Both the position numbers and the translations under genes were made by a program. A stretch of DNA of 43,179 nucleotides from a virus. This document shows, one piece after another, positions 1-43,179 of this stretch; position 1 is the first letter of the stretch; every line of letters begins with the position of its first letter. The notes under the pieces were generated by a model, which made no database searches, had not been told where the DNA came from, and saw only the letters and a program-made list of their open reading frames with translations. The stretch covers positions 1 through 43,179 of IMG/VR virus record IMGVR_UViG_3300033153_004901; one strand, 5' to 3'.

Positions 1-2
1 AA

Positions 3-401
3 TGGCTTGCCTACATCGTCCGGACAGTGGTAATTCCTGACGGTTCACTCGTCCAAGGCGAGATCGGTTGGGATGGCGACGAATCAGACGACACCGGATA
101 TGTCGGATTCAACACGAGCGGTGACCAGCAGAGGAAGTACTACCGAGTGCCCCCATCGCCCGACAGTTGGATCGTGCAAGGCCTCGAAGATGTGATGTCG
201 GCCGTAGGACGTTTGGTGACATTCCCGGCACCGTTCAGTGGAACACCGGAACAGAAGTTGACGAACTACCAATCACACAACTGGTCGCTTGGCGACCCTG
301 ATGAACCGGCTGAATGTGCGACATGCGGCACCAAGGCAGGGCACATCGCGGCAGAGTACAAGTGCGGAGCCAATGTACCCCGACGAGAGGTGCTGCTGTG
401 A
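3..401 (+). CDS. Small Zn-knuckle-like hypothetical protein, 5' end open
   Basis: The frame is open to the left edge of the window, so the true start probably lies outside; a GTG at 27 is the first internal start and would give 124 residues. The C-terminus carries CATC, then a His and a further Cys (CATCGTKAGH then KCG), a pattern common in small phage zinc-binding proteins. It ends in a GTGA junction with the ArdC-like gene, so it belongs to the same operon. I do not recognise a function. The zinc site is inferred from Cys/His spacing only. Confidence 0.6.
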   Translation, partial: WLAYIVRTVVIPDGSLVQGEIGWDGDESDDTGYVGFNTSGDQQRKYYRVPPSPDSWIVQGLEDVMSAVGRLVTFPAPFSGTPEQKLTNYQSHNWSLGDPDEPAECATCGTKAGHIAAEYKCGANVPRREVLL

Positions 402-1315
402 CCGCCACCAAGACTGATCAGATCCTCGAGAAGATGACCGACCGAATCGTAGGGGCCATCGAACAGAACCTTGCAGGCAAGTGGGAAAAGCCATGGACGA
501 CGCTCCTGGCAGGCGCGAGGTTCCCAGTGAACGCCGTGACCGAGAACCACTACAAGGGCATGAACATGATCGCAGGCATGGTCGAGGTGATGGTCGAGGA
601 GGGCATGGTCGAGGTGATGGTCGAGGAGTACGACACCAATGTTTGGGCCACCTACCGCCAGTGGCAGTCCATCGAGGCACAGGTGCGCAAGGGTGAGAAG
701 GGCACAGGCATGATCAAGTGGAACAAAGGTTTCTCGTGTGATGTGTGTGGGTCGCGAGGTAGAGCTCCTTGCCGCAACAAGGCACACCCCAACTCGACGT
801 TCATGTGGGGTGCAGGGTTCAGCGTATTCAACGCCGATCAGGTGGACGGATACGAGCCCGTCGTTGTCGGCCCTGACCATGAGCCTGTAGTTGAGGTTGA
901 AGCCATGATCGCTTCGACTGGAGCCACTATCGACTCGAAGATCTCGAACGAGGCGTTCTGGATGCCAACCGAGGACATCATTGTGATACCTCTGATGGGT
1001 CAGTTCAACTCGGCAGAGCAGTACTACGGGACGCTGTTGCACGAGTTGACTCACTGGACAGGGCACGAGGACAGACTCGACCGTGATAGGCACAAGACGT
1101 TCGGCGACGACTCGTACGCACACGAGGAGTTGATCGCCGAGTTGGGTGCCATCTTCACGGCTGCGCACTACGGGCTCGAGGTGGAGCCACACCCTGAGCA
1201 CATCAACTACCTGGCTGGATGGCTCAAGACTCTCAAGGCAGAACCCAAAGCACTCTATGACGCTGCGAAGCAAGCGCAAGCAGCGTTCGAGTACATGACA
1301 GAGGAGACAGAATGA
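398..1315 (+). CDS. ArdC-like antirestriction protein with zincin domain
   Basis: ArdC-family proteins bind ssDNA through an N-terminal domain and carry a C-terminal metallopeptidase-like domain; they protect incoming plasmid or phage DNA from host restriction. The start is taken as GTG 398 because it makes a GTGA overlap with the preceding stop; an upstream ATG at 314 lies inside the preceding gene. Residues ~5-110 match the ArdC N-terminal domain (GKWEKPW, then YKGMN, then RKGEKGTGMIKW). The zincin motif HELTHWTGHEDR is at ~215-226, with a downstream EELIAELGA helix likely holding the third ligand. A Cys-containing segment (CDVC ... C, from ~114) sits between the domains. An exact 27-bp in-frame duplication lies in the N-terminal domain. 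Length is 305 aa, normal for the family. The function in this phage is inferred from family. Confidence 0.88.
   Translation: MTATKTDQILEKMTDRIVGAIEQNLAGKWEKPWTTLLAGARFPVNAVTENHYKGMNMIAGMVEVMVEEGMVEVMVEEYDTNVWATYRQWQSIEAQVRKGEKGTGMIKWNKGFSCDVCGSRGRAPCRNKAHPNSTFMWGAGFSVFNADQVDGYEPVVVGPDHEPVVEVEAMIASTGATIDSKISNEAFWMPTEDIIVIPLMGQFNSAEQYYGTLLHELTHWTGHEDRLDRDRHKTFGDDSYAHEELIAELGAIFTAAHYGLEVEPHPEHINYLAGWLKTLKAEPKALYDAAKQAQAAFEYMTEETE
575..628 (+). repeat. Perfect 27-bp tandem duplication inside the ArdC-like gene
   Basis: Two exact 27-base copies, 575-601 and 602-628, are in frame and each encodes GMVEVMVEE. Exact identity at the DNA level suggests recent slippage or duplication, because older repeats would have diverged at third codon positions. 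Confidence 0.95.
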
Positions 1316-1725
1316 TCGAACACGACACCAATACCGAACTGACAGAGCAAGAGGTGAAAGACCTCCGAGCTCTCGAGATACGAGCCGGCAAGATCGACAG
1401 CATGAGAGCGTTGCTCGACTTCTTGGAGGCGACACCAGAGATCCCGATGCCATACATGGGTGATGTCAACGTGTTCCCCCACGACGAGGACACGCTCGGC
1501 GAGTTGGCACGGGCGATGAAGCCTGTGAAGAAGGAACGCAACGATTCCTACTTCATGCTGACAAAGGACTTCGGGAGGGTGAAACTCGTCCTCAACTGGG
1601 CGAGAGACAGCGTGTGTGAGCGTGTTGTCACCGGCACCGAGGAAGTCCCTGAGCAGATCATTGAGGCACACACCCGAGACATCGTGGAGTGGGTCTGCCC
1701 CGAAACCATCATCGACCGCCCATAA
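1312..1725 (+). CDS. Hypothetical early protein, 137 aa
   Basis: It starts with an ATGA overlap onto the ArdC-like gene and ends in a TAATG junction with the next gene, so it is translationally coupled on both sides. The N-terminal ~60 residues look helical and charged; the C-terminal half is mixed. There are no membrane segments, no obvious cofactor motif and no family that I recognise. Its neighbour suggests a counter-defence or early takeover role, but that is only context. Confidence 0.75.
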   Translation: MIEHDTNTELTEQEVKDLRALEIRAGKIDSMRALLDFLEATPEIPMPYMGDVNVFPHDEDTLGELARAMKPVKKERNDSYFMLTKDFGRVKLVLNWARDSVCERVVTGTEEVPEQIIEAHTRDIVEWVCPETIIDRP

Positions 1726-2336
1726 TGGGCGCTGACATTGACGAGGGCCTTGCGATCGGTAAGACACTGAGACAGGCGTTCCAAGCGTTGTCCGAGCAGC
1801 GGGCATGGGACAGAGGGCACGGTGGGTACACGGGCTCGTTCGCTGAGACTCCAGGGGCCACGTTGGTTGGTGAGTTGCCGGCGAGGGTGACATCCGAACA
1901 GTTCGAGGCTCTGATCAACGAGTTGGACTACGTTTGGCACGCCGAGGACTGGGAAGGGAACGGCAAGCATACGGCTTACTCGGTGTTGCAAGGCAAGAGA
2001 GTTGAAGGCTCCAAGCCATTCGTGATCGACACGATCTACGAGACACGCGAGCGTCCGTTCACGAACCTCCTGTCTCGGACATACACCGAGCGTGTGGCTG
2101 TGGATGAGAAGCGACGGTACTCACCGAGATGGCCGTCATCGTTCAAGAATAAGGGGAAGGGCAGGGAACTACAGGCCATGTCCTATCGGTTCGCCAAGAT
2201 ATCCCACCAAAAGTGGGAGAACGCAGCAGCGGTGCTCCTCAACAAGCAGGAGCGCCTCGAGGTGCTCAAGGCTCGAGGGCTGACCGGGAAGCACGGGCTC
2301 AACGTCTGGTACGTGAGAGCGATGTGTTCATCGTGA
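1725..2336 (+). CDS. Hypothetical early protein, 203 aa
   Basis: ATG 1725 shares a base with the previous TAA stop; an in-frame ATG at 1689 would lie inside the previous gene and is less likely. The protein is soluble and mixed alpha/beta in appearance, with a basic C-terminal half (a stretch beginning RRYSPRWPSS and later Lys/Arg-rich helices), which could suit nucleic-acid contact. No motif allows a functional name. It is coupled to the next gene by GTGA at 2333. Confidence 0.72.
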   Translation: MGADIDEGLAIGKTLRQAFQALSEQRAWDRGHGGYTGSFAETPGATLVGELPARVTSEQFEALINELDYVWHAEDWEGNGKHTAYSVLQGKRVEGSKPFVIDTIYETRERPFTNLLSRTYTERVAVDEKRRYSPRWPSSFKNKGKGRELQAMSYRFAKISHQKWENAAAVLLNKQERLEVLKARGLTGKHGLNVWYVRAMCSS

Positions 2337-2536
2337 GACTTCGACGCACTATCCGTGAGTTCCGTACCGACGGGATCAAAGTGATCGAGGATGAGATCAG
2401 TGTCGCCAAGGAATCACCGATAGGTGTGATGTTCACGGCAGCAGGAACTTCACGAGTGCTGACCGAGCGACGCTTGAAGGATGGGTTCACGATCGTCACG
2501 GAATACACGACTATCCCACCGAAGGAAGCGACATGA
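2333..2536 (+). CDS. Hypothetical small protein, 67 aa
   Basis: The GTG at 2333 overlaps the previous TGA in a GTGA junction; a GTG at 2324 in the same frame is an alternative. The frame stays open further upstream, but that part lies wholly inside the previous gene and reads as low-complexity shadow. The product is a small basic and then beta-rich protein with no motif that I recognise. It ends in ATGA with the next short gene. Confidence 0.6.
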   Translation: MRLRRTIREFRTDGIKVIEDEISVAKESPIGVMFTAAGTSRVLTERRLKDGFTIVTEYTTIPPKEAT

Positions 2537-2673
2537 GCGTATCCCATTCATGTCCAAACCATCCGAAAGCCAAGAAGGGCACGCTACATCTTGTCGCTGG
2601 CCCCGTGTCTGAGTGCAAGTATCACGGGTCGAAGGCACCAACGCAGCAGCCGAAGGTCGTGCCGGGACTGTGA
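2533..2673 (+). CDS. 46-aa Cys/His mini-protein
   Basis: The reading frame begins with an ATGA overlap at 2533 and encodes 46 residues. It holds a C-x2-H pair (HSCPNH) and a second C-x2-H pair (ECKYH), spaced like a small zinc knuckle. It is immediately followed by a strong hairpin. Overlap with its neighbour and the recurrence of this style of protein nearby support it being real; function unknown. Confidence 0.5.
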   Translation: MSVSHSCPNHPKAKKGTLHLVAGPVSECKYHGSKAPTQQPKVVPGL

Positions 2674-2680
2674 CAATCTT

Positions 2681-2727
2681 GTGTTGCCTGTATCCGGGGT
2701 ATGCCTTGTCCCGGCTACAGGCAACAC
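2681..2727 (+). promoter_or_regulatory. Long intergenic hairpin ahead of the mini-protein cluster
   Basis: The arms 2681-2698 and 2710-2727 are complementary over 18 bp with one mismatch, around an 11-nt loop. It lies between two early genes and about 10 nt upstream of an AGGAG ribosome site. There is no T-run after it, so a simple rho-independent terminator is less likely than an RNA-stability, attenuation or protein-binding element. Confidence 0.75.
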
Positions 2728-2748
2728 GACCCCGATTGAAGGAGAAAA

Positions 2749-2991
2749 ATGAGATACCCGAACAAGAACATCGGTAGGTGGGAAGGCAATAGTGCCCCGC
2801 CTGACGAGCCCGAGGACATCCGATGCACCCACGAAACCTGGATGGGAAAGAATGTTGGCTGGGAGATATGCCTCACCCTCTGTCCCGAGTGGGATGGAGA
2901 TGAGGATCCGTTGTGCGAGGAACACAGCGAGGACGCGCAGCAGATGGACAAGGCAGACAACCAGAGGAAAGCGATGGCCGAAGATGGCTGA
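2749..2991 (+). CDS. 80-aa acidic Cys/His-rich hypothetical protein
   Basis: It is preceded by a clear ribosome site (AAGGAGAAAA) directly after the 2681-2727 hairpin, one of the few non-overlapping starts in this operon. It contains C-x-H, a C-x3-C pair (CLTLC) and C-x2-H (CEEH), consistent with one or two bound zinc ions, then an acidic C-terminus. Function not recognised. Because it has its own strong ribosome site after a hairpin it may be regulated separately from the genes upstream. Confidence 0.7.
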   Translation: MRYPNKNIGRWEGNSAPPDEPEDIRCTHETWMGKNVGWEICLTLCPEWDGDEDPLCEEHSEDAQQMDKADNQRKAMAEDG

Positions 2992-3076
2992 TATCAAATG
3001 TTCGTGTGGTTGTGGAGCCACGAAGCCCGACGATGGGCTGTGTGAGTGCGGCCGCAAGATGCCGTGTGGTCACTGA
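2984..3076 (+). CDS. 30-aa Cys-rich mini zinc protein
   Basis: The frame starts at ATG 2984, overlapping the previous gene by 8 nt, and ends in a TGATG junction at 3076. The 30 residues include six cysteines (KCSCGCG, then CECG, then PCGH) and a terminal His. This is too regular to be chance and suggests a metal-binding peptide. Function unknown; very small size lowers certainty. Confidence 0.5.
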   Translation: MADIKCSCGCGATKPDDGLCECGRKMPCGH

Positions 3077-3291
3077 TGGAGCCACTACTGATCGAACAAG
3101 TACACCTGACCGACGAGATCATCGACGACCTCCAAGGCCACGACCTGCATCACATCCAGTTCCGACGGACAATGGAAGCACCGACCAAGAAGGGTGAGGT
3201 GCTTGACATCTTCTCTCTCGATGTGTGGTGCAACTACTGTCAAGAGGTACTGATCACGATCGAACAACATGTCCCAATCCGAACCTACTGA
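3076..3291 (+). CDS. Hypothetical protein with a C-x2-C site, 71 aa
   Basis: ATG 3076 shares a base with the preceding TGA; upstream in-frame ATG 3046 lies inside the previous mini-gene. It contains several His residues (GHDLHH), a single C-x2-C (WCNYC) and a hydrophobic C-terminal stretch too short for a membrane helix. Function not recognised. Confidence 0.62.
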   Translation: MEPLLIEQVHLTDEIIDDLQGHDLHHIQFRRTMEAPTKKGEVLDIFSLDVWCNYCQEVLITIEQHVPIRTY

Positions 3292-3466
3292 GCCCCAACT
3301 GGACATGTCCTTTGAGTTGGCGTTCCCGAACGCTAGGGGCATATCGACCGGCCTGGAGACACGTATCCATTACGAGGTGCTCCGGCACAATCCGCACGAC
3401 GACCCGATCCCGCGGGTCGAGGCGTGTATCAACATCATCACGGGCGACACACTGGGGTTCGACTGA
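3269..3466 (+). CDS. Hypothetical protein, 65 aa
   Basis: It overlaps the previous gene by 23 nt if ATG 3269 is used; an in-frame ATG at 3305 is a shorter alternative that would leave a 13-nt gap. It ends in a TGATG junction with the next gene. The product is beta-rich in appearance with no recognisable motif. Confidence 0.58.
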   Translation: MSQSEPTEPQLDMSFELAFPNARGISTGLETRIHYEVLRHNPHDDPIPRVEACINIITGDTLGFD

Positions 3467-3663
3467 TGGCTTTACGTAGAACGAAGATCAATACCCGTGA
3501 CGAGATGACTTGCATGGTGTGTCACAACTCCATGAAAGAGGAAGCGGCATACCGGTCGTTGACATGGTTCGGACGCATCATCGGGGCACGTGCTTTGCTG
3601 TGCAGCGTCGAGTGCCGCGACGAGTACGATGCTACTAACCCAGCGGAGGTAGAGGCAGAGTGA
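3466..3663 (+). CDS. Small zinc-ribbon-like protein, 65 aa
   Basis: The start at ATG 3466 (TGATG junction) is preferred over an upstream ATG at 3424 inside the previous gene. A C-x2-C pair (CMVC) near residue 18 and a C-x3-C pair (CSVEC) near residue 48 form a typical treble-clef or ribbon spacing. It ends in a GTGA junction. It may bind nucleic acid or protein; which is unknown. Confidence 0.65.
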   Translation: MALRRTKINTRDEMTCMVCHNSMKEEAAYRSLTWFGRIIGARALLCSVECRDEYDATNPAEVEAE

Positions 3664-3902
3664 GCGATGTGAAGGCGGCAGGGATGTTGAAAATCCCCGG
3701 TGTCGGACAGCCGGCGATGGTGTGGGTCACCGATACCTACGACTGGCCGGACGACGGCGTGAACATTCTGACGACGGACGAGTACACGCTGTGGAGTTAC
3801 ATCGTCCTGGTTCCCGACACGTTCGCCCGAAGGGAGGCGGATAACTGGCCGTGGTTCCTTGCAGAGATAGGTCAACTGATCGTCGCAACGAAACTGGATT
3901 GA
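3660..3902 (+). CDS. Hypothetical protein, 80 aa
   Basis: The GTG start overlaps the preceding stop by GTGA. It is an acidic, aromatic-rich protein with no Cys motif, unlike its neighbours. Its stop codon lies inside the palindrome and -35-like sequence of the next regulatory region, so it closes the first transcription block of the operon. Function not recognised. Confidence 0.65.
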   Translation: MSDVKAAGMLKIPGVGQPAMVWVTDTYDWPDDGVNILTTDEYTLWSYIVLVPDTFARREADNWPWFLAEIGQLIVATKLD

Positions 3903-3938
3903 CAATAAATTGTCACACAAGGATGGTATCCTGTGAGG
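3899..3938 (+). promoter_or_regulatory. Candidate promoter with overlapping palindromic operator
   Basis: A consensus TTGACA (3899-3904) lies in the perfect palindrome TGACAAT-AA-ATTGTCA (3900-3915), the most AT-rich stretch in the early region. A second inverted repeat, AGGAT-GGT-ATCCT (3920-3932), follows. The -10 is weak: GATGGT at 17 nt spacing, or an extended TGGTATCCT at a longer spacing. A strong ribosome site (AAGGAG 3945-3950) leads into ATG 3958. The layout fits a repressor-controlled internal promoter; this is inferred. Confidence 0.6.
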
Positions 3939-3957
3939 CACGAGAAGGAGTAACTGG

Positions 3958-4461
3958 ATGATACTTGCCGCTGAATGGGCACGCCTGAAAGCCATGAAGG
4001 TAGGCGTAAAGGCTCTGATTGAGAACGCTGACGATCGTGAACTGATCGACGTACTCGCCGAGGTACGGAACACCGAGACTGACCTCGCAGGCCAGCGTCG
4101 AACGGCTATGTCTGAGGTGCCGGCTGGTGCCCAGGGGTCGGAGTATTGGGTGTCGCAAGGTCGGCAGGCTGACCGAACGTACAACGACTCACAGATTTTG
4201 CTAAAAATTTCTGACGCTTGGGATGTGTCACCGTTGGAAGCAATCGGTCGCCTGATGAGCAACGGCACCCTCACGCTTGGATGGAAGTGGCAACCGAAGA
4301 AAGGGCAGGGGCTCAAAGAACTCATCCACGAACTTGACCTCGAGATCACGACAGCACAGCATGAGATTGAAACCGGTGACTCGGCTGATATCGGTGAGAG
4401 ATGGAAGGACAACACGCCAGCGTTCAAACGTCTAGCAGATAGGAAGATACCCGATGCGTAG
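3958..4461 (+). CDS. Hypothetical protein, first gene after internal promoter, 167 aa
   Basis: It has the best ribosome site of the early region (AAGGAG, 7-nt spacer), right after the palindromic promoter candidate, so it is probably well expressed. It looks mostly helical, with a central segment (DRTYNDSQILLKI, then LGWKWQPK) that I have the impression of having seen in small actinobacterial phage proteins of unknown role. The TAG stop is followed in frame by a further ~20 acidic codons before a TGA. Function not assigned. Confidence 0.8.
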   Translation: MILAAEWARLKAMKVGVKALIENADDRELIDVLAEVRNTETDLAGQRRTAMSEVPAGAQGSEYWVSQGRQADRTYNDSQILLKISDAWDVSPLEAIGRLMSNGTLTLGWKWQPKKGQGLKELIHELDLEITTAQHEIETGDSADIGERWKDNTPAFKRLADRKIPDA

Positions 4462-4585
4462 CGACGCACAGATAACAGGGACGACGAAGAACAGGACATC
4501 AGTGACCGTACCGATGTCACCTGACTTCAAGGCCCATGAAAGACAACGCCGAGTATTCGCTACCCGGCCCCACAAAGGGAGCAAC

Positions 4586-5086
4586 ATGACAGACAAGAAA
4601 GCAGAGGACTTCTTTGCATCGTCGAAGGAGTCGATCGAGACTGAGGAGAAGGAGCACACTGCCGACGCGGAGGCTGACGAGTGGAGCCCCGAGTCGCCGG
4701 GACAGTTGCGTGGCTACTTTATGAAAGCGCAGCGGTACCTTTCGAAGAAGTACCCTGAGCGTGGCCCGTCGTACAAGGCGTTCATCAAGGACTATGACAC
4801 TGGGGTGACAATCACGGTGTTCTGTGCCCGCAAGATGTTGCGAGTCGGGATCCTTGATGCGTCACCGAAGGTCGGGACGCTGATTGTGTTCGACTATCAG
4901 GGGATGAAATCAGGCAAGTCGGGGTACGACTATCACTCGTACTATGTGCGTGCCGAGGAGTCGGATCCTGAGTACTGGGCAGAGGTCACCCGTCCGCCTG
5001 CGGGTGAGATGGAGGAGATTGCGCGTGCGCAGGCTCAGGAGGCAGAGGCGAGTTCGTTTGAGTCACCGTCTGATGCGCCGTACTGA
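4586..5086 (+). CDS. Candidate ssDNA-binding/OB-like protein
   Basis: The 166 residues begin with an acidic linker, then a beta-rich core (~residues 45-130, with VTITVFCARKMLRVG and a GTLIVFDYQGM segment ending in an aromatic YDYHSYYV strand), and end in an acidic Glu/Ala tail. That shape, plus its place just upstream of a RecT-like gene, suggests a single-stranded DNA-binding protein; this is inference, not a recognised family. ATG 4586 has an AAAGGGAG ribosome site. ATG 4454 is an in-frame alternative adding 44 basic residues, with its own AGGAAG and an 8-nt overlap. If 4586 is right, 4462-4585 is a 124-nt leader. Confidence 0.7.
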   Translation: MTDKKAEDFFASSKESIETEEKEHTADAEADEWSPESPGQLRGYFMKAQRYLSKKYPERGPSYKAFIKDYDTGVTITVFCARKMLRVGILDASPKVGTLIVFDYQGMKSGKSGYDYHSYYVRAEESDPEYWAEVTRPPAGEMEEIARAQAQEAEASSFESPSDAPY

Positions 5087-5307
5087 TGAAGGTACGAGTC
5101 ACAATCGAAGTCGATGATAGGGACAGGTACATCATCGGCGGGGCGATAGACGGGACGATGATACGACCGGCGACGCGCGACGAGCTGGATGACTTCATTG
5201 TACGTTGCTACGAAGGTGCGATGGAGCAGCCACGAGTGAAAGAGGAAAAGCGCACAGAGGAATATGTTGCGTCCATCCGTGAGTCACTTGGGTATGCCGG
5301 CCTGTAA
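5086..5307 (+). CDS. Hypothetical protein, 73 aa
   Basis: ATG 5086 shares a base with the previous TGA. The start (KVRVTIEVDDRDRYIIGGAI) is an amphipathic beta pattern, and the C-terminus is a charged helix. It has no recognised motif. It overlaps the next gene by 14 nt. Confidence 0.68.
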   Translation: MKVRVTIEVDDRDRYIIGGAIDGTMIRPATRDELDDFIVRCYEGAMEQPRVKEEKRTEEYVASIRESLGYAGL

Positions 5308-5524
5308 GCGGTGCAACGGGAAGGGCACCGTCACCCCACATGGGATGGCGGTGCTCGAATCCCAATGCCCGGTGTGTCTAGGGCTCGGGAAGTTCGAACG
5401 GGCACGCGATCACAAGAAGGAATACAAGCCACGCGACAGCGACGGGGTGTTCGCTGTCCACTCGAACTTGAAGCTCGAGGATGTCATAGCCCTGCTACCA
5501 GAAGGAGAGAACCTTGACGACTGA
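5294..5524 (+). CDS. DnaJ-type zinc finger protein, 76 aa
   Basis: It carries two C-x2-C-x-G-x-G repeats (CKRCNGKG and CPVCLGLG), the signature of the DnaJ central zinc-binding domain, here as a stand-alone half-module. ATG 5294 is chosen because the motif begins three residues later; the upstream ATG 5264 lies in the previous gene. Phage proteins of this type are common, but their role is usually not known. It may bind protein or DNA partners in the neighbouring recombination genes. Confidence 0.75.
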   Translation: MPACKRCNGKGTVTPHGMAVLESQCPVCLGLGKFERARDHKKEYKPRDSDGVFAVHSNLKLEDVIALLPEGENLDD

Positions 5525-6170
5525 AATTGCTGTCCTCACACCAGAGGAACAAGCGGCATACGACGAGAAGATGAACCGTCCACTCGAGGACATGCCCATC
5601 ACGATGCAGACCCTCATCTCTATCCAAAATCTGCCGGCTATCCCTGAGCACTATCGGGGGAAGCCGAAAGAGATGATGGCCGCGGCGCTCCTGGGGAGAG
5701 AGATCAACGTCGGCCCGATGACATCCATCAACATGATTGACTTGATTGACGGGACGGTGAGCCTGCGTGCCAAGCTGGTATCAGCGTTGATCCTCCGTGA
5801 TGGTCATGTGTTGGTGGTGAAGGAGCAGACAACGGAGCGTGCAGCGATGCAGTGTTTCCGTTGGCACCGACAGTCGAACCAGTTGATAGACGTTGGGCTC
5901 CTCGAGTACACGGTTGAGGATGCCACCCTCGCTGGAGATATCAACAAGAGCACGTACAAGAAGCATGGGAAGGCGATGCTGACGAACCGTTTGCTGACCC
6001 TGATTGGGAGGACTGTGTTCTCCGATTGTCTGACAGGGTTTGCGTACACGGCAGAGGAGATTGGTATCTCTGACCAAGTGGATGACATCCCCGAGGCGCA
6101 CCTTGAGATCAGTGAGCTTGATGCTGCTGCGGTGACGGCTGCGGTAGTGCTCGACGGTGAAGTGACATGA
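5514..6170 (+). CDS. RecT-like ssDNA annealing protein
   Basis: RecT-family proteins anneal complementary single strands and promote phage recombination and concatemer formation. Residues ~50-180 follow the layout seen in actinobacterial phage RecT-like proteins: AALLGREINVGPMTSINMI, a LRAKLVSALI strand, and then KSTYKKHGKAMLTNRLLTL followed by RTVFSDCLTGFAYTAEEIG. The start is TTG 5514 after AAGGAGAG, overlapping the previous gene by 11 nt. At 218 aa it is shorter than E. coli RecT but keeps the core. No exonuclease partner gene is visible next to it. The neighbours (OB-like, primase, helicase, RusA) fit a recombination-replication role. Confidence 0.8.
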   Translation: MTTEIAVLTPEEQAAYDEKMNRPLEDMPITMQTLISIQNLPAIPEHYRGKPKEMMAAALLGREINVGPMTSINMIDLIDGTVSLRAKLVSALILRDGHVLVVKEQTTERAAMQCFRWHRQSNQLIDVGLLEYTVEDATLAGDINKSTYKKHGKAMLTNRLLTLIGRTVFSDCLTGFAYTAEEIGISDQVDDIPEAHLEISELDAAAVTAAVVLDGEVT

Positions 6171-6466
6171 CAACCGAGCTCAAGACGGAGAGATTCATTC
6201 CGCAACTCATCGTATCTTCTGTGTTGCGTCGCGCTACCGGGACGCAACACGAGAAGATCCTTGCCGTCCTCGAGTATTCGAGGGGCGCTTGGGTGTGTGG
6301 GACAGCGTTCATGGCGAACTACATCCCGACATACTCACAGAGGATTGGTGAGATCATCAAGCAAGGAGGGAAGATAGAGCGCGGACTGTGCTCTAACCCC
6401 GGACACAAGCACAAAGGAACCATCGGTCAGTACCGGTGGCTCCCACACAGAGGAGAGAGAGCATGA
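6167..6466 (+). CDS. Winged-helix DNA-binding protein, 99 aa
   Basis: From residue ~25 the order is helix (THEKILAVLEYSRGAWVCGT), then a recognition-like helix (YSQRIGEIIKQGGKIERG) and a wing ending in a His/Cys segment (CSNPGHKHKG) before YRWLP. This matches small phage wHTH proteins in which the reverse turn contains C...H-x-H. It probably acts as a DNA-binding regulator or replication accessory. ATGA overlap with the RecT-like gene. Confidence 0.7.
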   Translation: MTTELKTERFIPQLIVSSVLRRATGTQHEKILAVLEYSRGAWVCGTAFMANYIPTYSQRIGEIIKQGGKIERGLCSNPGHKHKGTIGQYRWLPHRGERA

Positions 6467-6705
6467 GCGACGAGACAAGAGAGCTCCACCCCGTATCGGT
6501 CAAGTACGCGGGTGGCCGTGAGGACTGGTACGCGTACGCGAAGAACCAAGGGGCCGGAGTGGTTAGGGCTCACTTCATTCAACGGGCAGACTCGGACGAC
6601 AACGACTCGGCGCTTGCCGTAGACATAACGAGGAAGATCTACATCCCGCTCACATCTATCGAGTCATATGTGATACATCCCAAGGTGAAGTACGTAGTCA
6701 AGTGA
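6463..6705 (+). CDS. Hypothetical protein, 80 aa
   Basis: ATG 6463 follows an AGGAGAGA ribosome site and overlaps the previous stop by ATGA; ATG 6436 in the same frame lies inside the wHTH gene. Mixed alpha/beta, no recognised motif. It ends in a GTGA junction with the primase-like gene. Confidence 0.68.
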   Translation: MSDETRELHPVSVKYAGGREDWYAYAKNQGAGVVRAHFIQRADSDDNDSALAVDITRKIYIPLTSIESYVIHPKVKYVVK

Positions 6706-7280
6706 CTCACCTGACCGCTGATGATGTAGCGGACTTGTGCCAGGGAGCGAAACGAATCCACGGTGGGTGGATCGTTCGCTGCCCTGCGCATGAGGACAAG
6801 TCACCGTCACTGTCGATACGACGAGGGAAGAAGGGCACAGTCCTTCATTGTCACGCATCGTGCAGGAACGTGGACATCGCGAATGTCCTTGGGTTCCGTA
6901 TGGCTCAGCTGTTCGAGGACTACAACTCCAATGGGGGGAACAACACCGACATCGACCAACAGTTGAGGGCGATGATCCGTAACAAGAGGAAGGATGCGTA
7001 CGTACCGACGACGTTGGGTGCAGTGATGGGCGCAGCGTTCACGGGGGAGCATGAGGATTGGTTCCGTACGTACGAGATTCACTGGGAGTGGATGGACATG
7101 GACTGGGATGAAGTGTCGAGGTACAGGGGTGTGCTCGAGGCTGTGGTGTTTGAGTACCTGCGCAGATGGTGGGATACTCTCGACCCGAGAAGAAGGAACT
7201 GGCATGACATTCGAGAAGGCGCGATGAAGAAACTGGACGACACGCACAGACAGGCGGTGAGGTATGCCAACGGATTCTGA
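6702..7280 (+). CDS. CHC2-type primase zinc-domain protein, 192 aa
   Basis: Residues ~10-60 match the zinc-binding domain of DnaG-type primases: CPAH at 27-30, DKSPSLSI, then HCHASC with Cys 50 and Cys 54. In primases this domain recognises the template start site. The remaining ~130 residues lack any TOPRIM catalytic motif that I can see, so this is a zinc domain plus an acidic/aromatic helical tail, not a complete primase. The GTG start overlaps the previous stop, and the gene overlaps the helicase-like gene by 17 nt, so the two products likely act together at the fork. Confidence 0.78.
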   Translation: MTHLTADDVADLCQGAKRIHGGWIVRCPAHEDKSPSLSIRRGKKGTVLHCHASCRNVDIANVLGFRMAQLFEDYNSNGGNNTDIDQQLRAMIRNKRKDAYVPTTLGAVMGAAFTGEHEDWFRTYEIHWEWMDMDWDEVSRYRGVLEAVVFEYLRRWWDTLDPRRRNWHDIREGAMKKLDDTHRQAVRYANGF

Positions 7281-8616
7281 GTTGACACCAAGGCTGATCA
7301 GGGAGCAGTCGGGTTACGACTGGTGGAGTGGCACCTACGGCACAGAGGTGGAGGAGCTCGAGGTGAGGATCATCTTCGAGCGGATGTCGGATGGCGACAA
7401 CGGGGCAATATGGAGCGAAGCGCGTGCCCTGATAGTGAGTGACGAGCATGATCCGATCACGGTGATACCTCCTTCACGGACGAACCTGATGAACGCCACG
7501 AAGGGCGGGAGTGGGTGGAAGGCGCTAGCGCAGACGTTGGGGGAGATGGCTTCCGTTGTGAAGTGGGATGCCGCGGTAGCGCAGGGCGTGGAGCAGGCCA
7601 TTGAGGTGTACCGGAACGGGGAGAAGGAGACAGCGTTACGGACAGGAGACCTCGAGGTGGGGCACCCGTATCTGTTGGAGCCGTTCGTTGCGTCGAGTGG
7701 AGTGTCGGTGTTCTACGGTGAGGGAGGCACAGGCAAGAGTCTCCTAGCACTAGGCATGGCTGTAGCGATAGCTGGCGATCTGCCAGTGTTCGGCCACTAT
7801 CCCAGAGTGTCGGGGCCGGTAGTCTACTTCGACTACGAAGATGATTCCTCCGTACACGAGGAAAGGCTAACAGCAATTTTGAATTCACTCAAAGTTGACT
7901 CGTTGAAGCATCCGATTTGGCACCGGTCATTGGTCGCCAAGGTCAGCCAGTCACAGGCCACGATGCGACGTACCGTGACAGAGCGTGGTGCGGTGATGGC
8001 TGTCCTTGATTCGATAGGGATGGGTCGTGGCGGGAACGCAAACACGGCAGAGGACACAGTGAGGATGTTCCGGGCTCTCCGTTCGTTGAACGTGCCGACG
8101 TTGGCGATCGACCATGTGAACAAGGAGGACAAGCGGAGCGGTGAGGTGGCGTCACCGTACGGCAGCGTCTACACCATCAACAGCGCGCGTCTACTGTGGG
8201 GTGCCGTGGCTGCCCCGACGATGACTACCGAAACCAAAAAATTTCTGAACCTTTCCAACACGAAAGCGAATCGTGTAGCCCTCCACCCCCCGATGGGGAT
8301 CTCGGTGGCGTACCAGAACCAACGTGACGACACGAACAAGACGAGATGGCTGGACAAGGTGGACTTCGCGGTGATGGACGAGTGGTGGTCGGCGAAGGAG
8401 CCTGATACCTGGGCGATCATCGAGCATTACATGGAGCAGTATCCGCTAGAGCGGTACTCGATCACGGAGTTGGCGATGTTCCTTGACATGCCGAGGGGTA
8501 CCGTGGAGAAGGCGGTGCAGCGCAACGCGAAGAGTCTTGTGAAGGAGAAGCGTGGCCGCGAGTACGTGTACGGGTTGGTGAAGGGACTTGACAACGTGAG
8601 GAAGTTGCACGAATGA
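7264..8616 (+). CDS. RepA/AAA_25-like replicative helicase ATPase
   Basis: This family (RecA-fold, RepA/AAA_25) forms hexameric DNA-translocating ATPases. Walker A is GEGGTGKS at ~152-159; a Walker B-like strand (VVYFDYEDD) follows at ~182-190, then VLDSIGMGRGG and LAIDHVNKED, all typical of the family. The C-terminus (~385-440) has a winged-helix look (YSITELAMFLDMPRGTVEKA). The N-terminal ~140 residues are an extra region of unknown role. With the adjacent primase zinc domain it forms the phage's main visible replication unit; no loader or polymerase gene accompanies it. Confidence 0.85.
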   Translation: MPTDSELTPRLIREQSGYDWWSGTYGTEVEELEVRIIFERMSDGDNGAIWSEARALIVSDEHDPITVIPPSRTNLMNATKGGSGWKALAQTLGEMASVVKWDAAVAQGVEQAIEVYRNGEKETALRTGDLEVGHPYLLEPFVASSGVSVFYGEGGTGKSLLALGMAVAIAGDLPVFGHYPRVSGPVVYFDYEDDSSVHEERLTAILNSLKVDSLKHPIWHRSLVAKVSQSQATMRRTVTERGAVMAVLDSIGMGRGGNANTAEDTVRMFRALRSLNVPTLAIDHVNKEDKRSGEVASPYGSVYTINSARLLWGAVAAPTMTTETKKFLNLSNTKANRVALHPPMGISVAYQNQRDDTNKTRWLDKVDFAVMDEWWSAKEPDTWAIIEHYMEQYPLERYSITELAMFLDMPRGTVEKAVQRNAKSLVKEKRGREYVYGLVKGLDNVRKLHE

Positions 8617-8822
8617 CCGACAAATCTATCTCAGACAGCCTTGGGAACACGTACGCGGAGAATGTGGGTGTGGAAGCGGCTGAAACGCTTGCCGCGCAAG
8701 GGATAACGGTGGAACCACGAACTCAGACAGACAACCCTCTGATATATAGAGAGGGATTGTCCGCCTTGGGCCAACTCGGACAGGATGACGGACAACAGAC
8801 AGACAGAAAGGGAGATGTCTGA
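8613..8822 (+). CDS. Hypothetical protein, 69 aa, low complexity
   Basis: ATGA overlap with the helicase-like gene. Polar and Gln/Asp/Thr rich, without structure that I recognise. Its coding sequence contains an AT-rich hairpin at 8731-8760, so the stretch may have a regulatory job in addition to, or instead of, coding. Its last codons overlap the RusA ribosome site. Confidence 0.5.
   Translation: MTDKSISDSLGNTYAENVGVEAAETLAAQGITVEPRTQTDNPLIYREGLSALGQLGQDDGQQTDRKGDV
8731..8760 (+). promoter_or_regulatory. AT-looped hairpin upstream of the RusA-like gene
   Basis: The arms ACAACCCTCT (8731-8740) and AGAGGGATTGT (8750-8760) pair with a single bulge around an AT-rich loop containing TATATA. It lies about 60 nt upstream of the RusA-like start. 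It could be an internal promoter/operator or an RNA element; I see no good -35 sequence. Confidence 0.4.
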
Positions 8823-8823
8823 C

Positions 8824-9222
8824 ATGGAGTGTTACATATGCGGTCAACACTGGCCCAAGAACGACAGGCTGACATCATGGGAGTCAGTGATCGAACAGCC
8901 AGCGATGCCCAAGGCAAGGCCACGGGTAACGAAGAACGGGACACACATGCCCCCCAAGTACGTCGCGTGGGCAAAGGGGTTCGCGTTGGAAGCGAAAGCG
9001 TCAGGGATGAAGGTACAAGGGTACCCTCAGACGCTTGAGGTTGGCCTCTCGCGGGACAGAACAGTGATTCGGGTGTCGGAACTGCCTGATGACACAACGA
9101 GCCGCTCAAAACGGCTCACAGGCGACGTAGACAACTACCTCGGTGGCGTCATGGACGCACTCCAGGGGATCGCATGGGAAAACGACAGGCACATACACGA
9201 CGGAAGGGCGTATCTGCTATGA
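8824..9222 (+). CDS. rusA: RusA-like Holliday junction resolvase
   Basis: RusA-family nucleases cut four-way junctions formed during phage replication. The family layout is visible: MPKARPRVT near the start, a PPKYVAWAKGF segment, and the acidic core GDVDNYLGGVMDALQGIAWE followed by NDRHI. The first two aspartates and the late Asp are kept; the lysine usually four residues after DxD appears to be Gly. An N-terminal CYICGQHW piece is extra. ATG 8824 sits 9 nt after AAAGGGAG; ATG 8815 or 8785 in the same frame are alternatives. Coupled to the next gene by ATGA. Confidence 0.82.
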   Translation: MECYICGQHWPKNDRLTSWESVIEQPAMPKARPRVTKNGTHMPPKYVAWAKGFALEAKASGMKVQGYPQTLEVGLSRDRTVIRVSELPDDTTSRSKRLTGDVDNYLGGVMDALQGIAWENDRHIHDGRAYLL

Positions 9223-9503
9223 AAATGGAAGGCAACTGGTTCCAAGTAGGAGACATCTACACAGTCACCGTCAAGACAGAGGTGACAGTTGAGAGGATCC
9301 TGCGTGATCTCGAGATGCTGGAAGAAGGCGAGGTGTACGTTACGGAGACAGACATCGTGTTCGACATCACCAAGACTGACCCGATCTTGGGGCTCTACAT
9401 GTCAGCCGATATCAAGCCACCGAAGAACAACCTTGCCGATCTGTTGTTGATGCGGAACAGGCCGGAGAAAAGGTGGTCACTGTTCAAGAGGTTTGACGTA
9501 TGA
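9219..9503 (+). CDS. Hypothetical protein, 94 aa
   Basis: ATGA junction with the RusA-like gene sets the start; the in-frame ATG 9174 lies inside that gene. Alternating hydrophobic strands in the first half (IYTVTVKTEVTVERI, then EVYVTETDIVFDI) and a basic C-terminus (NRPEKRWSLFKRF). No recognised family. Confidence 0.68.
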   Translation: MKMEGNWFQVGDIYTVTVKTEVTVERILRDLEMLEEGEVYVTETDIVFDITKTDPILGLYMSADIKPPKNNLADLLLMRNRPEKRWSLFKRFDV

Positions 9504-9736
9504 CTTACGAGATCAGTGACAACAGGATTGACGCCGACGACGAGAAGATTGAGCAACTGCTGGGTGATGGCATCTTGGTGCCTGTGGAGCCTGACTACGA
9601 AGCAGGCTACAAAGCGTGGCATGGCTGGTACCTAACTGCTGCTGGGGCAGGACCGTGGCACCCCGACATGAAGGACAGGTTGCAGAGAGAAGCGTTCCGT
9701 GCTGGCGTGGATGCTGCGTTGAAGGGAGACACCTGA
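9500..9736 (+). CDS. Hypothetical acidic protein, 78 aa
   Basis: ATGA overlap at the start and TGATG at the end. The C-terminal half contains a Trp-rich loop and a helix (DRLQREAFRAGVDAALKGD) common in small phage proteins. Function unknown. Confidence 0.66.
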   Translation: MTYEISDNRIDADDEKIEQLLGDGILVPVEPDYEAGYKAWHGWYLTAAGAGPWHPDMKDRLQREAFRAGVDAALKGDT

Positions 9737-9852
9737 TGCTGACCTTTGCACACGGGCCACCAACGGGTGAATGGCATCACCTTCCTGCCGTCATCCTCGC
9801 GTTCCCAACAGTGACCTTCCTCATCTACTGGCTCCGACAGAAACTCAAATGA
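9736..9852 (+). CDS. 38-aa single-pass membrane protein
   Basis: The TGATG junction at 9736 and ATGA at 9849 fix both ends. Residues ~16-33 form one hydrophobic segment (LPAVILAFPTVTFLIYWL) followed by a basic RQKLK end, which predicts a single membrane helix. It is paired with a second tiny membrane protein immediately downstream. Possible roles are superinfection exclusion or membrane disturbance; neither is shown. Confidence 0.55.
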   Translation: MLTFAHGPPTGEWHHLPAVILAFPTVTFLIYWLRQKLK

Positions 9853-9962
9853 TCCAATTCATACTTGACCTATTCGACCCCTCAAACTGGTGGGGCTGGC
9901 CGTTGTTCTTGATATTCGCGTGGCCTGCTGCCTATCTTTACCAGAGACACATCAAGCGATGA
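9849..9962 (+). CDS. 37-aa Trp-rich membrane protein
   Basis: ATGA overlaps at both ends. A Trp/Pro-rich hydrophobic segment (WWGWPLFLIFAWPAAYLY) is followed by a basic tail, predicting one membrane helix. It is coupled to the preceding 38-aa membrane protein, so the two may work as a pair. Confidence 0.55.
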   Translation: MIQFILDLFDPSNWWGWPLFLIFAWPAAYLYQRHIKR

Positions 9963-10201
9963 GTACCTGGGAGGGCAAAATGTACTGTGTGCGGTGCGAC
10001 GCCATAGGCCAACTCGACCATGCGACCGTGATCTACGGTGGCGAATCACTATGCGATCCCCACTTCAAGTGGGTAAGGGAGATGAATCTCAGTGGATCCC
10101 ATTTCATCAAGAATCCGGTGGAAGCGGCCGTGGTTCCTTCCGACATCGAAACGGGCGATCTCGCTTCCCCCGTTCGGTATTTGGATAGATCCGTCGGTTA
10201 G
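9959..10201 (+). CDS. Small Cys/His protein, 80 aa
   Basis: The ATGA start at 9959 follows the operon style. It contains C-x2-C (CVRC) at ~10-13 and C-x2-H (CDPH) at ~32-35, a likely zinc site. Its last ~37 codons overlap the next gene in a different frame, far more than any other overlap here; this tail is also the least structured part. Function unknown. Confidence 0.6.
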   Translation: MSTWEGKMYCVRCDAIGQLDHATVIYGGESLCDPHFKWVREMNLSGSHFIKNPVEAAVVPSDIETGDLASPVRYLDRSVG

Positions 10202-10376
10202 AGATACTGGGTTGGGGGAGGCTGTCGCGCTCCATGAGGCTGTGCATTGGAATCAGTGGGAGGCTGCCAAGTTCACGTTCTATCCACGGTACATGTGGTA
10301 CATGTGGAGGTACCGCAAGGACTCTCGGGAGAATCCGTACGAGATACAAGCCCATCGAATCAGTGGAGTGTGGTGA
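10092..10376 (+). CDS. Short zincin-like HExxH protein, 94 aa
   Basis: Residues 48-52 are HEAVH followed by a helix, and Glu 84 sits in ENPYEIQAHR, a second-Glu layout seen in short phage/bacterial zincin-like proteins (HExxH ... NPxExxA). The segment ISLPPFGIWIDP before it also looks conserved. It is too short for a known secreted peptidase and has no signal peptide, so it may be a cytosolic metalloprotein of unknown role. GTG 10092 is used because the conserved strand lies inside the overlap with the previous gene, so a later start would remove it. It is the last early gene. Confidence 0.68.
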   Translation: MDPISSRIRWKRPWFLPTSKRAISLPPFGIWIDPSVRDTGLGEAVALHEAVHWNQWEAAKFTFYPRYMWYMWRYRKDSRENPYEIQAHRISGVW

Positions 10377-10408
10377 CAGGTCATAGCCTGTATACAACTC
10401 ATCGTTTG

Positions 10409-10424
10409 TCAGGCTGAAGCCTGA
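10409..10424. repeat. Small inverted repeat in the convergent intergenic region
   Basis: TCAGGC-TGAA-GCCTGA, flanked further out by GTTTG and CAAAC, sits between the early operon end and the main terminator. A second small repeat ACAGG-CCTGT lies at 10376-10391. The region 10377-10533 has no gene; apart from these repeats and the terminator I see nothing else in it. Confidence 0.5.
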
Positions 10425-10443
10425 ATGTCTAATCGTCAAACAG

Positions 10444-10477
10444 AAGCGCCTCGAGGACTGGGAGCCTCGAGGCGCTT
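10444..10477. terminator. Bidirectional rho-independent terminator
   Basis: Perfect 13-bp arms 10444-10456 and 10465-10477 around an 8-nt loop, followed by TCT on the + strand and with AA at the other edge. It lies exactly between the convergent early (+) and late (-) operons, the expected place for a shared terminator. The U-tract is short, so efficiency is uncertain. Confidence 0.85.
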
Positions 10478-10533
10478 TCTGCGTCGCCGCACAGGTGAGA
10501 AGGAAGGAAAACTCCCGTGCACCGTGGACTATA

Positions 10534-10746
10534 TCAGTCTCGGGTAGAGGTTGCCAACTTCGATGGGGCTTCCTGCCAGCCGAGAACGCCACCGGCAGCT
10601 ACGAGGAACAGCACGATTGCTGAGACCCATACCCCATCGGGGAGGTCGCCGAGGCTACCGTCGATCGCGAGAAGGGCTGTGCTGATAGCACCGAGAGATG
10701 CCACGAGCCCTGCCCATATTGCTTTGGTGAAATACTGCCATGTCAT
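10534..10746 (-). CDS. Holin, two-helix, 70 aa
   Basis: ATG 10746 overlaps the endolysin stop by ATGA; an upstream in-frame ATG (10812) lies inside the endolysin gene. Two hydrophobic segments (~10-28 and ~41-57) are separated by a short polar turn with DG-L-DG, and the C-terminus is polar. Size, topology and its place directly after the endolysin fit a small actinophage-type holin that opens the membrane at the end of infection. It is the last late gene before the terminator. Confidence 0.75.
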   Translation of the reverse strand: MTWQYFTKAIWAGLVASLGAISTALLAIDGSLGDLPDGVWVSAIVLFLVAAGGVLGWQEAPSKLATSTRD

Positions 10747-11546
10747 GTTGCTGCTCCTGTTGTGGTCGCTGGCACTTCGTGAGTGTGATCTGATGGTGTC
10801 GGTTCCGGCCACTCGAACCCTTGCCCGACCGCCCCAACGATAGTCGCGGCAGTAACGCCGTCCACCTTACCGGTGACAATGAGAGAGTTGTCGCCCTGGA
10901 ACTCTTTGGTGATGGTCTCGAACGTCTGCCCCGCGTTACCGTCCGCGCCTGCCGTGAACTCGAGGGCCGCTGCCCACGTTGGCACAGGCCCGTCGTATGG
11001 ATCCCACTCCCCAAGGTCGTAACCGAGGGTGATGTAGTACTGCTGATAGAGGGCAACCTCGAACCCGGATGCTCCTCGTTGGATTACTTGGTTCACGAAA
11101 TCATCTCCTCCGTCGTAAACATTGTCGGGTAATTCTGGATACCCGTTGATCGGATCGGGCGACCCGTACTTGCTGAACTGTTCTATGTGACCGTCGGGCC
11201 ACTGGTAAAGAGTGGTGCCACCTCCGCATGACGGGGTGCGGTAACCCTTCGGCCAGCCGTCTATGTGGATGTGATTGAAGTGGTCTCTCCTACGCCACAG
11301 AATGACACGAATGGAGAGCTCATCGAAGTGCGCCATGATGTACTCGTACACCTCGTCGAGCCACGCTTGGTGTGTCGGATGGGTGGAGTAGCCCCAGTCC
11401 ACATGCCTGATGTCTAAGGCGTTGCACCACGAGTGCTGGCTCCAGGTGCTCGAGCCTGAGATCTTGCGGCAGTTACACTTGCCAGCTCTGAGGTCAGGGA
11501 ACGCTTCCTTGAGCTCTTGATACGCCCAGTCTCCCCATTTGCTCAC
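10743..11546 (-). CDS. Endolysin, M15-type peptidase with C-terminal binding region
   Basis: Residues ~20-100 carry the M15 metal site: SQHSWCNALD (His 38, Asp 45) and DHFNHIHID (His 92/94), the usual zinc ligands of D-Ala-D-Ala or L-Ala-D-Glu cutting phage peptidases. Cysteines at ~24, 26 and 41 are extra. Residues ~180-240 look like a wall-binding/peptidoglycan-binding module (TFETITKEFQG, then VTGKVDGVTAATIVGA). The tail is Pro/Thr rich. No signal peptide, as expected with a holin next to it. The GTG start overlaps the upstream gene by GTGA. Confidence 0.82.
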   Translation of the reverse strand: MSKWGDWAYQELKEAFPDLRAGKCNCRKISGSSTWSQHSWCNALDIRHVDWGYSTHPTHQAWLDEVYEYIMAHFDELSIRVILWRRRDHFNHIHIDGWPKGYRTPSCGGGTTLYQWPDGHIEQFSKYGSPDPINGYPELPDNVYDGGDDFVNQVIQRGASGFEVALYQQYYITLGYDLGEWDPYDGPVPTWAAALEFTAGADGNAGQTFETITKEFQGDNSLIVTGKVDGVTAATIVGAVGQGFEWPEPTPSDHTHEVPATTTGAAT

Positions 11547-11860
11547 ACGAACTCCCTTGCAACATTGACGATGAATACCACGATAGCAAAGAACGCTGTG
11601 ATCTGCGCCTTATCTCGGGCCCGCAACGAGAACCCGCCCCCACCGTTGCCTTGATGCTTGAGGCCTTCGACAGTCTCTTTGATCTCTTTGACCTCTTGCC
11701 GCATCCCTCCCTCTCCAGGTTTCGGGTTGCCGCGGGCATCATATTTCTGTGGACCCTCGAGGGTGTGCATGATGCGGGCGATGTCACGTTTGCCCGCGTC
11801 CATGTCGGCTGTGAGCTTGTCGATGCGTGGATCCGATTGTCGTCGTAGTTCATCTGCCAT
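11543..11860 (-). CDS. Coiled-coil single-pass membrane protein, lysis cassette
   Basis: Residues ~1-70 are charged and heptad-like (IDKLTADMDAGKRDIARIM; VKEIKETVEGLKHQ), then a Gly-rich linker and one C-terminal hydrophobic helix (ITAFFAIVVFIVNVA). N-in/C-terminal-anchor topology next to the endolysin suggests a second holin or holin regulator (pinholin/antiholin type). No lipobox or spanin-like signal is seen. It overlaps the fibre gene by one base. Confidence 0.65.
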   Translation of the reverse strand: MADELRRQSDPRIDKLTADMDAGKRDIARIMHTLEGPQKYDARGNPKPGEGGMRQEVKEIKETVEGLKHQGNGGGGFSLRARDKAQITAFFAIVVFIVNVAREFV

Positions 11861-13398
11861 CAGACAGGCTCAAATTCAACTGGGTATGAGAATACCATAG
11901 ACACGATATCTTCGGCGTCGAACACGAACGGTGTCGAGTCGCCTTGTCGAGAGCTGTCGCCGTCCTGCTCCATGTAAACCTGAGCGACGACGCCACCGTT
12001 ATTCATAACACATGCTCCCACATATCTAGTGGCGGTGCCCGATCCCTTGATACGCCATGTACCTACTGCCTTGTCATCAGCCGTGGCGAATCCGACAAGC
12101 GGTTCTGGGATAGAAGCGAGATTCATTTCGAAGTAATACTCGCCGCTCCCCCTATTGACTCCTGATGTGCCGAACTTCCAAAAGAGGTGGATGGTGCAAA
12201 TGTTGCCGTGGATGGAGTAGAAGCTTGATTGGTCTCCTCCCAAGCCGAGTGTCGGGTCTGTTACGGAGCCGGACATGTCCCAATCGAAGGGCCGTGTCTG
12301 CTCGAGGACCGCCACCTCAACATTGTTGGCTATGAAATACCATTGGTGCTCGATGTTGCGGTAACTGAAATAGTCATTCTCCCCATCCCAAGTTACGCGA
12401 CCCTCAGTGGCACTAGTCCCACCAGTGTTGGCTGTGACAAGGTACAGGTTCCGCCATCGTTCGTCGGCGGTCGCTGAACCAAGGTCATAGTTGTTCGTCG
12501 ATGGCAAGAAGTGACCGGCGTGATCACGGCTGCCATCTGACAAGTGGTACTGGGTGTGGTCATCGTCGCCTAAGCCACCCAAACCTCCGTGATCGACTTG
12601 CCCTCCGTCGCCTCCGGCGTGGTCATGCGTGTCTCCGTTGGTTACGTGGTCACCTGACAAGGCCGTGTGCCATGTAGCTGCACGCGCATCGGTGTGGTAG
12701 GCAACATGGTCGTCATCGGTGAGACCGCCGAGCCCACCGTGGTCTGGTGCGCGGGGAGCCCATAGCGGGATGTTCATAAAGAACTTCCACCACTGGCCGT
12801 CCCAATCCCTTGTCGGATTTTCAGTACCCGTCTTGTCGATCTTCCAGAAGCGTGCCGTCGTCGGTGTGAAATCGAGGATAGATTCCCCGTCTGTCAAGCC
12901 GGTATATACAGGGTTGGTCTGTGTCCACACAACACCGTCAGCAGAGTGATACAGCGTAAGTGAGGCTACCCAATGACCAAAATCTTGGTGAAACTTCATG
13001 CGGTTGACCTGGACAGACACCCCAGCGTCGATACGAACTTCCTGTGCGTTGTCGCACCTGATCCCAGCGTATTGACCCGCAGGCATCGTCAAGGTTGGGT
13101 TGTTGCTGCCGGCATGGTTGACGTAGGCAGATTTGTCTAGCTCAGTCTCAAAGACACCAATGTATTCGAGATGGTTACCCACACTCGGAGGCGTGGTGTC
13201 CATGTCGGTGTCCCAGTCCTCCGCGAGAGAGTTCTGATAATTGGATTGAAAAAGGTACTGCACATGGTCGTTGCCGTCGAGCCCTGTCAGAGAGCCGTGG
13301 TCTGTGACATGCGATTCGGATGCGTGCCGTGCAGCATTGAGATATTGAGGATGGTCATCATCCCCTAGCCCTAGCCCAAGTCCATGATCAGCGGACAT
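11860..13398 (-). CDS. Tail fibre with DDDHxQY motifs and a discoidin-like domain
   Basis: Four copies of a DHG-x-L-x-GL-x-DDDHxQY-type motif (at ~4-19, ~33-48 and twice between ~215 and 290) are typical of trimeric phage fibres. Residues ~75-205 look like a discoidin (F5/8 C) jelly roll, with YHSADGVVWTQ and ARFWKID in the family positions, suggesting carbohydrate binding. The C-terminal ~170 residues look beta-rich and are probably the receptor-binding tip. The same motif occurs in the next upstream collar protein, so the two probably assemble together. It is preceded by three bases after the collar stop. Confidence 0.78.
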   Translation of the reverse strand: MSADHGLGLGLGDDDHPQYLNAARHASESHVTDHGSLTGLDGNDHVQYLFQSNYQNSLAEDWDTDMDTTPPSVGNHLEYIGVFETELDKSAYVNHAGSNNPTLTMPAGQYAGIRCDNAQEVRIDAGVSVQVNRMKFHQDFGHWVASLTLYHSADGVVWTQTNPVYTGLTDGESILDFTPTTARFWKIDKTGTENPTRDWDGQWWKFFMNIPLWAPRAPDHGGLGGLTDDDHVAYHTDARAATWHTALSGDHVTNGDTHDHAGGDGGQVDHGGLGGLGDDDHTQYHLSDGSRDHAGHFLPSTNNYDLGSATADERWRNLYLVTANTGGTSATEGRVTWDGENDYFSYRNIEHQWYFIANNVEVAVLEQTRPFDWDMSGSVTDPTLGLGGDQSSFYSIHGNICTIHLFWKFGTSGVNRGSGEYYFEMNLASIPEPLVGFATADDKAVGTWRIKGSGTATRYVGACVMNNGGVVAQVYMEQDGDSSRQGDSTPFVFDAEDIVSMVFSYPVEFEPV

Positions 13399-13401
13399 CG
13401 G

Positions 13402-14718
13402 TTATGTCTTGATGATGTACTGGACAGCAAGGAACGGTGCGTTCGGTACCGCTGCGGTAGCGGAACCCGTCGAGCCAGTGGTGCCACTGGCCTCACCGGA
13501 CTGTGTAGCCCCAAGGTTTGTGACGCCACCCGTGACTACGTGGGAGTGCTCCGAAGATATGTTCGTGTCTCCAGGGCCGTCCGTGCTTGTGGTTCCCACA
13601 TGGTTCGGTAGGTTCACAGCGTGAGTGTGTGACGACTCACCGTTGGTGTCACCCGGATCAACCGAGGTAGAGGTGTCCGACACCGAGTGGGTGTGCGTCG
13701 AGGTCGAAACGATCTTCCCTAAGCCCGTTTCTACTGCGGTTGTTGAGGACGGCGAGCTCGAGGTGTCGGAGATAAAGTGGGAGTGGGAGCCCATCGTGTG
13801 AGTGTGGGCCGTGCCAGCACCCGACGTTACCGAAGCATGATCGTGGTCAAGGTTGTGGCCGTGTGTCGGCATCGTATGGGTGTGAGCACCATCTATACCA
13901 GTAGCGATAGTGTCCGCGTGACCGTGAGTGATCTCGTGCGAATGTGACCCGGACGTATGCGTATGCGAAAGGTCGATCGTTGGGTCTATCAACCCGCCAG
14001 TGTCACCGACAGTACTTCCGGTGCCGGCAACAGCGACGCCGAGCGGGAAGCGACCCCGTAGATCGGGCAAGTCGAACGTCGTTGTCCCGTTGCCGGCACC
14101 GAAAAGGTCAGCGGTCACAGCGTACAGGGCAGAGTATGTCGCCCGCGATACTTCGGCACCGTTGCACAGTAGGTATCCAGTCGGGGCAGCAGCGGCACCG
14201 TACGGTGAGATGATGCCAGGAGGGACAGAGGCAGACCCGACAGTATCGACATACACCTTCGTTGCGAGAGATTGATCGGCGGTCGGATCTACGCCAACTA
14301 CCTCGCCCGTGAAGTCGCGTGTCCCGTCAGCCAGGGAGTATTGGGGATGGTCGTCTGCTGACAGGCCGGTAAGGGATGCGTGTGTGATGCCGTCGATGCG
14401 GTCGTGGAGGTCGTCGAGTGCCTGCTTCGTGACAGCAAACGAAACTGTGGTTCCGATCGGGTGTGTCAGGTTCGAGCCGGCCGCCGACCCAGACAGGTAC
14501 CTCTTGGCGATATTGGTTACGACGAAAGTGGTTCCGGTGAACACACCGTCACATTCGACATACTCGCGTTGAGCGTCCGACGCCATTTCGAACACGACGT
14601 AACAGGGTGAGGTGAGGGGTGTAGTCGCTGCGACGGTGAACGTGAGGTCGTTCGGGCCGACTTCGGCACTGAGCGTTGTCTCGAACGAGTTAGCGAAAGA
14701 TGTGCGTTGTGCGGTCAT
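13402..14718 (-). CDS. Phage tail collar domain fibre, His-rich
   Basis: A phage tail collar domain is clear at ~167-230: PPGIISPYG, PTGYLLCNGAEVSR, then GTTTFDLPDLRGRFPLG. Downstream (~245-400) is a His-rich, Gly/Thr-rich stretch with many H-x-H pairs (HTHTSGSHSH, HTHTMPTHGH), the arrangement that binds iron or other metal in fibre/needle trimers such as T4 gp12. A GLSADDHPQYSLADG motif near ~120 is shared with the neighbouring fibre. The N-terminal ~100 residues are a beta-rich attachment region. It probably forms a trimeric tail appendage. Confidence 0.85.
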   Translation of the reverse strand: MTAQRTSFANSFETTLSAEVGPNDLTFTVAATTPLTSPCYVVFEMASDAQREYVECDGVFTGTTFVVTNIAKRYLSGSAAGSNLTHPIGTTVSFAVTKQALDDLHDRIDGITHASLTGLSADDHPQYSLADGTRDFTGEVVGVDPTADQSLATKVYVDTVGSASVPPGIISPYGAAAAPTGYLLCNGAEVSRATYSALYAVTADLFGAGNGTTTFDLPDLRGRFPLGVAVAGTGSTVGDTGGLIDPTIDLSHTHTSGSHSHEITHGHADTIATGIDGAHTHTMPTHGHNLDHDHASVTSGAGTAHTHTMGSHSHFISDTSSSPSSTTAVETGLGKIVSTSTHTHSVSDTSTSVDPGDTNGESSHTHAVNLPNHVGTTSTDGPGDTNISSEHSHVVTGGVTNLGATQSGEASGTTGSTGSATAAVPNAPFLAVQYIIKT

Positions 14719-16640
14719 GTGTCAGGATCTCCTACTCCAAGCAGCACCCTACCGAGGATGTTCTGCCCGAGGTTATCATTGTTGGTTTGGATTGTCACCG
14801 TGGCGGCAACCGAAATGTCGGTGCCACGGATACGGGCATACATGACGCGGCGTACAGAGCCGAACGTCGGGATCGTTTCGATGGTGGACTCGAACTGTTC
14901 GATGAGCCCACGCACTTGTAACTCTGGGCGGTACAGGGTAACGAGGACATGCTTCCCCTCGAAGGCACGCAACGCATCTTCGATCGCTTGTCCGCGGCCG
15001 GGGATAGACACGGCGCGCCTCCCTGGGGATTCGATCTGGTCGGACACGTTGAGGGGGATACGCAAAAGGATGTCACGGTTCGGGTTGGGGAACGCACGGA
15101 ACGAGTATGAACGCATGGATGGAGATAGGAGTCTTGTGCCGTCTGACCGGTAGACGACTTTGCCTGCGTGGTATCTCGAGTCGCGACCCGACAAGTCGCT
15201 GACCGTTATCTGTGCGTCGCCGTCGTTGAGTTGAGCAACCAACTGCCACGAGGTCGAGGCTTCGTTGGTGATGAGGGCAGGGTCAGTTGTGTCGTACAGC
15301 TCGAGGCCTGTGCCGATCGGGAGGGCGGCACCGGTCAGGTCGGCACCTACCCACTGTTTCGTTTCGGATGTGAAGTGGTCTGCAAGTGGCCCAACGACAT
15401 ACCCTGACACTACAAACTCGTCATCCTCCTTCCATACTCCGTCGGACCCGAGGGCTGCATACATGCGGTCGTCTATTTCGATAACCGAAAGCACATCATC
15501 GGCGAATCCTGTGTCGAACTCGTGTGCGCGCGCGTACCCGCCTGTTGGAAGGAAGTAGCGCCACAAAGTAGTAGCAGTTTCACCGGCCTCTCTGATGGCT
15601 GTGTATATGGAGTCTCTGGTCGCAAACATGAACTGGGGGGTGTGGTCGTCAGTCGTGTCGCGGTCACCGACTTGGTAGATCAACTGGAGATCAGCGACAT
15701 CGTACGAGCCTGTGACGGCGAGGGTACCCGTGTAGAAGCGGGCGACTACCCCGCCTGCTTCGGTTGGTGACGTTGTGACAATGCCGAGGACACCGAACGA
15801 TTCAGCGACAAGGTACGGGATCTCGTCGGTGAACGGCGACTCGCCTGCCTGTACTAGTGTCGATGATTCGTTCAAGGCAAAGAAGTAGATGGAGCCTGTG
15901 GTGCCGAGCACGACGATCGCCGGCCCGATGTCTACAACGTCAGTGATGGTGTCGGCGGGAGGGAGCGTCAACAGGATCGAGTCGTCTGTGGCGTCGTACA
16001 GGATGTTGCCCTGAACAGTGAGTATCCGAGACTTCACAGCCCACATGTCCGTGTAGGTGGCAACGGCAGATACCGACACTCGTGACCATGTGCCGAGATC
16101 CCAGCGGCCTACACCGGTCGAGTCGAGCGTGTACGCCGACTTCCCCATCGCGAGCACCTTGGTCGCGCCGGTCGGTGACGCAACCGAAGCACCACCGACA
16201 GCATGGAGGTCTGTCGCCGTGGCGTAGTAGGGAACCCCCTCAATTTCGAATACGTCGATGATGCCAGCAACCGATGTGTCCTGGGAGGTGCGGTTCATCA
16301 GCCTCGATTCGTAGACGCCTCCACGGTCTGTCGAGAATACGTCGATACCTCGAGAGTCCCAATACCGTATCGAAGCGTCGTCGGGTGCGCCCCGTTCGTG
16401 AAGAAAGTCCAAGCCCGCACCTCCACTCAGGTCTGAGCGGCTATACCTTCGCCCAACCTCGTCGCGGATATCCTCCGCTGCGGATGCAGTATCCACGCGT
16501 GGCGGTGCCGCCTCTGCGGTGATGTCTTGAAGCGGTGAGCCCTTTGCGACAGCGAGGCGGATGAGCACGTTGTCGATCGCCCCGTCATAGCCGTGCGTTT
16601 CGGGGCGGTCTACCAAGTCTACGGTTGGAACAGTTACCAC
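14715..16640 (-). CDS. Beta-propeller-like tail (nozzle/hub) protein, 641 aa
   Basis: Residues ~80-430 consist of repeating four-strand-like patterns with Asp/Gly turns and blade-like motifs (VPYYATATDLHAVGG, then GKSAYTLDSTGVGRWD, then NILYDATDDSILL), as in the beta-propeller nozzle proteins of short-tailed phages. The C-terminal ~150 residues hold a second beta domain. Its position between the connector candidate and the fibres fits a tail hub or nozzle. The family is not named from sequence; the fold is inferred. GTG start; it overlaps the collar gene by ATGA. Confidence 0.65.
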   Translation of the reverse strand: MVTVPTVDLVDRPETHGYDGAIDNVLIRLAVAKGSPLQDITAEAAPPRVDTASAAEDIRDEVGRRYSRSDLSGGAGLDFLHERGAPDDASIRYWDSRGIDVFSTDRGGVYESRLMNRTSQDTSVAGIIDVFEIEGVPYYATATDLHAVGGASVASPTGATKVLAMGKSAYTLDSTGVGRWDLGTWSRVSVSAVATYTDMWAVKSRILTVQGNILYDATDDSILLTLPPADTITDVVDIGPAIVVLGTTGSIYFFALNESSTLVQAGESPFTDEIPYLVAESFGVLGIVTTSPTEAGGVVARFYTGTLAVTGSYDVADLQLIYQVGDRDTTDDHTPQFMFATRDSIYTAIREAGETATTLWRYFLPTGGYARAHEFDTGFADDVLSVIEIDDRMYAALGSDGVWKEDDEFVVSGYVVGPLADHFTSETKQWVGADLTGAALPIGTGLELYDTTDPALITNEASTSWQLVAQLNDGDAQITVSDLSGRDSRYHAGKVVYRSDGTRLLSPSMRSYSFRAFPNPNRDILLRIPLNVSDQIESPGRRAVSIPGRGQAIEDALRAFEGKHVLVTLYRPELQVRGLIEQFESTIETIPTFGSVRRVMYARIRGTDISVAATVTIQTNNDNLGQNILGRVLLGVGDPDT

Positions 16641-16641
16641 A

Positions 16642-17541
16642 TCAGCCCCAAATGTTTATGCGTTGGCGGGTTATGCGTCGAGGCCACTGGGCTACGAGCT
16701 CCTTGTTTGCCCTATCGACAAGGTACTCGTGGTATCCAATGAGTGACTGGGATACGGATGCGCCTGACCTGACTGGGAACCCCTCGAGTTTGATCTGTTC
16801 AGTGAGTCTCTCTTGCGTTGAGGCGTCGATGTCTATCCCTGCGAGCAGTTCGGATGCGGCATCGGTGAGGACGATCCGTTCGTACTTCTCGGGGAGGTCA
16901 ACAATGGTGTCAGTGTTCAATACCGGTGCGACGATCTGTACCCCGTAGGTGATGAGCGCAAGCTTGCCACTGTACGGACTCGACGGCAGTTGGATGGCTG
17001 CCACTGTCGGGTCGAGCGGGTTCCTGGGAAGTAGCTTGGCGTCCATGTACTGCCAGTCGCCGTCGCGCTGCTCGTATTCGACGGAGATGATTCTCACCGT
17101 ATCAAGGGGGAGTGACAGATATTCGGCTGCCTCGAGGATCGTCTGCTCTGTCTTGATCGCGAACAGTGGTTGCCACAGGCCGTCGATAGATGAACGCAAC
17201 GCACGCAACACGACCTCGCGCGGCCACCGTGTCGGGATACGCACATCGGCTGTCGCTGCGAGATGAGCCGCTGCCGTTGTGCCACGGACACCACGCTTGC
17301 ATGTCACTGTCTGTGTCACCTGATCAAAGTCTGTCACACGCACAAGTTCGGTGTCGAGCTCGAGGAGCCGTCCGGGTGCGATCCACGAAAGCTCGTCGGG
17401 GGAGAACACGCCGTCTGTGAAGATGAACGAGGTCGCTACGTCTGTGATGTCACCGACAAGGGTGGTGGCGGGTGTCTCCTCGTTGACAGGCTCAAGGTAT
17501 TCGTCTTGGATCCGTTGAAGGAGGTTGTTGAGGGTGGTCAT
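16642..17541 (-). CDS. Head-tail connector candidate, 299 aa
   Basis: The N-terminal beta section (FIFTDGVFSPDELSWIAPGR; ELVRVTDFD; TCKRGVRGTTAAAHLAATAD) is the ELV...RG..GTxAAxH pattern seen in actinophage structural proteins. It is followed by a helical section starting WPREVVLRALRSSIDGLWQP, as in adaptor/connector proteins. It lies between the Ig-like protein and the propeller protein. Role is inferred from this pattern and synteny. Confidence 0.6.
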   Translation of the reverse strand: MTTLNNLLQRIQDEYLEPVNEETPATTLVGDITDVATSFIFTDGVFSPDELSWIAPGRLLELDTELVRVTDFDQVTQTVTCKRGVRGTTAAAHLAATADVRIPTRWPREVVLRALRSSIDGLWQPLFAIKTEQTILEAAEYLSLPLDTVRIISVEYEQRDGDWQYMDAKLLPRNPLDPTVAAIQLPSSPYSGKLALITYGVQIVAPVLNTDTIVDLPEKYERIVLTDAASELLAGIDIDASTQERLTEQIKLEGFPVRSGASVSQSLIGYHEYLVDRANKELVAQWPRRITRQRINIWG

Positions 17542-17870
17542 TACAAGCCTCTATCGAGATCGCCGATGACAAGCACAACATCGTTCACGAGTGTCGGGAA
17601 GGTCTCCGTTTTGCCGTCGTTCCACAGCACTTCCCATTCGGCCCGGTAGGTGCCGGGGGTGTCGGTGTCGCCGGCTGCCCACCGGTACTCGACTTCGCCC
17701 GCTACAGCGCCAGTTATCACGGCAGCGGAGTCCACCTTCTTGTCGATCTTCCCGCGTTGCGTCATCTTGAATGTGACGGACGATGCCAGGGAGAGATCTA
17801 CGGCTATGCCGCCACGGGTAATCGTGATGTCCGCGACCGGCCTTCTGTCGTCTTGCTTTATCGAAATCAT
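17541..17870 (-). CDS. Ig-like/BppU-N-type structural protein, 109 aa
   Basis: The beta sequence (KQDDRRPVADITITRGG; VDLSLASSVTFKM; GEVEYRWAAGDTDTPGTY; ending VLVIGD) matches the small beta-sandwich common in phage baseplate or decoration proteins. It follows the giant repeat fibre and may join it to the tail. One-base overlap with the connector gene. Confidence 0.72.
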   Translation of the reverse strand: MISIKQDDRRPVADITITRGGIAVDLSLASSVTFKMTQRGKIDKKVDSAAVITGAVAGEVEYRWAAGDTDTPGTYRAEWEVLWNDGKTETFPTLVNDVVLVIGDLDRGL

Positions 17871-17879
17871 TTGGTTCTC

Positions 17880-20800
17880 CTATGCCCCGGTTGTCCCGAG
17901 TGCCGTGGGGTCGGTTGTCTCCCCCACGCCGGCTATCGTTATCGTAGAGCCTCTTGGCGTGATGTCCACCGTTTGTCCAAGTCCTCTGCCTGGGGAGGGT
18001 ACATAGCTCCACCAGTCATCGCTCTGTGTGACCGTTGCGATAGTTGAGACAGACCTCACTTCTGTCATTAAGAGGGTGTCGCCTTCGGTGATGGTGGCGT
18101 TACCTGTGACGATCCCTGCCTCGACTATCCCGTATTGTTCTACCTGCGTGACCGTAGCCACAACCTCTACGAGCAGCCCTGTCTCGTCGAAGTCCTCGGT
18201 TACCCGTGGCGTGTACGTGTCGTTCTGTGTGACTGTCCCGACGATGGGCACCGAAAGGGCTTCAACGTAATCGGCTTGATCGGTGCTGTTGATCGTGGCG
18301 ATGATCGGGACGGTGAGCTGCTGCGCTATGACTTCAAGGTCGAACTCGTTTATCCTCCAGCCGACAGCACCGTTGCCGTTGGTGCCACGTTCAACGATGC
18401 GCCAGTGCTGCGCCGAAACCGGAGCGAAGAACATCTCGCCGTTCATCGGTGCGTCGAATGTGAGGCTGGTGTACTGCTTTCGGAGCGACCAACCTATCCC
18501 GTCGTCTGAGGAGTAGATGTCGATGGTGTGGGGGTGACTACCGTTGTTGGGCTGCGTCCAGAACCATCTCGCTATGTTGTCAGCAGAGCCCATGTCGATA
18601 CGGAAGTCATGGACGGCACCTTGCCAGTCGATGCCCCAGGGGTGGGTGGAGTAGAAGGTGCCGTAGTTGTCATCTATCAGCATCGAGATGGGGTCGATGC
18701 TGCCGTATCCCTCTTTGGTAATTGTCCACAGTGACTTGACGATCGACGTCTTGGAGTATGCAGAGGCTTCGTTGTAGCCGCCCGACTCGACAGCGGTAAC
18801 AGTCGCAACGATGGCAACTGTCCGGCCTGTCTCGTCGTAATCGCTAGGTGCACCTGCATGAACGTCAGTCTCGGTGACCGTCGCCACGATCGCTACGGTC
18901 AAGGACTCGTTGAAATCTGCTTGGTCTGTCTCTGTGACTGTCGCCGTGACCGCAACCGTCGATGGCTCTGACATCCCATACTGTTCAGAGGCCGTCACTG
19001 TTGCGACGACGGCAACGCTTACCGATTCCGTATACCCACTCGAGGCGGTGCCGCTAACCGTGACAACACCGGCAACCGCTCTACCTGTCTCATCGAAATC
19101 TGCCTGATCTGTGGAGGAAACAGCGGACACGATGGCTGTGAACAGGACAGCCGGTGATTCCTTGAAGTCCGCTTGGTCAACTTCGGTGACGGTTGCCACG
19201 ATAGAAACGGTGCGGCCAGTCTCGTCGTAGTTAGTCCCTAGGTTGGGTGTGAAAACGTCTGTCTCTGTGACGGTTGCGACTATCGGTACGGTGACAGACT
19301 CAAAGAAAGCAGCATCGTCGAGCTCCGTGACCGTTGCGACGACATTGACGGAGACAGATTCGGTGTAACCCTTGCTGTCTGTTGACGTAACGGTGGACAC
19401 GATGGCGACGGTGCGACCTGTCTCGTCGAAATCTGCCTGATCAATCTGCGCGACTGTCCCGACGATCTCAACTGAGCGCCCTGTCTCATCGAAAGCCGCT
19501 TCATCCGTTGACGAGACAGCAGATACGATGACGGCGAACAGGACAGTCGGTGCCTCCTTGAAGTCTGCTTGGTCTACCTCGGTCACTGTTGCCAGCACCG
19601 TGACAGTCGCGCCCGCTTCGTCGGCGTCGAACTGATCGACTTCCGTGACTGTTGCCACAGCCGCTACGGTTCTACCAGTCTCGTCGTAGCTGACCCCCAG
19701 GTTCGGTGTGAAAACGTCTACCTGCGTGACGGTTGCAACGATCGCGACGGTGGCAGACTCAACAAAGTCTGCCTGATCGACTTCTGTAACTGTCGCGATA
19801 CCGGCAACTGTGAGCCCTGTCTCGCTGTGCATCCTGGTATCTGTTTCGGTGACAGTGCCAACAATGGCAACCGTCCGACCCGTTTCGTCGAAGTCTGCTT
19901 GGTCTGTGGAGGAGACAGCGGACACGATGGCTGTGAAGATGACGGACGGTGCCTCTTTGAAATCTGCTCGGTCTGTTTCCGTGACGGTTCCGACGGCGGC
20001 TACGGATAGCCCCGTTTCGTCGTAGCCCTTGGAGTCCGACTGCGTGACTGTCGCAACTATCGCGACCGTCACGCCTGTCTCGTCGAAGTCCGCTTGATCT
20101 GTTTCAGTGACTGTGGCAACCACCGTTACCGCAGTTGACTCGTCGTAGCCCTTCGAGTCCGTGAGCGAGACAGTGCCGACAATGGTGACGGTCCGTCCCG
20201 TTTCGTCGTAGTCGGTAGACCCAGGGGTGTAGACATGGGACTCAGTGACGGTGGCAACGATTGGTACTGTGAGCGACTCGGAACAGCCTTGGGATTCGAC
20301 TGCTGTGACTGTGCCGATTACAGGCACCGTGACCGATTCTGTCATCCCCTTTGCGTCGGTGATGGTGACAGTGGCAACGATCCCGCCGATGGAGCGTTGT
20401 TCGACGTATGCCCATCGCATCGTCATAGACGGGGTTTCATCTATGACATCAAGTGGGGTACCGACAGCATCGACAACCCTGAACTCGATCACGTCACCAG
20501 TGAACACTTCACCGAAGTCGGGGATGGAGAACACCCACTCGAACTCTGTCTCCGCGCCACCAGCAAGGTCATAGTTGAGGGCGTCGGTGCTGCCCTCGAT
20601 ACCTGCACCAGCTTCGAACGTACCGGAACCGATCAGCTGTGTCGTCGGGTCGCCACCTGCGTACTGACCAGAAGATGTCGTGTAGACACCAAGGAGGTTG
20701 ATGGCTGTCCATGCCCCTGCATTGACACGGGCCTCCATGATCCAATCCTCAGTGGCAGGGAAGGCGGTACTGCCGGTGTTGCCTATGAGGACACGGATAC

Positions 20801-22991
20801 GGAACTGTGTGCCGTTGTCAATCGGGTAGTTGTATGGAGTGTTGAGTGGAGCGAGCCAGCCAGCGTCAGCGTTCAGGGCAACAGAGTCATCACGGAGCCG
20901 GTATCCCAGCTGTGTCGAGGATGCAGGCGAAGGCGTGAACGTATCTACCTGGGTGACTGTGGCGACACCAGCAACGGAAAGGGATTCCTTGAAGTCTGCT
21001 TGATCGACTTGAGTGACCGTCGCTGTGACGGTTACAGCTCTACCAGTTTCCACGAAATGTCGAGTATGAACATCTGTCTGCGTGACAGTTGCCGTGACAG
21101 AGACAGTGGCCCCTACTTCGTCAAAGGCTTGGGAGTCAACTTCCGTAACGGTTGCGACAACGGTTACGGCACGCCCTGTCTCGTCATACTCTGTGACATC
21201 TGTGTATACGTCGGTCTGTGTGACGGTTGCGACTATGCCAACCGTTCGTCCTGTCTCGTCATAGTCGGTGGGTGCAGGGGTGTAGACATCGACTTGAGTA
21301 ACGGTGGCGACAATGGCAACCGTCTTGCCTGTCTCGTCGTAGTCAGTAGGGCCGGTACTGGCTGCGTTCAGGTTTACGACGAACAGCCACGAATTCTCAA
21401 CGGTAGACCCTGTACCTAGATTTGCTCGCAGGTTGTACGTTTCGGTTCCAGAAGCGATGTCGATGACTTGCATCGTGTAACCAACTTCGGAGTCCTTAGA
21501 GACATCCCACTTCTGGTCGTGTGTCGGTGTCGAATCCCCCGTCCGTGTTTCGACTGTGCCATCCTCCAAGAACAGCAGGTAATCCCTGCCGTCGTTGACG
21601 GTGTTTCGGGTCGATCCGAAGATGAGGTGGTCCCCGTAAGCCGATGGGGTGTACGACGCAACAGTGGCAATAGTTGACTCTGTGCTTGCGCTTTGGGTAG
21701 AGAGGGTGAAGTCCTGTTCAACGTCAGCGAAGAACGAGAACGGCAAGGCGATCATGTACGCACCTTCGGCGGTCATGTTGCCGTTGTTGGCTTCCTCGTA
21801 CGCTGTCATCGCCGCATCTACAGAGCCTCCCGTTGCCTTGTAACGAGCGAACAACGTCGTCATCCGTTCCTCTGCGGTGTCCTCACCCTCCTCGATGTTG
21901 CGGCCCATGTTGGCGAGAGCAGTCCCATCGTTCGCTCCTTCCAACACATGAGAGAAGAAGCGTCCCGTAGACCCAATGCCAATCTTGGATGATGCTATGA
22001 CCAGCCATTCTTCGGTCGTACCGAGGTCGGCACTGTCGATAGACGCCATGACCGTTCGGGTGTTCGCATTGGTTGTAATCTCTGTGCCGGTGGCTGCGAC
22101 AATGTCCTCGTAGTAGCCGCCCTCAGTACCCCAACGGGTGAACGCATATCGGGTGGTGTTGCTCCACGAACCGGAGCTTGCGTTCTGCATAAGTTCGCCA
22201 CCGTTGTCGGTAGCACGGGAGAACACAGAGATGTAGTTAGAGACATCCCTGCTCCCTGAACGCTCGAACACAGCCCAGTATTCGGTGCCACCTGTGAGCG
22301 CAACCGGTGTGGTGAACGTCGTCTTGACCTTCGAGAGAGAGGTCGTCAGGGCAGAAGCAGCCATCGAGTCTGACGTACCAACTACAGTCCCCGTTGCAGA
22401 AGTGGTACGGATCGTGACAGTCCAGTTGTCGGTGGGGGTGCCCTGTTTCCACATCTCCGCTTCGAGCCAACCTAGATCACCAGACGACCCAGGAGTGAAC
22501 CGGATAGCCGACGCTTCGTTTGTCCCTGTTGCGCCGAATACACGACCGTCTGCGTTGTTGCTGGCACCGCCCCCATCGAGCAGTCCATATATCCCGATCT
22601 CGCCCAAGTCGATAGCGAGCATGGACATTTGATCCATGTACGCATCAGAGCTTGCACTATCAGATTTGAAGTGCAGCGTCAAGCTACCCGGGCTGGAGTC
22701 CGAAGTGTAAGAATGAACGAAGAAATACGATTTGAGAGAAGTTGAACCTGTCTGGTTCATCTCGTATATCGCCGTTGATTTTGTCTGAAACGCAGTGTCA
22801 TCTGGGTTATCAACCCTGACAGTGACTTTGGTGGTGGGACTTGCCGAACCGATCAAGCACCGAGCAATGACAAGATATTTTGTGTTCGCCACGATGTTTG
22901 ACGAATTGATCTGGACACCGTTGGTGTAGTTGCCGTCCGTGTCGGTCTTTAAACTGTTGTCCTCGACATAAAGGTGTGCAATTTCAGCCAT
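17880..22991 (-). CDS. Giant repeat-array tail fibre/adhesin, about 1703 aa
   Basis: ATG 22991 is preferred (8-nt overlap with the upstream gene, TGA ... ATG); an in-frame ATG 54 nt further upstream lies inside that gene. Layout: an N-terminal ~545-residue beta region with adhesin-like jelly-roll stretches; then ~35 units of 16-26 residues of the type [FY]DETGRTVAIVATVTETD, in three blocks (~548-685, ~865-1402, ~1557-1660); a beta insert at ~685-865; and a discoidin-like domain at ~1405-1555 (LIDDNYGTFYST; IYSSDDGIGWSLRK; RINEFDLEV). No helix-rich tape-measure features. Probably an extended adhesin on the virion; function inferred. Confidence 0.75.
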   Translation of the reverse strand: MAEIAHLYVEDNSLKTDTDGNYTNGVQINSSNIVANTKYLVIARCLIGSASPTTKVTVRVDNPDDTAFQTKSTAIYEMNQTGSTSLKSYFFVHSYTSDSSPGSLTLHFKSDSASSDAYMDQMSMLAIDLGEIGIYGLLDGGGASNNADGRVFGATGTNEASAIRFTPGSSGDLGWLEAEMWKQGTPTDNWTVTIRTTSATGTVVGTSDSMAASALTTSLSKVKTTFTTPVALTGGTEYWAVFERSGSRDVSNYISVFSRATDNGGELMQNASSGSWSNTTRYAFTRWGTEGGYYEDIVAATGTEITTNANTRTVMASIDSADLGTTEEWLVIASSKIGIGSTGRFFSHVLEGANDGTALANMGRNIEEGEDTAEERMTTLFARYKATGGSVDAAMTAYEEANNGNMTAEGAYMIALPFSFFADVEQDFTLSTQSASTESTIATVASYTPSAYGDHLIFGSTRNTVNDGRDYLLFLEDGTVETRTGDSTPTHDQKWDVSKDSEVGYTMQVIDIASGTETYNLRANLGTGSTVENSWLFVVNLNAASTGPTDYDETGKTVAIVATVTQVDVYTPAPTDYDETGRTVGIVATVTQTDVYTDVTEYDETGRAVTVVATVTEVDSQAFDEVGATVSVTATVTQTDVHTRHFVETGRAVTVTATVTQVDQADFKESLSVAGVATVTQVDTFTPSPASSTQLGYRLRDDSVALNADAGWLAPLNTPYNYPIDNGTQFRIRVLIGNTGSTAFPATEDWIMEARVNAGAWTAINLLGVYTTSSGQYAGGDPTTQLIGSGTFEAGAGIEGSTDALNYDLAGGAETEFEWVFSIPDFGEVFTGDVIEFRVVDAVGTPLDVIDETPSMTMRWAYVEQRSIGGIVATVTITDAKGMTESVTVPVIGTVTAVESQGCSESLTVPIVATVTESHVYTPGSTDYDETGRTVTIVGTVSLTDSKGYDESTAVTVVATVTETDQADFDETGVTVAIVATVTQSDSKGYDETGLSVAAVGTVTETDRADFKEAPSVIFTAIVSAVSSTDQADFDETGRTVAIVGTVTETDTRMHSETGLTVAGIATVTEVDQADFVESATVAIVATVTQVDVFTPNLGVSYDETGRTVAAVATVTEVDQFDADEAGATVTVLATVTEVDQADFKEAPTVLFAVIVSAVSSTDEAAFDETGRSVEIVGTVAQIDQADFDETGRTVAIVSTVTSTDSKGYTESVSVNVVATVTELDDAAFFESVTVPIVATVTETDVFTPNLGTNYDETGRTVSIVATVTEVDQADFKESPAVLFTAIVSAVSSTDQADFDETGRAVAGVVTVSGTASSGYTESVSVAVVATVTASEQYGMSEPSTVAVTATVTETDQADFNESLTVAIVATVTETDVHAGAPSDYDETGRTVAIVATVTAVESGGYNEASAYSKTSIVKSLWTITKEGYGSIDPISMLIDDNYGTFYSTHPWGIDWQGAVHDFRIDMGSADNIARWFWTQPNNGSHPHTIDIYSSDDGIGWSLRKQYTSLTFDAPMNGEMFFAPVSAQHWRIVERGTNGNGAVGWRINEFDLEVIAQQLTVPIIATINSTDQADYVEALSVPIVGTVTQNDTYTPRVTEDFDETGLLVEVVATVTQVEQYGIVEAGIVTGNATITEGDTLLMTEVRSVSTIATVTQSDDWWSYVPSPGRGLGQTVDITPRGSTITIAGVGETTDPTALGTTGA
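18010..21348 (-). repeat. Coding tandem repeat array (~20-residue units)
   Basis: About 35 units were counted by eye, each with the frame DETG-x-T-V-x-IVATVT-x-TD, in three blocks at about 20935-21348, 18785-20395 and 18010-18320. Spacing is mostly 60-78 bases. Third positions differ widely between copies, while two longer three-unit combinations (F-K-E-x-P then F-D-E-T) recur, which points to old duplication and block copying, not recent slippage. Confidence 0.88.
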
Positions 22992-23448
22992 CGGTGTTCG
23001 TCCCGTTACCCTCATGCTGATGGAACGCAGAGACAGTCCACCCACGCCCAGAAATCAACGCAGAACGCCCATCGTTACGGGTCTTGTTAGTGTCCTGCAA
23101 CGACCACGACGCCCAATACTCCTCAAGGGTGTACGGATCGGACAGCCCACCGATGTTCGTTTCGGCACGGTCGATCCAGTTGCCGATCACAGTCTCCACC
23201 TGGGGGCCGTTACGAATGTCGTCAGCGAACAAAGCATCGTCAACGTCTTGGTCGGTGTCGGTGTCGCCCACCGTAAGGTCGAACCCGTACTTGAGTTCAC
23301 GGAGATCAATGGTGGCCGTCAACCCTGCGGGGATGGAATGGGTGAAACGGGAAGTGACCCTCGTAGCGTGCTCATACACATTGACAATGAACGTCCATGT
23401 GGAGCCCACGAGGGTCGCTTTCGGGTATACGTGTAGCAGCCTTGCCAC
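22984..23448 (-). CDS. Hypothetical virion protein, 154 aa
   Basis: GTG start. The mixed beta sequence begins LLHVYPKATLVGSTWTFIV and ends with a Gly/Asn-rich tail; a central acidic stretch (DTDTDQDVDD) could bind Ca. It sits between the capsid-proximal protein and the giant fibre, so it may be a head-completion or tail-attachment protein. No family recognised. Confidence 0.68.
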   Translation of the reverse strand: MARLLHVYPKATLVGSTWTFIVNVYEHATRVTSRFTHSIPAGLTATIDLRELKYGFDLTVGDTDTDQDVDDALFADDIRNGPQVETVIGNWIDRAETNIGGLSDPYTLEEYWASWSLQDTNKTRNDGRSALISGRGWTVSAFHQHEGNGTNTDG

Positions 23449-23460
23449 GGTTCCTCCAAG

Positions 23461-23491
23461 ATGAGTAGGGGGGTTTCCCCCCCATTCTCAT
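23461..23491 (-). promoter_or_regulatory. G/C-run hairpin in intergenic region
   Basis: Six G (23468-23473), a TTT loop, then a run of C (23477-23483), extended by ATGAG/CTCAT outside, in the 46-nt gap between two virion genes. It could act as an attenuator, a processing site or a translation barrier that sets late-gene dosage. Confidence 0.6.
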
Positions 23492-23494
23492 GTG

Positions 23495-24073
23495 TTACTC
23501 GAGGGATACCGTCATGTCTGCATCGAGGGTGTCAAGGTTCAACAGTGAACGGGACGCTGAGAGTGCCGCCCAAGCGATGAACTCCTCTGCCGTACCCGTA
23601 ATCACCGTGGTCAGGAACAGGTCAGTGACCGTCGTCCACGTTCCCGTGGCTGTCCACGTAACCGTGCTCGATGTGGTTCCTGCACCAGCGGTCGGTGCCG
23701 TCCATGCCGATCCACGGGCCACGACCTTGCGGGCGTAACCGTTGGAAGCAGCGTGCTCCGAAATCGTAGCCAACGTAGACGCCTCACCAGGAGCCGCCGT
23801 TGTCAGTCCGAGATAAAAGTTGGTACGCACAGCCTGAACGTCGAAGTAGACATTGAGGATGTCTACTTCGCCTTCATCGGCAAGAGCATTGGGAGTCCAG
23901 AGGGCATCGTTGATGACCTCGTTCTCCTGCTTGCTCCCACGGAAGATCTGGCCGTGCTCACCGTCGCTGTTGTATAGGTCGTCGATTCCGTTCGACGCCC
24001 ACACGAGGACATCACCTTGACCGTCTGGGTCAGGGCGGTAGTGACGGAACTTGTATTGGGTTGGACTCCTCAC
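23495..24073 (-). CDS. Beta-rich virion protein next to the capsid gene, 192 aa
   Basis: GTG start after AAAGGAGGC. The sequence has a helix-poor, Thr/Ala/Gly-rich beta pattern (NVYFDVQAVRTNFYLGLTTA; NGYARKVVARGSAW; TVTWTATGTWTTVTDLFLTT). I have seen similar patterns in phage head-decoration or tail-adhesion proteins. Being directly downstream of the capsid gene favours a head role. Not a named family. Confidence 0.68.
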   Translation of the reverse strand: MRSPTQYKFRHYRPDPDGQGDVLVWASNGIDDLYNSDGEHGQIFRGSKQENEVINDALWTPNALADEGEVDILNVYFDVQAVRTNFYLGLTTAAPGEASTLATISEHAASNGYARKVVARGSAWTAPTAGAGTTSSTVTWTATGTWTTVTDLFLTTVITGTAEEFIAWAALSASRSLLNLDTLDADMTVSLE

Positions 24074-24091
24074 GGAGCCTCCTTTCTGGAT

Positions 24092-24117
24092 CAGTGGGGG
24101 ATGTTACTCCCCCACTG
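24092..24117 (-). promoter_or_regulatory. Perfect 9-bp hairpin after the capsid gene
   Basis: CAGTGGGGG (24092-24100) and CCCCCACTG (24109-24117) flank an 8-nt loop just downstream of the capsid stop and upstream of the next ribosome site. There is no U-run, so it is more likely an RNA-stability or partial-attenuation element that helps capsid expression exceed that of downstream genes. Confidence 0.65.
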
Positions 24118-24132
24118 TCCTGTCAGCCACTA

Positions 24133-25128
24133 TCAGGTGATGTTGTGGATACGTCCGTGGAAGGACTCGGGTCCGTACTGGAGACCAATCTCCCCGTACA
24201 GCTGGGCCTTGTCCGTCGCTCCATCCTTGGCTAGCGGCTCAATGAAGAACGCACCCTTGCCAGGGATCGGGAGGATGACGGGCTTCACGACCGACATGTC
24301 TGCGATGAGGATCTCATCGGCAACCATGTAACGGTCGAGAACGATCGACACCGTACCGAAGTCGGTGACCAGCGTGTCAACAGCCACACCACCGACAGTC
24401 CTATCGCGCGGAGCGAGGAGACCGGTGTTGGTGAAGTCGTTGGTCAGCTGAACCTTCACGGAACCGTTGCAGAACAGTACGAACGTACCGTCCTCGTTGG
24501 CTGCCGGCGCAACCTCGGCTTCGTACGTCGGATTGAACATGGCTACGAACAGAGCGTTGATCGAATCACGGAGATTCGAGTCGGACGAGGTTGTGTAGTC
24601 ACGTACATGGGTAGCGATTGCGCCCATGATTCCCTGCGTCTGCCTCGCTGTCGAGTTGTTCGCGGGGTTCACGAGCGAGCCATTGAGGAACGACTGTTCC
24701 ACATCTCGCTTGACCTTGCCGATTTTCTTGTCGATCTGATGCTGGAACGGGCTCTTGACGGGCTGATCACCGAGGATCAGTGTCGAAGCCGTACCAAGCT
24801 GTTCAATGACAGCCTGCGCCGTGTAGCCAAACTCAACTGCTTCCTGATGAATCTGAACCACGTTGGTCACTTGCTGGACGGGCACCGTGCTGGACGCCGG
24901 GACCGCATTTTCAAGGACCGTTGATCCTGATGCGGACACTTCGCCATCTTCGACGGTCCACGTGTACTCTCGGGACGCGATCGTGCGTCCACCGTTGAGT
25001 CCACCGGCCATTGAAAGGAACGGCGTGTTGTTCGGCATGAGATCCGTGAGCTCGCCAACATAGTTGGGGAGGTCATACGAATCTACAGCACCGGCGATGG
25101 GTGTTGATGGGATTGTATAGTCGGGCAT
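24133..25128 (-). CDS. Major capsid protein, SU10/DUF5309-like
   Basis: The 331-aa protein has the SU10-like layout: an N-terminal ELTDLMPNNTPFLS segment, SREYTWTVEDGEV, VTNVVQIHQEAVEFGYTAQA, a charged KIGKVKRDVEQSFLNG helix, TRQTQGIMGAI, and the C-terminal half with VLDRYMVADEILIADMS and a final EPLAKDGATDKAQLYGEIGL. This family has the HK97 fold and builds the icosahedral head. The scaffold candidate lies just upstream. The ribosome site is GGAAAG. Confidence 0.87.
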   Translation of the reverse strand: MPDYTIPSTPIAGAVDSYDLPNYVGELTDLMPNNTPFLSMAGGLNGGRTIASREYTWTVEDGEVSASGSTVLENAVPASSTVPVQQVTNVVQIHQEAVEFGYTAQAVIEQLGTASTLILGDQPVKSPFQHQIDKKIGKVKRDVEQSFLNGSLVNPANNSTARQTQGIMGAIATHVRDYTTSSDSNLRDSINALFVAMFNPTYEAEVAPAANEDGTFVLFCNGSVKVQLTNDFTNTGLLAPRDRTVGGVAVDTLVTDFGTVSIVLDRYMVADEILIADMSVVKPVILPIPGKGAFFIEPLAKDGATDKAQLYGEIGLQYGPESFHGRIHNIT

Positions 25129-25149
25129 TGTGTGTCTTGTCTTTCCGGC

Positions 25150-25524
25150 CTATCGGCGTCGGAACATCTCCTCCACACGCTTCGCTTTGATAGCGCCTGC
25201 GGTGGCGTAGTCTCCCTCGGCTTCGGCCTTTGTAAGTGCCTCTTTCTCTGGCGTTTCTGGTGCCTCGTACCCGTACTCCTCTTTCGCAAACTTCGCGACC
25301 GCTTCGGCGTCCGGTTCCCCGGTGTACTCCTTGGCGATGGCCTTACCCAAACCTGTCTCTGGAGACAGTCCGAGAGTTTCGTATGCCGATGACATCAGTT
25401 GAACCCGGTAACCGTGGCTCGTGTCTTTCTCCCTTGCGAGAGCGTCACGTAATTCCTTCGGTGCCTCTGGTACCACTGGTGTCTCGTTTACTACTTCCTC
25501 GGTTGGTGTTGCTTCGGTGGTCAT
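25150..25524 (-). CDS. Scaffold protein candidate, 124 aa
   Basis: Small, highly acidic, Glu/Ala/Pro-rich and mostly helical (KELRDALAREKDTSHGYRVQ; EAVAKFAKEEYGYE), ending in a basic EEMFRRR tail. This composition, with a basic C-terminus, and its place directly before the capsid gene are typical of phage scaffolding proteins that are lost or cut during head maturation. No protease gene is next to it. Confidence 0.7.
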   Translation of the reverse strand: MTTEATPTEEVVNETPVVPEAPKELRDALAREKDTSHGYRVQLMSSAYETLGLSPETGLGKAIAKEYTGEPDAEAVAKFAKEEYGYEAPETPEKEALTKAEAEGDYATAGAIKAKRVEEMFRRR

Positions 25525-25585
25525 GTCACTCTCCTACTCGGCTGTTTCCCGAACAAGGCAATCAAGGCCGGACTTGTGCCTGGGG

Positions 25586-25628
25586 TGCCAGAGGAGGGTA
25601 CACAAATAGCGGGGATGCCTCTGGCATC
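25586..25628 (-). promoter_or_regulatory. Two competing hairpins before the capsid genes
   Basis: In the 147-nt gap 25525-25671, TGCCAGAGG (25586-25594) pairs with CCTCTGGCA (25618-25626), while GATGCC-TCT-GGCATC (25614-25628) can pair with itself. The two structures exclude each other, like a terminator/antiterminator switch. ACAAGTCC-type repeats lie nearby. No clear promoter was found. Apart from these signals I see nothing else in the gap. Confidence 0.5.
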
Positions 25629-25671
25629 AACGACGGGACTTGTTCAGTACGCAGGACACTAGCACAAGGAT

Positions 25672-26484
25672 CTACTCTTGTGTCAAACCGGTCAGTCCGC
25701 CACGCTGCGAGCGGGCGGAGGGGCCAGCACCGAACGATGCGCGTTCCTGTCCGAGAAGCCTCCTCATGCGTCGCCTCTGGAACGGGTCGGAGAAGATCTC
25801 CGCCTGCTCGAACTCGTTGAGATCGAAGTCGTCATCGGGGTCGTCATGCCTAGCGGCCAGAATATCGAGGATGGGGAGTGCCGACCCTGCTTGCCCGTAC
25901 ACCTCGCGGGCTTGGTCGAGAGTGAGGCCTTGTGCCGCGATCTCTCCCTGCCTTGCCTGTGTCAGCGAGAAGCCCTGTTCGGCGGCTGCGCCACCTATCT
26001 CTGCCATAGATATCTCTTGCCCGATGATCCTGTCACCCAGTTCAGGGTCGAGGACGGACGCAAGGATCGCTTCGGTGGTCATGTCGATCTCGAAGTTGTC
26101 GGCATACACCTGCTTGATGGCGTCGGATTGGCTGATCACGCGGTCGTACACCTCGCCGGCTGCCCGCTCGAACTCATCGACTGACCGTTCACCTTGCATC
26201 GCTGCGGTGATCTTGTCGTCCCACAGACCGGTCGAGTTGTTGAGCCCCATCGAGGAGAGCACATCGTTGTAACCGGCACGGACACGCGAGTAGTCGCCTT
26301 CCCCATATCTGACCTCACCATTTTCGGTGGTGTTGCCAGGGAACCATGTCTCGTACAGCGGGTCGGAACGTACGTCGAGCCACGGTTTCACGGAGCCAGC
26401 CCTGTACGCCGTGTCGTATGCCTCTATCGCTGCGGCAGGGAGCCACGGATAGAGAAGGATGATCTGCTCTGTCGCGGTTGCCAT
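25672..26484 (-). CDS. Acidic virion protein, 270 aa
   Basis: Mainly helical, acidic, with many Gln/Glu and few Cys. It begins LLYPWLPAAAIEAYDTAYR, a segment type repeated in the next upstream gene, and the C-terminus is basic (RRRMRRLLGQ). Probably an internal head or ejection component, as the preceding genes are; role not known. It is followed by a 147-nt gap with regulatory hairpins. Confidence 0.65.
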   Translation of the reverse strand: MATATEQIILLYPWLPAAAIEAYDTAYRAGSVKPWLDVRSDPLYETWFPGNTTENGEVRYGEGDYSRVRAGYNDVLSSMGLNNSTGLWDDKITAAMQGERSVDEFERAAGEVYDRVISQSDAIKQVYADNFEIDMTTEAILASVLDPELGDRIIGQEISMAEIGGAAAEQGFSLTQARQGEIAAQGLTLDQAREVYGQAGSALPILDILAARHDDPDDDFDLNEFEQAEIFSDPFQRRRMRRLLGQERASFGAGPSARSQRGGLTGLTQE

Positions 26485-27857
26485 CAGACTGCCCCTCTCA
26501 CACCGGTACGCATCGTCTGTTCAATGTCGTTTGCCATTGTCGATACCACCCTCGCATAGCCACGGTCAGACCCTACCTCGCGTGCCGCGCTCTGTGCCGC
26601 TAGCGGGTCGTTCATCTGCACGATGTTCTGGAACGCTGGGTCTGTCTCGTCGATAGGGACGCCCCAAATGTTCTGTGTGTACGAACGCCACGGTGCAGCG
26701 ATTTGGGCGTAGGTCGCGTTCTCGTCCTCATAGTTGGGGAACAGCACCCTACGTTGCCCGCGTAGGTGCTCTACAAGTGCGTCGCGTCCACCGGCTGTGT
26801 CGTTGTGCATCGCGGACGCCCACTTACGGATCACATCCTCGTCGGGCGGGTAGGAGGGGCCGAGCCATTCTTTGTAGAGGTCACGTACGGCATCAAAGTT
26901 GGAGATACCTTCGTTCGTGCCGAGCCCTTCGTTCTCTATGAACTCGGCGAACTCTGAGTCGAGTTCGGCTGCGCCACCGAACCCTGCATAGGCTTGTATC
27001 TGGTCGAGTGCCTGATCCAGCGTCCAATCGCCACTGTTGTACTGATCGGCTACCCACGAGACAAGGTTCGAGTTCGGGTCGATACCGAACGACGCTATCT
27101 CGTCGAACAGGCGTGACGCATACGAGTCGTGACGGTCGGAGTATCCCTCTGGGTCGGACAGTTGGAGGCGCATAGCGTCGCGCTGCCCCTTCGAGTGCGA
27201 CTGGAAATACTCCGTCTGTTCAAGCTCCCACGACTCGAGTTCGCGGCCTTCAAGGTACGCACCCGCAACGATCGCGAACACTTCGGGATCCTCCGCAAGC
27301 CACGGCATCGACTCCATCGCACGTTCCATGCGTGACGTGAACCCTGCCCACGGATCTTCGATCAGTTCGTTCGCTGCGTTGTACCGGTCGATGGACGCCA
27401 TCTCGCCGAATATGACGGAACCGGCCGCTTCCATGTCCGCTTCCGAAAGGGTCTTGTCCGCCACAGGATCCTTGTCACCGAACAGAGACTTGAGCTCCTC
27501 CTCGGTGCTGATCGTGAACAGCAACGGGACGGGCGGCTGCGGGCCTGACTCGGGGTAGTACACGAGGTAGTACTCTTTGGTCTCCTCGTTCTGCCACACT
27601 TCGGGGAGTCCTGGTACCCCGTTGAATCGTGTCTGTTCCGCGTCGGTGTAGTCGGTGAGACCGTCATCTGTCGCTTCGGCGTCGGCGTCATTTGCAGGAG
27701 TAGTCGAGGAGCCACTACCGCCACCTCCGCCACCTCCGCCACCACCGGTTTCGTCTACTGGAGGGTGACGGAGCGCATAGTCGGGGGAACGGGGGTCTAT
27801 CCCTTCCGGTGGCGGGTCGTTGAATCCGGCGTCAAAGTCGGGGTCGCGTGTCACCAT
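26484..27857 (-). CDS. Acidic virion protein with Gly-rich linker, 457 aa
   Basis: The N-terminal ~60 residues include a run of ten Gly (about 39-48) coded by GGN triplets, then an acidic helical body. Long helical stretches include WLAEDPEVFAIVAGAYLEGR. A C-terminal region (RRVLFPNYEDENATYAQIAA, then WRSYTQNIWGVP) resembles segments in actinophage minor virion proteins. One-base overlaps join it to both neighbours. It probably works with the lysin and the giant protein in DNA ejection; inferred. Confidence 0.62.
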   Translation of the reverse strand: MVTRDPDFDAGFNDPPPEGIDPRSPDYALRHPPVDETGGGGGGGGGGSGSSTTPANDADAEATDDGLTDYTDAEQTRFNGVPGLPEVWQNEETKEYYLVYYPESGPQPPVPLLFTISTEEELKSLFGDKDPVADKTLSEADMEAAGSVIFGEMASIDRYNAANELIEDPWAGFTSRMERAMESMPWLAEDPEVFAIVAGAYLEGRELESWELEQTEYFQSHSKGQRDAMRLQLSDPEGYSDRHDSYASRLFDEIASFGIDPNSNLVSWVADQYNSGDWTLDQALDQIQAYAGFGGAAELDSEFAEFIENEGLGTNEGISNFDAVRDLYKEWLGPSYPPDEDVIRKWASAMHNDTAGGRDALVEHLRGQRRVLFPNYEDENATYAQIAAPWRSYTQNIWGVPIDETDPAFQNIVQMNDPLAAQSAAREVGSDRGYARVVSTMANDIEQTMRTGVRGAV

Positions 27858-28960
27858 CAGGCAGTCACCTCAGTCGTGGTCTTAGGGCCACCCGTTGTCG
27901 GAGTTTCCGCTGGCCCATCTTCACCGAGGAGGACATCGGGGTTCCGTTGCCCGCCTGCGATCTTGTTGGAGAGCTGGTCGAGCATCGAGTTCATCTGTGT
28001 CGAGGCACCCATCTCACCCTGCACGTTGTTGTACGCCTGTCCTGTCGGGTACACACCTTGCGGGTTGCCTGACCCTTCGAGGTAGGTGTACGGGTTGATC
28101 ACTTCACCGTTCGCCTTTTTCATCGAGAAGTGGAGGTGCGCGCTCGTGTTGCGGGCAGAGCCACTATTGCCCACAAACCCTATATGGGCACCGGCACGGA
28201 CTTGCTGCCCCGCACCGACTACGGCCGCTTCCGACATGTGCGCGAAGTAGTAGATGATGCCGTCGTCGCCCTGTATCCGTGCCGTGAAGCCACCGATGTT
28301 GGACTCTTTCGTGGAGATGATCTTCCCACTGACGGGTGCCACGATGGGTGTCCCGTGGGATGCGTAGATGTCTGTCGCTGCGTGTGTCCGTCCGCGATGT
28401 GTGAGGGTGTTCGGCATCCACGACCCTTGCGAGTATTCCGTTTCGCCAGCGACGGGCATCACCCAACCACCCTGCCCCTGCGCTTTCTTGGACACAGGAG
28501 CCGGGACACGTTGGGACACACCGAAGTCTGGGGCGTTCTGGGAGAACTCCTGATAGTTCGTCACGTACTTGCGGATCTCCTCATTCTGGATGGACTGTGG
28601 CCCTTCGTAGCCGCGTTGCATCACCTTGCGTGCGGATTCCGTGCCACCGATCCATGCCAACGCTGCTACGTCGTACGAACCGTATGCGTCCACATATTCG
28701 GCGGCACGGTGAGCCGCCACTCTGTCTTGTGCCCGTGGGTCACGGTGGTCGGCACCAGCGATACCGGCTCTCTGAGCCCACGCTTCCCAGTTGGAGTCGA
28801 GGATCCCGTATGCGCCTCGTGGCCGACGGCCTGATGTCCGTTGTCCCTGATATTGGTAGTTGCCTTCGTACGATCCGGACTCGAGGAGTCTGATGGTGGC
28901 AAGGAACGATTCCATTCCACCGGAACGGTCGAGGAGGCTTGACGTTGCTACTGGGCTCAT
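27857..28960 (-). CDS. Virion lysin: transglycosylase-like plus M23 peptidase
   Basis: Residues ~15-110 resemble a lysozyme/transglycosylase domain (LLESGSYEGNYQYQG with Glu 27 as candidate acid, then GRRPRGAYGIL, and AALAWIGG). Residues ~160-290 are an M23 peptidase: HRGRTHAATD (zinc His and Asp near 190) and TSAHLHFSM with H-x-H near 274; the central GTPIVAPVSGKI and ARIQGDDGIIYYFAHMSE are typical of the family. The C-terminus is low complexity. Its place between internal virion genes, away from the lysis cassette, suggests it opens the cell wall during DNA entry. ATGA overlap with the previous gene. Confidence 0.88.
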   Translation of the reverse strand: MSPVATSSLLDRSGGMESFLATIRLLESGSYEGNYQYQGQRTSGRRPRGAYGILDSNWEAWAQRAGIAGADHRDPRAQDRVAAHRAAEYVDAYGSYDVAALAWIGGTESARKVMQRGYEGPQSIQNEEIRKYVTNYQEFSQNAPDFGVSQRVPAPVSKKAQGQGGWVMPVAGETEYSQGSWMPNTLTHRGRTHAATDIYASHGTPIVAPVSGKIISTKESNIGGFTARIQGDDGIIYYFAHMSEAAVVGAGQQVRAGAHIGFVGNSGSARNTSAHLHFSMKKANGEVINPYTYLEGSGNPQGVYPTGQAYNNVQGEMGASTQMNSMLDQLSNKIAGGQRNPDVLLGEDGPAETPTTGGPKTTTEVTA

Positions 28961-30984
28961 GCTCTACTCAGTTTATCGAAGGAACCAAACAGGTTCCGTG
29001 ACTTGGATTGCACATCGTTCCATCGGCTCTTGGCGTCTATCTCGTCGGAGAACTGTTCGTCGAACGTGTCTGCCATCCGTGTCGCGGGGTTGATCTCCGA
29101 GAAGGTACCAGGGTATGCCGTTTCGCCTGTCTCTGCGGAACGGCCTTCCGCCTCGAAGGTCGCTTTGTCTCCGGCCTGTTCTGCGTCGTAGGCGGCACGA
29201 TGGTCAGACTTGAACTCGTCAGCCAACAGATCCATCTCCCAGTCGTTCGCTTTGCGACCCAGCTTCCGAGAGAACTCTGACTTCACCCGCTCACTGATCT
29301 CGGTGTAGTCCGGTGCGAAGTATGCGCGGGAGGGTGTCCATGTCGGCGGGGCGTTCGGGTCACCGAACCTCTCGAAGTACGCTTCTCTGCCTTCGATCAT
29401 GGTGTTCATCGCGTCGTCGTATGTGTTCTTGTCGCCCGAAATGTTGGCGTTCAGCATCGCCGCTGAAAGAGCACGAATCGTATGTGCGTCGAGAACTCCC
29501 GGTGTGAAGAACACACCGTCCATACGGGTCTTTTCGTCGATGAGCCCTGCTTCGATCGCCTTGTTTTGGAAGTTGATCACTTGTAGGGCAGACCATGACG
29601 AGATTTCGTCGGACACATCGTTCGCCCTGTAGACGGGGCCACCACGTTCTTTCCCGAGGCGGTCCGCTTCGCCTGCCCCACCGTATATGTCAGGTTCGTT
29701 ACGCCCGCTACCGCGACCGTGCGGGTTGACGTTGACATCGTTCGCGTCGGTGACCCTGTAGTACGAGTTGCCTTCGTCGATATCGGGGAATCCGATAAAC
29801 GGGTTCTTCTGATAGGCCTCTGTCCGCTGCTTTTCGGCAGCCGCGACCCGCTCCTCCCTAAATGCTTTGTCTGCCCGTGCTTGGTTTTCAGGGTCGAACA
29901 GCTCTTGTGAACCTGTGGCACGGTACTGATCTGCGGCACCGTACACCTGATTAGAGAACTGTCCGTCGATCTGTCCCTCTGGCGGATTATCTGGGTCAAT
30001 GAGCTCAGGAACTTCGGAGTCTGCGAATGGTGAGGGAAGGTCGGTATTGGTGGGGTCGATGAGTCGGGCGGCCTCGTCGGGAGAGATAGCCACACCGTCG
30101 GCGTCTGTGATGGTGAGGGTCTCAGCGTCAAGGGCACCGATGTATTCTTCACCTGCGGCTACCGGTTCGCCACCAACAGATACGGTGTAACCGGCCCTCT
30201 CAAGGTCGGCAACCCGTATCTGTCTGCCTTGTAAAGCTTCGATGGCTGCGATTGCTTCGGCGTCACCCGTCGAATAGACGAGGGCGTCGATCGCAAACGT
30301 GGATGCTGCGCCTTCTATAGAGAGGCGAGAAAGCCACCTTGCCAACGATACGCCGCCACGACGGAAATGGTTGAGCGTGTTCGACATGCCTTGGGAGTGA
30401 ACGATGTAGTTGAAGGCTTGTCCTGCCCGTGTCGTCGCCATCGCACCGGTCGCACCCGATACGGCGAGTGTGATGGAGGAGGTGGACACACCCGAGGCTG
30501 CCCACCTTGCTGCTGCGGCACCCCCCGACCAAAGGGTCGGAGCGACTGCGACACCATACACGACGAACGGGACAGCGAGGATGGCGTCGGCCCATGATAG
30601 AGCGTTGTTGTGTACCGAGTGGCCTGTACGCAAGGCGTGCCCTATTGCTTGGTTGGAACGCTTCCCCTCCGGACCGTCCGACCACCTCAACAAAGCGTCG
30701 TACGCCGCTTCGGGTGTCGAGGCGTCAGCGAAATCGAAATCGAAGTCACGGTTGATGGCGTCTTGATCAAGGAACGCGATCGCTTCCTTGTCGTTCCATG
30801 CAAGGCCGAGGATAAAGAAGTCCTCCCGTGTCATCGCGTCCGCAAACCCTTGGGCACGGATGATCACAGCACCAAGCGTCAACGCACGGTCCTGTATGGG
30901 GATGCTCATCCAATCGTCAAACGAATGGACAACACCGTCCGGTGTCTCCCTCTTGCTTCCGCCTTCGGTGAATATCTCGACCAT
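28957..30984 (-). CDS. Predicted internal virion/ejection protein, 675 aa
   Basis: A hydrophobic and Ala/Gly-rich region at ~134-215 (WADAILAVPFVVYGVAVAPT; SSITLAVSGATGAMATTRAG) looks able to enter a membrane, as in pore-forming ejection proteins of short-tailed phages. The rest is acidic and helical. It lies between the giant protein and the virion lysin, which supports an ejection complex. No family recognised; the membrane role is inferred from hydrophobicity. Confidence 0.65.
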   Translation of the reverse strand: MVEIFTEGGSKRETPDGVVHSFDDWMSIPIQDRALTLGAVIIRAQGFADAMTREDFFILGLAWNDKEAIAFLDQDAINRDFDFDFADASTPEAAYDALLRWSDGPEGKRSNQAIGHALRTGHSVHNNALSWADAILAVPFVVYGVAVAPTLWSGGAAAARWAASGVSTSSITLAVSGATGAMATTRAGQAFNYIVHSQGMSNTLNHFRRGGVSLARWLSRLSIEGAASTFAIDALVYSTGDAEAIAAIEALQGRQIRVADLERAGYTVSVGGEPVAAGEEYIGALDAETLTITDADGVAISPDEAARLIDPTNTDLPSPFADSEVPELIDPDNPPEGQIDGQFSNQVYGAADQYRATGSQELFDPENQARADKAFREERVAAAEKQRTEAYQKNPFIGFPDIDEGNSYYRVTDANDVNVNPHGRGSGRNEPDIYGGAGEADRLGKERGGPVYRANDVSDEISSWSALQVINFQNKAIEAGLIDEKTRMDGVFFTPGVLDAHTIRALSAAMLNANISGDKNTYDDAMNTMIEGREAYFERFGDPNAPPTWTPSRAYFAPDYTEISERVKSEFSRKLGRKANDWEMDLLADEFKSDHRAAYDAEQAGDKATFEAEGRSAETGETAYPGTFSEINPATRMADTFDEQFSDEIDAKSRWNDVQSKSRNLFGSFDKLSRA

Positions 30985-30986
30985 AG

Positions 30987-33900
30987 TTATCTCCCGTTCA
31001 CGGTGTCAGCGTAGCCCAACAAATCTTCACTAGGCGTTGTTGGCGCAATTATCACTGGGTTATCCCAGTCGAATCCTTCAAGGAGTGGAGACAACATGAA
31101 CTGCCCAACGTAGTGTGCCCTGTTCTGGCCTTCGTCCGACATGCCCGCCACATAGCCGTTGAGGGCGTTCACGAACCCTTCCCGCAACTGGGGTGCCCTG
31201 TTCTCTGTCGAGGTGGATGTTTGCCACCACTCATGTCCGAACCCTTGGGAAAGGGCGTACTGTTCCATGACTTGCCACTGTGCTGTGGCGAACTCGACGA
31301 ATCCGACAAGTTCAGGATTCGACTTGCGCGCAACAGCGTTCGCGTGCGAGGACGGGTCACCGATGAGAGACAACTCGTTCCACACGAGCCGGTACGACGG
31401 ACGGTTCGTGACCCCAGGGAGCCCCTCGCCGGGATCATACGCGAAGTACTGGGTCGCGATGTTCGCCTTCTCACGGTTGTACCACGGTTTGATCACTTGG
31501 TCACGCATGATGCGGTAGCCTGCCGTGTCTGTCCCGCCGTACCGCTCCTCGAGGTCTTGGTAGATGGCGTCGCGTTGCTCGACAAGGGAACCTAACCGGT
31601 GTGCCCCTGCTGCATACGAGTAGTAGTTGACGACGTTCTCGGTCGTCATCTGTTCACGGCCAGAGGCACGCCAAGCGTCGATGTCGAACTCGCCGTCGTC
31701 GTCTGGGAGCCATGCCATCATCGTGAACGACGCGACTTCCTCAAGTTCCTTGTTGTCTCGGAGGGCTTCCCACGCTGGCCCTGTGACCGGTCGTGCTGCG
31801 CCTGACCATGTTGCGGGCGCAAGCCTCAAGGGGTCAAAGCCGTACATCTTGCGGAAAATGTCGATTGCTGCGTCGGCACCGTACGTGTCGCGGAGTACCC
31901 GATAGTCCGCTGCAAGGGCAACGATCGACTTCACATGCGGATCGCCGTCCTCGTTGTAGAGCACCATCTGTTCGACGTTGCGTGGCTGAGCGGGAGTGAT
32001 GAACGATGCAAAGATGTCTACGGATGCCATCCACGAGGCTTGGTCTTGTGCGAGGCGCGCGATCTCTTGCCCAAGTTCCTTGTCAATGGCAGGGTTCCCT
32101 TCTGCTAGGGCCGCGTACCCGTTCATAATCCTCACGGTCATCGCACCGTACCGGTCGTCGAACTCGCCGTTGAAGATACGAGATATCGACCGGCGTATCC
32201 ATGTCGGCATGAATGTCGTCGCGACCGCAGTCAGGTCGGAAACATCGGAGGGGCCAAAGTCACCGAAGAAGAACGTATCGTATGCGTCCTTCCCTTCCTG
32301 TGGGAGCCACCCTTTGTCGAACATCACGTTCCGTACGGCGCTGGCAAAGAGCTGTACTTGTGGCGAGAACCCCGGCTTGAAGGCTTGTTCGGGGGAGCCG
32401 AAGTCAACGAACGTGAGTTGGTCAACACTGATCTGTGGCGAGAACGAAACGGGTGAATCCTTGATCACGTTGAACAGCGAGCCGGCCCCAGGGATCTCGA
32501 ACACCCTTTCGCCTTCTTGGTTAGTGGTGAAGTACCCGGACGATTCCCCCGCGATGGCGAGTTGCCCGCCGCGACGTGCGACCTTGAACGGTGCGGCACC
32601 GGACTGGGCGGGGTTCATCAGCTTCGTCCAGCGTGACAGAACTTCCCACCATGCGTCCGCGAACGGAAACACGAGGCGTGTCCCATCTTGCCATGCGCCA
32701 CCTTTCGTCAGGTCGTAGAACAGTTCCTTCGTGTCGTCCACGGCCTCCATCCAAGACATCTCCACGATCTCGTCAAGCGTCATGTCTGCCGCGGCACCGA
32801 CCCTGGGTGCCTTCATGCCACGTATCTCGAGGGCGTCATCAACGAAACCTACGAACCGGTCACCGATCCCTGCATCAAACGCTGCGTCCATCAGTTTCTT
32901 ACGCATAGCGGGTGACGCTGAGACATAGTGGCCGGCCGTGAGCTCCCAGTTACGGAGTGTCACGAATGGGCGGCGTGTCACATTCAGTGAAGGGTTGCGG
33001 CCCAACACGCGGAATATGGCGTCAATCATCGACTTCTCATCGTTGGCGTTCAGGTACGGGCGGTCTGGTACTGACACACGATCCACGGCGGGATACTCGG
33101 GTGAGAACGAATCGGTGAGGTACGCCTCTAGGTCATTGAAATCGGTTTTCAACATGTCGTCTTTGATGAGGTCGGTCTCCCCCTGCTGCACGATCTTGTT
33201 GGCATCACCATCAAGTTCGGTCTTAGATAGTCGCCCGTCTACGCGTCGTTTTGCCATCGGTTTGCGACCGGGGAGCCTGATCTTGCGGCCGGAACCGTTG
33301 CCGTCCACGAACACGGACGGCGGGATCGACTCTTTCTGGATCACATATACTGCTTCGCCCTTCTTCATCTTCGATGCGGCCGTGTCAAGGTCGCGGTACG
33401 CAAACGACGCCGAACCGGGATCGAACTTCTTGGCGGGCCCGACAACGAATATGTAGTCGGAACGGGTGACGGAGGTGCCGTCCTGTGCGTGGAACCAGTT
33501 ACGTGCCGCCGACACGCGGGCACGGTTGATGTTCGGTGCTTGCTGCGTCTTGCCGTGACGTATCAAATCGAGGCCGTCAGGGTTGCCACGTTTCGTGACG
33601 ATGTACGACTCTGATCGTGACAAGAGATCCGGGGGGTTCCCGTCACGTTGTAGTAGTTGAGAGCGGAGCTCGTCGAGCGAACCTTTGGGGCGGGCCCCGA
33701 TCGCGTCGGGTGCGAGGAGGTCATGGAGTTCCTGTCTCGTCCACGCTGTTCCGTCTGCCTTTGTGTGATACGTTTCGACGAGTTCGCCGTACATGTCTAC
33801 CCATTGGCCGTTCCCGTCGCGCCCGACCCACCGGCCACCCGTGTACTGGTGCCTTTGGGCGTCGAGTGCTTCGAGGACACGCCTAAGTTGTGCCTCGTCA

Positions 33901-36900
33901 CCGGACAAACCGCCAAGGTTCGGGGCGTCCTTATCGACACGGGCTGCAATCCTTGCAAGTACCCCATTGTCGTCCACGTTGTCTGAGAGGTACCGCAACG
34001 CATCTTCGATGGTGCTGTGGTCAGCGAGAACGTCTGCCATCTCGGACTGGTATAGGTGCAGGTATCGGCGTGCGACACCACGGGCACCCCTGCTCGTAAG
34101 CGTCTGAGTGTTCCCTATCCGTGCCGGCTGCTGCGTCCATGACGCCGACCGTGCCGACGTTTCAAGGTATGGGAGGTCGTCTGCGCCACGCAACAGGCCG
34201 TTATCGGCACCGAGTCCTGCTACATCGGTGAGGGCACGGAGGCTGTCGCCGTTCGCAAGCACATCACCCTTCGTTTTCATCGCGTAGCCAAGGGACGCGA
34301 CAGGGTTCGTTGCAAGGTCGGAGTACCCGTATGCCCACATGCGGGCTATCTCGTCGGGGAGGACACGGAGGATCCATCCGATGCGTGCCAGGGCGAAGTT
34401 GCGCCAGAGGGACAGGGCTCTATCGACTCCGGCTTGTGGGGCAGATGTCCCTATGCCTGTCCACGAACGACCGCGTGCTGCCCGCGACTTTTCTGTGAAC
34501 CAGCGCACCCCTGCCGATACGCGTCTAGCGTCACGGGTGGATGGCATGAATAGGGTTCGGTGACCCAACTGTGAATCTGCGAGCGGTTCGGAGCCGATAA
34601 GGTCGAGGGGCTCATCGAACCGTTCCGACTTGATGCGACGCCCCGGTGTCGCCCGCAGCGCCAAGGGCTGCCCCGCGGCGTTCTCGGCGTACTGGTGGTT
34701 CTTGAGTGTCGCCTCCTTCCACTCGCGGATCACCGTATCGACGTATTCCTCTGTGTGGCCCTTACGCACGAGGTCTTTCTTCATCCACTCGAACAGGCGA
34801 TCTTGTAGCTCAAGGGCACGGACGCGTGGGGTCATGTTCAGTTTGGTGCGGGGGTCGATCCTGATGTCGCCCATATCCATGAGTCTGAGCGCAGAGTCCG
34901 CTTCGTCCGCATTACGACCGAATAGCCCCGCCCAAGACATCACTGTGGGGTAGGTGACATCCATATTGTATGGGTCGATTGTCTGGTGCCCCATCTCAGA
35001 TTTGAGTCTGCGCCCCCATGCGGACAGTGTTTCGTACCGGGGCCACACGTTTGCCACGCTTCGGCCGTTAGCGGACGGGGTGCCGTGCTGGAACGCCGAC
35101 AGCCCTGACGACGTACGGCTACGCTTCGGCACGTTATATCGTGACTGGGGTGACCCGTACCATTCTTCAAGGATGTTCTCTATCACCCTCCTGTCGGTCG
35201 TTTTGTCCAACTTGTAAAGGTTTTCTTCGGACATACCAGGGAGTTTCCGTCTGATCCTCGAGTAGCCGTTCTCAGCGATGTAGTCGATCATGCGGCCACC
35301 CTTGCTTCCGGTTAGGCCTCCCTTGCCGGTCTTGAGCCAGTTCTCGAATGTGGCGGGGTGAATGTTCCATTGACCGCGTACGTTGACAGCTCCTGCTTCT
35401 GCGATGTCGTCAAGGAACATCGCGTACCCTTCGAACCCCTTGCGGGTCCCGAACACGTAACCCCAGTCGGACATCTGTTGTGCCTCTGACGGTGTGAACG
35501 ATGCCATAGGGGTAATGGGGAGGTCGTCGGCTGCGGAGAACACGAACTCGTCTGCCCCTTTGAGGAGAGACATGCGGGCAACGATCGCTGCTTGTTCTTC
35601 TGTCAGGTCTGCCCCTGCCCGAAAGATCGACTCGTCCTGTACCTTGCGGGCGGCAAGGTGGGCGTCGAACGCTTCAAGTACCTCATCCGAGTTGTCCCAT
35701 CCCTCAATGATCCTGCGTACGTCTGATACCGACCCGAGGGTGTCACCCTCAATGACCATCGCACCTTCGGCGGAAGGACCGGCTGCACCATCGAAAAGGC
35801 GATCTACTTCGTCGGCAAGGTCACCGGAACCTTGCTTACCACCCAATGCGTCGTACAGCATGTCGGTGTCAATGACACGGTTCGCTTCGTCCCACTCGAT
35901 GCGGGACAGCAGCAACTCATCGGGGGTCATGTTCGGGAACGCTTCGGCTGCGGCACGCTCCGAGAAGATCTGTTCGACCCTTTTCCCTTTCAGGTATGCC
36001 GCCTGCACGTTCGGGGGGAGGTCGTCAATGTTGAATGTGTGGAGCGACCCGTCTTTGCCTGTGAGCCCGAACGACTCGTCGAAGCTGGAACCTATGCCGC
36101 CACGGTTCAATACCCCACCCTCGAGTTCCGTTACGTCTGTGCCGTGGAGACCGAACGGTGTGGATTCGTCGATCTTCGCACCCCCGAACTGTGCGCGCGC
36201 GATGTTGTCGTGGTGTTGTGCTGTCGTCTGGAACCGTTCGGACGCTACTGCTGTACGGCGTGCCCTGTTCGCCTGTCCGACGATCCTGAACGCAGGATTG
36301 AATGGGTCGCCACCGGTTTGCAGGAATAGGTCTGTGCTGCCAGTGACGAACTTGTACGGCGCACTATCGGGGTCGATGTGCTGAAAGAATGGCTGCCAGA
36401 TGGCACGGCCGACAGTGGCATGGTACGAGTTGACGGTGCCATCCTCCATTGTGGAGTGCAGCATCGTGGACTCGGCCAACTTTCGGGAATGGTCGAACAT
36501 CGTTTCTGTGCCAAGGGCGGTCTGCCATTCGCGGGTGTACCCGAGCGCCTCGTCCGGTTCGTAGCCCTGATCCAGATATCCTTGCAACACAGCAGAACCA
36601 CCGGGACGCAACGCAGGGTCAGGGTTCGATCCTGGCAATAGACCGGACGACCCGAATACTTCTGCGTTCGACGGGATATGCCCTTGGTTCAACTCGCTGG
36701 CTACCCCACCGACGAGTGAACGGCCGGCCCGTTGGTGTGCCTCGATCGGATTGAAGTTGGACGACGGGAGGTTCAGTGCAGTCCTTGTCCACCGCGGTAT
36801 GCCAGAGTCGAAAACGTCCCACGCTAAGCCAAGGGTTGTGCGTGACACGCCACCGAGATACTTGCCGAAGAATCCTTCCTCTTTCGAGTCGTGTTCGAGT

Positions 36901-37115
36901 ACCTCTGAGATGTGTGGCTGATCTACCGCCCATCCCGTAACAGACAGGGCAGCGAACATGTCTGGTGACGCCGACGGGTACTGCCGTGCAGCGTTCGAGA
37001 TCTGTTCACCCGCTCCGGGTGCGACACGGTTCTGGACGCCATACCACTCGGCAAGTGTCGCTTCATAGGCGGCTTGCTTCTCGTTCTGTTCAATCGGATC
37101 GTCGAACTCACCCAT
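30987..37115 (-). CDS. Giant internal virion protein, 2042 aa
   Basis: This is the largest gene of the window. It starts at ATG 37115, overlapping the Gly-rich gene by 8 nt. The sequence is mixed helical and beta with no Walker, RNA polymerase or protease motif that I can see. Recognisable features include a hydrophobic/aromatic stretch near ~910 (LARIGWILRVLPDEIARMWA), a second near ~1485 (FPFADAWWEVLSRWTKLMNP), and a central domain with TSVTRSDYIFVVGPAKKF. Placed after portal-proximal genes and before the lysin, it fits a large packaged ejection or polyvalent protein. Function unknown. Confidence 0.72.
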   Translation of the reverse strand: MGEFDDPIEQNEKQAAYEATLAEWYGVQNRVAPGAGEQISNAARQYPSASPDMFAALSVTGWAVDQPHISEVLEHDSKEEGFFGKYLGGVSRTTLGLAWDVFDSGIPRWTRTALNLPSSNFNPIEAHQRAGRSLVGGVASELNQGHIPSNAEVFGSSGLLPGSNPDPALRPGGSAVLQGYLDQGYEPDEALGYTREWQTALGTETMFDHSRKLAESTMLHSTMEDGTVNSYHATVGRAIWQPFFQHIDPDSAPYKFVTGSTDLFLQTGGDPFNPAFRIVGQANRARRTAVASERFQTTAQHHDNIARAQFGGAKIDESTPFGLHGTDVTELEGGVLNRGGIGSSFDESFGLTGKDGSLHTFNIDDLPPNVQAAYLKGKRVEQIFSERAAAEAFPNMTPDELLLSRIEWDEANRVIDTDMLYDALGGKQGSGDLADEVDRLFDGAAGPSAEGAMVIEGDTLGSVSDVRRIIEGWDNSDEVLEAFDAHLAARKVQDESIFRAGADLTEEQAAIVARMSLLKGADEFVFSAADDLPITPMASFTPSEAQQMSDWGYVFGTRKGFEGYAMFLDDIAEAGAVNVRGQWNIHPATFENWLKTGKGGLTGSKGGRMIDYIAENGYSRIRRKLPGMSEENLYKLDKTTDRRVIENILEEWYGSPQSRYNVPKRSRTSSGLSAFQHGTPSANGRSVANVWPRYETLSAWGRRLKSEMGHQTIDPYNMDVTYPTVMSWAGLFGRNADEADSALRLMDMGDIRIDPRTKLNMTPRVRALELQDRLFEWMKKDLVRKGHTEEYVDTVIREWKEATLKNHQYAENAAGQPLALRATPGRRIKSERFDEPLDLIGSEPLADSQLGHRTLFMPSTRDARRVSAGVRWFTEKSRAARGRSWTGIGTSAPQAGVDRALSLWRNFALARIGWILRVLPDEIARMWAYGYSDLATNPVASLGYAMKTKGDVLANGDSLRALTDVAGLGADNGLLRGADDLPYLETSARSASWTQQPARIGNTQTLTSRGARGVARRYLHLYQSEMADVLADHSTIEDALRYLSDNVDDNGVLARIAARVDKDAPNLGGLSGDEAQLRRVLEALDAQRHQYTGGRWVGRDGNGQWVDMYGELVETYHTKADGTAWTRQELHDLLAPDAIGARPKGSLDELRSQLLQRDGNPPDLLSRSESYIVTKRGNPDGLDLIRHGKTQQAPNINRARVSAARNWFHAQDGTSVTRSDYIFVVGPAKKFDPGSASFAYRDLDTAASKMKKGEAVYVIQKESIPPSVFVDGNGSGRKIRLPGRKPMAKRRVDGRLSKTELDGDANKIVQQGETDLIKDDMLKTDFNDLEAYLTDSFSPEYPAVDRVSVPDRPYLNANDEKSMIDAIFRVLGRNPSLNVTRRPFVTLRNWELTAGHYVSASPAMRKKLMDAAFDAGIGDRFVGFVDDALEIRGMKAPRVGAAADMTLDEIVEMSWMEAVDDTKELFYDLTKGGAWQDGTRLVFPFADAWWEVLSRWTKLMNPAQSGAAPFKVARRGGQLAIAGESSGYFTTNQEGERVFEIPGAGSLFNVIKDSPVSFSPQISVDQLTFVDFGSPEQAFKPGFSPQVQLFASAVRNVMFDKGWLPQEGKDAYDTFFFGDFGPSDVSDLTAVATTFMPTWIRRSISRIFNGEFDDRYGAMTVRIMNGYAALAEGNPAIDKELGQEIARLAQDQASWMASVDIFASFITPAQPRNVEQMVLYNEDGDPHVKSIVALAADYRVLRDTYGADAAIDIFRKMYGFDPLRLAPATWSGAARPVTGPAWEALRDNKELEEVASFTMMAWLPDDDGEFDIDAWRASGREQMTTENVVNYYSYAAGAHRLGSLVEQRDAIYQDLEERYGGTDTAGYRIMRDQVIKPWYNREKANIATQYFAYDPGEGLPGVTNRPSYRLVWNELSLIGDPSSHANAVARKSNPELVGFVEFATAQWQVMEQYALSQGFGHEWWQTSTSTENRAPQLREGFVNALNGYVAGMSDEGQNRAHYVGQFMLSPLLEGFDWDNPVIIAPTTPSEDLLGYADTVNGR

Positions 37116-37509
37116 TGAGGAGCCGTCCGAGGTACGGCGTAGGGAACTGGGCGTACAAAGCCCGTAGTGTCATTTCGACGTTCGCTTGTCCACCGGCTTG
37201 AGGGTCGGGGAGGGCACCTGTTGTGATCGGTTCGTTGGGTCGTTGGGTCGGGCCGAACGGATCAAGAGCCGCTGGATCCCCAGCTGCGCCAGCCGCGCCT
37301 CCACCGCCACCCGTTCCTCCCGTGACAACCGGTGCGCCCGACGCTTGACCTTCAATCGCTTGCCGGTCGCCGTAACTACCTCCAGCCGCGGCAAGGTCAG
37401 CCGTACCCAGCCTCCGGTCGGCAGGGCCACCGTCAGTTCTTTGGGAATGTGCACCCGGACCTGACTGAGCAGCCGGATTAGCCGGGGCACGTGGGCCTCC
37501 ACTTGGCAT
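37108..37509 (-). CDS. Gly/Pro/Ala-rich hypothetical protein, 133 aa
   Basis: It starts at ATG 37509, nine bases after the duplicated-domain gene, and overlaps the giant gene by 8 nt, which fits the operon. It is low complexity with a Gly run at the centre (VTGGTGGGGGAAGAAG) and a short structured C-terminus (MTLRALYAQFPTPYLGRL). A competing ORF in another frame (37170-37547) is judged to be a shadow. Probably a linker-like virion component. Confidence 0.6.
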   Translation of the reverse strand: MPSGGPRAPANPAAQSGPGAHSQRTDGGPADRRLGTADLAAAGGSYGDRQAIEGQASGAPVVTGGTGGGGGAAGAAGDPAALDPFGPTQRPNEPITTGALPDPQAGGQANVEMTLRALYAQFPTPYLGRLLNG

Positions 37510-37518
37510 CGTGTACCT

Positions 37519-38871
37519 CTATCTTCGGTCGAAGTGTGTCGAGACACCCTTGACGGTCACGGTCGCTTCGACACCTGGCGTCGATTGGGTGACGGTCGCT
37601 GTCGAGCCTCCGGTGAGGGAGCCGCTTTGGATCGTCATCAGCGCCACGTTCCCGTCCGCTGACGGCCACGTTACGTCCCAGTCGCCGGCAGCGTTACGGA
37701 CTACGGATACGCCGTCGATGTTCGACAACAGTTCCAACTCTGTTTCGACACCGTTCACACCGAGGGTCGTTGTCCCAAGCGTGGTGGCGTCGAAGATGTT
37801 GGTTACTGCCGTGAAGGTCTCGGTCGTTGCCAGGGCGTTGCCTGCCGTGCCGACTGTCCGTGCTGTCAGGATCGCATCGTTCGAGATGAAGTCTGCACAC
37901 GATACGGTCACGTTGGCATCAAGCTTCGCTACGATGTTGACCTTCGCTGCTGCAAGATCGGCACCGACAAAGATCTCGTCTGTTTCGGTGGACGCCGCCG
38001 CAACGAACGTATAGGCGACACCATCGACGGTCACCGTGTCAGCTGCGGCACCAGCAGTCGTGGTACCGAGCGTCGTGGCGTCAAAGACGTTGGTCACACC
38101 GTTAAAGGTTTCGGTGGTCGCTATCGAGTTGCCACCCGTCCCACCCGTTACGGCGGTCAGGATCGCGGCATTGGTAGCGAACGCTGCGATACGGACAGTT
38201 GCGTGCTGCAAGGTGAGAGCTGCATACTTGGTGCCGTACCCTGCTTCACGGTTGATCGCTGCCACAAGGTTCTCTTGTGCCGTGGCGAGTGTGAGCCCGA
38301 TCGCCACGTTGCCGTCAACATTGGTGAGGGTGTCCTCAAACGTGTAGACGCGCGCATCGACTGTGAGGGTGTCGCCGTTAATGGGCTTGATGTCCATTGT
38401 CAGTTCGCCTTGCGCTGCGATGACCGCCAACGGCTGCGTGTCTACCGTCAAGGTGCCCTCGGCTGCGATCGAGTCGTTGGGGGCGTCCCAGTCGAGTGCC
38501 GCTGTCGGGCCTTGGCCGTCGAACGTCAGTGTGAACGTGCCGCCCGTATGGTTGTGCTCGACCGCTTGAATCTCGGATACGTCGCCGGTCAGTGTCCATG
38601 TCACCTTGTAGTACGCGGCTTTGACCGTAAACTCTTTCATCACGACGGAGACTGCGGTAACAGCCGGCATCGTGTCTGGTGTCGCGGCTGGCCCGAAGTT
38701 CACACCATCTGGTGACCATTCGACCTTGATGGCGACCGAAGCCGCTGTGCCTGCTACTGCCGTGAAATCGAACGCGAGCGCGATCTTGTCGCTGGTCGCC
38801 TTGATCGCACCGGTGGATCCGGTGACGGTTGTTACGCCGTCTACGATCGTGAAGTTGCGGTTGCCTGTCAT
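37519..38871 (-). CDS. Structural protein with two ~110-residue repeats, 450 aa
   Basis: Residues ~165-275 and ~277-370 are copies of one domain (DTLTVDARVYTF ... NVAIGLTLATAQENLVAAI ... GGTGGNSIATTETF, then TVTVDGVAYTF ... ADLAAAKVNIVAKL ... GTAGNALATTETF). This beta/alpha repeat is common in phage virion proteins such as head decoration or fibre shafts. The N-terminal ~100 residues look Ig-like, with WSPDGVNFGP and AAYYKVTWTLTG. It follows a Zn ribbon protein and portal, so a head-decoration role is the best guess. Confidence 0.72.
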   Translation of the reverse strand: MTGNRNFTIVDGVTTVTGSTGAIKATSDKIALAFDFTAVAGTAASVAIKVEWSPDGVNFGPAATPDTMPAVTAVSVVMKEFTVKAAYYKVTWTLTGDVSEIQAVEHNHTGGTFTLTFDGQGPTAALDWDAPNDSIAAEGTLTVDTQPLAVIAAQGELTMDIKPINGDTLTVDARVYTFEDTLTNVDGNVAIGLTLATAQENLVAAINREAGYGTKYAALTLQHATVRIAAFATNAAILTAVTGGTGGNSIATTETFNGVTNVFDATTLGTTTAGAAADTVTVDGVAYTFVAAASTETDEIFVGADLAAAKVNIVAKLDANVTVSCADFISNDAILTARTVGTAGNALATTETFTAVTNIFDATTLGTTTLGVNGVETELELLSNIDGVSVVRNAAGDWDVTWPSADGNVALMTIQSGSLTGGSTATVTQSTPGVEATVTVKGVSTHFDRR

Positions 38872-39093
38872 CTATTCATCCTCTGGTTCGTCGGGCTCGT
38901 CGGCCGCTTCGACCTCGGGTTCTGGGGTGGACTCTACATCATCCACAACAATCTTGACAGGTTCCTCGTCCTTGTATGCGCCGACGGGTGCGCCGCACTT
39001 GAAGCCGGGGCACTCTGGCCGTTCCTTGTTGTTCTTGATCGGGTTGTACGTTGTGCCGCACCGGTCGCATGTGACTGTCGGGTATCGGTTCAT
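38872..39093 (-). CDS. Small zinc-ribbon protein with acidic tail, 73 aa
   Basis: Residues 9-12 are CDRC and residues ~28-33 hold C-x4-C (CPGFKC), a typical zinc ribbon; the C-terminal half is a run of Glu/Asp/Pro/Ala (EPEVEAADEPDEPEDE). It lies between portal and the duplicated-domain gene with no gap on one side. Such proteins in phage head operons have no agreed function. Confidence 0.7.
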   Translation of the reverse strand: MNRYPTVTCDRCGTTYNPIKNNKERPECPGFKCGAPVGAYKDEEPVKIVVDDVESTPEPEVEAADEPDEPEDE

Positions 39094-39102
39094 GTTCGCT
39101 TC

Positions 39103-40890
39103 CTATCGTGTCGCGACGGTTTGGGCACCGCCAGTTGCTCCCTCGAGTTGAGAGAGTACAGATTGTACGGGTGGCCTTGCACCGGTACCGTCGGGTGGAG
39201 CGCCTTGCGCGAGCGCATCCGCTGGGTTCGGTGCCCCACCTTGGGCGAGGAGTTCCTCTTGGTTCAAGCCGAGAGCGGTCTCGAGTTCGTCCTCGACGTT
39301 CTTCGGGTTCTTGTAGACACCGTACAACGCTGCGAGCGCGGCAGGGTCTTGTCCCTGGGCTCGCACGTCGAGTGCACCCATCAGTGACCGGAACGCACCG
39401 TCTTGGATGATCCGTTCGTTCACGAGACCGATGTTGTCGAGGCCGTCGAGGTTCTCTTGGACTGTGCGCCTGTCGAGGATCCCTGCGCCTTGTAGTTGGA
39501 GGCCGGCGAGGATCTTCTGTGTCTCGTCGAATGTCGCCATCGCGCCGAACACACGGCGGGTGCGGTAGTCGCCGTCGATGTCTTTGCCTGCAACGTACTT
39601 CTCCTCGAACGAGTTTCCGCCTTCGTACCAGTACACCCGCTTCTCTTTGGTGGGGTGCATCGCATCTTCCCATTCGAGCCGCTTGCGGTCGATGAGTTCA
39701 GCGGAGTGCTTGATAGCGGTCTGGTATTCCTTGACGTTCTGGTTGCGTGATTCGCCGAGCTGCTCGATCCCTGCACCGGTCGCGAACGAGTTGGGTGACT
39801 GTCCATCTTGTGCAACGTCGTAGCCGCCGACGATCCGGAACTGGCGTTCCACGATGTTGACGCCTTGCCACAGTTGATTGAGTTGCGCCTCTGTCGGCTT
39901 CTCGACACGGGTGCCCTGTTGGAAGAAGTTGATGGCGTCGCGGCCCTTGAGGTACTCCACGGAATCCATCTCGCCGTACACGTTCGTTTCACGGAACACG
40001 GTGTCCTCTGTGCCCATGAGTCCCAAGATGTTGAGTCGAGCCATCATCGCCATAAGACCGAATACGTGCTCGTATTGTGACCCGAGTCGGTCGAAGCTGA
40101 ACCGTTTGGTCATCACGAACGCTGGTCCGGATGATAGCGGGTTCGGTACGAACGTGAGGATTTCCTCAGTGTCGAGAGACACGAGGTAGGTGCCGGACGA
40201 GTCGATGTACTCTGCGACCTCGAGCTGGGTGTTCGTCCCTTCCCAGTTCGATTGGCCGAGGATGTAGATTCCTGTCCGGCGCGACCTGTCGATGACCTTC
40301 ATGCCGGGGTACTGCCGGCGTAGCCACTTTTCCTCGACGCGCCTGATCGACACGACTTCGGTTGGCTGCTGGTTCGGACCCCAGAATCCGGGGTATACGT
40401 CGTACGGGTCGCGGAGTTCCGCTACCGGATAGGTGTGTCCGCCTTCGGTCTGTTCCTTGATGACATGGAGGACGAATCCGTAGCCTGGGAGCCACCGGCC
40501 GATCTGGGGGTACTGCATCTCTGCCCGCCCGAGGTCGTCCCACCCTTGAACGATGCGGCCACGCTTCTCCGCTTTGTCGCGGGCGGCCTTGTTGTCCTTG
40601 ATGGGGAGCATGTCGGTCTTGAGGGTCGGTGCCCGCCCGATCATCTGTGACAGTTTCTCAAGGCCGGACCACATGAGGTTCGCCGTGGGGAGGTCTACGC
40701 CCAAATCTTGGAGGTCTTTCGCTGGCCCGTTCGCGTCCCATCCGAGGATCGCTTGGACACCCTCTTGGCCGCCGTTCATAACGGAACGTATCCGTCGCCG
40801 GCTCATCAAGTCCTGCTGGTTCCGTAACGCATCTATACGTTCACGCAACTCTGGGTAGCCAAGTGTCATGGGTATGTCTATTGCGAGCAC
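39103..40890 (-). CDS. Portal protein
   Basis: The portal is the dodecameric ring at the head vertex through which DNA enters and leaves. The 595-aa size, the place directly after TerL, and the sequence support the call: a helical N-terminus, the beta wing (HTYPVAELRDPYDVYPGFWG; VSIRRVEEKWLRRQYPGMK), the stem/crown helices (MARLNILGLMGTEDTVF; SRNQNVKEYQTAIKHSAELI) and an Ala/Gly/Gln-rich C-terminus. GTG 40890 has a GGAAGG ribosome site; an ATG at 40869 has none. Family within portals not assigned. Confidence 0.8.
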   Translation of the reverse strand: MLAIDIPMTLGYPELRERIDALRNQQDLMSRRRIRSVMNGGQEGVQAILGWDANGPAKDLQDLGVDLPTANLMWSGLEKLSQMIGRAPTLKTDMLPIKDNKAARDKAEKRGRIVQGWDDLGRAEMQYPQIGRWLPGYGFVLHVIKEQTEGGHTYPVAELRDPYDVYPGFWGPNQQPTEVVSIRRVEEKWLRRQYPGMKVIDRSRRTGIYILGQSNWEGTNTQLEVAEYIDSSGTYLVSLDTEEILTFVPNPLSSGPAFVMTKRFSFDRLGSQYEHVFGLMAMMARLNILGLMGTEDTVFRETNVYGEMDSVEYLKGRDAINFFQQGTRVEKPTEAQLNQLWQGVNIVERQFRIVGGYDVAQDGQSPNSFATGAGIEQLGESRNQNVKEYQTAIKHSAELIDRKRLEWEDAMHPTKEKRVYWYEGGNSFEEKYVAGKDIDGDYRTRRVFGAMATFDETQKILAGLQLQGAGILDRRTVQENLDGLDNIGLVNERIIQDGAFRSLMGALDVRAQGQDPAALAALYGVYKNPKNVEDELETALGLNQEELLAQGGAPNPADALAQGAPPDGTGARPPVQSVLSQLEGATGGAQTVATR

Positions 40891-40893
40891 TCT

Positions 40894-43074
40894 CTACCTT
40901 CCGGGGTACTTCGTTGTCCAATTCGGTTTGTTGCCGTATGTGATTGTAGGGTACGACGAGTCTTTGGGTGGGGCTATCGTATCCTGCTTACCTTCTTGCC
41001 GCAACCACCGGATGATACGCGGGAAGGGGAACCACGATGCCATCTTCACATCGGTCTTGCCTTTGCCGCGTGATACGCCGTCAGTTGTCCACACTTTCAA
41101 CTGGTTCAGTAGGACGTTCACGGCTTGTCGCGCAGGGCCGGTGCCGTACGGGAGGTTGATCGTTCCGTCGTGATAGAACGGTGCCATCGCAGAGATCCCG
41201 AGTTCGGGGTCTTGCTTGTTCTTTCCGGTGGTGTGGTTCTTGACCGTGAGGGCGAGCTTGCGAATCAGCGCCGTTAGGCGCGGGTCGCGGAAAAACTCGT
41301 CCTGCTGGGAGTTGTCCTCATAGATCCAGTCGGTGACGCCGTACTTGTCGTGCCACTGTTCCATGATGCGCAGAGCCCCGGCGAATCCTCCGGCCTCTTG
41401 TGTCTCGATGTCCACGAGGTACATCGTCTGTTTCGCGACACCCCACAGCACAACGGCTTGTGTCCCGCGTGATGCAGGGTCGATGCCGGCGATGAGCCTG
41501 ATGCCGTCGGGGAGCTCCTCGAGGCCGAGGCCGCGTGATCGGTCGAGGGCATGTTCACGGATCATCTCCATGTCGAATACGAGTCCGGTGGTCGGCCGTG
41601 GCGCGTTGAGGTACCGCATCTCGTATCGGCCTTGTGACCCGCCGAGCCGTTCTTCTTCGCGACGCTTCTCCATGAGCCACCGGTACGACCTGACTTCGGG
41701 GAACAACATGCACCCTGATGCGTCGTGGCCTTCGATCACTTCCGGGTCGAGTTTGCAGCCCATCTCATCGTGGGCGCTTGACACCATGATCTTCCACGCC
41801 AACCCGTCCTCGTCCGGTCCACCCTCCATGAGTGACGCGGGGATGTCGTCCTCGTGCTGCCTCGATCCGATACCGAACCAAACAGTGTCCTCCTCTTTGC
41901 GGGTACCGAACTCGAGAAACTTGTCTTTCGAGTAGTTGCGCTGATCTTGGTCGCGGCATGTGTCGAAGTCCTCGATGTCATCCACGGCGAGTACGTCGAA
42001 GTCCAACGAGAGGATCTTGGAGGTGCGGCCGAACGCTGTCATCGTTGCCGACTTCTGGTCGTAGGCGGGTGACTGTGCAACGGTGAACTGGAACGTCGCC
42101 CACGGTTTACCTTCTGACCGTTCCGGCTTGTAGACCTCCCCTGGGGGGAGGGTGTCTGCGATGAGTGCTTCGTTGTGCTCGAGGTAGGCCTTGACCTTTC
42201 CGAGCATGACCTTGGCGATGTCCTTGGAGGCTGCAAGCCACCCGATCCGGATGTCGGGGTCCATGACGATGAGCCAGATGAACAGACGGATGAGGACTTC
42301 GGACTTGCCGTGGCGGGGTGGCGACAGGATGTAGAGCTTCCCGCCTGACCCGTAGGCAACGAGGATGGAACGGATCCACTCGAGGTGGAACTCCATGTTG
42401 ATGACACGTTTCTTTTTGAACCGGAAGTACCACCGTGAGTACACCGCGAACGCTGCTGTCAGCTCGTCGGCGAGGCGATTGAACTCGTCATCGGCTTCGG
42501 CCTTCTCGTACAGGGCGAGCCCTATCTCTCGCAGGCGTGCCAGCTTCTCTTTCGGAAAGAGGGCACGTACACGCCACGACCAAATGAAACGGCCGGCTGC
42601 CAGCTTCTTGTCACGGTCATACCTCCACGCTTCCATCCCCCTCGATATGGTGGCGGGGGTGGTGCCGTAGAACTCTGCCACAGCCGCGGCCGATATCTCT
42701 CCATTGTCGATCCTTTCACCGTCGCCGGTATCGACGAGCCGTTTGAAGATCTCGCCCTTACGGGATCGCTCTACCCCTGATGTGTCGAGCACTTCGGCTG
42801 CTGCCTTGCTGTCACGCTTTGCATTGTCGCGCGTCCACTGTGCCTGCTTGCGGCACTCCTCATCGTGGTACTTCACCGTCTTTTTCGCTGCCTTGCGGCC
42901 GCGGATCATCTTCGTACACGACGGGTTCTGGCATGGGCGTGACAGTTTCCGTGCATCGACACCCGCAATCGCACCCGTGTTGACGCGGTGCATCGGGCAG
43001 TACTTCGTGTTGTGATGTGTCACGAGGAAGTTGGAGTTGCATCCATCCTTCGCGCACAGTTTTCGGTCAGCCAC
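40894..43074 (-). CDS. Terminase large subunit with N-terminal zinc/HTH extension
   Basis: TerL pumps DNA into the head (ATPase) and cuts it (RNase H-like nuclease). Walker A SPPRHGKS is at 251-258; Walker B (LDFDVLAVDDIEDFD) is near ~355-369; the nuclease core begins AGIDPASRGTQAVVLWG near ~530, followed by YEDNSQQDEFF. The first ~190 residues are extra: Cys/His knuckles (CAKDGC, CPMH, CQNPSC, HDEEC) and an HTH-like stretch (NGEISAAAVAEFYGTTPATI). This resembles a DNA-recognition unit normally supplied by TerS, fused here. GTG start. No separate TerS is seen in the window. Confidence 0.87.
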   Translation of the reverse strand: MADRKLCAKDGCNSNFLVTHHNTKYCPMHRVNTGAIAGVDARKLSRPCQNPSCTKMIRGRKAAKKTVKYHDEECRKQAQWTRDNAKRDSKAAAEVLDTSGVERSRKGEIFKRLVDTGDGERIDNGEISAAAVAEFYGTTPATISRGMEAWRYDRDKKLAAGRFIWSWRVRALFPKEKLARLREIGLALYEKAEADDEFNRLADELTAAFAVYSRWYFRFKKKRVINMEFHLEWIRSILVAYGSGGKLYILSPPRHGKSEVLIRLFIWLIVMDPDIRIGWLAASKDIAKVMLGKVKAYLEHNEALIADTLPPGEVYKPERSEGKPWATFQFTVAQSPAYDQKSATMTAFGRTSKILSLDFDVLAVDDIEDFDTCRDQDQRNYSKDKFLEFGTRKEEDTVWFGIGSRQHEDDIPASLMEGGPDEDGLAWKIMVSSAHDEMGCKLDPEVIEGHDASGCMLFPEVRSYRWLMEKRREEERLGGSQGRYEMRYLNAPRPTTGLVFDMEMIREHALDRSRGLGLEELPDGIRLIAGIDPASRGTQAVVLWGVAKQTMYLVDIETQEAGGFAGALRIMEQWHDKYGVTDWIYEDNSQQDEFFRDPRLTALIRKLALTVKNHTTGKNKQDPELGISAMAPFYHDGTINLPYGTGPARQAVNVLLNQLKVWTTDGVSRGKGKTDVKMASWFPFPRIIRWLRQEGKQDTIAPPKDSSYPTITYGNKPNWTTKYPGR

Positions 43075-43086
43075 GCCGGCAGGGTA

Positions 43087-43179
43087 TCACGCTTCGACGG
43101 TGCACGGGTGGTTGCGTAGCCTTTCGACTGGCCGCGGGCCCGTCAGGAACGTCACCATCCCGTGCTGTGTCCCATACCC
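43087..43179 (-). CDS. C-terminal end of an unknown gene, cut by the window edge
   Basis: The frame is open from the right edge to a TGA at 43087-43089, 12 bases before TerL, which suits an operon gene. An ATG inside (43158) would give only 23 residues. The 30 visible residues (ending RNHPCTVEA) show no motif. It might be the missing TerS or another late gene; nothing shows which. Confidence 0.35.
   Translation of the reverse strand, partial: GYGTQHGMVTFLTGPRPVERLRNHPCTVEA

What the first reader, a model, noticed from the sequence alone, without database searches (positions are those of the whole stretch)
30987..37115. 2042-aa giant protein of unknown fold near the portal
It takes ~14% of the window and lies after portal-proximal genes and before a virion lysin, a position where polyvalent or ejected proteins are found. 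I see no polymerase, protease or nuclease signature. Phages keep such genes only if they matter, for instance to take over the host on entry or to form a trans-envelope channel.
Basis: inference. Interest (0 to 1): 0.72.

Follow-up and report, generated by a model that had tools for sequence, protein, structure and literature searches.

The report
Giant cysteine-free phage ejection-type protein
This 2042-residue viral protein belongs to a widespread but unnamed family of huge, almost cysteine-free proteins encoded beside the DNA-entry portal of short-tailed bacterial viruses, and it is most likely stored in the virus head and pushed into the cell to help the viral DNA get in.

Summary
The ORF is real: 30987-37115, minus strand, 2042 aa, 82% identical to an intact gene in a related contig. 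No Pfam, PHROG, NCBIfam or PDB sequence match. It is not an orphan. More than 60 uncultivated viral contigs carry a homologous giant (1475-3524 aa) in the same slot: TerL, portal, small genes, giant, four further genes, major capsid protein. The cultured homologue is gp9 of the Streptomyces podoviruses (Beephvirinae; Abafar has a very short tail by published TEM), supported by profile comparison, tblastn of an intermediate, and Foldseek. Three conserved blocks (N, middle, C) alternate with two slots of very different length. The giants are nearly cysteine-free (5 Cys in 125,002 aa; portals 0.29%, terminases 1.47%), as are the four genes after them, one a peptidoglycan hydrolase. Ejected proteins of T7, N4 and P22 show the same absence, explained in print for N4-type virion RNA polymerase by passage through tail and periplasm. 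Best explanation: an ejected internal virion protein of a five-gene DNA-ejection cassette; not a tape measure, not a recognisable polymerase. Whether the slots carry effector domains is open: only one relative has a weak ADP-ribosyltransferase match. Presence in virions was not tested.

The parts
30987..37115 (-). giant gene, 2042 aa, proposed ejected internal virion protein; 0 cysteines
36216..37115 (-). conserved N block (aa 1-300)
   Evidence: occupancy mostly 0.7-0.97 over 62 giants
34959..36215 (-). variable slot 1 (aa 301-719; 107-1691 aa in relatives)
   Evidence: least conserved part between window and L117, 69% identity
33876..34958 (-). conserved middle block (aa 720-1080), best-kept stretch aa 901-930
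32961..33875 (-). variable slot 2 (aa 1081-1385; 100-955 aa in relatives); in the window/L117 pair the most conserved part (91%, dN/dS 0.07)
30990..32960 (-). conserved C block (aa 1386-2042), mostly helical model; FPFADAWWEVLSRW (1483-1496), PGFSPQ (1581-1586)
37108..37509 (-). 133-aa ORF overlapping the giant's start, conserved before the giant
   Evidence: 30 homologues by phmmer
37519..38871 (-). 450-aa ORF, close relatives only in the nearest contigs (577 aa there)
39103..40890 (-). portal protein
   Evidence: tblastn to annotated Streptomyces phage portals
40894..43074 (-). terminase large subunit
   Evidence: phrog_38 E 2.3e-45
28957..30984 (-). p675, cassette gene +1, 0 Cys, one predicted hydrophobic segment aa 134-152
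27857..28960 (-). p367, cassette gene +2, peptidase M23, 0 Cys
   Evidence: PF01551 E 2.1e-20
26484..27857 (-). p457, cassette gene +3, 0 Cys
   Evidence: 29 homologues
25672..26484 (-). p270, cassette gene +4, 0 Cys
   Evidence: 31 homologues; phrog_8424 unknown function
25150..25524 (-). 124-aa ORF before the capsid gene (scaffold position, inferred)
   Evidence: position
24133..25128 (-). SU10-type major capsid protein
   Evidence: PF17236 E 7.3e-62

Best explanation
The giant is an internal virion protein of a short-tailed phage that is packed in the head near the portal and ejected through the tail ahead of or with the DNA. With the four following gene products, one of which cuts peptidoglycan, it forms the apparatus that carries the genome across the cell envelope. 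Shown: real gene, conserved place, conserved three-block architecture, homology to gp9 of Streptomyces podoviruses, near-total absence of cysteine in it and in the four genes after it. Inferred: presence in the virion, ejection, role as channel or channel anchor (its length and mostly helical C-terminal model fit), and delivery of the variable slots into the cell.
For: Relatives are podoviruses: TerL and portal match Beephvirinae; the giant matches Beephvirinae gp9 by profile-profile comparison (probability 95%, E 2e-8, 509 columns), by tblastn of intermediate L102 to Immanuel3 gp9 (E 3e-10) and by Foldseek of the C-terminal model to the Streptomyces phage Manuel protein (E 3.7e-7, probability 1.00). 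Abafar, of that subfamily, has a very short tail by TEM (PMC11536984). Same place in more than 60 contigs. Cysteine: 5 in 125,002 aa of 65 giants, portals 0.286%, terminases 1.466%; after clustering at 40% identity 4 in 60,538 aa of 30 giants, portals 0.289% (Fisher p 4e-27, treating residues as independent). Controls: T7 gp15 0/747, gp16 0/1318, gp14 1/196; N4 gp50 0/3500, gp51 0/644, gp52 0/150; P22 gp7, gp20, gp16 all 0; but T7 RNA polymerase 12/883, N4 gp65 11/1382, P22 gp9 8/667. Genes +1 to +4 have 0.036, 0.015, 0.027 and 0.011% Cys, gene +5 0.575%. In the Beephvirinae cassette the NlpC/P60 protein keeps exactly one Cys, within the NlpC/P60 domain where the catalytic Cys is expected, and the next is an SLT transglycosylase. 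Cysteine-free N4-type vRNAP is explained in print by passage through tail and periplasm (PMC3715699, PMC3915230).
Against: No virion proteomics for this phage or any relative was found. No sequence similarity to T7, P22 or N4 ejection proteins (single sequences, weak test). The giant has no strong transmembrane segment by hydropathy; only p675 has one. Some other virion proteins of this phage also lack cysteine (portal 0/595, p641 0/641), so the signature is strong over the family but not specific for one protein. Lambda's tape measure is also cysteine-free (0/853). Ejection proteins were described as absent from the Gram-positive phi29 group (PMC8954989), while Streptomyces is Gram-positive.
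Confidence: 0.75

Rival explanations
1. A delivery chassis: the conserved blocks are an ejection protein, and the two slots carry exchangeable effector domains that act on the host after entry (a polyvalent protein in the sense of Iyer et al. 2017).
For: Slot 1 ranges from 107 to 1691 aa and slot 2 from 100 to 955 aa between conserved blocks; slots are as cysteine-poor as the rest (2 Cys in 14,838 slot residues), so they seem to travel along. L099 slot 2 matches ART-PolyVal (PF18760 E 7e-4, 20.8 bits, below the curated cut-off of 31.2; 1.5e-6 in a search of its record alone). In the window slot 2 is the most constrained part (dN/dS 0.07) and its first half is shared with L119 (29%, E 6e-14).
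Against: 18 slot or extension regions scanned against Pfam gave only that one plausible enzymatic match, itself below cut-off. The window's slots match nothing. No slot-1 domain was seen in slot 2 of another giant.
Confidence: 0.3
2. A tape-measure protein of a long-tailed phage.
For: Large, mostly helical in the C-terminal model, virion-type cysteine pattern as in lambda H; next genes include a peptidoglycan hydrolase.
Against: Cultured homologues are podoviral (PMC11536984); it lies between portal and capsid genes; no tail tube, tail terminator or tape-measure family among the window's scanned late genes.
Confidence: 0.04
3. A virion-packaged polymerase, protease or other enzyme that is the main function of the protein (N4 vRNAP-like).
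For: Size, cysteine absence and head location class as in N4 gp50; SU10/N4-type capsid.
Against: No polymerase or other enzyme family in the conserved blocks of 21 giants at E up to 0.01; no PDB match.
Confidence: 0.06
4. A fixed structural or assembly protein (head-tail joining, scaffold or minor capsid protein) that is not ejected.
For: Position between portal and capsid genes; portals and capsid proteins are also cysteine-poor.
Against: Portals of the same contigs hold about 70 times more cysteine; length variation up to 3524 aa and coupling to a peptidoglycan hydrolase gene are unusual for a fixed part.
Confidence: 0.15

Closest known systems
gp9 of Streptomyces podoviruses (Beephvirinae: FlowerPower, Immanuel3, Manuel, Abafar), annotated as hypothetical protein
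   Same: Same gene place (after TerL, portal and small genes), homologous middle and C-terminal parts, 0 Cys, followed by a four-gene set with peptidoglycan hydrolases
   Different: About 1640 aa, shorter slots; cassette has NlpC/P60 and SLT enzymes where the window has peptidase M23; about 20% identity
T7 ejection proteins gp14, gp15, gp16
   Same: Near-absence of Cys, large size variation, cassette with peptidoglycan hydrolase activity, podovirus
   Different: No detectable sequence similarity (weak test); T7 genes lie after the tail genes, not between portal and capsid
N4 gp50 (virion RNA polymerase), gp51, gp52
   Same: Giant, 0 Cys, ejected with the DNA together with smaller partners
   Different: No RNA polymerase match in the window's family; no sequence similarity
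P22 gp7, gp16, gp20
   Same: 0 Cys, ejected, form a conduit (PMC8402733)
   Different: Much smaller (229-609 aa), no sequence similarity
crAss001 cargo proteins gp45-gp50
   Same: Very large, helical cargo stored in head and tail and extruded (PMC10172136)
   Different: Described there as RNA polymerase-associated for the three giants; not compared by sequence here
Polyvalent phage proteins (PMC5512222)
   Same: Large multi-segment proteins likely packaged in the capsid; one relative (L099) has an ART-PolyVal-like segment
   Different: The window's protein has none of the defining domains that were tested

Membership tests
Homologue of Beephvirinae gp9 | sequence homology over the conserved blocks | tested here: met
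   hhalign probability 95%, E 2e-8, 509 columns over aa 1357-1958; L102 intermediate E 3e-10; Foldseek E 3.7e-7
Homologue of Beephvirinae gp9 | same gene neighbourhood | tested here: met
   TerL, portal, small genes, giant, about 4 genes with hydrolase, MCP
Podovirus ejection (internal virion) proteins | carried by a short-tailed phage | tested here: inconclusive
   no long-tail genes detected in the window; cultured relative Abafar is podoviral by published TEM; the window's own particle is unknown
Podovirus ejection (internal virion) proteins | present inside the virion | not testable with these tools
   needs mass spectrometry or cryo-EM
Podovirus ejection (internal virion) proteins | ejected into the cell or envelope with DNA | not testable with these tools
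   only indirect: Cys absence as in T7, N4, P22 ejected proteins
Podovirus ejection (internal virion) proteins | encoded in a small operon of several such proteins with a peptidoglycan-cutting activity | tested here: met
   genes +1 to +4 conserved and nearly Cys-free; p367 M23 E 2.1e-20
T7/P22/N4 ejection protein families | sequence homology | tested here: inconclusive
   hhalign against single sequences found nothing above the controls; weak test
Tape-measure proteins | long tail with tube, terminator and chaperone genes | tested here: inconclusive
   none detected by PHROGs in the scanned late genes; relatives short-tailed
Polyvalent proteins | ART-PolyVal domain | tested here: not met
   no match in the window at E up to 1; weak match only in L099
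Polyvalent proteins | LPD38 domain | tested here: inconclusive
   no match, but the control genomes rang nowhere either
N4-like virion RNA polymerase | single-subunit RNA polymerase domain | tested here: inconclusive
   no Pfam or PHROG polymerase match in 21 giants; divergent domains can be missed

The most novel reading that the evidence does not exclude
The family is a general injection chassis: conserved blocks that assemble and eject, with two built-in slots into which different phages insert different effector domains, all kept free of cysteine so that the whole chain can be threaded into the cell. The window's slot 2 (aa 1160-1310, strongest purifying selection) would then be a new kind of injected effector domain with no relatives in any library searched.
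Probability: 0.25. Interest if true: 0.75.

Novelty: new variant of a known kind. Interest (0 to 1): 0.52.

Why it matters
It names a function class for the largest gene of a widespread group of uncultivated short-tailed viruses (at least 587 portal-relative contigs in one capped scan) and of the Streptomyces podoviruses, where it is still 'hypothetical protein'. It gives a test system in culture (Beephvirinae gp9-gp13) for how DNA is ejected across a Gram-positive mycelial envelope, where ejection proteins are little studied. The cysteine count is a cheap marker that could point out ejected proteins in other uncultivated phages. If the slots carry effectors, the family would show injected host-takeover domains riding on the ejection machine.

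Tried and rejected
Direct homology searches with the whole protein: no match in cultured phages or by peptide patterns in IMG/VR; the family was reached through TerL, portal, MCP and intermediates. Pfam Thiol_cytolysin E 0.038-0.32 and phrog_30299 tail fibre E 0.035: chance-level, not followed. An ART-like reading of the HGT motif at aa 324-326: no Pfam support and no ART-like model there (slot 1 pLDDT mostly under 50). LPD38 (PF18857): no match, control uninformative. Foldseek against PDB: no match at E 1e-3; VIA-align best Z 6.3 at rmsd 11.4, tied rows of unrelated helical proteins, not meaningful. First N-terminal fold job (aa 1-1100) failed; the repeat (aa 1-960) gave mean pLDDT 52 and was not searched. 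First profile-profile comparison with only two and three sequences gave probability 6.6%; it rose to 95% with more diverse rows. Bacterial genomes: no relative among 59 pattern matches. Comparison of p641 with FlowerPower gp45: not significant.

Full report
Observation. The frame is real and lies on the minus strand at 30987-37115. It is part of a minus-strand late operon: TerL 40894-43074 (phrog_38), portal 39103-40890, p450, p133, giant, p675, p367 (peptidase M23), p457, p270, p124, and an SU10-type major capsid protein 24133-25128. The record is a 43,179-base uncultivated virus from IMG/VR. An orthologue of 2057 aa, 82% identical, exists in contig G001; dN/dS between the two is about 0.16.

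Not an orphan. The whole protein finds nothing in cultured phages. Starting from TerL and the capsid protein, and then from an alignment of the first giants and portals, the family opened up: 65 proteins with a significant match to the C-terminal profile, nearly all directly after the portal and one to three small genes. Portal relatives alone exceeded 587 contigs in one capped scan. Complete giants run from about 1475 to 3524 aa.

Link to cultured phages. Beephvirinae (Streptomyces podoviruses) have the same order: TerL, endolysin, portal, small genes, an about 1640-aa 'hypothetical protein' gp9, gp10, gp11 peptidase, gp12 glycosylase, gp13, tRNA genes, a further gene, MCP. Homology of gp9 and the window's giant rests on three results: hhalign probability 95%, E 2e-8 over 509 columns; tblastn of the family member L102 to Immanuel3 gp9, E 3e-10; and Foldseek of the C-terminal model to the Streptomyces phage Manuel protein, E 3.7e-7, probability 1.00. 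Abafar, in the same subfamily, has an icosahedral head and very short tail by published electron microscopy (PMC11536984). No relative was found in bacterial genomes by pattern scan.

Architecture. In an alignment of 62 giants three blocks are kept: window aa 1-300, 720-1080 (best 901-930) and 1386-2042. Between them lie slot 1 (420 aa in the window, 107-1691 in relatives) and slot 2 (305 aa; 100-955 in relatives); some members also have insertions in the middle block or a longer C-terminal part. The C-terminal model (mean pLDDT 63; much of aa 1390-1460 and 1660-2010 at 70-90) is mostly helical with no clear PDB match. The N-terminal model is too poor to use. So the fold of the N-terminal and slot parts is unknown rather than shown to be new.

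Cysteine. The window's giant has no cysteine in 2042 residues. Over 65 giants there are 5 in 125,002 residues (0.004%), against 0.286% in 108 portals and 1.466% in 99 terminases of the same contigs. After clustering at 40% identity, 30 giants hold 4 in 60,538, and portals 0.289%. Slots are as poor as the blocks. Genes +1 to +4 have 0.036, 0.015, 0.027 and 0.011%, gene +5 0.575%. Controls fetched for this purpose: T7 gp15 and gp16, N4 gp50, gp51 and gp52, P22 gp7, gp20 and gp16, and the lambda tape measure have none, T7 gp14 has one; T7 RNA polymerase, N4 gp65, P22 gp9 and lambda J have 8 to 12. In the Beephvirinae cassette the NlpC/P60 protein has exactly one cysteine, Cys33 inside its NlpC/P60 domain; that this is the catalytic residue follows from knowledge of the family, not from a test here. 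Absence of cysteine in N4-type virion polymerases is explained in the literature by passage through the tail or an oxidising periplasm (PMC3715699; PMC3915230). Limits: related sequences are not independent; some other virion proteins of this phage lack cysteine too (portal 0/595, p641 0/641).

Mechanism proposed. The protein is packed in the head at the portal, leaves through the short tail, and with the products of genes +1 to +4, one of which cuts peptidoglycan, forms or anchors the path for DNA. Shown: gene, neighbourhood, family, block architecture, cysteine pattern, hydrolase. Inferred: virion location, ejection, channel role. Confidence 0.75 for 'ejected internal virion protein'; the exact part it plays (channel, anchor, motor or carrier) is not decided.

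Slots as cargo. L099 slot 2 has an ART-PolyVal-like stretch (E 7e-4 in Pfam, below cut-off; E 1.5e-6 in its own record). Otherwise 18 slot or extension regions gave no plausible enzyme. In the window, slot 2 is the most constrained part of the protein relative to L117 (91% identity, dN/dS 0.07; aa 1160-1310, 0.05) while slot 1 is the least conserved (69%); slot 2 shares its first half with L119 only and matches nothing else. This fits a functional domain but does not say which.

Comparison and novelty. It works like an ejection protein; membership in the T7, P22 or N4 families was not shown (weak test). It is a member of the Beephvirinae gp9 family, which has no published function that was found in the library searched. 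The novelty is a large, unnamed family of the ejection-protein kind with a block-and-slot architecture: a new variant of a known kind.

Noticed in passing
17880-23045 (-): A 1721-aa protein largely built of short repeats (14 copies of DETG; motif like VATVTQ 28 times between aa 580 and 1670), in the tail-gene region; possibly a fibre.
   Followed up: partly
37519-38871 (-): The 450-aa ORF aligns twice to its 577-aa relative in L007 (aa 1-372 and 152-443), suggesting gain or loss of an internal repeated unit; no self-match within the window copy.
   Followed up: partly
L093:16387-19428 (-): TerL of the close relative G001 is split over two frames (matches to aa 1-399 and 426-726), a frameshift in the contig or a real interruption.
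   Followed up: no
575-628 (+): Exact 27-base in-frame tandem duplication (GMVEVMVEE) inside the zincin/ArdC-like gene 314-1315.
   Followed up: no
L126 group middle block and L178/L160 C-terminal part: About 200 aa shared (28%, E 1.7e-6) between an insertion in the middle block of one group of giants and the C-terminal extension of another, a hint of movable segments or of alignment error.
   Followed up: no
L114 slot 1: YunG-family match (PF24585 E 0.001, below cut-off).
   Followed up: no
10743-11546 (-): Likely endolysin (weak phrog_17001 match) placed at the far end of the late operon, whereas Beephvirinae have it between TerL and portal.
   Followed up: no
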